A stretch of 64,000 nt of DNA, from contig OZ037766.1 in the NCBI GenBank assembly GCA_964035545.1, positions 12,347,722 through 12,411,721 on the forward strand, read 5' to 3'. Source of the DNA: Bugula neritina. Taxonomy: Eukaryota; Bryozoa; Gymnolaemata; Cheilostomatida; Bugulidae. Within the stretch, counting starts at the first letter, position 1, and the number at the start of each line of letters is the position of its first letter. This document shows, piece by piece, positions 1 through 64,000 of this stretch. A model generated the notes under the pieces. It made no database searches, was not told the origin of the DNA, and saw only the letters and a list, made by a program, of their open reading frames with translations. Both the position numbers and the translations under genes were made by a program.

Positions 1-913
1 AAGTGGCAGCAGATATTAATTGCAAAAAGAGTCTGTGGTGGAAAAGTTAGCAGCATGTTTAATAAATTTTAAACTGCATTGCATATAATTTGTATAAGGT
101 AATATAAAACATCCTCTAATGGCAAACTGCAATTGAATTTCTTTTCATTCCGGTATGCAGTTATTATTAAGCAATGCTGGGATGTTGACTCAGTTTATGG
201 TTTAGACTTTAGATAGTTTTTATTATCAAAAATTCACTAACTTGTTTAGCCATAACCATCTTACAGATAATGATATAGTATTTATACTCAGAATAAATTT
301 CTAAATAATTAGCAAGCATATATTTTAATTTTGCTGCGCCCAGATATCTTTGAGGCTCTTTAAGGTTAAAAGCAAGAAGCAAAATAATAAAATGATGGCT
401 GCACAAAGCAATGAGGCTTAGCATTGAGGGTAAAGTTCAACATAAATCGCTTAGGTTAGTTCAGGAACCAACATTTTATTTCCGATAAACAATAATCACA
501 GCAATAGTTTTAAGAATTTCAAATGTCACGTGTTTTCGTTTCAACAATTATCCTGAAATACAAAACATGCAGAAACGAATTAATATATCATAATTAAAAC
601 ACTGATGACTTCAAATGAATTCTGATGTTAGTCCGGTTAGTAATGGACGAAACAAGTAATTGAAATGCTAAGTAAGCGAAATTAGTTTCTTTGACTGCAG
701 ATCGAAGAGCAATTATCTGTTGAAACAAATTACGTCTACTTGACTAAACATGATTCTATAAAGCATGGAGACATAGCAGCTAAAGGACATAATAGCGAGA
801 AATAAAAGAGGGTACAACACCAGCAAGGGTTCACCACATTAAGAAAAGTATAGAAATGCAAGACATGCTCAAATTACAACATTCCCAAGCAGCACCATAC
901 GCTGTCAACTTAC
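1..913 (-). other. ANK: Intron of the ankyrin gene, incomplete
   Basis: AT-rich sequence downstream of the last visible donor. I see no exon, no death domain and no recognisable repeat. Confidence 0.7.
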
Positions 914-1174
914 CAGGTCTTCATCATACTCAGGCAGTTTTATTTGCAGATTGCAGATGGGCATCTGAGATGGTTCGCCTTTAGCTACTTTAGGCTCCCT
1001 CATGAAAGCCACCCTTCCGGTTGGCTCTCTATCTTGGTCACGGATGCGTACAATAAAAGGGAGACGATTCTCTTGGAAAGCTTGGAATTTAATATGTAGC
1101 TGGGTATCATCAGACCGGGTTATTGGTATTAGGTTGCCAGCCATCTCCAGCCATTGTTCCTTATTCTCTAGAAC
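914..1174 (-). CDS. ANK: Ankyrin exon 56: end of UPA, last exon in window
   Basis: Eighty-seven codons, phase 0 to 0. [51 protein letters not shown], then a GTAAGT donor at 913. The gene continues to the left. Confidence 0.96.
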
Positions 1175-4100
1175 CTAAACACAGTGGGAGAATTGCTAGA
1201 GCTGCCGTAACAAATTACATTTTAACATGGGCTTTGTTTTCACAAATAATATAACAAACATACAAAATAATCCCAGACCTGCTTAGTTATCATATAAATG
1301 AAAGTGAAGTTTAACATACGTGCTGAGTAAGTTTTAATTAAGTCAATAAGACAAAAAAATAAAATATTTTAAGATTAGTTCAAGAAATAATTATGCATAC
1401 AGACCCTAGCTTGAATTTCTGATTATCTCACAAGGCATACCTCGATGTCTCGGCTGCGGGCCACTTCGGTGAAATACTGTTGGGTCTCCAGAGTCTTATC
1501 AATCTTGTCATCAGTCATGCAGAAGACCCTGAGACGAGCTTCTTTCTGCTCGTGTCGCTTGGCAAACACAACAAACCGAGACACGAAAGGCACATTGCAT
1601 ATTTCTTTGTAGAGGGTGTTGGCCATAGATATAACCTCAGGCACCTGTTGGTAGTCCACTAGCCAGAATCTAAAGCACAGAGTGGAGCCTCACAATGCAC
1701 ACATTCTCTAATTAATCACTGAAGCAATCAATGTATAAACAGCTGCTGCATTTCGTTCTGGTATGTAGAATAAACTTGACTGTGCTACTATTTTTCCAAA
1801 CATCCTATAGGCAAGAGTAATAAGTTAGCTACCACCATTAATTTTTAATAGAACTCGTCAGGAGAACTGATTTTCAATGAACCTCTTGATTATATAAACT
1901 CATACAGCACAGAACCTGAAAGGAAAAAATTGTTGAAACAAATTTCGCAAAGTCAAGCATGCTAGCTAGCCTAAACTTACCTGGCAGAAAAGTTGGTGGT
2001 AAAGGAGACGCAGTCATTTACAAACTTGAGAGTCGTGCTATCAGTTACATCCTTCCATTCAGCAGGGTTTTCTCCGTCTATAAAAACAAATACAAAATAA
2101 GGTAGGAAAATATGACATGCCAATCAACATTGTATCTTGAACCATAAAACATTCTATACCAAAAATCAAAGGGGAAAAATAGCAAAGAAACAAGGTTCAT
2201 GATAGAAATCCTCACAAACACATAGATATAATATAGTACACATGAATGTTGTATTTTGAAAGCTTCAAGACTGTCTTAAAAACTAACAAAACATGAATTA
2301 TATAAATGAGCCCGATTTTTATGTTAAGCTTGTGCATATTTCCATGAAATGGATAACAAAATCACATTCCAGCATGTTCTATATACTTGAGCTCACATTA
2401 TACATAACTTATACATGTATATATAAGCTAAATTACTATAGTGTCGATGAGTTGTGCACAGCCATAACAAACTGATCAGATGATAGATATAGATTATAGA
2501 TGATAGAGATATAGAGCAGCACATCACCTGCCATACTGGAGAGCAATCGAAGGGTAGCTGAACGCTGAGTGTACTGATTCGTCATCCCTTTGGTGGCAGC
2601 TTTGGGCAGAGGGAAGGTCAACGTGATCTGTTTACGAAATTGTCTCCTCCTTGGTTCTACTGTCACTACAGGGCTAACAGCCGCTCGGTTGCCATATAAT
2701 CTAGCCACAATGTCGGCCGGCACGGGATGTGCCTACAGCAGTCAACAAGAGCAAACTCTGTGACAAAGAGACAAATCTGTGATATCGGTTACAGAAACAC
2801 AACAAAATTAAAAACAAGACTTTTAAAAAATATAGAAAACTGAAGTTTTATGCTTGTAAATTTCTCTTGTAATCACCTGTAATCCAATCTTGGTGGGCTT
2901 CTTCAGAGCACCGGCAGGGAACACAGCCTGTGCTTGAGGAACCACAGTTGAGCTAATGATAGCTCCTTCAGGCCCAACCATACTAGTTTCAATTTTCACT
3001 CTAGAAACTAAGGCAAAGTACTTGGGGAACTGTGTAGTCACGATTCTAGTAATTCTCTTCTTGGCCAGTTCATCCAAAGGTTCAATGTCTGACAAGTACA
3101 ACATGCATAATAGATTTGCTTTACATTATTATTTTCTTGTGGCATTAAATATAAGCTCAACATCTTAGCATTCTCATATGGGGAAAAATAATGCATTTAT
3201 AAAGTTGTTATTTAAAGTGCAAGAAGCATGTAGTTTCATATTTCTGAGCAGATAGTCTTTTACTATCAACTTCTAAAGATACCAGATATCTTCTCAATAG
3301 CTGCCCCATAGGCTGCTGCAATGACTGAATATTGAAGCATTTTGATACTGATGAGCAGTTTGCATTGCTAAATCTCTGAAGATATCAAAGCCGGGAGATA
3401 GGCCAAGCACATGATTAATATTTCCACTATATGCTAACATGTCATATGATATAACATTCACTCGTCTCTTGACTGTAGGCTGCTTGTATAAAACCATTTT
3501 AAAGGCAACTTTGCATATCAGCATGCATCAAGCACAGCTCGGGTTTTGACGATAGCCAAAGCAAAACTTATTTAATAGCAAAGATGGTTCATATAACAGA
3601 AAGTCGAGTCAGAATCCAGTCAAGTCAATCAATGACTTAAATTAACTCAAGTCAGGTAAAATGGACTTGCAAGTTCTTGATCACGTTAATTTATGTAACT
3701 TTCATTGTAGTAGCATTAAAATTATGGTTACTTGATGAAATAATGTTGAATAGATTTTATCAAAACACTGCTAAATCACAGATATTTTTAACAAAGTTAC
3801 CTGTACCTTTCTAGAAGCGCTAAAAACTACTCAAACTTCAAATACTTGCAAAAGTTGTCAACCGATTAAAACTTTCAAGTCAAACCGATAATTCCAGCAA
3901 ATTACTGAGTTAGCATGAGTCAGAACAGGTCTGTTTATTAGTATAAGCTGAAGTCTCTTATGACCATGTTATCCTATACTGAGCAATACTGCTGTCAGTT
4001 CAGCTTACATACGAAGGCAGCAGCGCCATTTGCAATGAATAATCCAACTAAACTCACCAGGAAAATTTTCTTGATGACCTGCCAGGCAAGTTACAGATTT

Positions 4101-7100
4101 TACTTGATATTTACAGTAAAAGATAGAGTGACAACAGCTCAATAGTGTCAACAAGAAAAATTAAGCTTCAACGTCCCTATTTAGTACATACCATCAAAGC
4201 TGTTATTCACAGCTTTGAGCACAAGGTCATCGGTTGGTTTGACCTTGTGCTCCTCCCACCGCCGTCCATCCTGACTCTTTAAAACTAGAACTTCTCTATC
4301 TTCTTGGAGGGAAGCAAAGTGGGGCACCTCGATTATTACCGGACTACAAATGATAACACCAAGTTTTACTACAAACAAAATATATTTTTAGCATACAATA
4401 TTCTTAAACAGAGATATGGGAAGTTTATAAATACAAATGATGAAGTACTATAAATGAAAATAACTATTTTAAGTTACTTCCCGTGAACCTGAATGGTGAA
4501 TGAGTGGATTAAAACTTACCCCAGAAACGAAGTACCAGCTGGCCCCAAACTCACAATTCGAGAAGCCAGTGCCTCTCCATCACAGAGAGAGGGTGGTACT
4601 GGTAGCTTCTCCTTCTTAACCAGCCGGCACGTGATCCTGGTCGGTCCGGTAGCCATACCAGGTGGTATGACAATCCTGACCCCAGCATGACGGCAACCTC
4701 GCATGGCCCCACCACGAGCGTCCACCATGAAGCTGACGAGGAAGCTGAAATATGATACACATATAACATAAGAGAGTCAAGTAACAACTTGTGATTGTAC
4801 AAAAGAATAAAGCTTGTCTTACAGTAATAATACAGCCACTAGTTTGAGCTAAATGACTACAGTGTGAACAGCTGAGAGGCATTGATAAGCTGTTGGCACC
4901 AAATACAGCTGCTTCTGCAATTCACAGAATTTTGAACAGCATGCAAATTTAAAAAAATTCAAAACGTTTAAAAACGCTAGAAAAATATTTATATAAGCAG
5001 CAGTTTTGCTGATAAAGATATTATGCTTAAATTGAAGCATTGCGAGGGAAGGATTGTTAGCAATATTCAAGGTTTTTAATAGTTCTAAAGAGCATAAATA
5101 AGGTAATAATGTAACACGACATATGTATCTATATAAAGCACAGTATCTAAAATTTATTACTAATTAAACTTGTATATTACAACAACTACAAAACAAATAA
5201 AATAAAACTAAGCAACAATGAACGACAATCTAAACTGTAACATCCTTTACAACATTTCAGTATCAATACCTTTTCCATTGGAGTTTATCACTAAAAATAA
5301 ATAGGAAAACCCTAATTGAAATACAACAAATTTACAAATTATATGTTATTAAACTCTCTTTGAACATACATGCAAGTACCGAAGCTCAGACAACCAAGGA
5401 ATAGAAACGCATCATATTTACTCAAGTTCATATTTCATATGAAAAATAAATCCACATGCAGTTTGGTGTATATACTCAACGTACCCAGTAAAGACAGGGT
5501 TTCTATCTACAACTACGTTGTCGGGGTTAAAGTCTCTCCCGAAATCAGTTCCACTGTAAGAAGCCTCAATAGTTCTTCCTCTTTTTAATGTAAACACACT
5601 CCAGGGCATTAAACCTGAATGAATAAAACACAGTAACCCTATCAGAATAATATTTATATTTAGGTTTAGCTTGGAAGATATGGAAGAATACTTTTACAGT
5701 GCACAGTCCATAAATCAAGGAACTAATCTTGACTATTTCAGATGAAATAAAAGAGCTGTGACTTTTCTATATTATGATAACAAACTAAACAATTTCAGCT
5801 TGAGAGAAGTGGATAAACCTACAAAATATCAACAATATTCCAAAAAGCTTAAAGCATTATCTTCTATGTAAAGGGAGTTTGGAGGCAGGAGATTCACAAA
5901 CAAATAGGCAGAGTATTTACAAAGTAATGACAATACTGAGATTGGATACTTTCTTTTTATTAGGTAATCATGTCATCGATGCAAATCAGATACAAAAGTC
6001 AGCAAGAATAACAGGTTTGAGAGGTACATTCAGAATGCAGCAAACACAACTTACCAGGAGGTAGGGTGCTAGGAAGAGGGGGTGGAGATGTTGGAGATCC
6101 CTTGTCAGAATATGCACCTCGAACACCGACATTGGCTGATTGCGCTACAACATATATATTTAGTCCTCAGAGTATTCAGTCACACGACTTTACTTCAACC
6201 AAAATCATGTACAAATTAACAACAAACTTTTAATGTTACACATTTATAGTTATAATTCACAAAGATGGCTTCAGCCACCTCAAATTTATAAACACAAACA
6301 TACCTGTCTCAGCAACCTCTTGTCCTATGATCTCTTCAATGATTTCAGGTCTCTGTACTTTCTGCAGAGGTGGGGCGGGTGAGCTGTGTACCGAACTACC
6401 TTGTGGAACTCTCACAACCTATATATAAGCAAGTGTCAAGATAGAGATTGTGATAAACTATGTTTGAAAAAAAGATGCAGAGTGAAACCACACAATTTTG
6501 TAGAACTTTATAAGCATCTACCTCTCCTTTGGGGTCCACTACAGCTTTGCCATCTGGACCAACCAGAGCACATTCTCCAGCAGGAAGTAGAACCACCGCT
6601 CCATTTACATCACTAGCATACTGTCCATCAGGCAAGACTAAGTGCCCATCAGCTCCAGCCTCCATAATCTTAGTACCTAGAAAATGAGGAAATTAGACAT
6701 GTCCTGAAGTCTTGGAATACAACTAAAAATGCCTGAGACAAATTTACATTGACAAAAATATTACCGCCAGATTAATTTAATTATCAGATATAATTTATCT
6801 AAAGGACTCACAATGGTAATTAAATGACTCTTTTTAAAAAGAAATTTCCTACTTGAAAAGCGATAGACTAGTAAAGTTATTTTAAAAAATCAGTTCTATA
6901 CTGACACACACCTGGTGTAACTTGAAGAGGAAGTCCATTTTCCTCTAAAACAGGGTCGCCAGCACTGTCCACCACAACTTCATGTTGTACAGGTGTTATT
7001 CTGGAGCCTCTGGGCACCGGCACAGGGCGGCCCCGTGGAGAATTAACAATTTGTCCAGCTGGAGAGACTAGTAAGAGACTGCGAGGAGCTGCTACTACTG

Positions 7101-10100
7101 GTTTACCTGTGTATAACCGCATATGGATATTGTATAACAACTCATGTGATATAGAGTAGTACTACACAAAACTCTGTATTATAATGCAAACCTCAAGTAT
7201 TATAACTTAACCAACAGTACCCTAACATAACACAATAGCCTACACACCGTATTTATCCGTCACTGGGACGTTGTCGGCTCCAGTAACACTGCCATCATCT
7301 GCTACTTCTAGAATCTGCGTGCCAGGTTTCACTGTGAGTGGATGACCTTGACTGTCCTTCACGGGATTGCCGTCAACGTCACGCAGGAAATTTTCACCGG
7401 GAGCCATAATAACACTTCCTGGAAACAGCAAATACTTGAAAGCTGCCAGTACCACACTTCGTTACAAGAACGAAAACAAAAAGGAATATTCCTCACCTTC
7501 AGGAACAAAGACTGGCTGAGTATTTTTATAGCAGACAGGTTTATCGTCAGGTCCAACAACAACTTCTTGACCTGCTGGAATCTTCAATGGGAACTGAGTT
7601 TTATCCAACAATTTTCCTGCTGAAATATGAAATGTGCAGATATAGTAATAATAGCTAAACTATTGGTGAATAGAGCAATCAACACTAGCGTATCAACTTT
7701 TCTGGTTTCTCAAACTGATGAGCTACAAAACACAAACTCAGTGTACATGAAATTGCAATTCTACAAATTTAAAGATAAAATTATGTAAGAAAAACTACAG
7801 CACACTTAATAGAATTTGCAGAAAATATACCTTGGCCTACAGTAGCATAGCCATCACTGTCACCTGTGAGCAGCCTGGTGCCTGGTGTCACCCAAACAGG
7901 CTGCGAGTTGTCATCTTCAACTACTGTCTTATCAGGACATACTATATAAAGGAGTTGACCAGGTTGGGCTATGTTCACACCTGCAAGCAGTGTAGGTTAG
8001 GATTCAGTATATATCTTCAAGGGAATGTGAAATCAATACAAACATGATTTCTCAGACCAGTGTCAGAAAAAAATCTAAGCATGTAAGTAAAATTTTGAAA
8101 TAAAATGCTATATAATCAAATTGTATAGACAGCTTCTACTTTTATTTTTTCTTAAGACCAGCAGTTTTTAGACCTAATGAAAAACCAATGCTTTACCTGG
8201 TTTAGTAACAACTGGCTGTCCTCTAGCATCAAGAATTGGCTGCAATGATTCAGCATCAACAAGAACTTCCTGTTCGGGAGCTGTAATGATTGGACGACCA
8301 ACCGAGTCGCACAGCTTACTGCCATCTGGAAGTTGTATCTTGCCAGTATCATCAGCCTGAAAAATTTCCAGGCAAAAAGTGAAACAAACAACAATAAACT
8401 GACGTATCATATTTTACCGGAATAGTCTATTTAACAGCACTTATTGATCTTGAAATTAATATTAATCCAAAGCTAAACAGTTGAGGTGTATAAAATCTTA
8501 GTTGCTTTTAAATAAGCATTCTTTTGAGCTTCTCAGCAGGTAACCTATGAGAGCCTCAATCCCTGCGTGAACCCCTGATGGTAAGAGGTAGGTGCAGTCA
8601 CAGCGAAATTGGGAACAGCTTATGTTCTGGATGTAAAATGGAGCAAAGAAAGTTATATTCTGGTGAGAATTTCAGCCTGAGGTCTAAACGAAAATTTGTT
8701 AAAGAAAATTAAAGAACTTGGGTCATTGAAATTTCTCCACTATTGCACCCAAATGAATGGTGAAGAGTTATGCAAATTGCTCCAGGGTAGAACTATAACA
8801 GTAATATAACATAGTGTAGACATACTTGTAGAATAATTGTGTCATTATTAACTGTTATAGAGCGGCCTTTGTGGTCAGCTACAGGGTGGCCTTCATTATC
8901 CAGAACGTACTTCTGTCTGGGAGCAATCACCACACTTCCTGCTGGAACCACCACCACGGCGCCATCTGGAAGAAAACCAAAAGTGAGTGAGAGCTTTTGT
9001 ATAAGACCAGCAAGTCAAACACTTATTAATAAATAATATAGAAAAAGTAACATAAAGCAAAAAGCTCTTCATAAAGAAGTGAGCAGTTAGTGTACTATAA
9101 ACTGATTTGTTACATATAAATTGCAATTAAACATCAATGACTGCGCGGTGAGAGCATCTGAGTATATTAGTAAGATAGATCAGGGAGCAGCCGTGGTCTG
9201 GGCGTTACAGCACTGGCTCAATAATCAATAAACAGAAAGTCAGTGGTTCAATCCCAAATAAAGGCAATTGGTGATGTTACGCAGAGCATCCGGTCATAAT
9301 TACTCCTTAGCCACAATAGTGAAGCACTTAACCTGCTTAAAAAAGCCCTTTCCATCAGGGTTTCTCACAGAGATGGCGACTATGAACCCAGTGAGTGAGC
9401 TTATCAGTGAAGTAAATAGTGCTGAGTAGATTTAAACTATGGCCACATGACTAACCTTTGTCTATGACAGGGTGGTAATCAGGACCAACAGCTATAACAG
9501 TCCCAGGAGTGTGTTTAAAGACCTTGCCATCTGCAGAGGTCAGCTTAGATCCGTCAGGTAGATACACAAAGTTATCTGATGCAACAGTCAGCAATGAAGA
9601 GCCTATAATATGGCAGCATTAACGTCAAAATCAAACTGTGTCCAACAAACATGCCTAACAGAAGAATAAAAAATAAATCAACATTCTTATGTTGGATGAG
9701 TGCAACCATTAAATAGAGATTGGTAAAATTAGTTGTTGGCTTGTAGTAGGTCACACAGCAACATCAACTCACGTCAATGCTTAAACCACTCCCTGTTCAA
9801 CATGTATATTCAGTATGAAATTAACACCTCAATTAGCCGCTTGTGTTTTTAAATATCTGCTTGATTTGATACATGAACAAATGATTTGGTTGCTGGATAT
9901 ATTACTAATTTATACTTGCAGAATCTGGCAAATACACCTGTTTGAGTCAAATGTGAACAATAATTATCAGTGTTGGTGACATCAGTTATTCAACTCAGTA
10001 ATGGCACATTGATGGCACGATAAAGTATGAAACTGGTTAACCATAAGCATTTGTATTTATGTACCTACGGACAGTTCTTATATTAAAACTAGTACTAATA

Positions 10101-13100
10101 TTGTGTGCATAGTGTAAGTAAGTGGTGCAGTATGTAGCAAGTCCAACACCATATGTGATGAAACCACTCACCTTGATCAACGCCGAGTGGTACTCCTTTT
10201 TCATTAGTGATGGCCTTGCCATCTGGCCCAAGAATGGCCTCCTCCTGTCCAGGAATAGTGAGCTTACTCCCTCCAGGCACGGTTATGACTCTAAAGAAAC
10301 ATTTAGCTTATATGTTATTGCAAATTATACGCGAAAACTGCACTTGGATCTAATACAATTTGACATAAAATCAGAAATCATAATTCAGACAAGTATTCAG
10401 AAATGATGTGTGGCAAAAAAGGTAGGGCAATTTATTAACTATCAACTTTTGAAAACCTAACATTTTGAAAACATATACTAGAAGCAGCAACAGTTTAACG
10501 CAGTTCCAAAAATTTGTGAACTCAAGCCGACTTCGTATTGGTAGGCAACATGAAATATGACCTTTACTTGTATAAAAATGTCACTACAATAGTATAGACT
10601 AAGTTTCTTACTTTCCATTCTTATCTGTTAGGGGGGTGTCTTCAGGTCCCAGTATAACTTTGCACACATTTGGGAGAATCTGTATCTGCCTTCCTTGTTT
10701 GTCGAGCACTGGTTCTCCAGTTGCACTGAAAACATAGCCTTGGCTATCCGGGACTACCACTTGACTTCCCACCGGCACTCTCAGGGCCTTACTGTCCTTA
10801 TCTGAACCAGAAGGAAAAGCATTGCGCATTGCAACAGCTGATGGCGAGAAACTTTAATTTGTCTAATAAATGTCACAAAATGTAGCATCCTAGGGGTTGC
10901 CATTAGAATGATCTTGTCAAACCACCCAATAGTACAGCTGTGTGGTAAAAATGCTGGTAAAGTGGTTATAAATACAATGAATAGCTGTGAACCAACATAA
11001 CGTGACATGACCTTGACATCAATTTGAAAAAGAAAACTGAAACCATAGCTAGACAAATAGCTGATATATGTAAAATCATAACTAAAAAGATGTACCAACA
11101 ACCTGCTATAAGAAACACATGTATACATGTACTCTGACATCATAATACAAAAATTGAACTAATTTTTTGTAACGACAGATATGTGTAAATGAGGCAAAAC
11201 AGACATCAGTTACATTCGCTAATCAGACAATCTCCTACCCCTCAACAGATATTGATTGAACTTACTTCTTCTGCGTGAATTTAGTACCTTTACTAAATAA
11301 AAAAGGCAATTTTCTATTACAGAAAGAAGAAAATAAAATAAATGTGGATATAAATTAAAAGCTATTTGATCGAAATCACACTGAAAGTTGAATTGAAGAT
11401 TTATCAAGAAGAAACCTACTTTTTAGCAATTTATTTCCTGGCACGACTATTACAGGCTCTTTTCCACCATCAACTTTTACTGACTTTCCATCTGCGGTGT
11501 GGATCCTCTTACCATCAAGCCCCTTAATCTTCCCGTCTTTTCCAGGGGTAACAACTTGAGACCCTGGGGCTACACGAACAAACTGTCCATCTCTGTCCAT
11601 AACTGCGTAAAAACACATTATTTACAATAATTATACACACAAAAATACAATACAGTACAGGTTTGAGGAAATCATCACGATTTTGTATCTATCCTATCAA
11701 ACTTTGCTGTACATGTATAGCACATATCAAGATATTTCAGACGATCAAGATTCCTGGATATGAGGTACTACTAGAACATATTATGTAACATATGAAGGAC
11801 GGCAGGTTGTAAACTAAGAAATCAGAAGAAGCAATGAGACATGCCAGATCACCTATGAGACTCAACCGTAGATGGCCGAGTTCAGGTGACACAACATTGT
11901 GTTAGACTCAGATTTCTACAGTGGCTGGAATAGCATGCAGCCGTCACCAGCGAAGAACAGATTTAGCCTTATCTTGCAATTTGATGACATAAAAACTTTA
12001 GAGAGAACATCTCTATCACTGTGAGCAATACAACTGTGCCTACTGCCAGCTACAGAATGTTTATCTTTCATTTAAAGAAAACTCTTAAAAGAAGAATTAT
12101 TTTTTTAAGAAAATGTAAACATACTAAATATTATTATCAACTAAAAAGATAGAAGTCAAGCAGCATTAGGTTATTAATTAATATTGGAATTCAACAAGAT
12201 TATAGCATCATGCAGAATATAAGTTCAGGTATAATAAATGTAGCTGCCATGGCTATATAAAACCCAAAGTTCACATATATCATGTGCATAGACAGACATG
12301 TAGGAAATATGTGCAAACTCTAGTTGTACTGGAATTTTGCAGCTGTATTTAATTTATCAAACAGAGACATGAATACCATTCCTCATATCAAAATAAACAT
12401 GTAATGCAGAGAAATGTAAATAAAGTTTATGAAGAGAGCATGTGTACACTACCTGATTTCCACAGAGCACGCTTTTTCTTCCCTAGTTAATTAAATAGTT
12501 ATAGTCAACAACTTTCTTGAAAAAGACATTGGGCTATATTATAATACGTGTTATGGTAGATTGTAATTATCCATAGTAAAAAATGGTGTTGAGACAGAGT
12601 GGGTATATATCACATATTTGGTTATGGTATCACAGTTACCTAGATTGAAGTCAGGGGAGACAACATATGCTGCTGATTCAGGGTTAACCTTGGTATTACT
12701 TCCATTAACCAACACCTCACTTCCGTCAGGCTTGACAAGACGACCTACAAATCAGAATCATTTATTAGAAATTCTTCAACTGAGTAGAGCAGCTTTATAA
12801 GGTTGAGGTCATATCAAAAGCTGACACAGGAATGTTGACTGAACTTTCATCTTGACAGCATTTTTTAAATAGTGAGCTAGAGGTAAACTCTGTATAAGTT
12901 GTAGGACAGGTTCAGCACCAGATTTAACCAGTTTAACAACTCCTAATCATTAGAGAAGGCAAGGGGCCAACCTAAACTTAATATTTATACATGCAATCAC
13001 TGGTTGTATAAAGTATACAAGAATTGATTAGGGCGTATAAAGCCAGTCCCTGCTTTTCATTGGTAGAATTGCACTAGCTATGAAACTATCCTAACATCAT

Positions 13101-16100
13101 ACAACACCATAAAACAATTAATGTGTAAACTGTTGTCTAATACAACACTAAGATGGTGGTTTGTCTAGCATCAGATGGTTGTTATGTTATCTTATAACAC
13201 TGCAAGGGCTGTGACACATTCTTAACCAAACAAATATGATAGTCAGCCCTGCTCCATAATAGGTAGATGACAGCACTAATGTACTTACAGCTCTATAATA
13301 TGTAATAAAGTAATTCATAAAACATATACAGGATGTCAAACAAAGCATCACAGAGTGTCTTCTCTATATACTTAAAGTCTAAAATTTCATTGAGGTCAAT
13401 TGTAGACGTGCACAGCTATGAGCTCAAGTGCAAGATAAAACTGAGATAGTTGCATCTCTTTGCTTTCCTACGACTCAACAAAAGAGTTACATATAGAAAA
13501 TGAACACTTACCATCAGAGTGGGGAATAAGCAATGTGCTGCCAGACAGTACCAGAATTGGTTTGGAGTCAGCACCAAGAACAGGTAGGCCATGCTTGTCC
13601 ACCACCACCTGCTGCATTGGTGGCACCTTGATGGCTTTACCATCGGGTCCGAGGATCTGGATAATAGAAAAAAAGCTTTATAAATTGCCAAAAAAAATTC
13701 TACTAGTTAGAAGAAGGAAAGAAATTACTGCAAGACAAGATACATGCACTACACATGTACTTTATTGGACTTTTTCCAACATTCGAAGCCTATGCACCCA
13801 CCATGTAAATATTTAAAGTAGCCGTCAGTTTCAGCAGACATAAACACACTACCTTAGACTTCCAGGTAACTCAATGCAGTAGAATCACCCACCTTTTTCT
13901 TATCTGCACCGTGCAGTGTACCATCATCACCAGCAGAGGCAAAGTGGCTAGAAGCAGGGACACGCACAATCTTTCCCTGAGCAGTCGTAACAACCTCCTG
14001 GTTGGGGGAGAGAATAACTGCTGCACAGAACTTGTCCACAACTTTCACAGGTTTCATAGAGTCATCTATAGAAAACACATCTTATATACATATATAGTGT
14101 TTTAGGGCTTCAAAGATTCTGCATCATGTTGATTAAAACGATAATATATTCTAACCCTGAAGATGAATAGAGAGGTATTTGAAGTATCAGTTTGCCATAT
14201 CCTTGTATAAATAAAGTAATGATAAAATGTTTCTCATTTATCTATTTCTGATAATATATTCAATATTAGGTTATCTGTATTAGTACTGTTTGCAAAGCTA
14301 ATTGATGAGCAGAATGACAGTATGGACAACATGGCAATAATATAGTTACGGTGCGTTACTCACCAGTTACAATTACACCAGCAGAGTTAGTTACTGTTCT
14401 GTCAACATTTGGATACACCAGTTTACTACCAGCAGGCACACACACTGGCTCATCATCTTCTCCGATCACTGGTCTGCCATTAGCAAACACTATGTAGTTC
14501 TGTAGACCTACAAATTATATCCGCATGTATTACAAAAACTCAGACAGGCATTGCTGGTTTTCATTACTGAATTTAAATTAAATTATGTTCCTCCCACTAA
14601 AAAATTCATTTATATTTAAAAACAAATAATGCTTGGAAAGGCACTTCAACCACTTAGCTGCTACAACAAACCACATAACCAATGTCATTGAGTTTCAAGC
14701 TAAGTATTTCACAAGAAGCCATGGAAGTGTAAAGTTACGAAAAGATGGCGATAATTTTTTAATAAAATCAAGTCTCGTTGAAATGAATTTATCCAGCTTG
14801 TCGCTAGTACCTCACAGCTTGTATATGAAAAGTTGTCAATAGCTAATGTTAATCTCATTTCCTATTAATTTTATGTCTAAGTAGCTTACCTGGAGCAATA
14901 AGCACACTGCCACCAACTACCGTAACCGGTTTACCAACCAGGTTCACAGTCTTCATATCAGGTCCCACAACTACAAGGACATCTGGGGCCGCGTGTCTCA
15001 AGACTGCAGCTTTGCCAGTGTCAGCGTCAATAACTTGCTTGTCATTTACCTGCAGGCAGATTATTGCATTGCTAGTGTTCAGGTACACCCAGTATCAGTG
15101 TTCATTAATAGAAGTGCTAATATATGTACAGGGATTACTCAAAATCGCTTCAACTGAGAAAAACATTACAGGAAGGCAACCCAAGCAATCATGGCAGACC
15201 TAATTATAGCAATAAATCAATAAACATTTAGTATGTCAGTTATAGCATAACCTAGAGCAATCTGAGAAAGAAGACCTACAAATAATAGCTACGCTTGATA
15301 AAAATTTTGTAAAGTAGATTCACTTGTAAAGTGTCACTAACATTACAATATGCTTCACCTACATTGGAATTATTATGATATGATGTAATACAGGAAGCAG
15401 TTTACCTTGATCCTTCCATCTTTCAACGGGGTAACGAGCTGTGTTCCAGCCTCAACAACTAAAGGATTCCTCTTGTCATCTAGCGTGAGTTTGCCAGAAG
15501 GCTCCAGAATGATTTTGTTACCACTGGGTTTCACTCGGATGATGTTACCTTCGGCATCTGTGTAGGGTTTGTGGTCAGGGCCATAGATGGTGCCATCTGC
15601 AGCAAGAGAGTATAGAGAGTGCTTGTCGTGAACGAGCACTATCGGCTTCCTGTCGGCTCCGTGTAACACCTTTCCATCTGGACCAATCACTTCTCCTGAA
15701 AGATGGCAGAAAGGCAGAGACACATGAAAATCACATGCGTGATTACAATATTGTTCTACAAATCAAATCAGAACTTCACATCATAATTTCTTGACCTAAG
15801 TATTGCAAAGCCTTGGAGTCTTCCTAAAAACTAAGGGTATCGAGACATTGTTATGGAACATTATGTGGAATTCTTTTCAACACAGCATAATCTTACAGAA
15901 AGTGACAGTATTCATGCAGCCAGCCACAGACATTAGAGACAGTAGGGTCATACAATAGACAAGTCAGTACCTGAGGTGGTCAGCACATATCCCGTCTCAG
16001 AGCCGCTGTCCTCCATGTACTGGGGAGCAGCTTCAGTAGCCGTAACAGTCTCTGGTGTTGTATATATATCGTACATCCCGGGGTCTTCACCTTTAGGTGG

Positions 16101-19100
16101 GATAAACACTCCCCCAACAGGCTCGTCATTCTTCTACAAACACAAAACAGTTGAAAGTTAATTAAACCGATCACTTAACTACAGTTAGAGACTCTGTCAA
16201 AACCTAACTATTCACTTACTTGCACATGAGTTGGTGCTGATGATTGTAATATCCTTTCCTTTACTTGGAAACTGCCATTACGGCTAACTTTTCTCTTTAG
16301 AGAAGAAAGCATTCTTTAATTTTTTAGAAAAAATTATGAAACCATGTTGAAATTTCAACTCATAATTTCAAATAGCAAATCTAAACTGCATGAAGCTAAG
16401 ATTCATGTATAACTTTGTCAATGAGTGTAACTAGTGTTTTCTGCAGCATTAAAAATGACGTAGAGCTTGCTTCACAGATCTGCCAACTACTTTATGGAAG
16501 TAAGAGACTAGAATATGTTCATATACAAAAAAGAATTAATATCTATTGCAAAAATTTTTGCTAGCTGTGAAATGATGCAAATGCTAAAGATGCTTATTCT
16601 TACATTGAGTAAATAAAATAAATTTAATTATTGTAGAAATAGTAATTTCCTGCTCAAAAACTACTACACTGTAGTAATTGGTCTATAAAATCTAAAGGAA
16701 AAAAGTTTAGCATATGGCAGGTCTGCTCAAATGGGAAAAGTGTCAGTGCTACTTTGACCTCTACAAATATTCCAACTACCTGGGAAAAATGCTCTCTAAA
16801 TGTTTATGTACTTTGTAAATATTTGTTGGCAGCTTTTAAACATGTCAAGCGATGCCGACTCATAATATGTGTGTAGACAACTCCTAAATGTACACAAGAT
16901 TAGTTACCCCATAATCCTGTCAGAATTATCAGGAGAAGAAATTCATAATCAAAGGTCAGAGTGAGTTGGGGATAGAAAGGCAAGATTGCCAGTTCTAACA
17001 TAAAGGTCTGAAAATGTCAGTAGGTCTTGGATACAACAAGGTATGTTTAATGAATAGGACGAAGGAAACAGACTGTTAATGCTAGCAACAAGAGAAATTT
17101 TCATACATCAAACTATTTTCTTTCAATCAAGTTCAGAAAATAAATTCTAACAGTTTTTATCTTGACTTTAAAAAAATTAAGATTAAAGTAGCAGACGTGG
17201 CCAAAAAGTCAATCGTGGTGAGAAATAGTCAAGAACGTTCTTAAAATCTTAAAACTGTGTTGAATAATTACAATTACTGTAGTGGGATGCTAAAAGTAAA
17301 ACCTACTTCAATAACTGCCAACTACAACTATTTTATTTGTAAATCCTCTGTATTTTGCAAGCTTTATTGCTGTCAATGTTAAGCAGAAAAATTACTATTC
17401 ATGAGAGGAGTGGTGAAACATTTAAATTTAATTTTGAGATAATCAATTTCAACGTGAAATTGCAATATCTGAAGGAAGCTTTTAATGTTATTTCAATGAT
17501 CACCATAGTGAAAATATGCAAGAATGAATCCGGTAGAAATGCAAAAATATCAAAACCACAAAATTAACATTAAAAATCTACATGAGTAGAATAAAATAAC
17601 CAAAAAAATTGCCTGATGAACTTTGACAGAGTTTTATAGTACCTATGGTATGTGCATGTGCTCGAAATGCTAAAAATTGCTATGTAACACTATTATAGAC
17701 ATACACTAGAAAAGTGTAACACTTTAGAGGCCAATGGGATAATAATAGAGCAAATTTTGCATATTTAGTTCTTTGTACTATTATTAGAGAAATATATTAG
17801 CCAAGAACTGTGCTGAGTGTAAACTACATAATGTGATCTATTTATAAAACAAAGGTAGAAAAACAAATTACACATAAAAAAAACATAATGTGAATGAAGA
17901 GAGTATTGGAGAAGTTAGTATGTTATTGGTTGAGGTACTGCAGAGTGGTTTGGAATACACATTTACACTTCACTGACCTTGTAAACTAAGTATAACAAAG
18001 CCTACCAAGTATATTATATATGGCAATTACACATGAGTACTAAATTTAAGACATCAACCCCATATGTGTACGAGTGTAATTATTATAGTCTGACCATGTA
18101 CAAATATACGCAACAATGACAGAAATAGGAAAAACATATACTACCTAACCACCTTTGCATGCATGTTTGAAAATGTTTAATGATTGCGAAAAATGTATTC
18201 TATCATTATGATGTTATCACGTTTTACTCATTTAGGAGCAGTAGCCTAGTGGAGAAATTGAGATAGCCTAACTACCGTTACTCACATCCTTTACCATTTA
18301 TAAAACAGCACCGAAGCCAGCAGAACAACAAACATCAGTAGCAGCTGCCAACATCAACACAACAACAATTTCAGCAATGAAGAAAGTATAGACATAGAAA
18401 GAGGAAGATATGTGGCACACAAACCTCATCTGGAGGAGCGGAGTCATCAGGAAGCTGAGTCTTCCAAAGCTCAGTTTCATACAAATTATCGATTTGACCA
18501 TCACCAGCGAGTTCGATGGAATGTGTGGGAATATTACTAGATAGCAGCTGTTGTTCCTATAAGCGACAACATTACTACATACATAGTGAGGCAACAACCA
18601 GCAGTGATAGCGTGTTACAACAATAAGCATGTGCATTAGATGAGCCACATTCATTACATTTCATTGTTTCATAGCAATAAGATCATAGAAGTCTTTTAAG
18701 GAGAGAAAAACTCCCAACATTACATGTTTACTCCTTAAAATGAGTTGAAAGGAAATTTATCGAAACATCTTTTGAGATTTTAGCAGTCAATAATGTATAC
18801 CAAAATAGATTTATTTGCAATTTTCATTTATCTTCGGAATTCTTTACATTAATAAATAATTATGGAAAATCGATTACCCAACAAAATTAAAAATAATAAA
18901 TTTTTCGTATTAATAATCTTTTTAAACATAGTGGTAACAGAAATTGAGCTGGATAATACAACGAAAAGTTAAGTTTTAATAAATAGATGCTGCATTCCAC
19001 ATACTCAGCTAGGAAAAGAAAAACAAAACAAAGCACGAAGGCAGCAAAAAATACTCTCAGCATGTGTGTAGATAAAGTAGAAACAAAATATTGGAGAGTT

Positions 19101-22100
19101 TCACAACACAGCTATTAGTAATGTGAAGGATAAGACTCAGCATGAGACTTATCTTCACCAACACTCACCTCTATAAATTGATCATTTCTATCTAAACTAT
19201 CATCAAAGTCTCCGGGGAAATTTCCCATATGACCAACATGCTTACCACCCTGTACAAAGCACCATATAGAAAAAGCATAGTTTAAAATTATAAAAAAAAC
19301 ACAAAATATAAAGCTATAAAGGCATAAATATTTTTACAACAATCAAATATGGAAAGCCTTGCACATGCATGGAGCTATTAGTACAATGTTATTATAAATT
19401 AAGAAATCAGGAATCATGGGATCAAATGAAAACAACCAAAGACTAAGCAACAGTTGACAGAGTTGAAAACTTCAGACTATTTGAATTAATACCAAAGAAT
19501 TTGTTAGGGCTTTGGGGTCCAGCTACATATGTTCATATATTCTGATGTGATAGCACATTTGCTTTATTATTTGGACCAATCTATCATTTTCATATTATAC
19601 TCTCTCCCACCTTTGGAGTTGGGCTCTCCGCACTTTCCTCTGCTACGAGTTTTAAAGAATCCGATTCAGTTTGGTAGACTGGGTTTTGCTGTTTGGTAAC
19701 AGCAGCATGGTGCATTCTAGCAGCCGCGACTGGTGCTGAGATATCAATGTCAACTGTCTCATTAACCTCTAGAGAAGGAGTTATGTGAGTATCAGGAGAG
19801 CTTGTGTCCTCGCGTCTCTTGTGATACTTTCGCTGAGACGGAGATGGTGGAATTTGGTGTTCACTACCAGTGCTCTTGGGTGGTGATTCCACAACCTTGC
19901 TTCGACTAGGAGCTATTGGCGCTGTATCCAATGATGACGTATCCATAGCTGGTGAGTCAGGTGAAAATGGAACAGAGCGAGTTTTAGGATTAGTTTCTTG
20001 GCAGACCGATTCGGAAGCATCCTGAGGAATGAGGCTGGGTGAGTGGCTGACGTCAACTCCTGCAGGTCTCAGCGAAGTAGGCTGATATGAACAATAAAAT
20101 GGCGCATCTTCAGCCAATTCAGTAGTCAAATTGCCAGGTTGAAGACGCTGTGATGGTTTTGGCTGTAATAATTGTGAAGACTGGTCTACAGCTTTGGGTT
20201 TGATTGAATCTTCCCCTTCAGGTGATACTGAGTGAGGAGCTGACGTAGATTGTTGACCTGTACCGGGTTCAGGCTGAGTGGATTCTGTATATACGTGGTC
20301 CGCATCATATCTAGCATCAATATCACCAGCATTACTACGTTCAGACGGCACTGGGTGAAAAGCTGAAGCAGAAAACTGCTCTGCAGCGAGTTCAATGCTA
20401 GAGTCATTCCTTCTACTACGATCAGACGCAACTGGGCGAAAGGATGATGCACCCGACTTATCAATAATGCTACTACGCTCAGATGGCAGTGGATGAGACG
20501 ATGGTGTAGAGGTATCATCAGTAGTCGGTACATCACCGGATCCATTCTGTCCAGCTGCTTTTACAGATGGAACATGCAACTGCTCACCAGTTTCCATAGA
20601 CTGCGTCTTGGGCTGAGCTTCTACCACTGAACCAGCACCTCCCGGTGATTGAAGTGGCAGATTCTGATAATCAGCAGTGACAGTTGGAAGAATTTCTTCC
20701 ACTTCCATAGCTTGAGGAATATTTTTTATGGAGCGTTTGCTTGCCCGGGGTGGACTGCTGCGGTAGCTTGTTGGTGGCAAAGATTGTTCATCGGGGTGAT
20801 CTGATATTGTGTCAACGGGTCTTTGTCTAGATGGAATATTCTGATAAGGAGACATGGCGGATATAGAGATTTCCTCATATGGGATTCCTTCAATAGAAGC
20901 TATACTGTCACCGTCGCCTCTCTTTACTGGGGTTGCTGGAGTAGTATCTCTGGGGAGACCTCGCTTTCGGGGGCTTGGTGAAGATTTTGAAACTTTTGAA
21001 ATTGAGGAAATGGAGGCTTGACTGCGAGTTCTGGGAACTGGTGCTTGCCGAGCAGAGGCGGACATTTGCGGGTGATGATGCGACTCCTGGTAGGCGTGAG
21101 GGTAATCAAGAGACTCAACAGAATACGAGGGAAAAGCACCGCTTTGCTAAAGGTGATACAGAACAAAGGCTAGTTATACAACACATAATAGCAACAAATC
21201 TAATGTTAACAGAAACCGTGCGGAAAGCATCAAGCGAGTAAGTAAAGGCTACTACACACAACACCAACTATTAGACAACTAAACTGTGCATATAAGTGTG
21301 CAGCACTTGAAATAAAATACCATTGAAAGCTCAGGTGAAGCAGGATCTAAGATCTCATCATACTGCTGTGAAGGTAAAGCAAACTGCTCTCTGTTAGAAG
21401 GCTGCGGGGAAGAAGGACTGTCTATTTCCCACGGAGCAGCATTCTTTGTTGGACTACCGGTGGCAGTGTTACTAACAGACAAGCGTGGCGCCACCACCAA
21501 AGGGGTAGCAGCATAGCTTGTCAAAGACTCGCTATGAGCAAGAATTCCCTGTGTGAGAAATATATTAGTACATGCGGTAGCAGCGGAGTTAAGGAAGCAG
21601 CACCCACAGGTAATGTTTAAAGCAACAGTAAGCAATCATAGTACAAGCAGAGAGTTTCATAGCATTACAGAATAAATTTAATTCTTCACAAAACATTAAA
21701 TTTTAGAAATGAAAACCATAAATTTATCATGCAAGAGAATGTTGAGTAACAATAGCTCAGAAACCAAAGTGAAAATAAATATTAAAAATTAGTCTAACTT
21801 TGTTCTTGCTACATAGTTAAATTCAAGCAAGCACATCTAGTTTAATAAGGGGGCTTTGACTAAGAAAGCCTGCTAGGGTTAGAAAAAGTGTTAGTTCAAA
21901 CCAAAGTTTGCAACAAAATATTTAACAGTTTTTACTGCAATTACATACACTTCATCTATACTTTATCTACTTCTTAGCATGGTATACAGTAACCACTATG
22001 CATGTATCAGACAACACAACCGAACATAAAATACTAAAAGCAACAATTAAAGAAAAAATAGAGGAACAACATAAAAGGAAGCACATCAAACAACCAGAAC

Positions 22101-25100
22101 TTCTTGACACTCACCTTAGCAGAGTTTAGGCTTGTTCTTGACCTTGCTTTTGGAGTGAATTGTCTGATGCTGCCTTTAGATATTGGACTGAGCTGCTCTA
22201 CATAGCTTTCCTGGTAAAACAGTTGAATGTATAATATTTAGGTAGAGAGTATAAAACATAAAATGCTCATAACGCTACATGTTTATTTAAAATGATTAGA
22301 GAAAACAGAAAATAATCTAGACATATTACTTGATGGTCTAAGCCCTAAGGGTACACATGCTGAGCATGTATCATAATTTCTAGAACATTCCTTAGACTAA
22401 CTGCTGATAATCATAGCCAAAATATATAGTAGAGTCAAACATACAGCACTATGACTGTGTTGCATCAGAATATAAGTTGACTTTGATGTGTACAAATAAA
22501 AACGGGGCCAACTAAAAATGTAAGCAGGGTATAGGAATAAAGAACTGTTACTGCAGAAAAACATAATCATCAATACAACAGTCCGGCATGCTGCCTTTGA
22601 CTCAAAAACCTGACAGCAGACACAAAGTTCATCAATTATCGTAATACCTCTGCATAAAGTTCAGAGTCATCAAAGTTGTGAGTTCTCATGGCTGCCTCCT
22701 GTTCTCTGCTGCTAGGCTCATTCTACATCATATGAGTCACAGTTTAAGCTTCTATCAACTGTTCTACTTTTCAAGTATTTTATTTACTGGAGGAATGGTG
22801 CGTCAACTCGTGTTCAAAATATTGAAGTTTTCAGCATTGATAGTGTACATTGAAAAAGAATGTAACTGAATAAATGTTGCTGAAAATATCAACTAACCCT
22901 TTATAGTTTTTAGCAAAACTGCACCAAATTACTTCTAAGTAGAAATAAGTGTTTACAAAAACAATATTTCAGCACCATTTGAAACCATTTTTCAAAAAAA
23001 GAACTAACTTATAAAAATTATGAACAGGTTTGCAACAAATTAAATATAGTTTCACAGCTATTTATCATGCCTGAGACAGAAACTTGAATAAGCGTGTATA
23101 AAAGAAAACCATAATGTATTTTTAGTATCAGTGAGGGTTGAGTTTATTGCAGTCATTGCAACATCAAATTATAAATACTCAACACAACTACAAGTGTGAG
23201 CCGTGTCACGTGCACAATATATTGTCAGATGAAATAAACAGATTCATCATATCTTCATTTCAGTACTGAGAGTACAAGCCTGTATTACGAAACCACAATG
23301 CCATTGCGCGTAGAATCCTGCAAAATTAATGCCTTCGGGCAAAGTCAGTAGGTTACAACTCACCTTGAAAGAGTAACTACTTCGAGCTGCTCCCTGCATG
23401 TAGTCATCTCTTGACGACAGGAACGGGTATTGGTGTGAGAACACGTCATCTGCGTCTGCAAACAATTTGTCAACATTCACTAACCATTTTACAACCAAGT
23501 CACAGTGACAGCACGTAAAGTTGATGAAAAATATACACGATTTAGAGAAAAGGGCATGGCTTTAAAACTCTATAGAAAAACAAAACACTCAGAAATGTTA
23601 GTGTATGATGTGAGATTAAGAAAGTGCAGGCATTCCATCTCAGCATATACGGTGGGTGTCTTTTGCGAGTAAAATAAGGGAAGACAACTACACTAACCCT
23701 AATGTTAAATATATAGGCATTACATCCAATGTAAGAAACTGCATAATAGAAACTATTCAGTCTTATAGATGGGAGAATGAAATTTAATTAAAACAACTAG
23801 TCACCAGCTGAAAAAAATTTACATACAAAAACATTATAGAGTATTTAAAAAGGTGTGACAAAAATGAGATGCAGCAAAAGTCAAAACTGGAAGGATAAAT
23901 TAATAAAAGTAACACTCGTCATTCAAAACCCACTTACTACAATGCATTGATGAAGACATGTGTGTATAATATGGCATATACACACTATCTGAGTCAATAA
24001 GACTCATGCTAGTCTGACTTGGGGTTGTTAGAGTTCCAGACATATCTGTATGTATATTTATTATAATAAATAATACACCACTAACAGTATCAAATACACT
24101 TGTCAATATACTACACTGTCAACAGTCGACTATGGCTAAAAGAAGCTAGATAACTATGAGCCTTTTAATATAGACATTGCAGTTTGCGTAACCATTTAGA
24201 TTTATCACCTTAAAAGGATAGAGGAGACAAATCTAATACACATATAATTATTTCTGAACCAATTATGATGTCATATCACACAATTACTAAAGCAAATGTT
24301 TATGCCAACTGCAATCAGCATATATAAAAGTACTGAACAGATTCAAAAATCTGCTCACCCTCAATATTTTATCTACTTGAGATTATTAGTACCAGGGCGC
24401 ACTGCCTACCTTGCTCTTCTTCACTGTCGCTAATGGAATGCTCCTCCATCTTCTCAGGGCCGACCATAGAATATTTGAAGTCTTCGTGAAGGTTTTCAGT
24501 AGACGCTGAGACAGTTGTTACTCCTTGTAGAACTTGCTCCAGGGAGACATAACCCAGTCTACGAGCTATTTGCAGGGCTGTCACGCCATTCTACAATACA
24601 CAGGAGTATTCATGTCTGACAGTCATGTAGACACCATAAAACAACTAGAACACACCTTGTCCAGCACAAATCCTATTGCTACTCCAATTTATGTAATGTT
24701 CAAGTTTACATAACATGGCTATCTGCCTACCCAAACATAAAAAATATGGTGAATAATAAAGAAATGTGGCAGTACCACATAATATATATAATCTTACATT
24801 GGTTTTGGCTTCAGGAGTAGCTCCAGCCTTGAGTAAAATATTCACCACGAGAACGTGACCTTGCTGGGCTCCTTGGTGAAGTGGAGTGTAGCCAAGCTGT
24901 GACAATCAAAAGTAATGCATAACAGGCTAGAAACTAGTGTTGAGTAGCAGGTCTTACCAACAATGTCACTGTAAAAATTTTAGCACATGAAAACTAACAA
25001 ATACTGTTCAAAATAGGCTACAGTGTTCTGTAATGACTCAAAGAATGTTGTGGAGGAGTTTTACAAATGTCAACTCAATGTTGAGTGTGTGTTAGTGTGA

Positions 25101-28100
25101 ATACAAGATAAAAGGGATGAATAATTAGCTAGCTCTCAACAGCATTTTAAGATGAAGTATTTAGTGACGACACACAATTGAAATCAATGGGACAACTCCA
25201 TGTTTATTCTTTTTGAAAATTCTGGTTGGTCTTAAAACAGAAATAATGCGAATATGTTATAAATAGCATACCCTTGTTTTAGCATCTACTTCTGCTCCCA
25301 GTTCCAGGAGAAATCTCACCATATTAATTTGACCAAAGTGACTAGCAGTGTGTAGCGGAGTGTAACCAGCTTTGGTGGTCGGGTCAATACGAGCGCCGTA
25401 CTTACACAGGATCTCAGCAACATGCACATGGTCCTCTTGGGCACACAGATGCATCGGGGTTAGTCCGTTCTGAAAGCATACCATGACAGCATCAAATATA
25501 AAACACAATCCACAACAGAACTGCCAGTCAAACACTTAGAACATACTTTGTGTAATCTAAAAGTAAAAAGCACTCAGCATAACACAAAAAGCACCTGGTA
25601 TCTAACAGCCTGTAGAGTACTGTTGTCATCAGTTTTGAATAAATCATACATTATTCATGAGAAATCAATATCTCAGGTGAAAATACTTGCTTTTTAAATT
25701 TCATAAAATGCAATGACCCACTTTCAACAATATGCACTCAATATCACGCCAAACTTAAATTATATTTGTAAAATTAATTACACAATTTTGAACCAATGAA
25801 TATTATTCAATCAAAAGTTGTAGCGCTATTGACAACGGTATTAACTATAAGAAAATCTAAGGAGACTCAAATATGATTTTTGAGACATGATTAAAGTCTT
25901 AGTGTTAGTAGGTTGTGTGGTGCTGCATAGTGTATGATAACAGCACTAAATGCTATAAAAGTATATCAATTGTCTAACTCAGCTCTTTCAACATCTGTTA
26001 GTATGATAAGTTGTAAAGTTACCAACTCATTCATAGCATATAAAGCTCAGCAAACCATTAACTCAATCTCGGAATCATTAACAGCAGCTGACCCAGTTCT
26101 TCAAATTATTGATTATCCCTACTGGTAATGGCTGCAGTGCAGTAGAGTCTGAAGTACTAGTGTTTATAGCAAAGCTTGTTGCATAACAATAAACAGAACA
26201 TATTCTGACTTCATGTCGGTAGTAATGAATATAATGATGCCATATTATTATACAGTTTAAATAAAAGTAATGAAGGTAGTAAATGTCGGAATAGTAGCTG
26301 CAGTGCTAACACTTAGCAAGAGAAAAAGGGACGGGAGTAGCATCAATTGTAAATAAGTAGTAGACTTACGGTTGCATAGCAATTAGAGTTTGCTCCATTC
26401 TCTAGCAAAAGTGACACCATGTCGGTGTGACCTTCTTGTGCGGCTAAATGTAATGGTGTGAAACCATTCTTAGACTCGGCATTTGCTCTGGCACCGTACT
26501 CCAGCAAGGATGTGGCAATGTCCATTTGATTCTTTTTGGCAGCAATATGCAATGGTGTGTAACCATTCTGCAAACACAAGTAATAGTATTCTTTATAACT
26601 CATTTAGTGGCGAAAATAGTTAACAAAACAAACAACGTATCACTAATATTATAAAGAATAATATCACCTAGTAAATATAATACAGGTTATGTCGCAATGT
26701 AAATTAGCATATAATAAATATCAGCATACAGAATAAATTTATTAATTAATAGTTAATGAACCTGAACATATGTGTATACTTTTACCAAACTATCACAATT
26801 TAGCAGAGTAACTTTCACCTTAGCTTGGCAGTGAGGAGAGGCCCTAAACTCCTCCAGTAATAGTAGTACTATAGTAGGTCTGTTATAGTGGGCAGCTACA
26901 TGGAGAGCTGTTAATCCATTTCTTCCCTGCATATCAGGCTGGGCACCTCTTTGCAACAACAGCCTAGCCACCCCGTGTTGACCATATTTAGCACTTATGT
27001 GAAGGGGTGTCATTCCCTTCTACAAGCACAACATGAACGTGCCCACCTTGCATCACAGAATATCAGTGAAAACATTTTGTCAACATTGGAAACAAGTTTT
27101 TCTTTAAATAAATAGTTTCACTAATTCTCTGTAATTTATTATTAGGCATATTCAAGATAGATGGCAAATGGCTAGTAGATGCACTAGACTGTTACCTTGG
27201 TGACAGAATTGGGTGAAGCTGATTGGTCAATGAGTACACCAATCACTTCCTCGTGACCTTCTTTAGCTGCAATGTGTAGCGGAGTGTAGCCGTCTTTAGT
27301 TACAGCCTCGACGTCAGCTCCATGTTGTAAGAGAAGCAGCACACTATCTACACTACCCATTCTGGCAGCGATGTGCAGGGGAATCTGTAGCTCCTGTGGA
27401 ATAATAAACTTGCATTAAATAAATAGATAAATAGCACCACTTGCTGTTCCAAAAGAAACTTAAGTAACACCTTAAATAAAATATATTTTGCCTATAATAC
27501 AAGGTAAAGACTACTAAAACTTTGTAAGCGCACCGCACAGCAAAACACGAGAAAACTGCAAAAGAAATAAATTGAACAGTAAGTTTATATGATATTTTAT
27601 CTCTATTGACAAAAAAACATAACTGTAGCATACTTGTCATGTATACTGCGAATGTTTATGAAAAAATACACTAACAGCGATACTAAAACTAGCTCACCCT
27701 TGCTTTAGCATTAACATCAGCTTTGTTTCTAAGTAAAATTCTGATAACATCTATCTGGTTTGACCGAGACGCTAGGTGAAGAGGTGTTTCGCCTCGCATG
27801 GTTCGCCCGTCCACATCAGCGCCATTGTTGAGTAGTGTCAACACTATGCTCATGTTGCCTAAAAATTCAATTATATATAAAAACATAACATAAGCAAGAA
27901 CAAAAACTAACAAAAATCATACATTCAAACATGAGCTACAAAACATATATAGAAAAAGCTCCTAGGTTTGCATTTCTAGTCACTAATTCTCATTCCTCTG
28001 GCAGCAACAACTTTGGCAACATGACTAGTTTACCAAATGAACTGACAAATATAAAAACCTTTGAAAATATTTTACCAAGCAATGATATTAAAACCTGTGT

Positions 28101-31100
28101 CATGCATATAAAGGTAGCCCATGTCCCATATCACCCGAAGTGAACGTACCCATGAAAGAGGAGACGTGAAGAGGTGTGAGGCCAGACTCGGTGGTAGCTT
28201 CTATTAGTGCACCAAACTTCAGCAACAGCTCCACTACTTTGATCCTGTTTTTCTTGCAAGCAATATGCAAAGGAGTGAACCCATTCTATAACATATACAG
28301 CACCACCATGATTCAATTTATACACAGCTATATCTGATGGTAATTATACCCTTTCAAAATTTTTCATTTTAGCCTACGACTTTTTTTTCTAAATAACAAT
28401 AAAATAATGTAATTTTTTGGGCGAAAAAAGCGCACGAGACTTTTTCAAGCTATAAAATATAGCACAATGGAGAAAGGACAATTTAAATGTTAAACCAACA
28501 ATTAAATATGTCCAAACCCACATCCCGGCTCCTAACAGAGAAACGTGAAATACACTCACCAGGGCCCTAGCATTAACATCACAGAGACGGTCAAGAAGAA
28601 GTTTAGCCGTTTTCACATGACCATAGTGCGCCGTGACGTGGAGGGCAGTAAGGTAGTCCACACTCACTTCATTCACATTAGCCTTAGCATGTAGTATGAG
28701 TCTGGCGCAATCGGCATGATCACCTTGGCAGGCCATGTGTAGTGGAGACAACCCATTCTATAACAAACAGCTACTACTTTACAAAGATACAATGATGACA
28801 TACTGGTAAAGTTTTAAACTCATATCCTTATTTTCATAAACATGATTATTTTACGATATTGATTGTAAGAATTTTGTGAATCTAAGTTTAGGACAGAATT
28901 GTACAGTACAGCAATTCTAGTAGTTCTGCTACGGTATGCTAAAGTGTACAATGTAAAGGTCTGTAAATGGTTTACATACTTGTATTAAAATATCAGCTAC
29001 GAAAATTCTAAATATTTATGATTAAGTAAAAGTAACATCAACTCATTAGTTGAAAACAGATCTGCAGTTGAATGGTGCTGCCACTAATCATAGCCTGAGC
29101 ACTACAATCTGCTTGTAATGTAGGGAGGGGAATTATAATAACACTATGTATGCAATGCAGCTCTGGATTACATCTAAACTACGGAAAGAGTTTGAGCATC
29201 ACCTGAAAAGGTCAACAGTTTAGCTGGTAAACTCTATTACAACATTCACCATCACTTAACAAAAGGTATGTATTAGGCCTATAGTGAGGGATATCACTGA
29301 ATTGTCACCCAACAGTAAAGGGCATAAATGGCTTTATATTAAGAGTTGACAAACAACTTCATGGATATACGACAAATTATTCTAAACTACTTCATGCTGA
29401 GAAAAAAATTATTTACAAACAACTGCAAGAAACGCATAACTTTTTTTCTAAAGATGAATAATACAGAAATTTTATTTCCAAATCAATATTTGGGTCCTAG
29501 GTGAACAAGATCACAATATTAAATGATGACAGAAATACATACTCGGGTTTTAGCGGAATGGTCAGCATTGTTCTCTAGAAGAAAGTCTACTACTCGGACG
29601 TAGCCACTTCGGGCAGCGCAGTGTAACGGTGTGAGACCGTCCCGTGTCTGTATATTAATGTAGGCGTCTTTCTCTACGAGTAGCACTATCATAGACAATT
29701 GTCCCCATTTAGCAGCTACGTGCATTGGGGCTATAGCATTCTACAACAGCAAACCTAAGAGTTTAGACAAGAAAAATCTGTTTGAAAAAACTACAACATT
29801 TATTATAAAATATAATAGGAACATATAGAGAAATACATATAGAGAAATATATGCAGAAATATATATAGAAATATATGATGTAGACATATATTTTCCAGTT
29901 TATGCCAACTGTTGTGTAACTGATGTATTATATATAAATCAATGGAAATTGCAGCAGACTATATCAATATTTTATAAATAACTAAATTACTTATAAAATA
30001 TTCCAAGGATAAAACATAACTCCAACCTTGGCTTTATAGTTGACATCTGCTCCCATATCTATCAGCAGTCTGGCAACTGTATGTTTACCATAATGAGAGG
30101 CTATGTGGAGAGGAGTGAATCCACTCTACAACATCAGTAGAATGTATATTAAAGCAACGAATGGGAATACATGACATCATATGTGACATCATACGTGACA
30201 TAACACGGAACAGCCATCAATGAGCATACACCAGTTTACTTGGTTAGTTATGGTTTAATAGTTGAGGTTGTTTGAGTTTTAAAGTGGAAACAGTTTATTA
30301 GCCCATCAAGGAATACCAGCAAAAAGTTAGAGTCCAGTCATTTCTGAACCTGTTGTTTATTGTAATGAAAGTATTAAACATGTTACACCAATGGCTGAGG
30401 TGTTAGAGGAAAATACAAAATGAAACATAGCACATCCATATATGTACAATAAGCATAAAACATCAGTCAGCAAGCAATATGTTGACATGATTACAAGCAA
30501 TGAAAATGTATTAGTAGTCGGATAAAAGCCATGCTTAGCTCTCTCTCAATACACAGTACACAATATTGAGTCAAACTAATATAAACTGACTGCCTATATA
30601 CCGAGTTACAACAAAATACTTTCTCTACATCTCAATCACTCGTGGTAGAAACCATATAAGGTTGTGTCAATAAATATAATATCGTGAAAACACAGTCAAC
30701 AAAAACGCCATGAAGCAGAAACTCAGGTTTAACAGGAATGTAATGAGTAGGTATATTTGGAACATTCCTAAAGTCTCCATAAGACAAAGCTGTTAGATTG
30801 TCATTACATTCTCTGCCATCATTTCTAACCATGCAGTATGAATTGTATTCTTCTAAGATATGCGAGTGTAATACTTATTTTGTATACAAGATTTTTATAG
30901 AGATTTAGAAATTACACCAAAATTTTCTGTACATTACAGGCACCTGAATAGGGTATACAAAAACATAATATCTAGGTATAACAACAACCAGCTCAGCAGA
31001 CAATGAAGTTATGATTACCTTTGTAGTGTCATTGACAAGTTCAACCTGCAGACAGCAACACAGCAAATATGTTTAATGTTATGCAGTGGTAAGGTTACCT

Positions 31101-34100
31101 CACAATGTCTGAAAATTAAGTTGTATGAACAACAGCCATATTCAATGAAGCTATTGGGTAACTACTGGAATATGATTTTTTTATCTGAGCTAAAAAGAAA
31201 AGGTAGTATTACAATCCTTCAGGAAGCAAGTATGAGGAGGCAGGAGCCAACAACTCACCATGGACTCCTGGTCAGCAGTCTCGCTTCTCAGCAACAGCTT
31301 CACGGCACTCACATCGTCCTTCTTGGCAGCAATGTGTAGCGCCGGCAGCTTTACCTTACTACCTTGGCCATACTCTAGCAGAACAGTCACTGCCTTTTCA
31401 CTCTTCTGCTGCAGCGCCACTGCGAGTGGAGTGTATCCTTCCTAAAATACCAGAACAATATCATATACTCTCTGTACCTGAATATACCATATACTTCTAC
31501 AAATACCAACAGCATATGTATAGACATCGCAATGCCGTCACTAAACATATATAAATAAACTGAGAGAACTTATATATATATACAGTACATAGGAGAACAG
31601 GCTGAGCAGCAAGTAGAATATTGTATAATAGTGATTAGAAATGTTTCTCATTGCCTAACACCATCATACTGTATTCACAGCAGTGAGCAATTATGATATC
31701 AGATGTACGTATTGCACATCTACTTACACTCTTCATGCACTCAACAGCTCACGATATTTTAATCAATATTCCAAGTGGACTGCAGCATCTCTAGACTAGA
31801 GAATTATATAGCCGAGCAGAGCTTTCAGTGTTCACATGATTATGCAGTAGAGTCTGGCACAACCTAGTTTAGTAAACTCTATAGTCTATACCCTAGGGAG
31901 GTAATTGAGACAATAGTAACATCTCCTGAATGTCCTATGGCAGCCATATTGGTATTTCATTATAGCGTAATCTAGTAGAAAGTGGCCAACAATTACTCAA
32001 ATGCACTCTACTTCGGGAAAAATCTACCCTCATATTTGATGGTGCTCGTAAATTCTTACCATGACTAAGAGATTAACCAAAGAATTGAGATGAGTAACAA
32101 GAGTTGGCTAGAAAGAAGCTTACTCGAAATCATATTAAATGAAACTTATTAGATTAAATTTGTTAAATAAAATTTATAAAATAAAATGTATTACATGATC
32201 TGTATTAGATAAAAGTTATTTGATGTAAACTGGCTAATAAAACTGTTTTATCTAATCTAACATTAGAAGACTGAGTAAAATGTACCAAGTACATTTGTAC
32301 TGTAATGGAAGGTCATATTGTAGTACTTGTGGGTATTGCCCATGAATTATATTGAATATGATAATTATTCATCACTCTCCATTGCTAGACAGGATATCCT
32401 ATGTATTATACACGGCCAGATATCATATCTTGCATTCCTACGGCAACATACTGTCTATAATTAATGCAATTATAATGATACAAGAAGCTGATGTATACTG
32501 GAAGCTGATGTACAGTGATGCTGCTACTGTTCAATACTTAGTTATCTATTATCAAGCAGAGATTTACTTGATATTACTTGGAGCAAACGAATCCAACACT
32601 TGAAGCATGTGTTTGAATATCTGCTAACATATGTGCTGTAAATAAATACTCCCAGCGTGAATTACACAGCATATACAGACATCAGTTGAGCTGATGATAT
32701 CTTGCTACAGTAACTGCAATACACTATCAGCTAATATATCTCAACCTTGTCCTCAATACCTGTGAAACCATTCAGACCTGCAGGGTTTACAGATGATGTA
32801 GAACTAATACTAGAAATTTATGACCTGTAAATGGTTAAAGATATTTACCTCTGTGGTTAAACTAGGGTCAGCTCCATGGTCCAATAGGAATTTAACGATA
32901 TCTTCTTTGTTTTCTTGGGCTGCCATATAAAGTGGGGTAAAACCCAGCTGAGATTGGGCATTAATTGGACTGCCATGTTCCACTAGAAGTTTGGCCACAC
33001 GAAGTTTCCCTCCAAGAGAGGCAACGTGTAAGGCAGTGTTCCCTTTCTGAAACAGACAACATTTCATGTTACGTTTAGATAATAAGTTAAGCAGGTAACT
33101 GTGCAACTGGTGTAAGCATTGAGAAATTTGTGGAGTATTAAATACCTTGGTGGCAGACTCAACCTTAGCCCCTCTGTTTATCAGCTCCTGTACCAGCTCC
33201 ACATATCCCTCCTTGGCTGCTAAATGCAATGCATTTAGTCCATTCTGTATATAAATAGAGAAATTGCTATGTTGAACATTGCAGACACTACATGCATCAA
33301 GCTAGTTGGTAATTGTGAACCCTTAGATTAAAACATTTGTTTTGTAACCAAATCAATTTATTGAAATTAATAAATAACATACAAGAAAGATACTCCCCCC
33401 CCCCCTCCCTATATGATTGATATTATTGAAATATCATCCCTTATTAGACAATTATTAAATAATGAAACATTTTCTCATCCATTAATTGTGTACAACAAAT
33501 TTAAATATAAAAAATTTCAAGATTGGATGCTTACAGCATTAGAGCAGTTGATGTCTACACCTTGTCTGGTCAGACCATCTATTACCTTCTCTATATCACC
33601 TGACCGAGCAGCTCTGAGAAAGCTAATATTAATATCACTCTGAAAATATACATAGATGACGTGTTTTATACAATAGCAGCAAATCATATAGAGATAACAT
33701 AGATGAAGGAAACTATCCCATGGGAACATTTAGTTTTAAAACGTGTAGTTCAGACAAACTAAACACACTGCACTCATGATATATTACCATTTAGCACACA
33801 ATAAACATCATGGTTGTCTATTTGACCTAAATTACCATAGCTATCACTTTCAACACATATCTCCCATTCAGCATATTGTGAACAGATTCGAGCAGAGATG
33901 TACTTGAACATTTCTTTTGAATCATTATTTAAAGTTCACTAATGGCTAAGCAGGAATAATTAGGTAGATACAAATAGACCGTTTCCTGTATTTCTAATCT
34001 CCTTCATTGACCTAGTTTTACTGTGCTATAACCTGTGCAATTGCAATCTATAGGGAACTTCAACTGCAGTTGTGAACATGCAAAGGTAGCTAACTAATCA

Positions 34101-34349
34101 ATAGATATATTCAACAGTATTTATAAGTCGGAGTGAAATCAAACAGTGCCACTGACTAGGAGTGCGTTGACATGACAAAGAAATGTCTCAAAACTGGTGA
34201 AATAACCTCACAATAATACCTTCTGTAGACATTGTAGACAACAGTTCTTCTACATGTAGATACAAAGACATGCAACAGTATACCTCTAGCAATTAACTAA
34301 CCTTCCCATCAAGTCGAACAACAATACACGCTTTAGACATCTTGTCCAT
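914..34349 (-). CDS. ANK: Ankyrin gene, 56 coding exons, 3' end outside window
   Basis: Membrane-skeleton adaptor: ankyrin repeats bind membrane proteins, and the ZU5-ZU5-UPA unit binds spectrin under the plasma membrane (family knowledge). Fifty-six exons with GT/AG borders join in one frame to 9636 bases, 3212 codons, without a stop. Order: N-terminus, 24 ankyrin repeats (residues 17-808), Ser/Pro-rich linker (809-1704), a novel PG/DG repeat region (1705-2640), proline-rich hinge (2641-2752), ZU5-N, ZU5-C, UPA (2752-3212). The spectrin-contact triplet D-A-R is present in [14 protein letters not shown]. The last exon ends in a donor at 913, so the death domain and tail lie beyond the left edge. 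The protein is much longer than small ankyrins because of the linker and repeat region before ZU5. Introns are mostly 100-900 bases; where no separate entry is given I saw nothing recognisable in them. Exon joins are by eye, with no transcript evidence; alternative splicing is likely. Confidence 0.95.
1441..1669 (-). CDS. ANK: Ankyrin exon 55: UPA domain
   Basis: 229 bases, phase 2 to 0. [50 protein letters not shown] is the domain shared by UNC5, PIDD and ankyrins. Confidence 0.97.
1981..2077 (-). CDS. ANK: Ankyrin exon 54: ZU5-C to UPA
   Basis: 97 bases, phase 1 to 2. [20 protein letters not shown] then SFTTNFSAR; vertebrate FVNECVSFTTNVSARFWL. Confidence 0.96.
2528..2732 (-). CDS. ANK: Ankyrin exon 53: end of ZU5-C
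   Basis: 205 bases, phase 0 to 1. [20 protein letters not shown], then [14 protein letters not shown] and [12 protein letters not shown], matching vertebrate [20 protein letters not shown]. Confidence 0.97.
2877..3088 (-). CDS. ANK: Ankyrin exon 52: ZU5-C
   Basis: 212 bases, phase 1 to 0. [20 protein letters not shown], then [20 protein letters not shown]: second ZU5 domain, very conserved. Confidence 0.97.
3294..3524 (-). pseudogene. Possible piggyBac transposase remnant in an intron
   Basis: In the intron between exons 51 and 52 (3089-4191) a 76-codon open stretch contains YDMLAYSGN, then [17 protein letters not shown]. This recalls the piggyBac transposase pattern [YF]D[FM].[VA]Y[ST]G[KN]....LGL...V...L. 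It lacks the catalytic aspartates and terminal repeats. Chance is possible; if real it is a short dead fragment. Confidence 0.25.
4192..4343 (-). CDS. ANK: Ankyrin exon 51: end of ZU5-N
   Basis: 152 bases, phase 2 to 1. [20 protein letters not shown], then [20 protein letters not shown]. Matches vertebrate [23 protein letters not shown]. Also copied in the array. Confidence 0.97.
4520..4744 (-). CDS. ANK: Ankyrin exon 50: ZU5-N (spectrin-binding)
   Basis: 225 bases, phase 2 to 2. [55 protein letters not shown]. This is the first ZU5 domain, which binds beta-spectrin; the D-A-R triplet known to matter for binding is kept. The exon is the source of many broken copies in the array. Confidence 0.97.
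5485..5614 (-). CDS. ANK: Ankyrin exon 49: lead-in to ZU5-N
   Basis: 130 bases, phase 1 to 2. [20 protein letters not shown] ... NPVFTG, joining in frame to [12 protein letters not shown] as in all ankyrins (vertebrate: [17 protein letters not shown]). Confidence 0.9.
6055..6144 (-). CDS. ANK: Ankyrin exon 48: proline-rich hinge
   Basis: 90 bases, phase 1 to 1, containing [16 protein letters not shown], a plausible SH3- or EVH1-type ligand (inference). Symmetric. Confidence 0.85.
6304..6418 (-). CDS. ANK: Ankyrin exon 47: hinge
   Basis: 115 bases, phase 0 to 1. Starts with half a repeat (VVRVPQGSS), then [20 protein letters not shown], an acidic possible helix. Confidence 0.88.
6522..6676 (-). 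CDS. ANK: Ankyrin exon 46: last PG/DG repeats
   Basis: 155 bases, phase 1 to 0. [20 protein letters not shown], then [20 protein letters not shown]. Ends the repeat region. Confidence 0.92.
6912..7106 (-). CDS. ANK: Ankyrin exon 45: PG/DG repeats
   Basis: 195 bases, phase 1 to 1. [55 protein letters not shown] replaces PG in two units. Confidence 0.92.
7248..7418 (-). CDS. ANK: Ankyrin exon 44: PG/DG repeats
   Basis: 171 bases, phase 1 to 1. [20 protein letters not shown], then [20 protein letters not shown]. Confidence 0.92.
7497..7619 (-). CDS. ANK: Ankyrin exon 43: PG/DG repeats
   Basis: 123 bases, phase 1 to 1. [20 protein letters not shown] then NTQPVFVPE. Confidence 0.92.
7831..7980 (-). 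CDS. ANK: Ankyrin exon 42: PG/DG repeats
   Basis: 150 bases, phase 1 to 1. [20 protein letters not shown], then [20 protein letters not shown]. Confidence 0.92.
8197..8356 (-). CDS. ANK: Ankyrin exon 41: PG/DG repeats
   Basis: 160 bases, phase 0 to 1. [34 protein letters not shown], split Gly at the donor. Confidence 0.92.
8826..8965 (-). CDS. ANK: Ankyrin exon 40: PG/DG repeats
   Basis: 140 bases, phase 1 to 0. [20 protein letters not shown], then [20 protein letters not shown]. Confidence 0.92.
8966..9455. other. ANK: Intron 39/40 with SINE
   Basis: 490-base intron whose larger part is the SINE at 9178-9415; the rest is AT-rich. Confidence 0.6.
9178..9415. repeat. tRNA-derived SINE, copy 1
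   Basis: In the intron between exons 39 and 40. A tRNA-like B box GGTTCAATCCC lies at 9245-9255, followed by a body with GAGCATCCGGTCA and a tail motif CCATCAGGGTTTCTCACAGAGATGG that recurs in copy 2. Edges are approximate. Copy 1 has a degraded A box. Confidence 0.65.
9456..9602 (-). CDS. ANK: Ankyrin exon 39: PG/DG repeats
   Basis: 147 bases, phase 1 to 1. [20 protein letters not shown] then [19 protein letters not shown]. Confidence 0.92.
10172..10290 (-). CDS. ANK: Ankyrin exon 38: PG/DG repeats
   Basis: 119 bases, phase 2 to 1. [20 protein letters not shown] followed by [19 protein letters not shown]: close to the consensus unit. Confidence 0.92.
10612..10801 (-). CDS. ANK: Ankyrin exon 37: PG/DG repeats
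   Basis: 190 bases, phase 1 to 2, the only phase-2 exit in the repeat region. [40 protein letters not shown], then [15 protein letters not shown]. Confidence 0.92.
11266..11292 (-). CDS. ANK: Ankyrin exon 36: 27-base basic microexon
   Basis: Twenty-seven bases, phase 1 to 1, coding KVLNSRRR with split codons at each end. T-rich acceptor (ttttttatttag) and GTAAGT donor. This start (TAAAGG) is the only acceptor here that keeps the frame on both sides. Skipping it also keeps frame. Confidence 0.6.
11420..11602 (-). CDS. ANK: Ankyrin exon 35: PG/DG repeats
   Basis: 183 bases, phase 1 to 1. [40 protein letters not shown], then [15 protein letters not shown] second donor four bases further (start 11416) would break the frame with either downstream exon, so GTAGGT after AAAAA is chosen. 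Confidence 0.9.
12453..12482 (-). CDS. ANK: Ankyrin exon 34: 30-base basic microexon
   Basis: Thirty bases, phase 1 to 1, coding KKKRALWKS between a TAACTAG acceptor and a GTAGTG donor. The KKKR run contrasts with the neutral repeats around it. Its neighbours splice to each other in frame without it, so it is probably an alternative cassette (inference). Confidence 0.65.
12640..12744 (-). CDS. ANK: Ankyrin exon 33: PG/DG repeat
   Basis: 105 bases, phase 1 to 1 (symmetric): [20 protein letters not shown] then [21 protein letters not shown] donor. Confidence 0.85.
   Translation of the reverse strand, partial: VVLSSLTEVRCWLMEVIPRLTLNQQHMLSPLTSI
13512..13656 (-). CDS. ANK: Ankyrin exon 32: PG/DG repeats
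   Basis: 145 bases, phase 0 to 1. Starts [20 protein letters not shown] and holds [20 protein letters not shown]. Confidence 0.92.
13893..14065 (-). CDS. ANK: Ankyrin exon 31: PG/DG repeats
   Basis: 173 bases, phase 1 to 0. Contains [40 protein letters not shown]. The PG position is PAS here, a degenerate unit. Confidence 0.9.
14364..14507 (-). CDS. ANK: Ankyrin exon 30: PG/DG repeats
   Basis: 144 bases, phase 1 to 1 (symmetric). Contains [20 protein letters not shown] followed by [18 protein letters not shown]. Confidence 0.9.
14890..15049 (-). CDS. ANK: Ankyrin exon 29: PG/DG repeats
   Basis: 160 bases, phase 0 to 1. Contains [20 protein letters not shown] and ends [11 protein letters not shown], the Gly codon being split by the intron. 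Confidence 0.9.
15406..15695 (-). CDS. ANK: Ankyrin exon 28: PG/DG repeats begin
   Basis: 290 bases, phase 1 to 0. The first clear repeats: [57 protein letters not shown]. Pattern: hydrophobic strand, PG or AG, S/T, strand, (G)PDG(K), strand, D..G, about 25 residues per unit. I recognise no named domain. Confidence 0.92.
15971..16133 (-). CDS. ANK: Ankyrin exon 27: linker leading into PG/DG repeats
   Basis: 163 bases, phase 0 in, 1 out: [20 protein letters not shown], then an acidic stretch ending [12 protein letters not shown]. The acceptor is a tandem NAGNAG (ending at 16133 or 16130), so one Lys may be optional. Confidence 0.85.
16220..16294 (-). CDS. ANK: Ankyrin exon 26: short basic linker
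   Basis: Twenty-five codons, [20 protein letters not shown] then PTHVQ, phase 0 to 0. A pyrimidine-rich acceptor (tttcttctctaaag) and a GTAAGT donor support it. RKVSRNGSF resembles a basophilic kinase site (inference). Confidence 0.7.
16295..18424. other. ANK: Longest intron (2.1 kb), between exons 25 and 26
   Basis: AT-rich, no exon or transposon recognised. Phase 0 on both sides. Confidence 0.6.
18425..18556 (-). CDS. ANK: Ankyrin exon 25: acidic linker
   Basis: Forty-four codons, phase 0 to 0, containing [18 protein letters not shown]. The donor GTTTGT is weak, which fits optional use. Confidence 0.78.
19169..19249 (-). CDS. ANK: Ankyrin exon 24: linker
   Basis: Twenty-seven codons, phase 0 to 0: [20 protein letters not shown] then RNDQFIE. 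Short, acidic, symmetric; a possible cassette. Confidence 0.8.
19611..21146 (-). CDS. ANK: Ankyrin exon 23: large Ser/Pro/Thr-rich exon (512 codons)
   Basis: By far the largest exon: 1536 bases, phase 0 to 0, residues 1043-1554. It is rich in Ser, Pro, Thr, Glu and Asp and almost surely disordered. Visible repeats: three copies of a P-[LV]-[PA]-S-[ED]-R-S motif, the later spacing 27 residues, in the stretch around 20300-20510. Two YQN[IL]P motifs fit a Tyr-x-Asn SH2-docking pattern (inference). Many Ser-Pro sites near [13 protein letters not shown] at its start suggest proline-directed phosphorylation. Borders: AG before CAAAGC, GTGGGA donor after SPTPK. Skipping it would keep the frame, as with vertebrate giant ankyrin exons, though those lie after UPA. 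Confidence 0.9.
21321..21548 (-). CDS. ANK: Ankyrin exon 22: Ser/Pro-rich linker
   Basis: Seventy-six codons, phase 0 to 0, disordered composition with [20 protein letters not shown] and an acidic tail [13 protein letters not shown]. Confidence 0.8.
22115..22210 (-). CDS. ANK: Ankyrin exon 21: basic linker
   Basis: Thirty-two codons, phase 0 to 0. It contains [19 protein letters not shown], a basic Ser/Thr stretch likely to be phosphorylated (inference). GTGAGT donor. Confidence 0.8.
22648..22722 (-). CDS. ANK: Ankyrin exon 20: linker
   Basis: Twenty-five codons, phase 0 to 0. Peptide contains [14 protein letters not shown]. Good acceptor and donor; symmetric. Confidence 0.8.
23364..23455 (-). 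CDS. ANK: Ankyrin exon 19: linker
   Basis: 92 bases, phase 1 to 0. Peptide [20 protein letters not shown] then [11 protein letters not shown]; no domain. Its position after repeat 24 matches the variable ankyrin linker. Confidence 0.85.
23938..24045 (-). CDS. ANK: Ankyrin exon 18: linker
   Basis: 108 bases, phase 1 in and out, Ser/Thr/Met/Tyr-rich: [20 protein letters not shown] and then [21 protein letters not shown] donor. It is symmetric, so it may be a cassette exon. No domain recognised. Confidence 0.85.
24410..24590 (-). CDS. ANK: Ankyrin exon 17: repeat 24 and acidic exit
   Basis: [20 protein letters not shown] is the terminal capping repeat (vertebrate ALAIAKRLGYISV). It is followed by a linker ending in the acidic run SISDSEEEQ. 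It leaves in phase 1. Confidence 0.95.
24798..24896 (-). CDS. ANK: Ankyrin exon 16: repeat 23
   Basis: Thirty-three codons, [18 protein letters not shown]..., matching vertebrate GYTPLHQAAQQGH. Phase 0 to 0. Confidence 0.96.
25272..25469 (-). CDS. ANK: Ankyrin exon 15: repeats 21-22
   Basis: Sixty-six codons: [19 protein letters not shown]... and [18 protein letters not shown]..., phase 0 to 0. Confidence 0.96.
25470..26369. other. ANK: Intron between exons 14 and 15
   Basis: 900 bases, AT-rich. Open stretches here have no similarity I recognise. Nothing supported. Confidence 0.6.
26370..26567 (-). CDS. ANK: Ankyrin exon 14: repeats 19-20
   Basis: Sixty-six codons: [18 protein letters not shown]... 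and [18 protein letters not shown]..., almost identical to vertebrate ankyrins. GTAAGT donor, phase 0 to 0. Confidence 0.96.
26819..27019 (-). CDS. ANK: Ankyrin exon 13: repeats 17-18
   Basis: Sixty-seven codons, one more than the usual 66: [18 protein letters not shown]... and [18 protein letters not shown]..., with the extra residue in the loop [12 protein letters not shown]. Phase 0 to 0. Confidence 0.96.
27196..27393 (-). CDS. ANK: Ankyrin exon 12: repeats 15-16
   Basis: Sixty-six codons: [20 protein letters not shown]... and [17 protein letters not shown]..., phase 0 to 0. This exon is the source of the broken copies in the tandem array at 45.8, 51.8, 57.1 and 61.8 kb. Confidence 0.96.
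27698..27858 (-). CDS. ANK: Ankyrin exon 11: rest of repeat 13 and repeat 14
   Basis: 161 bases, phase 1 in, 0 out. It completes [18 protein letters not shown] and adds [17 protein letters not shown].... Confidence 0.95.
28150..28285 (-). CDS. ANK: Ankyrin exon 10: repeat 12 and start of 13
   Basis: 136 bases: [20 protein letters not shown]... then [12 protein letters not shown] and a split Gly codon, ending in phase 1 at a GTACGT donor. It is the only intron that cuts inside a repeat body in this domain besides the microexon. Confidence 0.95.
28560..28757 (-). CDS. ANK: Ankyrin exon 9: repeats 10-11
   Basis: Sixty-six codons: [17 protein letters not shown]... and [19 protein letters not shown].... 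DYLTALHV is the diagnostic vertebrate motif at this position. Phase 0 to 0. Confidence 0.96.
29543..29740 (-). CDS. ANK: Ankyrin exon 8: repeats 8-9
   Basis: Sixty-six codons: [14 protein letters not shown]... and [18 protein letters not shown].... The donor is GTATGT after KTR, phase 0 to 0. Confidence 0.96.
29820..29880. repeat. Short tandem repeat (ATATAGAGAAATA type)
   Basis: Imperfect units of 13-17 bases, such as CATATAGAGAAATA, repeated about four times in the intron between exons 7 and 8. Confidence 0.7.
30027..30125 (-). CDS. ANK: Ankyrin exon 7: repeat 7
   Basis: Thirty-three codons beginning [20 protein letters not shown], phase 0 to 0, one full repeat. Confidence 0.96.
30126..31018. 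other. ANK: Intron between exons 6 and 7
   Basis: About 0.9 kb downstream of the 27-base microexon. It holds a short TGACATCATATG-type direct repeat at 30171-30202. No exon seen. Confidence 0.55.
31019..31045 (-). CDS. ANK: Ankyrin exon 6: 27-base microexon in repeat 6
   Basis: Nine codons, VELVNDTTK, between a CTGCAG acceptor and a GTAATC donor, phase 0 to 0. It sits where vertebrate ANK2/ANK3 carry MMVNRTTE before the repeat SGFTPLHIA. Being symmetric and a multiple of three it can be skipped without frame change. Confidence 0.8.
31259..31441 (-). CDS. ANK: Ankyrin exon 5: repeats 5-6
   Basis: Sixty-one codons. It holds [12 protein letters not shown] and the short repeat [13 protein letters not shown], which matches the shortened vertebrate repeat 5/6 junction ([14 protein letters not shown]). 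It ends in DQESM and a GTGAGT donor, phase 0. Confidence 0.95.
31442..32848. other. ANK: Intron between exons 4 and 5 (1.4 kb)
   Basis: AT-rich, with a TATATATATATA tract near 31570 and TTAGATTAA-type inverted repeats near 32150-32260. Nothing coding. Confidence 0.55.
32849..33046 (-). CDS. ANK: Ankyrin exon 4: repeats 3-4
   Basis: Sixty-six codons, two repeats: [13 protein letters not shown]... and [16 protein letters not shown]..., nearly the vertebrate sequence at these positions. Phase 0 to 0. Confidence 0.96.
33146..33244 (-). CDS. ANK: Ankyrin exon 3: repeat 2
   Basis: Exactly 33 codons, one ankyrin repeat ([20 protein letters not shown]...), phase 0 on both sides, with AG acceptor and GT donor. 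Confidence 0.96.
33391..33412. repeat. Homopolymer C tract
   Basis: A run of about 13 C residues followed by TCCCT in the intron between exons 2 and 3. The length is likely variable or hard to sequence. Confidence 0.85.
33535..33639 (-). CDS. ANK: Ankyrin exon 2: repeat 1
   Basis: Thirty-five codons, phase 0 to 0. It begins [19 protein letters not shown], the conserved opening of the ankyrin membrane-binding domain (vertebrate [14 protein letters not shown]). Acceptor and GTAAGC donor are clear. Confidence 0.95.
34302..34349 (-). CDS. ANK: Ankyrin exon 1 (start codon, residues 1-16)
   Basis: Start codon at 34349, peptide [16 protein letters not shown], then a GTTAGT donor in phase 0. A second ATG is three codons downstream. 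The peptide is unlike vertebrate ankyrin N-termini, which vary by promoter. An AG at the upstream end could be a 5'UTR splice acceptor, so an untranslated exon may lie further right. Confidence 0.6.
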
Positions 34350-34734
34350 GATAACAAAATCAGTTACTAAGTTTTACATTTTAAGACAGAATTCGAAAGC
34401 ATAGAATATTGTATATTGCAAAGTACTTCACACAGCTATGTTCAAGTGATCAAAGTGCAATGAATGCTGGAACAATATTGATCTGAGGGAAATAATTAGA
34501 CTAGCCTAACAATGCTAATAAAAAATATAAATTATAATACATAATGCCACAGAAATCAATGGCGGTAATGAACAAAATGCCTGCCCGTGGCTATCGTAAC
34601 TCCACTCACAACTCTTGGATCGGAGTTCTGGAGGCGAAAAGTATTGACTTAATGACTAGATAACATTTGAAAGAGAGTTGGCTAGCCATAGGTTTATACT
34701 GCTATTCTATTCTACTACACTTAGACAAACAAAC

Positions 34735-34752
34735 CTGTTTTGAGCTTGTCAT
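34735..34752 (-). CDS. ANK: Possible alternative first coding exon (MTSSKQ)
   Basis: A start codon at 34752 opens six codons, MTSSKQ, followed by a GTTTGT donor. It ends in phase 0 and so could splice straight to exon 2, which starts in phase 0. It would replace the other candidate start exon at 34302-34349. Ankyrin genes commonly use several first exons. Support is only the ATG, donor and phase. Confidence 0.3.
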
Positions 34753-37700
34753 AGTATAGTTAGAGAGGTGGGAGTGAGTAAATCCACCATATGGTTAGTA
34801 GTACATACTAGACTCCTTCAGAGTTGAAGATAAACTGCTGCACCTTACACACGCTAAGAGAAGAGATAGGTGCACAGCTGCTGCTATCTATGCATACAAA
34901 TCAATGCTAGCAGTACATTATGCTGTTAAGCAGCTGAAACTAGCATACCATTTGCTGTTATTGTTAACTCGTTTAGCCTCATTATGTTAATTAATGAAAG
35001 GAATCAACAACCTTGCGAGAGTATTATAAGTTGGAGGTAGACCACAGGTCGACCTTCTTACTGACAGCATTTCTTTCTAATGAGGGTTTTGGGTAACTCG
35101 TGAAAAATATCACAATCACTGGGAAGAATGACTGACATATGGAACCAAGTCATCTAAATAAAATGCATCACTGCAACTCTGGTTGACTACTCTTTTGCAT
35201 AATTAAATAATGACTAAAACAAGAAGAATGAATTCCTACTTGTCAGATCTAATTACTGAGCCAGTGAGTAAGCAGTGGATCTACAGTATAGTAACTTCTT
35301 GACTTATCAAGGGTTTAGGTAATTGGTCACAGCAGACTATTGATGGCATCCAACCACGCGACGGCTTTAGCTTGTAGCAGCTTGACAGGCATAACATTAG
35401 CTAAAGGGCATGAAACCCAATACACTGCCATCATGTAAAAGGCTATGATTTACAATCAACCACCAGGAAGATTCAAGCTGAGGTTTATATAAACAGTTGG
35501 TTGAGGTGAAAGATTAGAATTTTTGGAGAAGTTTAAAAATGTGACTTTAACTATTTATAAGATTATTAAATAACTATTCAGTTTCCATGGAATGCTGCCA
35601 ATAATAATTGGAGCATATATAATTACAGATATCTAACCATATTATTTTAATGAATAGCAGCATTGAATGATTTCAAAAGAGCAAGAGGAGAAAACTCCAT
35701 TCCCACGCTTACAATTTTGTAATTACCACTTTTCAACGCTCAAAATTTACTTACAGGAAATGGTTACAGCAATTAAAATGAATAAGTTGGTGCATGCATT
35801 TTTAAAGATTAACTACATTATGGAAATTATGGGCGGCAGCTACAGTAATTACAACTGTAAGTTACAACATGTTTGAAATATAAGATGCTGAAAAAATATC
35901 TTTTGGTCTAATAGCTTTGATTTTTTATTTATTTAATAGACATAAAATATTAATTGCATAACTCGATATAATGCAGTTTCTTCGATAAAATAAAGTTAAA
36001 AGTTTTTATTTTTCAAGTATAGAATTAAGTTTGAAGAGATAAACCAAACAGATTTTACTGAGTTATTAGTTTAGGTAGCTATTAGATTTCATTTCAAAAC
36101 ACTACTTGAAACCTTTCTCTAATAAACTTTTCCATTAAAATAGCATTTAGTTGGCTTCCACAACTTATGTTGGGTTTACAGGTGAAAATATGAATTATAA
36201 TGACTTTTTAATTTAATGGTGACCATCCAGACAAGTAGAGAACAATGAGACAAGTTCTGGTAAGCAGGTTGGTAGGTTGAGAAAGTCAACATCAACTACT
36301 AGAGTGTGGTAGAGGATACACCTGAACTGCATTGCCTAGGCCTTAGTTACGAGCTCCTAGCATTTTGATGATAATTATCTTGCAGAGTGACTAAATAAAA
36401 ACATCACCAAATGATGGGACAAACGCTAAGAAAGTGGAAGCTTAGTAATATAATGTACTAACTGCAAGTAGGTAAACTTAGCAACAGCTATGGATACCAA
36501 TATAAAAAACTGTTCTTTCTTGTAAGTGATATAAGTGGTCAAACTTGATACTAGGCTGCTCAAAAAATGATTGCAAAGGTTAGCACTGGGGAAGTACAAG
36601 TTCAAGAGACGTGCCACTTCCATGGGGGCAGGAAACGCACTCCTTATTAAACATAGCAGGGTTTTAAGAACTGCAAAGTTTTCTCCATCAACTTATAGCA
36701 GACTACATGAGAAAAAATTAAATAATCAATAAATACATGCTATAATACAGACGCCACTCATGAAAACTCTATCAATGCCCTGAAGCTGCCTTGGCTAACA
36801 TATAATATCTCACAGATATTACGGTAAAAGATATCGTCAAAATAATTATTAACAGCACAAAATATTCTACTCATTAGCTCAGCCTCAATCTAATTAAACT
36901 ATTTTAAGGATTTTAGGAACAACAATAAAAATTTAAGGCAACAGAGTACTTTTGGTCTACAAAACAAGAGTTCTCCCAGTGTCCGTGCAGAACAGATTTA
37001 TCAATTATAATCTTTCAATAGATTTAAATATTAAGATTGTTTATTCATATCGGTGAAATTGGCACCATTTACAATAATTTCAATGTATGTGGCATCTGAA
37101 TAGTTGTGATTGTGGATGAAATTCTGAGAGAAATATTTTAATTATAGGATATAACATGAGCTGAGCTTCTGTTAGTTTGGAGTCTCTTTTTCTATATTAT
37201 TCTAGTAGTATCTGAACATGCTCCCTCAACATATACTGGCCACTGAGAATACTTTCTAATATAGAAATCTACATTTCTTTCATATAATGAAAAACATCGA
37301 ATTATAAAAACTGCCTTTGGTTTAGGAAATTGTCCTCTTTTTTAGCTCTGCAGTACAAAGGGCATTCATTCAAAGATCAGCAATGAAATATTTAATCACT
37401 ATCTTTGCTTATCTGCAAAATTGGACCGGCTAGCTAAGCAAGTGAACATTCCAATCTTGAAGTTCTAACTTTTTGATAGTTTCCATCGAAAAACTGACAA
37501 ACACAAGAGAATTATTTTTATTATTCTACCCCTCAGTTAATTTAGTCTGCTAACTGAAGAACTATAGTCTAGACTCCAGGCAGTACTAAAAGCAATGACT
37601 ACTAGGTCAGCTACCTATAGCACAATACAGAGGCAATAATTAATTACTTAAGGCAGGAATACATTCTATGTGATTTGACCACCTAAGTATAAGTTTCCGT

Positions 37701-38394
37701 TTCTAACCCCACTAACAATCAGTCCTACAGTTGCATACAGTCAATACTCTTATTCAGTGTGACAAGCTTACTCACAGCACAAAGTTATCATGGATTGAAA
37801 TTCAGCTTTTGTAAACTACAATTACGTGAATATTGATTACAAGAAAATGACTTGGCCGTCACAATCCAAGATATCTACTGTCAATAGCTTCTAGACTATT
37901 TGTATTGCATATTGTAATATGCAGAGTGTAGTTATATACAGATTGTGTATGCAGTGTATGATGTAGAGTGAAGTTTATACAAGACGGAAGAGGCTGCAAA
38001 TTATCAAAAGAGAAGTCATGGTCTCCCAAAAATTAATCTAAATTGAAGTTAATCAAGGAAAGTAAAAACTGGGGCGCTTTAAATAACTTTCACTGCAGTT
38101 GAGACAGACTATTCCGTGAACACCATGGCCAAGCTGCAACACCTGTCAGTCAACCTAATAGATTAGACCGAACAACTACCTCTACCTTGTTTAATAAAGC
38201 ATATATTAGTAGGAGTTCCAGTGGCTAAACATGGCAACTAAGGTTTTAAAGGCAACTTCAGTAATGATTCAGTATCGTGTTGATAACATAGAAATAAATA
38301 ACGGCAATAGCCATGAGCAACTCTTGTAGTGATTCAGTCTTGTGTTAACTGCTAACAATATAGAAAAAAAGTAACCTAAATACTGCTAAACTCG

Positions 38395-38610
38395 CACATG
38401 GCTTAACTTGGTCTAGAAATGTGTGCGGAGTTACAGGTTCGAATCCCGCAGGGCCAGTGATGATGTCCGGAAGGGCATCTGGTCGTTTTCCCCTGCTTTA
38501 CTTTGAAATCCCTGTCGCCATGTTATCAGTATAGTGAGAGGCAGAGCTCTTAGCCAGATTAAAAAACTCATTCTTACCATCAGTGGTTTTCACAGGGATG
38601 GGAAGTTTAT
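38395..38610 (+). repeat. tRNA-derived SINE, copy 2
   Basis: A-box-like TGGCTTAACTTGG (38399-38411), B box GGTTCGAATCC (38436-38446), then GGAAGGGCATCTGGTCG, CCCTGTCGCCATG and a tail resembling copy 1. The GGGCATC body resembles mollusc SINEs as I remember them. Probably inactive; no clear target duplication seen. Confidence 0.7.
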
Positions 38611-41221
38611 ACTTGAGATTTTTATAGTTTTATTTGGTCATATAAAATACACACTGCACAGTCGTGCAAGTGAGTAGTACTAAGCTAGGGCACTCATTAC
38701 AAATACTATTACACGCTAAGACACCTTATCTGAATAGGAATAGTAAAGCTAATTTACCCAATGTCAACATGATAAGTCTTTCTTATGCACTAAGGCATAC
38801 TTAAACTGAAACTTACTATAAACTACTGCAAATGGCACGAATAACCCAGATCAGAGCTGCCAAGCATATGATGTACAAAAACTGGGCTCAACACTATTCA
38901 CTGCTGAGTTCTGTATGAAATAACCCATAGCTGTCTAAACATAGCCTTCCGAACTATCACACAGACTACGCAAGCAGTAAACAGTTAGTGTGGTGCTCAA
39001 TTATATATAACTTTCCAAAGTCAATTTCAAATTTCATTTAAAATTGACTTTGCAGTTTCAAACTGTTTCTTTTTCTTAACGCTGGGAGAGTGTATATGAA
39101 CAGTATGTTTATGAAACAGCAGTGTATGACAGAAATATAACAGCTACAATAGTCTAAGCATTGGTGACCCCAGAAACCATTCTTACCTGATCCATAGTAA
39201 GCAGAGTAGTAAATGTCTAATATTAACACAAGGAGTGTCTATACGGATAGATTCACAGACTGACTATGAAACATCCTCTCAATGATGCATCTAGATTATT
39301 ATCTGACATTTGAAGCAGTAATCACTGGAGCAACACTGAACAACTCATGGGATATGGTGGTGGTGTGATAAAACTCACTGCAGTTTAGTCATTCTCATCA
39401 AAAATAATAAACCAATCTGTATTGTTATCTATAAAAACTCTCTCAGTATTCAGATCACTGCATCTGCCACAACAAGCAGTTTAGTGCATCCAAAAATTAA
39501 ACAAGTGCAAACAAAATGCATCACCTGGTATGTGGGCATTGATCATCAATGTTCTTATATACTATACACACTTAGTTAGCCTAGCCAGGCTAACAAAGTG
39601 TGAACAAAAAAGGACCAACACTAAAGTGTTTGGTTTTCAAAGACTATTAAAATAACAAGATCAGGTGAGAAATGCACAATATTGAGTACATTTCCTGTTT
39701 AGAAAAAAGTGGAATGAACTATTACAATTTGACAATCAGTTCAATGGGAAATTAGGTTACCGGCTGTTGCTACTATCGTAATACACATCAACTGAGTTAC
39801 ATCGGGCTGATCACTCAAGCGTGATAGATAAAAAAGAAATATTGCTGAAACCTAAGGATGTGGAAACTAGTAGAGAAAGTGAGTGGGTGTAACTGAATAC
39901 AGCCCCCTGAGACTCCCTACAATGACCTCTAATATATATTAACCTCTACAATAAATACACTTGTTCTGTTCAACAAGGAAACAACTGGCAAGCAGTTTGA
40001 ATAGAAATATCTTAAAATAAATCAAGGAATATTCAGTTTTTGCAATTAACGAGGTGCATTGAAGAAATTAATTCAAATTTATGGCATTTTGTGGCTTACA
40101 GCATTATCTGAGACTGAGTCATTTAAAGTACTAGTAACTAATAGCAGATTGAACACTGCAGGTCTTAAAAATCTTAACAAAAACGACAAGTAAATGTTGT
40201 AAGCCTGTAAAGCAGTAAGAAAAAAGATGTAATACAACCACCAAACAATGCAAATTGCATCATGTGAAATAGATTACTGTGAACCATACAGTTTATAGCA
40301 GACTTTACTCTCTATTTCCTGACACTAGACAATAAAATCTTAAAAGGTTTCAGATTACCAATAAATTTGCTTCTATTGATCTTTTAGATAGACAGGTATA
40401 AAAACCGATTAGTTGAAAATGTAGGTTAGGATCTTGAATTCAAAAGAGAAGGGAGAAAATCAATGAAACTGACTGCATTAGCATGAATCTCTACCAAACA
40501 GCTTCAACATGTCACAGAAAGCAAGCTGAAAACAATGAATACTAAGAATAGAAATGCAGCATCTCATTGCAAGGTGGCTTGTATTTGCTTCAGCAGAGAG
40601 TAACTACCAGGCAGGTGTGAGTAACTTGAGAATTAACAAACATGCTCATAGGAAATACAGTGATACTAGATACTTCAATCACCTTCATTTAAATACTGCT
40701 TAAAACTAATGTCATCCAGAGTAAGACACTGTGCTGGGACCAAATGGCCAAGTACCACTACTGTCAAAGAGTTACACTACAAAGACTAACATCAGAACTG
40801 TAGTTGTAACATAGAGTATCACTTTAAGAAACTCGATTAACTCCAATTTTTAAAATAAAACTTTTCTTCTTTGTTAAAGACTACAATATTAATATTGGCT
40901 TGAACATTAAACTAAGTCACTGGAATGCAGCAGCAGACCAAAATATCCTTTACAACAAAATTGACAACAAAGGGTATTAGCCCAGGGAAAAACACTGCTA
41001 TACTTAGTTTATAATACACGTGTAAAAAGCAATAGCAACAACTATATTAACTACGCCAAATCTTAGACTATAGCAACCTATAACACGGTCCATAAAACAT
41101 ATATTCGTGGGAGTTTGAATTGTGAAGTATTTGTTTCACATCTTTAAACTGAGGAATAACTAGAAACCTGTCGTAAAACATAAATAGCTTCCTTAAAGTA
41201 CAATTATCAAATTATTATCTT

Positions 41222-41296
41222 TGTGGACCAATGAAGGTCTAAACAGCGTAAATTCTCAACAGCGATATCCAAAAGCGTATGACCAATCATTATTAA
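41222..41296 (-). pseudogene. Decayed ankyrin-repeat exon fragment
   Basis: After an AG acceptor at 41297-41298 the minus strand reads VNND in one frame and, after a one-base shift, GHTLLDIAVENLRC, an ankyrin-repeat helix pattern (GxTxLxxAVxN). Unshifted, it meets a stop. No clear donor follows. It does not closely match any of the 24 repeats of the neighbouring gene, so it may come from another ankyrin-repeat gene. Confidence 0.5.
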
Positions 41297-42007
41297 CTAT
41301 AAGAAATAACAGCATTACATGTTGCAGGTGCCAGCAATAAATGTATGATATTATCACAAGAAAGTTTATATATAATATTGCATTGGTTTCAAAAGAATGT
41401 GCAAGATTTACCATGATATTAAAAAAAACTGCAGGACACCAGAAAACAAAAGTGGAACATGTTCTCCATCAAGGTTTTATACTGGGCCCCTTATTTTTCA
41501 TTACCATTATGAATTAAATTTCCAGTAAGAGAAGAATATGTACTGGAATATCAATATTCAACTTAGCAAAACTAACAGCATCATCATTATGACTAACAGC
41601 AACAGGCAAGTTGAGGTTGTCATAGTTACCTTTACATAATAACCAATCAATGGGCAATATGAGTATACTATCATTGTAATTATAGATTTAAAGATTGCAA
41701 AATTATAATTCGGATTTTCATTTTAACAATTTTATGTTGCATTACATCCTTACCATTACATTTAATTAAATTAATTGTGATTATATCTGTTGGTGTTAAA
41801 GGCTTAGTTTGTGACTTAAACTTGACACAGCCCTGACAGCAACTGTAATTGTAAGGGTAACAGTAACACTAACAGTAGCACACAATTTTTAATAATTTTA
41901 ATATCTAATATAAGTTAGACAAACCCAGGTTTAAAATCAAAATTAAAACACTGCAAAATGGGTAGCAGAGCGTCACAGGCCGCCACTGAAAAAAGTTTAA
42001 CTTCTTG

Positions 42008-42035
42008 AGTACTAGTAGTACTAGTAGCTACTACG
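42008..42035. repeat. Short CTAGTAGTA-type repeat / palindrome
   Basis: AGTACTAGTAGTACTAGTAG followed by CTACTACG, a small self-complementary stretch just before the array. Function unknown. Confidence 0.5.
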
Positions 42036-45000
42036 CTAGTTATCGAACTCATAGTTATACTTATAGAAAAACTATTAGTAATAGCTCAAGCTGAAACTCA
42101 AACTTGCACTAAAACTGAGTTTCAATTTGCAGGTCAAAGTAAAATCTGCAGAGTGTAGACTTTTAAGTTTTAAGCATATTGATATAGTTGATACTGTCAC
42201 TTACTCAGTTACTGCACTCATGTCTCGGTTTTCAATTTAAAGTTTACAACTAGCATTACTTCAAGTTGAACTTGATCTTAAAGTGCTAAACTTGAAATTA
42301 CTTATTTAGTCATTAGTGATTAGATTTAGTGTTTTGGCTTAGCTTATAGTTATAGTTACTCGCACTGCTTAGGCTTACCGTTGAAGAGCTGTTGATGTTA
42401 GACTTCGTGTTTTCACCTTCAACCATCTCGTTTTTGCAAGTTTGCTGATAATCGGTTGCTTGAGAGCATACTAAGAATATGATAAAACTTAAAATGTGTT
42501 TCTTTTCAGATAGTATTAGTATAGGATATCGGAAATAAAATTACAAATTAAATCCTGTGTCAAAGTGATTGAATGTGATGATCAAAATTTGTCCGTGGCT
42601 TTGCAAGCTACGACTGTTCAACAAATCAAATCAGCGAATTGGTTAGTCTTAGAACCTAGATTTTTCTGAAATGAATTTACCTCCCCAACAAAACAAATTA
42701 AACGTCTGAAGTAGTTATCTGTCCTCTACAAATATCACTTTACTTGACCATATTTCGAGCTTGCGTGAAGTTTGTCTACCTGTCCCAACCTGCAACGTTT
42801 TAAAAAAAGACAACTCCAAGTATTTTTCAGAACTGTCTGTCAATTGTTGCTGCTGAATCTATCAAATCTTGTATGAGAAACATATTATTATTATGGCATA
42901 ATAATTTCTGGGTAGAAACTATTTCTTATTTTTCATATTAGAGGAGATCAACAGTTGTATAATTATTGACCCGTTTTTCATTACGTATGAAATATATATT
43001 AGAAAAAGTAATTCCTTCAGACTTTTCTCCACGGAAAGTAATTTTTAGTGAACAAGCCATGTGTGGTTATTTTGCCATTATTACTTATAGCAATTTTTGT
43101 CATAATATATAAATTACACATATAGCACAATAATTGCTATAGTTGCTTTTTATTGTGAAATCACTTGAAAATAGCTTGCCTGAACCCAATAAACTTTCTA
43201 AAGAGAGGAAAACCATTAAATGTTGAGGCAGAAGTTCACAACTCTGCTAGCTAGTGATCCTATTTCAAAAACATTTAAAAAATCACATTTGGAAAAGATG
43301 TTTTAAATCACTCATGTAATGCTGTCAAAATATTATTCCAACATAGAAGAGTTGTGAATTGTGATGCAACAGTTTTTGTTGTAAGTAGCCAGTTAATTGT
43401 GATGTCATACAACAATGGTATCTTAAAGTGTAATTACTAAAAAGTTGGAGTCAATATCAATTTAGACATGTAGTTTTCTGCATGCAAATAATTGTTTCAA
43501 TTTGCATGTTATTACAGAAAAAAAACATGAAAGATTAAATTGTTTCTAACACAACACAAAACATATGACCCAACAATTGTATGGTGAGTATAATTTAAAA
43601 ACAATATATTTTAGTTGCAGTAACTAATTAAGTTATTCCCAGCATATTTTTACGAATATTTTTCATTAAATAATAGAATATAAAATAATTTTATTTCACA
43701 TATCGTATGCAGTATAAGTTTTGTAGAATCCCTATTAAAAAGTCTCAGATGCAAACATGCAGCAACAATGTTTAAGTTTAAAATTGACTTGAGCTGAGAG
43801 TCAACACTGGGTTGAAAAGGTCAAACCTAAAACTTTGTAAGTCGCCTATGCCAAGTAGTACCAAATAAGAGAGTTTATATGCTTATACCTGTTCAGTTTA
43901 TGTAATCAGGAGTCTCGAGAGTTTGAGATATTATATATGAACTATTTTCTAATCAACTTCAATGTTACACAACACATTAAAACTCTCATTTTAGAGTTTA
44001 CTTCTATTAAAAGCTTACCTATAAAATTTTAATTCTGCAGCTGCATAAAAAGAGAAATAAACATTTACAATTTTGCAAAGGTTAACAAACTTTAAAATAA
44101 ACTTAACGGTTTAGGGTTTAAATTTAAGAGTAAAGCTTTCTGGTTTTTTAACTACAACAGTTAGTTGCAAATCCTCCTTTTTTATAAAATTCTTAAAATA
44201 TTAGTCATAAAAAAAAACACTGCAAGTTCATGTGTTAAAGTCTACAGTGGATAGAACCTTTAAAAATACTTCAACCTATAGACTACAGCTGCAAAGAGTT
44301 TGTCTCAACAAACTCACAGCAATAATTTTTGCTCAGAATATTAGCAAAATTAGTTACAGCATATTTCATATTATTGAGCAAATATTGTAGGCCGGCCTGT
44401 TAGTAAATTACTTTTCTTTTAAGTGGGGGCAATAACAATAATATGATCAACTTTATTTATACAAACTAAATTGCAAACTAATTTAATATCTCTATAATTG
44501 TATAGTAAGAATATTATTAAACTACGACATTATGTCACAAAGAGACTAAGAGACCTTTCTAATGTGAGCATTCTTTACGTTATGCTATGAGCACGTATTT
44601 ACTTTACGCAATGCTTAAATCCAATCAGAATTTAAAATTTTGAATTACTGACGCACTTGAGGATGCTCACAGAAATTAACTCAAATTTAGTGATATTGAA
44701 TTGGCCTCGCAAGGTTAGTTCTTAAATGTTAATTGTCCGCTATTTAGATCTCTTTTTGTATCTGTCTACTTTATTTTCGTTGATTTTTTTATTTTTTGTA
44801 GTCCTGATTGCTAATAGTAATAGCAATACTAATAGTTAAATCTTAAACATTATATTAATTACAGCATTGGACACTTCATGGTTGTACACTCCTTGATTAC
44901 AAAAACTGATTCACCAACTCTTTTAAAGTGGTAGATAACCTTGATACATTTTACATAGTTCATATACCTATTATTTAAATATAAGTGCTCTGATTGGACA

Positions 45001-45629
45001 TAGTGATAGTTTATGTTTTTATATATGCAAGATCATTATAAGCTAGAAACATTGTTTGATATTAATTAAATAATAATAATCAGAAGCATATAATTTTTCA
45101 AACATTGATACTAGTTTTTTATTCAAAGATATTATTTTACTAGAGTGACACAATACTTAAAACTCTTTATAAATATAAAGTCTGTATGTTCTAAATTTCA
45201 TCAGTCTATTATTCATGCAATCAATACCATCCCTGTAACAAATTAAAGTTAATAGGTTTGTCTTTACTTTTGCTCTAAAACTTCCCAAAAGAATACCTAA
45301 TTTTATTTTGGAGCTTTTCGCTCCCAAATAACTATTGCCTATAAAGCAAAAATGTTTTAGGACAATTTATCTTTACAGAAATTGTAATAAGGCGACAAAT
45401 GTGAATCATGTACAGTTCAAAATTATTGCAATAAAATTAATTCTACAGCAAAACTAAAAACTTTTGCTTTGTGGCTAAATAACTTCATTCAAAGCATGCT
45501 TTGTCAAAAGTTAGCGAAGTAAAGAAATTCAAGTTATTAGATTACAAAACATGAGTTATCAGTCATGCTTAATCCCTTTCATACTTTATAAGGATGCATA
45601 CTTTATGTGCATATTTTGTTTTTTCGCAG

Positions 45630-45925
45630 GTCTCATAGAAGTTATCATAGCCTCCTCACTCAGAATAATGTGTATACTTTCTGCAAAATAAAATTGGAAG
45701 TCAGGCTAAATAATCTACTGCAAGTACTTTACAGTGTCTCTTCCATTACCACTCTCTTTCTCGTTCTGGAGAAGTAATTTTTCATCTTCTCAAAAGGAAA
45801 ATTGACAGTGACAATGATGCAAGTCCAAATGTGTTGCCCTCTTAACATCAGCTCCATGTTGTAACAGAGACAGCACACTATCTACACTGCCTATTTTGAC
45901 AATATGCAAGAGAATTTGCGATGAT
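45630..45925 (-). pseudogene. Broken copy of ankyrin exon 12 in unit 1
   Basis: Bases 45845-45920 match 27310-27385 closely (ATCAGCTCCATGTTGTAAC..., CAGCACACTATCTACACTGCC), the repeat-15 half. The lower part (45630-45690) may be the repeat-16 half, strongly decayed. No open frame spans it. Confidence 0.8.
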
Positions 45926-46071
45926 TTACCCATTCTGGCAGTGATTTTCTTCTTTTACATAATATAAACATCACCGGACTCTAAAGGTTTCGTATAGCCA
46001 TGGTGAATCATGTGGCCCACTTCTACATAGAATAGTCCATCAGAACTTCTAAGTCTTTATTGCACTTTGGT

Positions 46072-46310
46072 TGCAGGGAAAATAGCCTGTTTTAAGGTCA
46101 CACAGTTCAGGCTCAAATAGATGAGTCAGGTTTTTGAAATTTCAGATCTGAGATGTTTCCTCTTTCATTCTTGAAACAACAGAAAAGTATATGTACAGCT
46201 TCGTTGTGATGATTCTAGTGAATCTTTTCTCTGCCAGTTAATCCAAAGGTTCAATGTCTGATAAGTACAACACACATATTACATTTATTATACGTTATGA
46301 TTTGCTTGTG
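46072..46310 (-). pseudogene. Broken copy of ankyrin exon 52 with intron flank
   Basis: 46205-46257 aligns to 3040-3088 (GATTCTAGTGAATC, GCCAGTTAATCCAAAGGTTC). The similarity continues past the acceptor into the intron (ATAAGTACAACACAC... against ACAAGTACAACATGC...). Intron retention shows a DNA-level copy, not a retrocopy. A TTAAT replaces a coding codon run and the 3' part is hardly alignable. Confidence 0.85.
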
Positions 46311-46544
46311 GCATCTAATTATATGCAAGCTAAAAATTCATCTAAGAATTCCCATCTGCAGAAAAACGTTATACCTGAAATACAAAGGGCGGCTAGTTTA
46401 ATATTTCTTATTGTCTTCAATCTTAGCTTCAAACGACATTTAACATGCTGAGCAGTGGTGCAGCTAAATCTCTGGATGACAACAACTTTACATTAATAAC
46501 AAGAAGTTTGTTCAAAAATACTATTCAATACATACGGTCAAAGT

Positions 46545-46630
46545 TTTTATTGACAACGTTGAGCACAAATACATCCATTGATATGACGCTGTGCTCTTCC
46601 CACCTCTGCATATCTTTCCTGCTCAAAACA
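46545..46630 (-). pseudogene. Broken copy of ankyrin exon 51 in unit 1
   Basis: GTTGAGCACAAATACATCC and GTGCTCTTCCCACCTC match 4210-4265 of the gene. Frame lost. Confidence 0.75.
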
Positions 46631-46824
46631 AAAAAATTGTATCATTTTCATGTGAACAAAAATGAAGTGTGTCAATTAGTACAGGACTAAAAAGAAAAAA
46701 GGAAGTGCTACAGATCAAAAAGCATATATTATAATATACATTGCTTTTAAGAAAAGGTATAAAAAATTTATAAAAACGGTACTAAGTATTATAATAAAAA
46801 ATGACTACTTGAGGACACTTTTTA

Positions 46825-47060
46825 TTAAGCTGGCTCCAAACTCATCTTGGGAGATATGAGTGTTTCATCGTTTTGCAGAGGTGGCAGTATCATCTCTCTG
46901 CTCACCATTCGGCAAATCACTTTAGTTGGTCTAATTAACACACCAAGTGGTATGAAAAATTGAATCTTTTGTCGGCATCCCTGCATGGCTGCACATTTAA
47001 GGCATCCACTAGGAAGCTGAGGAGAAAGCTAAAACATGATACACATATATCATCACAATT
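46825..47060 (-). pseudogene. Broken copy of ankyrin exon 50 in unit 1
   Basis: On the minus strand it reads FLLSFLVDA, then after a frameshift AAMQGCRQKIQFFIPLGVLI and RPTKVICRMVSREMILPP, clearly the ZU5-N sequence ([19 protein letters not shown]..., [18 protein letters not shown]). It ends early at a stop. The intron flank (AAACATGATACACATAT) is kept. Confidence 0.92.
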
Positions 47061-47342
47061 GAGAACCAAATAGCTACCAGTGTTGTAGAAAAGGATGAAG
47101 TTTGTCTTACAGTACTGAATCTACAATGTGCAGTCCAATAATAAAGCGACTAATACATGAAATAACGGAGCTAGGATATTTCTGTATTATAATAACAAAC
47201 TGAATGATGGCCTTAATATAGAGAACATTTCACAAGGATAACTCTGCATGTATTCTATTAACTGCATGATTCGAGAATTTTCCAGATGAGAGATACTTAC
47301 CAAAGCTTTTTTTACTGAAGGAGTAGATGTATAGCAGGCTTT

Positions 47343-47460
47343 TGAACAGAAGTTCATCAGTCAGCTTGACCGTGCATATGCTCTTCCCACCTTTTACCAC
47401 AATCTCATCTTCTACCATCATCTCATCTTCCACTACCATATCATCTCTTACCATCTTTAC
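47343..47460 (-). pseudogene. Second exon 51 copy in unit 1, with acidic repeat
   Basis: KSICTVKLTDELLFKS resembles [18 protein letters not shown] of exon 51. Its 5' side is replaced by an 18-base tandem repeat coding VVEDEMMVEDEIVV. Confidence 0.8.
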
Positions 47461-47524
47461 TTCTTAGCACAACGATTTTCTTTCATTTTGATGAGAGCCA
47501 AACATATAGTGTAGGGCTGAAAAT

Positions 47525-47660
47525 AATAGCCGGTAAATCACTCTCGTTGGTCCAGTTACCACATCAGGTGGGATGACAAATCGGATCTTGTGCTGACATC
47601 CCCGCACTTCTGGCATCCACCAAAAAACTGATACGAAAGCTAAAATATGATGGTACACAT
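47525..47660 (-). pseudogene. Second exon 50 copy in unit 1
   Basis: RGCQHKIRFVIPPDVVTGPT then RVIYRLL matches the middle of exon 50 ([21 protein letters not shown]). The start is frameshifted and the C-terminal third is missing. Confidence 0.9.
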
Positions 47661-50600
47661 ACATCACCACACTTGAGAGTCAAATATCTACCAGTAGAAA
47701 AGGATAAAGCTTGTCTTACAACACTGAATCTACAATGTATATTCCAATAGGGAAGCGACTAATGCATGAAACAAATGAGCTAGATTGTTTCTAAACTGAA
47801 AGATAGTCCCAATACAGACATAACAGCACACAAGAATAACTCTGCATGCATTTTATCAGCTTTGCATGAATTTAAAGTTTTCAAAATAAAGAATACTTAG
47901 CAAGGCTTTTTTACTGAAGGAGTTGATGTTAAGCAGGCTTTTGTAAAAACTTATTGCCTTACATTCTGATAGGATTGAACCTACAGTAAAAATGACTGAA
48001 ATTACACAATAATCTCTCAGCAAGCCATTACCTCAACATCTCCAAGACATATCAAATTGGCAACATTTCAAATCTCAAACTTGCCTTACAACTTCAATTT
48101 TATTACATTTCAGTTTATGAACCAACTATCTAAACCATTTTGACAGTAATGCTTATGTAAAAAGTTGATCACTCTTTGATACAAAACATTTTAAAACAAT
48201 ATTGTCTGTACAACTGGTTATTCACACAATATCAAATGAAATAATGTATTATTTTCTGTTAAAATTTCATCAATACAATTCATGATTAAAATATCAGCAC
48301 TACTGTAGAATGTGATATATTTTACACATGCAAGCAAAGCAATATCTAGATTATTATAAAAGCAACACATAAAAATATATAAATCAATGTCTATAAGTTA
48401 AAGTAAAGGCAGCTTATTAAAGAATATTTTGTGTACAGAGATGAGTGTATAAGTATGGAACATATCACATTATGTTTAATGGACACAAATAATAATGCCA
48501 TGAGACTATGGTTATAGAATTAAAATAACTTTTCTATCTGCCAAACATAACTTAATATTAATAAGACACTATTTATAAATGATTGATAATGCTACTGATA
48601 CTTTGGTAGCTAATTTTTTTAACAACAAAACTTCTATGACAATATCTAAAAGAAAAATTAGATGAATAAAACATTATTAAAATATCTACTTAAATATATA
48701 TCATATTGATAATAAATATAAGAAAATTAAAGTTGATGTCAAATTAAATGCATAAAACGTTTTCTAAATTAGCAAAAGACAACTTCAAGTTGAAAGTTAT
48801 ATATTGCTGTAGTTGTAGCTGCTGAATCTATCAAATCTTGTATAAGAAACATATTATTATTATGGCACGATAATCTCTTAAGAGTAACCATTTCTTATTT
48901 TGCATATTAGAAGAGATAAATAATTGCATAATTATTGCCTCATTCTGTACAAGTCAGTAGCTTTACTATTCATATATTAGAAAAAGCAATTATTTTAGAC
49001 TGTCCTATGTAGAACGTAATTGCTAGTAAACAAGCCATGTATTACTATTTTGCTAGTATTCGACTATTTTGCTCTAAGATATACTAATTAAATATTACAA
49101 AAATTCTTTTATTTGCTTCTGGTTGAGAAAAAGATTAAAGAAGCTTGTCAGAAAATCACTATTTCTAACTCTGAAGAAATGCACAGTCATCATGGGGGCA
49201 GAGGTTTATAACTTTGATAGCTAATGATCCAAAAGATCATATTATTTTGAAAAAAAATTTAACTCATGCAAATAATTGCTGCTAAAGTCCTATTATTGTG
49301 TATATCAAGGGTTGTGATGAAAGAGTTTTTATTGTTGCTAGCCAATAATGAATTGTGATGTCGTACAACAATGGTACGTATCTCAAAGTGTATTAACTAA
49401 AATATTGTCAATATAGAACAAATTTAAACTCAAGTGTATGTACTATATAATATTTATCTGCATGCCAATAGATCTCTCAATTTACATTCTAATACTAATA
49501 CTGAAGAAAAAGTAAATAAAGTTAAACTGCATTAACCCATTAGCTGCTTCTCACACAACACAGAGCAGATAACCCAATAATTTTCAGGCAAGTAAAGTTT
49601 ATAAATTTATATATATTTTAGTTGTAAGCAATCAATTTCACACCAGCATTTTAAAGTTGATGTTTTTTTATTGAATAAGATATAATTTTATTTTTGGTAT
49701 TCTCACTTATATGTGATATAGGTTTTGTGGAATTCCTATCTGTTGAATACCTTAAAAAGTCTAAGATGCAAACGTGCAGTGTCAATGTTTAGGTATAAAG
49801 TTGGCTTACAATGATAGACAAAATTGAGTTGAAAAGGTTAAATCTAAAACTATGTAAGCCGTCTATACCAAGTTATATTACTAAATAAGAAAGTTTGTAC
49901 GCTTATACGTATTTAGTTTATATAATCAGGAGTCTGAACACTTTGTAGAGTTTGAGATATACAAACTATTTTCTAATCAACTCCAATATTACATTACCAC
50001 ATTGAAGGTCTCATTTTAAGGTTAACTCCTGTGAAAAGCGTGAAAAATTTAATCTTGTAGTTACTATAAAAAGAAAAAATGGCAAGGTTTTACATATAAG
50101 CCTTTAAATTAACTCAGGGGTCTAAAACTGAAAACAAGTTCTGCTTTTTATATTAGCATTGTTTTTGTAAACCCTTCTTCCTTTCAAACAATTTCAAAAT
50201 TTAGTCTAAAAAAAAGGCACTGCAAGTTTATGTGTTTAAATACAGTGGAGCCTTTAAAATTTGCTCAACAAATCCTACAGCTGCAAAGAATTTGTTTCCA
50301 TGCAACTCTCTATCTTAGAATATTTGCAAAAGCAGTAACAGCACTTTTTATATTTTATACTAGCTTTTAAGTCTGGGCAAACGTATTCACAAATTACTTT
50401 TAGCTTTTGAGGGGTGGCAATAATATCATCAACTAATTTGCTTAAACAAACAAGAGTGGATAACTCATAATAGCTTTACTTGCAAAGAAATCACATTAAA
50501 CTAGAGCCTTATGAGAAGAGCAAGAAACCTTTGTAGTGTATACAAATTTGACGTTATGCTGTGAGCAAGTATTTACTTTATGCAATGCTTAACTCCAATC

Positions 50601-51589
50601 AGAATTTAAAATTTTGAATTGATACACTTGAGGATACTCACAGGAATTAACTCAAATTTATTAACATTGAATTGAAATCTCAAGGTTAGTTATCAACAGT
50701 TAATTGGTAGCTGTTTAGATCTCTATTAGTATCTGTTTACTTTAAACTTCTTTAGGTTTTTTATTTTTCATGGATTTTCTTGCTAATAGTTCTAAAATTA
50801 TGTTAATTGTAGCATTGAGCACTTCATGGGCATTTCTTTGTTACAAGAACTGATTCACTCATTATTTTATAATAGTAGCCAAACTTGAAACATGTTTCAT
50901 AACAGAAGTATTCTTGTGCTTGTTATTTAAACATAAATATTCTTAATAAACTTAGTTTTTGCTTTTACATGCAAGGTTATTAAAAGAAAAAAGATGCCAA
51001 AAGAAGATAAAACCTAGTTTGAAAACCCTGATGTTTAAATAATAATATTATTCCGAAGTATAATAAAACTAGTATACAGTTTAAAAATAATACTTTACTA
51101 GAATGACGCAGTATTTTAAATTCTTTCCTGTATGCACTGCTCAAATTTCACCAGTCAATTATTTATATAATTAATACTTCCTCTGTAGTATGTTAACGTT
51201 AATTATCTTAAGTTAATAAACATTATTCTCATAATAACTAATTAGACAGTAATACATTATTATAAACATATTGTCCAAACCTTCATTTTTGGTTTAAAAT
51301 CTACCAACAAACAAATATTGATGTTGGATTTGTTTTTTTCTAAATAACTGGGGAAAAAGTTTAAAAACAATTTAACTTTTCAGATTTTGTAATAAGAAAG
51401 GTGATAATTATGTGAATTATGTAAAATTTGAAGTTTATTGCAAAAAAAATTAATTACATCAACAGCTAATTTTTTTTGTTTTATGGCTGAATAACTCTAT
51501 TGAAACATACTTTGTCAAAAGTTATTTATTTTCATATTTTATACAAGCGCATATATCATGTACATGTTGTACTTCTAAACAATTTTTTT

Positions 51590-51885
51590 TCACAGGTCTG
51601 TTGGAAGTTATTATAGCCTCTTTACCCAGAACAATGTGTACAATTTCTGCGAGATAAAAATGGGAAGTCAGGCTAAATAATACACTGCATGTTCTTCCCA
51701 GTGTCTTTTCCATCACCATTCTCTTTCACTTTCTGCAGTAATACTGTTTCATCCTTTCGAAAATGACAATGATGCAAGTCTCAAGCTGCTACTACCCTGC
51801 TACAATCAGCTCTATGTCGTAACAGAAGCAGCACACTATCTACACTACTTATATTCTGGCACCAATATGCATGGGAGTGTGTAAC
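51590..51885 (-). pseudogene. Broken copy of ankyrin exon 12 in unit 2
   Basis: 51815-51880 matches repeat 15 (AGAAGCAGCACACTATCTACACTAC, ATATGCATGGGAG). The segment at 51590-51660, coding AEIVHIVLGKEAIITSNRPV, may be the repeat-16 half. Not translatable as a whole. Confidence 0.75.
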
Positions 51886-52011
51886 TCTGTTGCAGGTGAA
51901 AGGTCACAATGGTGTAGACTAGTTTGTCTTAAAGTACAGCATGTTTTACACATTCATTACTTTACTCCTTGCATGTCTGCTTTTTCTATGAATTTCAAAA
52001 CCTCATCATCT

Positions 52012-52345
52012 AGTACATACCATGAAAGTCTTTATTCATTGGCTTTGAACAGAAGTTCATCAGTCAGCTTGACCATGCATGTGCTCCTCCCACCTTTCAT
52101 CACAATCTCATCTTCTACCATCATCTCATCTTCCACCACCATATCATCTTTTACCATCTTCACTTCTTAGCACAACGATTTTCTTTCACTTTGATGAGAG
52201 CCAAACCTATTGTGTAGGGCTAAAATAATAGCCGGCAAATCACTCTAGTTGGTCCAGTTACCACATCAGGTGGGATGACAAATCAGATCTTGTGCTGACA
52301 TCCCCGCACTTCTGGCATCCACCAAAAAACTGATACGGAAGCAAA
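52012..52345 (-). pseudogene. Broken exon 51 + exon 50 pair, unit 2 copy a
   Basis: Starts with the exon 51 donor region TAGTACATACCATGAAAG (gene: TAGTACATACCATCAAAG). Then come the 18-base repeat and the ZU5-N fragment at 52225-52345. The intron between the two exons is collapsed. Confidence 0.85.
52105..52160. repeat. 18-base minisatellite in exon 51 pseudo-copies
   Basis: About three units of CTCATCTTCTACCATCAT with variants. The same tract occurs at about 47402-47458, 52705-52755, 57388-57440, 62122-62172 and 62718-62768. It codes an acidic VEDEMM run on the minus strand and is not in the parental exon. Confidence 0.8.
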
Positions 52346-52629
52346 AATATGATGGTACACATACATCATCACACTTGAGAGTCAAATATCTACCAGTAGA
52401 AAAGGATAAAGCTTGTCTTACAACACTGAATCTACAATGTATATTCCAATAAGGAAGCGACTAATGCATGAAACAAATGAGCTAGATTGTTTCTAGACTG
52501 AAAGATAGCTCTAATACAGACAACAGCACACAAGAATAACTCTGCATGCATTCTATCAGCTTTGCATGAATTTAAAGTTTTCAAAATAAAGAATACTTAG
52601 CAAGGCTTTTTTGCTGAAAGAGTAGATGT

Positions 52630-52945
52630 ATAGCAGGCTTTTGAACAGAAGTTCATCAGTCAGCTTGACCATGCATGTGCTCCTCCCACCTTTTATCACA
52701 ATCTCATCTTCTACCATCATCTCATCTTCCACTACCGTCTCATCTTTTGCCATCTTCACTTCTTAGCCCAAAGATTTTCTTTCACTTTGATGAGAGCCAA
52801 ACATATGGTGTAGGGCTAAAATAATAGCCGGCAAATCACTCTCGTTGGTCCAGTTACCACATCAGGTGGGATGACAAATCGGATCTTGTGCTGACATCCC
52901 TGCACTTCTGGCATCCACCAAAAAACTGATACGGAAGCTAAAATA
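52630..52945 (-). pseudogene. Broken exon 51 + exon 50 pair, unit 2 copy b
   Basis: Duplicate of copy a, 596 bases to the right, without the donor flank; its 67-codon open stretch (52556-52759) is a by-product of the acidic repeat. Confidence 0.85.
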
Positions 52946-55900
52946 CATCATCACACTTGAGAGTCAAATATCTACCAGTAGAAAAGGATAAAGCTTGTCT
53001 TACAACACTGAATCTACAATGTATATTCTAATAAGGAAGCAACTAATGCATGAAATGAATGAGCTAGATTGTTTCTAGACTGAAAGATAGCCCTAATACA
53101 GACAACAGCACACAAGAATAACTCTGCATGCATTCTATCAGCTTTGCATGAATTTAAAGTATTCAAAATAAGGAATACTTAGCAAGGCTTATTTACTGGA
53201 GGAGTTAATGTTAAGCAGGCTTTTGTAAAAATACCCTGCCTTACATTCTGATAGGATTGAACCTACAATAAAAATGACTGAAATCACACAATAATCTCGC
53301 AGCATGCCATCACCTCAACATCTCCAAGACATATCAAACTGGCAACATTTCAAATCTCAAACTTGCCTTACAACCTCAATTTTATTACATTTCAGTTTAT
53401 GGAACAACTATTTAAACCATTTTGACAGTAATGCTTATGTACAAAGTTGATCACTCTTTGATACAAAACATTTCAAAACATTATTGTCTGTACAACTGGT
53501 TATTCACACAATATCAAATGAAATAATGTATTATTTTCTGTTAAAGTTTCATCAATACAATTCACGATTAAAATATCAGCACAACTGTAGATTGTGATAT
53601 ATTTTACACATGCAAGCAAAGCAATATCTAGATTATTATAAAAGCAACACATAAAAAAAATATATCAATGTCTATAAGTCAAATTAAAGGCAGCTTATTA
53701 AAGAATATTTTGTGTACAGAGTTGAGTGTATAAGTATGGAACATATCATATTATATTTAATGGACACAAATAATAATGTCATGATATTATAATTATAGAA
53801 TTAAAATAACTTTTCTATCCACCAAACATAATAAGTTAATAAGTTAATATTAATAAGACACTACACCAGTTTATAAATGATTGATAATGCTACTGGTACT
53901 TTGGCAGCTGAATTTGCTCGTAATAAAACTCCTATGACAATATCTAAAAGAAAACTTGTACAAATAAAAAATTGGTAAAATATCTACCTAAATATATATC
54001 ATATTGATAATAAATATAAGAGAAGTAAAGTTGCTGTCAGATTAAATGCATAAAAAGGTTTTCTAAATTAGCAAAAGACAACTTCGAGTTGAAAGTTATA
54101 TAATGCTGCAGTTGTTGCTGCCGAATCTATCAAATCTTGTATGAGAAACATAATGTTATGACATAATAATCTCTGAGGAGTAACTATTTTTTTTTCATAT
54201 TAGAAGAGATAAATAATTGCATAATTGTTGCCTCATTCTTTATAAAGTCAGTAGCTTTATTATTCATATATTAGAAAAAGCAATCATTTTAGACTTTCCT
54301 ACATAGAAAGTAATGCTAGTAAACAAGCCATGTATTACTATTTTGTTAATATTCTACTATTTTGCTCTAAGATATACTAATTAAATATTACAAACATTCT
54401 TTTATTTGCTTCTGGTTGAGAAAATGATTAAAGAACCTTGTCAAAAAACTGCTATTTCTAACTTTGAAGAAATGCAAAGCCATCATGGGGGCAGAGGTCT
54501 ACAACTTAATGATCCAAAAGATCATATTATTTTGAAAAAAAATTTAACTCATGCAAATTGCTACGAAAGCCCTATTACCATGTATATCAAGGGTTGTGAT
54601 GAAAGAGTTTTTATTGTTGCTAGCCATTAATTAATTGTGATGTCATACAACAATGGTACGTATCTCAAAGTGTATTAACTAAAATATTATCAATTTAAAA
54701 CAAATTAAAACTTAAGTGTATGTACTATATAATATTTATCTGCATGCCAATAGATCTCTCATTTTACATTCTAATACTAGTACTGAAGAAAAAGTAAATG
54801 AAGTTAAACTGCATTAACCCATTAGCTGCTTCTCACACAACCCAGAGCAGATAACCCAATAATTTTCAGGCAAGTAAAGTTTATAAATTTATATATATTT
54901 TAGTTGTAAGCAATCAATTTCTTACCAGCATTTTGAAGTTGATGTTTTTTTATTGAATAAGATAATGTTATTTTTGGTATTCTAACTTATATGTGATATA
55001 AGTTTTGTGGAATTCCTATCTGTTGAATATCTTAAAAAGTCTAAGATGCAAACATGCAGTGTCAATGTTTAGGTATAAAGTTGGGTTACAATGATAAACA
55101 AAATTGAATTGAAAAGGCTAAATCTAAAACTATGTAAGCCGTCTATACCAAGTTATATTACTAAATAAGAAAGTTTGTATGCTTATACGTATTTAGTTTA
55201 TATAATCAGGAGTCTGAGCACTTTGTAGAGTTTGAGATATATAAACTATTTTCTAATCAACTCCAATATTGCATTACCACATTGAAGGTCTCATTTTAAA
55301 GTTTACTCCTGTGAAAAACATATGAAAAATTTAATCTTGTAGTTGCTATAAAAAGAAGAAATGACAAGGTTTTATAAGCCTTAAAATTAACTCAGGGGTT
55401 TAAAACTGAAAACAAGTTCTGGTTTTTATATTAGCATTGTTTTTGTAAACCCTTCTTCTTTTCAAACAATTTTAAAATCTAGTCTCCAAAAAAGCACTGC
55501 AAGTTTATGTGTTTAACTACAGTGGAGCCTTTAAAATTTGTTCAATAAACCCTACAGCTGCAAAGAATTTGTCTCCATGCAACTCTCTATCTTAGAATAT
55601 TTGCAAAAGCAGTAACAGCATTTTTTATATTTTATACTAGCTGTTAAGTCTGGGCAAACGTATTCACAAATTACTTTTAGCTTTTGAGGGGTGGCAATAA
55701 TATCATCAACTAATTTGCTTGAAGTAACAAGAGTGGATAACTCATAATAGCTTTACTTGCAAAGAAATCTTATTAAACTAGAGCCTTATGGGAAGAGCAA
55801 GAAACCTTTGTAGTGTATACAAATTTGACGTTATGCTGTGAGCAAGTATTTACTTTATGCAATGCTTAACTCCAATCAGAATTTAAAATTTTAAATTGAT

Positions 55901-56875
55901 ACACTTGAGGATGCTCACAAGAATTGATTCAAATTTATTAACATTGAATTGAAGTCTCAAGGTTAGTTCTCAACGGTTAATTGGTAGCTGTTTAGATCTC
56001 TATTAGTATCTGTCTACTTTATACTAATTTAGGTTTTTTATTTTTCATGGATTTCTTTGCTAATAGTTCTAAAATTATGTTAATTGTAGCATTGAGCACT
56101 TCATGGATATTTCTTTATTACAAGAACTGATTCACTCATTATTCTATAATAGTAGCCAAACTTGAAACATGTTTCATAACAGAAGTATTCTAATGCTTGT
56201 TATTTAAACATAAATAATCTTAATAAACTTAGTTTTTGCTTTTACATGCAAGGTTATTAAAAGAAAAAAGATGCCAAAACATGTGCAAGATAAAACCTAG
56301 TTTGAAAACCCCAATGTTTAAATAATAATATTCAGAAGTATATTAAAACTAGTATACAGTTTAAAATGTTATTTTACTAGAATGACGCAGTATTTTAAAT
56401 TCTTTCCTGTATGCACTGCTCAAATTTCACCAGTCAATTATTTATATAATTAATACTTCCTTTGTAGTATGCTAACGTAAATTATTATTAAGTTAATAAA
56501 CATTATTCTTATAATAACTAATTAGACAGTATTATTATAAACATATTGTCCAAACCTTCATTTTTGGTTTAAAATCTACCAACAAACAAGTATTAATGTT
56601 GGGATTTGTTTGCTTTTAAATAACTGGGAAAAAGTTTAAAAACAATTTAACTTTTCAGATTTTGTAATAAGAAAGGTGATAATTATGTGAATTATGTAAA
56701 ATTTGAAATTTATTGCAAAAAAAATTAATTACATCAACAGCTAAATTTTTGTTTTAAGGCGGAATAACTCTATTGAAACATGCTTTTTCAAAAGTTATTT
56801 ATTTTCATATTTTATACAAATGCATATATTATGTACATGTTGTTGTACTTCTGAACAATTCTGTTTTTTTTTCAC

Positions 56876-57160
56876 AGGTCTGTTGGGAGTTATTATAGCC
56901 CCTTTACCCAGAACAATGTGTACAATTTCTGCGAGATAAAAATGAGAAGTCAGGCTAAATAATATACTGCATGTTCTTCACAGTGTCTCTTCCATCACCA
57001 TTCTCTTTCACTTTCTGCAGTAATACTGTTTCATCCTTTCGAAAATGACAATGAAGCAAGTCTCAAGCTGCTGCTACCCTGCTACAATCAGCTCCATGTC
57101 GTAACAGAAGCAGCACACTATCTACACTACCTATTTTGGCACCAATATGCATGGGAGTGT
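56876..57160 (-). pseudogene. Broken copy of ankyrin exon 12 in unit 3
   Basis: 57085-57160 matches repeat 15 (AATCAGCTCCATGTCGTAAC). Same layout as unit 2. Confidence 0.75.
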
Positions 57161-57289
57161 GTAACTCTGTTGCAGGTGAAAGGTCACAATGGTGTAGACT
57201 AGTTTGTCTTAAAGTACAGCATGTTTTCCACATTCATTACTTTACTCCTTGCATGTCTGCTTTTTCTATGAATTTTAAAATCTCATCAT

Positions 57290-57625
57290 CTAGTACATAC
57301 CATGAAAGTCTTTATTCATTGGCTTTGAACAGAAGTTCATCAGTCAGCTTGACCATGCATGTGCTCCTCCCACCTTTTACCACAATCTCATCTTCTACCA
57401 TCATCTCATCTTCCACTACCATCTCATCTTTTGCCATCTTCACTTCTTAGCCCAACGATTTTCTTTCACTTTGATGAGAGCCAAACCTATAGTGTAGGGC
57501 TAAAAATAATAGCCGGTAAATCACTCTAGTTGGTCCAGTTACCACATCAGGTGGGATGACAAATCGGATCTTGTGCTAACATCCCTGCACTTCTGGCATC
57601 CACCAAAAAACTGATACGGAAGCTA
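57290..57625 (-). pseudogene. Broken exon 51 + exon 50 pair, unit 3 (single)
   Basis: As unit 2 copy a, with the donor flank kept. Only one pair is present in this unit. Confidence 0.85.
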
Positions 57626-60600
57626 AAATATGATGGTACACATACATCATCACACTTGAGAGTCAAATATCTACCAGTAGAAAAAGATAAAGCTTGTCTT
57701 ACAACACTGAATCTACAATGTATATTCCAATAAGGAAGCGACTAATGCATGAAACAAATGAGCTAGATTGTTTCTAGACTGAAAGATAGCCCTAATACAA
57801 ACAACAGCACATAAGAATAACTCTGCATGCATTCTATCAGCTTTGCATGAATTTAAAGTTTTCAAAATAAAGAATACTTAGCAAGGCTTTTTTGCTGAAG
57901 GAGTTAATGTTAAGCAGGCTTTTGTAAAAATACCCTGCCTTACATTCTGATAGGATTGAACCTACAATAAAAATGACTGAAATTACACAATAATCTCTCA
58001 GCATGCCATCACCTCAACATCTCCAAGACATATCAAACTGGCAACACTTCAAATCTCAAATTTGCCTTACAATTTCAATTTTATTACATTTCAGTTTATG
58101 AAACAACTATTTAAACCATTTTGACAGTAATGCTTACGTACAAAGTTGATCACTCTTTGATAAAAAACATTTCAAAACAATATTGTCTGTACAACTGGTT
58201 ATTCACACAATATCAAATGAAATAATGTATTATTTTCTGTTGAAGTTTCATCAATACAATTCATGATTAAAATATCAGCACTCCCGTAGAATGTGATATA
58301 TTTTACACATGCAAGCAAAGTAATATCTAGATTATTATAAAAGCAACACATAGAAAAATATATACCAATGTCTATAAGTCAAATTAAAGGCAGCTTATTA
58401 AAGAATATTTTGTGTACAGAGATGAGTGTATAAGTATGGAACATATCATATGTTTAATGGACACAAATAATAATGTCATGAGACTATGGTTATAGAATTA
58501 AAATAACTTTTCTATCTGCCAAACATAATAACTTAATATTATTAAGACACTATTTAATACCAGTTTATAAATGATTGATAGTGCTACTGGTACTTTGGCA
58601 GCTGAATTTTCTAGTAATAAAACTCCTATGACAATATCTAAAAGAAAACTTGTACAAATAAAAAATTGGTAAAATATCTACCTAAATAATTATATATCAT
58701 ATTGATAATAAATATAAGAGAAGTAAAGTTACTGTCAGATTAAATGCATAAAACTTTTTCTAAATTAGCAAAAGACAACTTCGAGTTGAAAGTTATATAA
58801 TGCTGTAGTTGTAGCTGCTGAATCTATCAAATCTTGTATGAGAAACATAATGTTATGACGTAATAATCTCTTAAGAGTAACTATTTTCTCTTTTTCATAT
58901 TAGAAGAGATAAATAATTGCATAATTATTGCCTCACCCTGTATAAAGTCAGTAGCTTTATTATTCATATATTAGAAAAAGCAATTATTTTAGACTTTCCT
59001 ACATAGAAAGTAATTGCTAGCAAACAAGCCATGTATTACTATTTTGTTAATATTCTACTATTTTGCTCTAAGATATACCAATTAAATATTACAAACATTC
59101 TTTTATTTGCTTCTGGTTGAAAAAATGATTAAAGAAGCTTGTCAAAAAACTGCTATTTCTAACTTTGAAGAAATGCAAAGCCATCATGGGGGCAGAGGTC
59201 TATAACTTTGATAGCTAATGACCCAAAAGATCATATTATTTTGAAAAAAAATTTAACTCATGCAAATTGCTACGAAAGCCCTATTATCATGTACATGTAT
59301 ATCAAGGGTTGTGATGAAAGAGTTTTTATTGTTGCTAGCCAATATAATGAATTGTGATGTCATACAACAATGGTACGTATCTCAAAGTGTAATAACTAAA
59401 ATATTGTCAATTTAAAACAAATTCAAACTCAAGTGTATCTACTATATAATATTTATCTGCATGCCAATAGATCTCTCAATTTACATTCTAATACTAATAC
59501 TGAAGAAAAAATAAATGAAGTTAAACTGCATTAACCCATTAGCTGCTTCTCACATAATTCAGAACAGATAACCCAATAATTTTCAGGCAAGTAAAGTTTA
59601 TAAATTTATATATATTTTAGTTGTAAGCAATTAATTTCTCACCAGCATTTTGAAGTTGATGTTTTTTTATTGAATAAGATAATGTTATTTTTGGTATTCT
59701 AACTTATATGTGATGTAGGTTTTGTGGAATTCCTATCTGTTGAATACCTTAAACAGTCTAAGATACAAACATGCAGTGTCAATGTTTAGGTATAACATTT
59801 GCTTAATTCAATGATAGACAAAATTGAATTGAGAAGGCTAAATCTAAAACTATGTAAGTCGCCTATACCAAGTTATATTACTAAATAAAAAAGTTTGTTT
59901 CCTTATAGCTGTTTAGTTTATGTAATCAGGAGTCTGATCACTTTGTAGAGTTTGAAATATACAAACAATTTTCTAATCAACTCCAATATTACATTACCAC
60001 ATTGAAGGTCTCATTTTAAAGTTTACTCCTGTGAAAAACATATGAAAAATTTAATCTTGTAGTTGCTATAAAAAGAAGAAATGACAAGGTTTTATAAGCC
60101 TTAAAATTAACTCAGGGGTTTAAAACTGAAAACAAGTTCTGCTTTTTCTATAAGCATTGCTTTTGTAAACCCTTCTTCCTTTCAAACAATTTCAAAATCT
60201 AGTCTCTAAAAAAAAGCACTGCAAGTTTATGTGTTTAACTACAGTGGAACCTTTAAAATTTGTTCAATAAATCTTACAGCTGCAAAGAATTTGTTTCCAT
60301 GCAACTCTCTATTTTAGAATATTTGCAAAAGCAGTAACAGCACTTTTTATATTTTATACTAGCTTTTAAGTCTAGGCAAACGTTGTATTCACAAATTACT
60401 TTTAGCTTTCGAGGGGTGGCAATAATATCATCAACTAATTTGCTTAAACAAACAAGAGTGGATAACTCATAATAGCTTTACTTGCTAAGAAATCATATTA
60501 AACTAGAGCCTTATGAAAAGAGCAAAAAACCTTTGTAGTGTATACAAATTTGACGTTATGCTGTGAGCAAGTATTTACTTTATGCAATGCTTAACTCCAA

Positions 60601-61604
60601 TCAGAATTTAAAATTTTAAATTGATACACTTGAGGATACTCACAGGAATTAACTCAAATGCATTAACATTGAATTGAAATCTCAAGGTTAGTTATCAACA
60701 GTTAATTGGTAGCTGTTTAGATCTCTATTAGTATCTGTCTACTTTATATTTCTTCAAGTTTTTTATTTTTCATGGATTTTTTTGCTAATAGTTCTAAAAT
60801 TATGTTAATTGCAGCGTTGAGCACTTCATGGGTACTTCTTTATTACAAGAACTGATTCACTCATTATTTTATAATAGTAGTTAAACTTGAAACATGTTTC
60901 AGAACAGAAGTATTCTTGTGCTTGTTATTTCAACATAAACATTCTTAATAAACTTAGTTTTTGCTTTTACATGCAAGGCTATTTAAAGAAAAAAGATGCC
61001 AAAACATGTGCAAGATAAAACCTAGTTTGAAAACCCCAATGTTTAAATAATAATATTCAGAAGTATATTAAAACTAGTAGGTATACAGTTTAAAATGTTA
61101 TTTTACTAGAATGACGCAGTATTTTAAATTCTTTCCTGTATGCACTGCTCAAGTTTCACCAGTCGATTATTTATATAATTAATACTGCCTCTATAGTATG
61201 TTAATGTTAATTATTATTAAGTTAATAAACATTATTCTTATAATAACTAGTTAGACAGTATTATTATAAACATATTGTCCAAGCCTTCATTTTTGGTTTG
61301 AAATCTACCAACAAACAAATATAATTGATCATGTTGGATTTGTTTTTTTCTAAAGAACTGGGGAAAAAGTTTAAAAACAATTTAACTTTTCAGATTTTGT
61401 AATAAGAAAGGTGATAATTATGTGAAATATGTAAAATTTGAAATTTATTGCAAAAAAATTTAATTACATCAACAGCTAATTTTCTTTGTTTTATGGCTGA
61501 ATAACTCTATTGAAACATACTTTGTCAAAAGTTATCTATTTTCATATTTTATACAAGCGCATATATCATGTACATGTTGTACTTCTAAACAATTTTTTTT
61601 CACA

Positions 61605-61885
61605 GGTCTGTTGGAAGTTATTATAGCCTCTTTACCCAGAACAATGTGTACAATTTCTGCGAGATAAAAATGGGAAGTCAGGCTAAATAATATACTGCAT
61701 GTTCTTCCCAGTGTCTTTTCCATCACCATTCTCTTTCCCTTTCTGCAGTAATACTGTTTCATCCTTTCGAAAATGACAATGATGCAAGTCTCAAGCTGAT
61801 ACTACCCTACTACAATCAGCTCCATGCCGTAACAGAAGCAGCACACTATCTACACTACCTATTCTGGCACCAATATGCATGGGAG
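61605..61885 (-). pseudogene. Broken copy of ankyrin exon 12 in unit 4
   Basis: 61818-61885 matches repeat 15. The open stretch 61532-61762 is nearly the same as in unit 2 and reflects recent duplication, not selection. Confidence 0.75.
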
Positions 61886-62029
61886 TGTGTAACTCTGTTG
61901 CAGGTGAAAGGTCACAATGGTGTAGACTAGTTTGTCTTAAAGTACAGCATGTTTTCCACATTCATTACTTTACTCCTTGCATGTCTGCTTTTTCTATAAA
62001 TTTTAAAACATCATCGATCATCTAGCACA

Positions 62030-62355
62030 TACCATGAAAGCCTTTATTCATTGGCTTTGAACAGAAGTTCATTAGTCAGCTTGACCATGCATGTGCTCCT
62101 CCCACCTTTCATCACCATCTCGTCTTCTACCATCATCTCATCTTCCACCACCATATCATCTCTTACCATCTTCACTTCTTAGCACAACGATTTTCTTTCA
62201 CTTTGATGAGAGCCAAACCTATTGTGTAGGGCTAAAAATAATAGCCGGCAAATCACTCTAGTTGGTCCAGTTACCACATCAGGTGGGATGACAAATCAGA
62301 TCTTGTGCTGACATCCCCGCACTTCTGGCATCCACCAAAAAACTGATACGGAAGC
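62030..62355 (-). pseudogene. Broken exon 51 + exon 50 pair, unit 4 copy a
   Basis: Same layout as unit 2 copy a, offset by 10012 bases. Confidence 0.85.
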
Positions 62356-62652
62356 AAAAATATGATGGTACACATACATCATCACACTTGAGAGTCAAAT
62401 ATCTACCAGTAGAAAAGGATAAAGCTTGTCTTACAACACTGAATCTACAATGTATATTCCAATAAGGAAGCGACTAATGCATGAAACAAATGAGCTAGAT
62501 TGTTTCTAGACTGAAAGATAGTCCCAATACAGACAACAGCACACAAGAATAACTCTGCATGCATTCTATCAGCTTTGCATGAATTTAAAGTTTTCAAAAT
62601 AAAGAATACTTAGCAAGGCTTTTTTGCTGAAAGAGTAGATGTATAGCAGGCT

Positions 62653-62958
62653 TTTGAACAGAAGTTCATCAGTCAGCTTGACCATGCATGTGCTCCTCCC
62701 ACCTTTTACCACAATCTCATCTTCTACCATCATCTCATCTTCCACTACCGTCTCATCTTTTGCCATCTTCACTTCTTAGCCCAACGATTTTCTCTCACTT
62801 TGATGAGAGCCAAACATATGGTGTAGGGCTAAAATAATAGCCGGCAAATCACTCTCGTTGGTCCAGTTACCACATCAGGTGGGATGACAAATCGGATCTT
62901 GTGCTGACATCCCTGCACTTCTGGCATCCACCAAAAAACTGATACGGAAGCTAAAATA
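62653..62958 (-). pseudogene. Broken exon 51 + exon 50 pair, unit 4 copy b
   Basis: Offset 597 bases from copy a; near-identical to unit 2 copy b. Confidence 0.85.
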
Positions 62959-63229
62959 CATCATCACACTTGAGAGTCAAATATCTACCAGTAGAAAAGG
63001 ATAAAGCTTGTCTTACAACACTGAATCTACAATGTATATTCCAATAAGGAAGCGACTAATGCATGAAATGAATGAGCTAGATTGTTTCTAGACTGAAAGA
63101 TAGCCCTAATACAGACAACAGCACACAAGAATAACTCTGCATGCATTCTATCAGCTTTGCATGAATTTAAAGTATTCAAAATAAGGAATACTTAGCAAGG
63201 CTTATTTACTGGAGGAGTTAATGTTAAGC

Positions 63230-64000
63230 AGGCTTTTGTAAAAATACCCTGCCTTACATTCTGATAGGATTGAACCTACAGTAAAAATGACTGAAATCAC
63301 ACAATAATCTCGCAGCATGCCATCACCTCAACATCTCCAAGACATATCAAACTGGCAACACTTCAAATCTCAAATTTGCCTTCCAACTTCAATTTTATTA
63401 CATTTCAGTTTATGAAACAACTATTTAAACCATTTTGACAGTAATGCTTATGTACAAAGTTGATCACTCTTTGATACAAAACATTTCAAAACAATATTGT
63501 CTGTACAACTGGTTATTCACACAATATCAAATGAAATAATGTATTATTTTCTGTTAAAGTTTCATCAATACAATTCACGATTAAAATATCAGCACTACTG
63601 TAGATTGTGATATATTTTACACATGCATGCAAAGCGATATCTAGATTATTATAAAAGCAACACATAAAAAAAATATATCAATGTCTATAAGTCAAATTAA
63701 AGGCAGCTTATTAAAGAATATTTTGTGTACAGAGTTGAGTGTATAAGTATGGAACATATCATATGTTTAATGGACACAAATAATAATGTCATGATATTAT
63801 AATTATAGAATTAAAATAACTTTTCTATCTGCCAACATAATGAGTTAATATTATTAAGACACTATACCAGTTTATAAATGATTGATAATGCTACTGGTAC
63901 TTTGGCAGCTGAATTTACTAGTAATAAAACTCCTATGACAATATCTAAAAGAAAACTTGTACAAATAAAAAACTATCAAAATATCTGCCTAAATATATAT
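63230..64000. repeat. Array unit 5, cut by window edge
   Basis: Matches the start of unit 3 more closely than unit 4 (shared AATCTCGCAGCATGCCATC against AATCTCTCAGCATGCCATC). Confidence 0.85.

Follow-up and report, generated by a model that had tools for sequence, protein, structure and literature searches.

The locus described here raises the question of what a long array of short repeats is doing within an ankyrin, at the joint between its two binding halves. Ankyrins set the seating of membrane proteins on the spectrin lattice, and an array at this joint may bear on that seating. The window, i.e. the whole stretch of Bugula neritina DNA analysed (64,000 nucleotides), contains a minus-strand gene predicted by profile and splice/coding chain analysis. 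By its domain order, ANK repeats, then two ZU5 domains and UPA, then a Death domain, it is an ankyrin gene. The mitochondrial contig confirms the species, its COX1 matching B. neritina at 100%.

Gene model and exon structure

The cargo-binding half is encoded by 14 ANK-repeat exons (24410..33613, hand list), of which the N-terminal exons and some middle repeats are only partly resolved; all four of those scanned gave Pfam Ank matches, and the ANK part of the computed chain is open, without a stop, over 809 aa. Ser/Pro-rich linker exons follow (15971..23455, including a 1536-bp exon, 21146-19611), with 884 residues between the last ANK motif and the array. The exons of the spectrin-binding half (914..5614) encode ZU5, in two stretches (E 1.4e-35), and UPA (UPA_2, E 3.1e-50). 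The Death domain (E 6.5e-17) was found after UPA in a hand-pieced stretch just outside the window (L009), and a long open frame containing SPADEPQ-type repeats lies 3' of it in the same gene.

A sequence-only reading of this DNA had placed a repeat domain between the ankyrin repeats and ZU5, and the exon chain bears this out. A single frame, free of stops, links the last ANK exon (24590-24410) with UPA and encodes 2374 aa (2384 aa including a doubtful 30-bp exon), with AG acceptors, GT donors and compatible phases along the chain. Over 6422-15970 the minus strand has a chain score of 416, versus 87.5 on the plus strand, 43-78 for three shuffled sequences and 0.2-104 for six 9.5-kb pieces from elsewhere read on their plus strands, all with a codon model for which the training set consisted in part of these same array exons.

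The array comprises 17 well-supported minus-strand exons, from 15695 to 6522, encoding 915 residues. Exon 1 (15406..15695), of 96 aa, was used for structure prediction; it is followed in the exon chain by exons 2 (14890..15049), 3 (14364..14507), 4 (13893..14065), 5 (13512..13656), 6 (12640..12744), 7 (11420..11602), 8 (10612..10801, for which the acceptor at 10801 was picked by repeat register, the chain's own pick being 10837), 9 (10172..10290), 10 (9456..9602), 11 (8826..8965), 12 (8197..8356), 13 (7831..7980), 14 (7497..7616), 15 (7248..7418), 16 (6912..7106) and 17 (6522..6676). The array extends slightly beyond 6522, into the next exon (6304..6418), which has the last octads (VVRVPQGSS) at its start, after which the pattern is lost. 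The exons first proposed are real, with their count of 19 (~936 residues) revised to the 17 above plus the doubtful 30-bp exon (12453..12482, minus strand, phase 1-1), which breaks the repeat register and the omission of which restores it. This exon is left out of the final counts; its residues are present in the Pfam, NCBIfam, relatives, period, spacing and half-out runs. The array introns range from 78 to ~1040 bp, the longest being 11603-12639 when the doubtful exon is omitted. The whole cassette, 15695-6304, runs from phase 1 to phase 1 and is skippable in frame; where phase-1 introns fall in codons starting with G, 9 of 12 split a glycine codon, i.e. that of the turn residue (p 0.0003).

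The eight-residue repeat and its distribution

The base unit of the array is an octad, x-P-D-G-K-P-V-V, with a period of 8.24 residues and ~111 copies; the ~25-residue units, in ~35 copies, that had been estimated correspond in length to three octads and are not the unit. The alternation of strands with PG and DG turns suggested at the same time is supported. There are 112 turn anchors over 931 residues. At lag 8 the autocorrelation of hydrophobicity reaches 0.337; in 1000 shuffles, for which the scanning grid was four times coarser, it never exceeds 0.133, whatever the lag. A profile made from nine units of the second half gives 59.1 bits when run on the first half, and no more than 8.7 on any of 500 shuffles. 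The octads are grouped into 33 residues (four octads) and 58 residues (seven octads), groups that alternate irregularly in the unit spacing, and octad-octad similarity peaks at a lag of 11 octads. Among 16 units compared, codon positions 1 and 2 are identical at 48%, and position 3 at 29% versus the 27% expected from base composition, i.e. the protein pattern is preserved between units, with synonymous positions at background. The unit alignment has no invariant column, the turn glycine alone being nearly so.

No Pfam or NCBIfam model reached its cut-off on the array; DUF6799, DUF7232, LTD and Tcp10_C were considered and rejected, every score being below the Pfam cut-off. The statement that no named family is recognisable holds with respect to these models, but PDG-octad arrays do occur, rarely, in unrelated proteins, i.e. 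an unnamed ENA protein (P0121), two ORFs from Clostridia MAGs (L018 and L020) and a marine MAG ORF (L019/L035). Their octad periods are 7.95-8.65, and the neighbouring domains, in the two scanned, are DUF7507 in P0121 and one Filamin repeat in L019, a giant ORF. The Bugula array, a long head-to-tail run of the octad x-P-D-G-K-P-phi-phi (phi hydrophobic), is itself a PDG-octad array. It aligns with that of L019 at 125 bits, above all 40 octad-phase shuffles, but this score is also attained when the order of octads is shuffled, in 4 of 40 trials, so common descent of the two is not established; with P0121, 9 of 40 such shuffles attain the true score. Of six loci from the octad scan, L018, L019 and L020 have real arrays, and L021 (which we take to be TolC-like), L022 (presumably RNA polymerase beta prime) and L023 have short or chance matches. 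A scan of viral contigs turned up a single locus (L024), in which PDG motifs are few and scattered, and no PDG-octad array was found in a scan of a phage collection.

Among ankyrins, relatives were sought with residues 1000-2384 of the 2384-residue construct, a query lacking approximately the first 110 array residues; 7991 candidates of lengths ~1311-4172 were scored, with 1702 matches, of which 120 are listed (49 are octopus isoforms and many others are from vertebrates). The best local alignments of the window protein with these 120 have 49-62% identity and cover about one-third of the query. An octad array is seen in none of the 120 listed relatives; the array gave no phmmer row at E 10 with default filters, and the unit profile, with filters off, gave seven noise rows only (E 7-9). 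Of the 120, 106 have an identified ZU5 start motif; excluding P0003 and P0066, which have no ANK motifs before ZU5, 104 listed relatives have 120-415 residues between their last ANK motif and the ZU5 start, versus 1911 in B. neritina. A search with the array among proteins of length ~518-1646 (7999 candidates scored) gave one match, at E 0.5. In a ZU5-UPA tree of 22 rows, the window sequence lies beside Owenia, with weak support (82/81) and on a long branch.

Predicted fold and role of the array

AlphaFold prediction of array exon 1 alone gave a pLDDT of 42.8, and with the other exons supplied as an alignment 65.1, a medium model with short strands approximately every 8 residues. Foldseek found no fold match for the model, all E-values being 0.42 or worse. 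Of the features of a single-layer antiparallel sheet, the array has the PDG/PG turns and the 8-residue rhythm, the model itself being weak. PDG turns are typical of hairpins. By analogy, the closest described fold is the TCP domain (G-box) of CPAP, which, according to PMC3776556, has ~20 antiparallel strands in a single layer, with turns that are often PDG and no defined hydrophobic core. Membership of that family is not indicated, Pfam Tcp10_C scoring 10.1 bits on the array with a cut-off of 36. Separately, a Tcp10_C scan of the B. neritina genome gave no match, the controls likewise matching nowhere.

The reading that we favour, and consider to have an even chance of being correct, is that the array, encoded in one frame between the ANK repeats and ZU5, probably folds into a continuous β-hairpin chain, which would be a long, stiff spacer keeping the cargo- and spectrin-binding halves apart. 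The antiparallel hairpins are proposed by likeness to the CPAP sheet. At ~0.48 nm per strand, 111 strands would span roughly 50 nm, or less if wound as a solenoid. Such a rod might hold cargo away from the spectrin lattice; it might also stop the linker from folding back onto the ANK groove, the ANK-ZU5 linker of vertebrate ankyrin-B being described in PMC3663501 as autoinhibiting the ANK repeats. The presence of similar arrays next to folded domains in other proteins is in favour of a rod. Because the cassette 15695-6304 is skippable in frame, it is possible that cells make ankyrins both with and without it.

It may instead be that the array, while β-rich, is a parallel β-solenoid or several β-propellers, in which case the hairpin ribbon would be replaced by beads or by a rod that is shorter and thicker, a reading that we regard as doubtful yet deserving of attention. 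In its favour are the grouping of octads by four and by seven and the similarity peak at 11 octads, and the weak Foldseek rows include sialidases and designed proteins, the latter presumably propellers. A profile (A2) searched against the PDB also matched designed WD40-type proteins with a summed E of 6.7e-10; that match was rejected as adding many sub-threshold repeats, of at most ~8 bits each in the two alignments shown, and Pfam WD40 gave no row on the array at E 1. Every coil or blade would be expected to have the same strand number, e.g. four in a WD40 blade, and the irregular alternation of four and seven speaks against this, as do the Foldseek E-values and the PDG turns, which recur in the CPAP sheet (PMC3776556). 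That the array serves chiefly as a surface for binding or regulation, e.g. as a binder of proline-rich peptides or a new autoinhibitory linker, appears unlikely. In CPAP, one edge of the TCP sheet does bind a proline-rich peptide of STIL (PMC3776556), the Bugula linker before the array is itself Ser/Pro-rich, and the ankyrin-B linker provides a regulatory precedent; however, the active part of the latter, which is short, is one small exon, and 111 degenerate octads lacking an invariant column resemble length rather than one site.

Skippability of the entire cassette would also suit array exons that belong to another gene, or that are seldom spliced into ankyrin, but with phases that join on both sides without stops, a common strand and introns of the lengths given above, this is highly improbable. 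That the array descends from the D1 domain found in the rod/hook proteins of bacterial flagella (FlgF/G/E) is barely credible. NCBIfam FlgF-type models do match the array (E 6.2e-9 and 9.9e-8, with nothing at E 1 for a reversed piece or for a shuffled one), the unit profile has FlgF at the head of its PDB rows (E 0.67), and the Pfam D1 model matches the L019 octad array, below its cut-off, at E 0.0009. The FlgF-type E-values, however, sum several short matches with bits far under the cut-offs (35.5 vs 288), the real Escherichia coli FlgF scores only 3.6 and 5.4 bits, and the Pfam D1 model is absent from the rows that the Bugula array gave up to E 1; a flagellar origin was rejected on these scores.

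Returning to the hairpin spacer, a broader proposal can be put forward tentatively, and with the balance of probability against it: PDG-octad arrays may constitute an unrecognised class of self-supporting β-hairpin rods, used as rulers in unrelated proteins, with bryozoans having put one of ~111 strands into ankyrin, so making the membrane-spectrin link a fixed long distance that is switchable by splicing. If the array, a repeat named by neither Pfam nor NCBIfam, is a rigid rod, the spacing between membrane cargo and spectrin becomes a testable quantity, and the arrays of the ankyrin, the filamin-repeat ORF and the bacterial MAGs would be united as one kind of spacer.

Comparison with known systems

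The D1 segment of FlgE/F/G resembles the array in having a few consecutive strand-DG-strand-PEG elements. The likeness to the CPAP/SAS-4 TCP domain lies in short strands (~7-9 residues, our estimate from ~20 strands in 150-190 residues), PDG turns and a free-standing sheet, the last being predicted for the array; the differences are the ~20 strands, versus ~111 in the array, and the different protein. The other PDG-octad arrays share the same octad, but have purer PDG repeats and sit in other proteins.

Giant bilaterian ankyrins belong to the same family and also carry extended additional sequence with repeats. The exons that PMC5135030 surveys are, however, very long and located before or after the death domain, whereas the Bugula array, placed between the ANK repeats and ZU5, is split into 17 small exons. 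The array is thus not of the giant-exon type, and the sequence-only reading was right that its position is unlike those of known giant insertions, to the extent that these are described there; the separate open frame after Death does fit that type. As the same gene also has this long frame, like other protostomes, the array is an addition to that design. With the array, length has been gained at the joint between the binding halves, whereas the giant forms of PMC5135030 gain it around the death domain.

The ankyrin gene and its octad array

The computed splice and coding chain predicts, on the minus strand, a gene in which ANK-repeat exons (33613-24410) are followed by a Ser/Pro-rich linker, the array exons and the ZU5-ZU5-UPA exons (5614-914). 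Pfam Ank matches occur in all four ANK exons scanned, ZU5 is matched in two stretches, together with UPA_2, and the Pfam Death domain lies just outside the window. In the predicted model, the 37 exons that run from the last ANK exon through UPA form 2374 codons with 0 stops. The frame is kept if the cassette 15695-6304 is skipped, so the gene could yield isoforms that include or lack the putative rod. The linker extends for 884 residues between the last ANK motif and the array, and includes a 1536-bp Ser/Pro-rich exon (21146-19611) with a single S-x-I-P motif, SPSLIPQD; S-x-I-P motifs bind EB proteins. The Bugula genome comprises 215.8 Mb in 295 contigs, the window being C2:12347722-12411721; contig C295 (15,248 bases) is mitochondrial, and its COX1 matches that of the cheilostome bryozoan Bugula neritina at 100% identity along all 510 aa of the query. 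Elsewhere in the genome, C4:11043255-13076762 carries 20 of the 27 ZU5 matches, possibly an expanded family of ZU5 genes.

The array comprises 915 residues from 17 exons; a further 30-bp exon, which is doubtful, would lengthen it by ten residues and disrupt the octad register. The 25-residue unit proposed in the sequence-only reading is not the basic repeat but a multiple of it, hydrophobic residues recurring every 8.24 residues. The hydrophobic autocorrelation at lag 8 is 0.337, and none of 1000 shuffles exceeds 0.133; the spectral power of the period is 39, compared with at most 10.7 in 200 shuffles, the latter scanned on a coarser grid. The mean octad is x-P-D-G-K-P-V-V. Glycine occupies 71 of the 112 turn anchors, a share that is partly self-fulfilling because the anchor-placing scheme rewards glycine, the period being unaffected. 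Octads cluster into groups of 33 and 58 residues, and their likeness peaks at lag eleven (3.84, the average over lags being 0.88, with a standard error of about 0.8 and 15 lags examined). A profile of second-half units scores 59.1 bits against the first half; the reversed half gives -9.2, and none of 500 shuffles exceeds 8.7.

Apparent age and proposed growth of the array

In a comparison of 16 units, each 24 residues or longer, identity is 48% over codon positions 1 and 2 and 29% at position 3, with 27% expected from base composition; part of this contrast comes from the picking of units by protein likeness. Where the amino acid is identical, position 3 agrees at only 34%. Since position 3 is near the base-composition level, the units look old, and what is kept is the protein pattern rather than the DNA. 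Phase 1 is found in 13 of the 18 introns. Twelve phase-1 introns interrupt a codon that starts with G, and in 9 of these cases the codon is one for glycine (p 0.0003). The introns thus favour the turn residue, from which we infer that the array may have grown by whole strand sets.

Known families and other octad arrays

The array is seen in none of the 120 ankyrin relatives among the matches listed (120 of 1702), and Pfam and NCBIfam profile searches gave no model above cut-off on it. Searches of the open journal literature on ankyrins and on PDG or octapeptide repeats listed no paper that names an insert of this kind. The predicted Bugula gene is a variant of the giant ankyrins, a known type, with an insert whose repeat is not named by Pfam or NCBIfam. 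Kinship with flagellar FlgF was rejected, the FlgF-type matches fading once the array was compared with real E. coli FlgF.

A protein search with the array (7999 candidates scored, lengths about 518-1646) gave a single match, at E 0.5, to P0121, an unnamed ENA protein in which DUF7507 domains are followed by a clean PDG-octad array with a period of 8.35. When bacterial and archaeal genomes were scanned with the P0121 array, further arrays came to light at two loci in Clostridia MAGs (L018 and L020) and on one contig of a marine MAG (L019/L035). The whole 7.5 kb of the latter (L035:1-7524) forms a single open frame of 2507 aa, which contains long PDG-octad stretches and one filamin repeat recognised by Pfam (PF00630, E 3.6e-12), perhaps with part of another at the start of the frame, judged by eye. 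The MAG is binned as Rhodopirellula, and the contig may be bacterial. In L018, L020 and P0121, the C-terminal stretch after the octads is helical-looking by eye.

Against L019, the Bugula array reaches 125 bits, a score above 40 of 40 octad-phase shuffles but reached by 4 of 40 octad-order shuffles. Compared as sequences, the two are alike at the octad level, a likeness that falls short of showing common descent. What P0121, L018, L020 and L019/L035 have in common with Bugula is the PDG-octad array, which adjoins DUF7507 in P0121 and is accompanied by a filamin repeat in L019.

Fold and comparison with known systems

One array exon was predicted, with the other array exons as alignment, giving a model (pLDDT 65.1, pTM 0.40; residues 31-50 near 80) with short strands about every eight residues; a fold search matched no PDB fold to it. 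The best described fold analogue is the CPAP TCP/G-box, in which approximately 20 consecutive antiparallel strands form a single layer with type I turns, often PDG, and without a defined hydrophobic core (PMC3776556). By this analogy, the favoured reading of the array is a hairpin ribbon that would serve as a spacer. In the ankyrin-G and ankyrin-B of vertebrates, the ANK-ZU5 linker was counted as 111-113 residues long, and that of ankyrin-B binds the ANK repeats intramolecularly (PMC3663501). A rod in this linker would hinder such binding and would fix the distance between the halves.

Downstream of the Death domain, outside the window at about -3563 to -5629 in window coordinates (L009), is a long open frame with SPADEPQ-type 12-residue repeats. 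On the predicted coding sequence, the Bugula gene has both kinds of extension, this open frame and the ANK-ZU5 array. Other protostome giant ankyrins have long exons after the death domain (PMC5135030), and the SPADEPQ open frame has the same placing.
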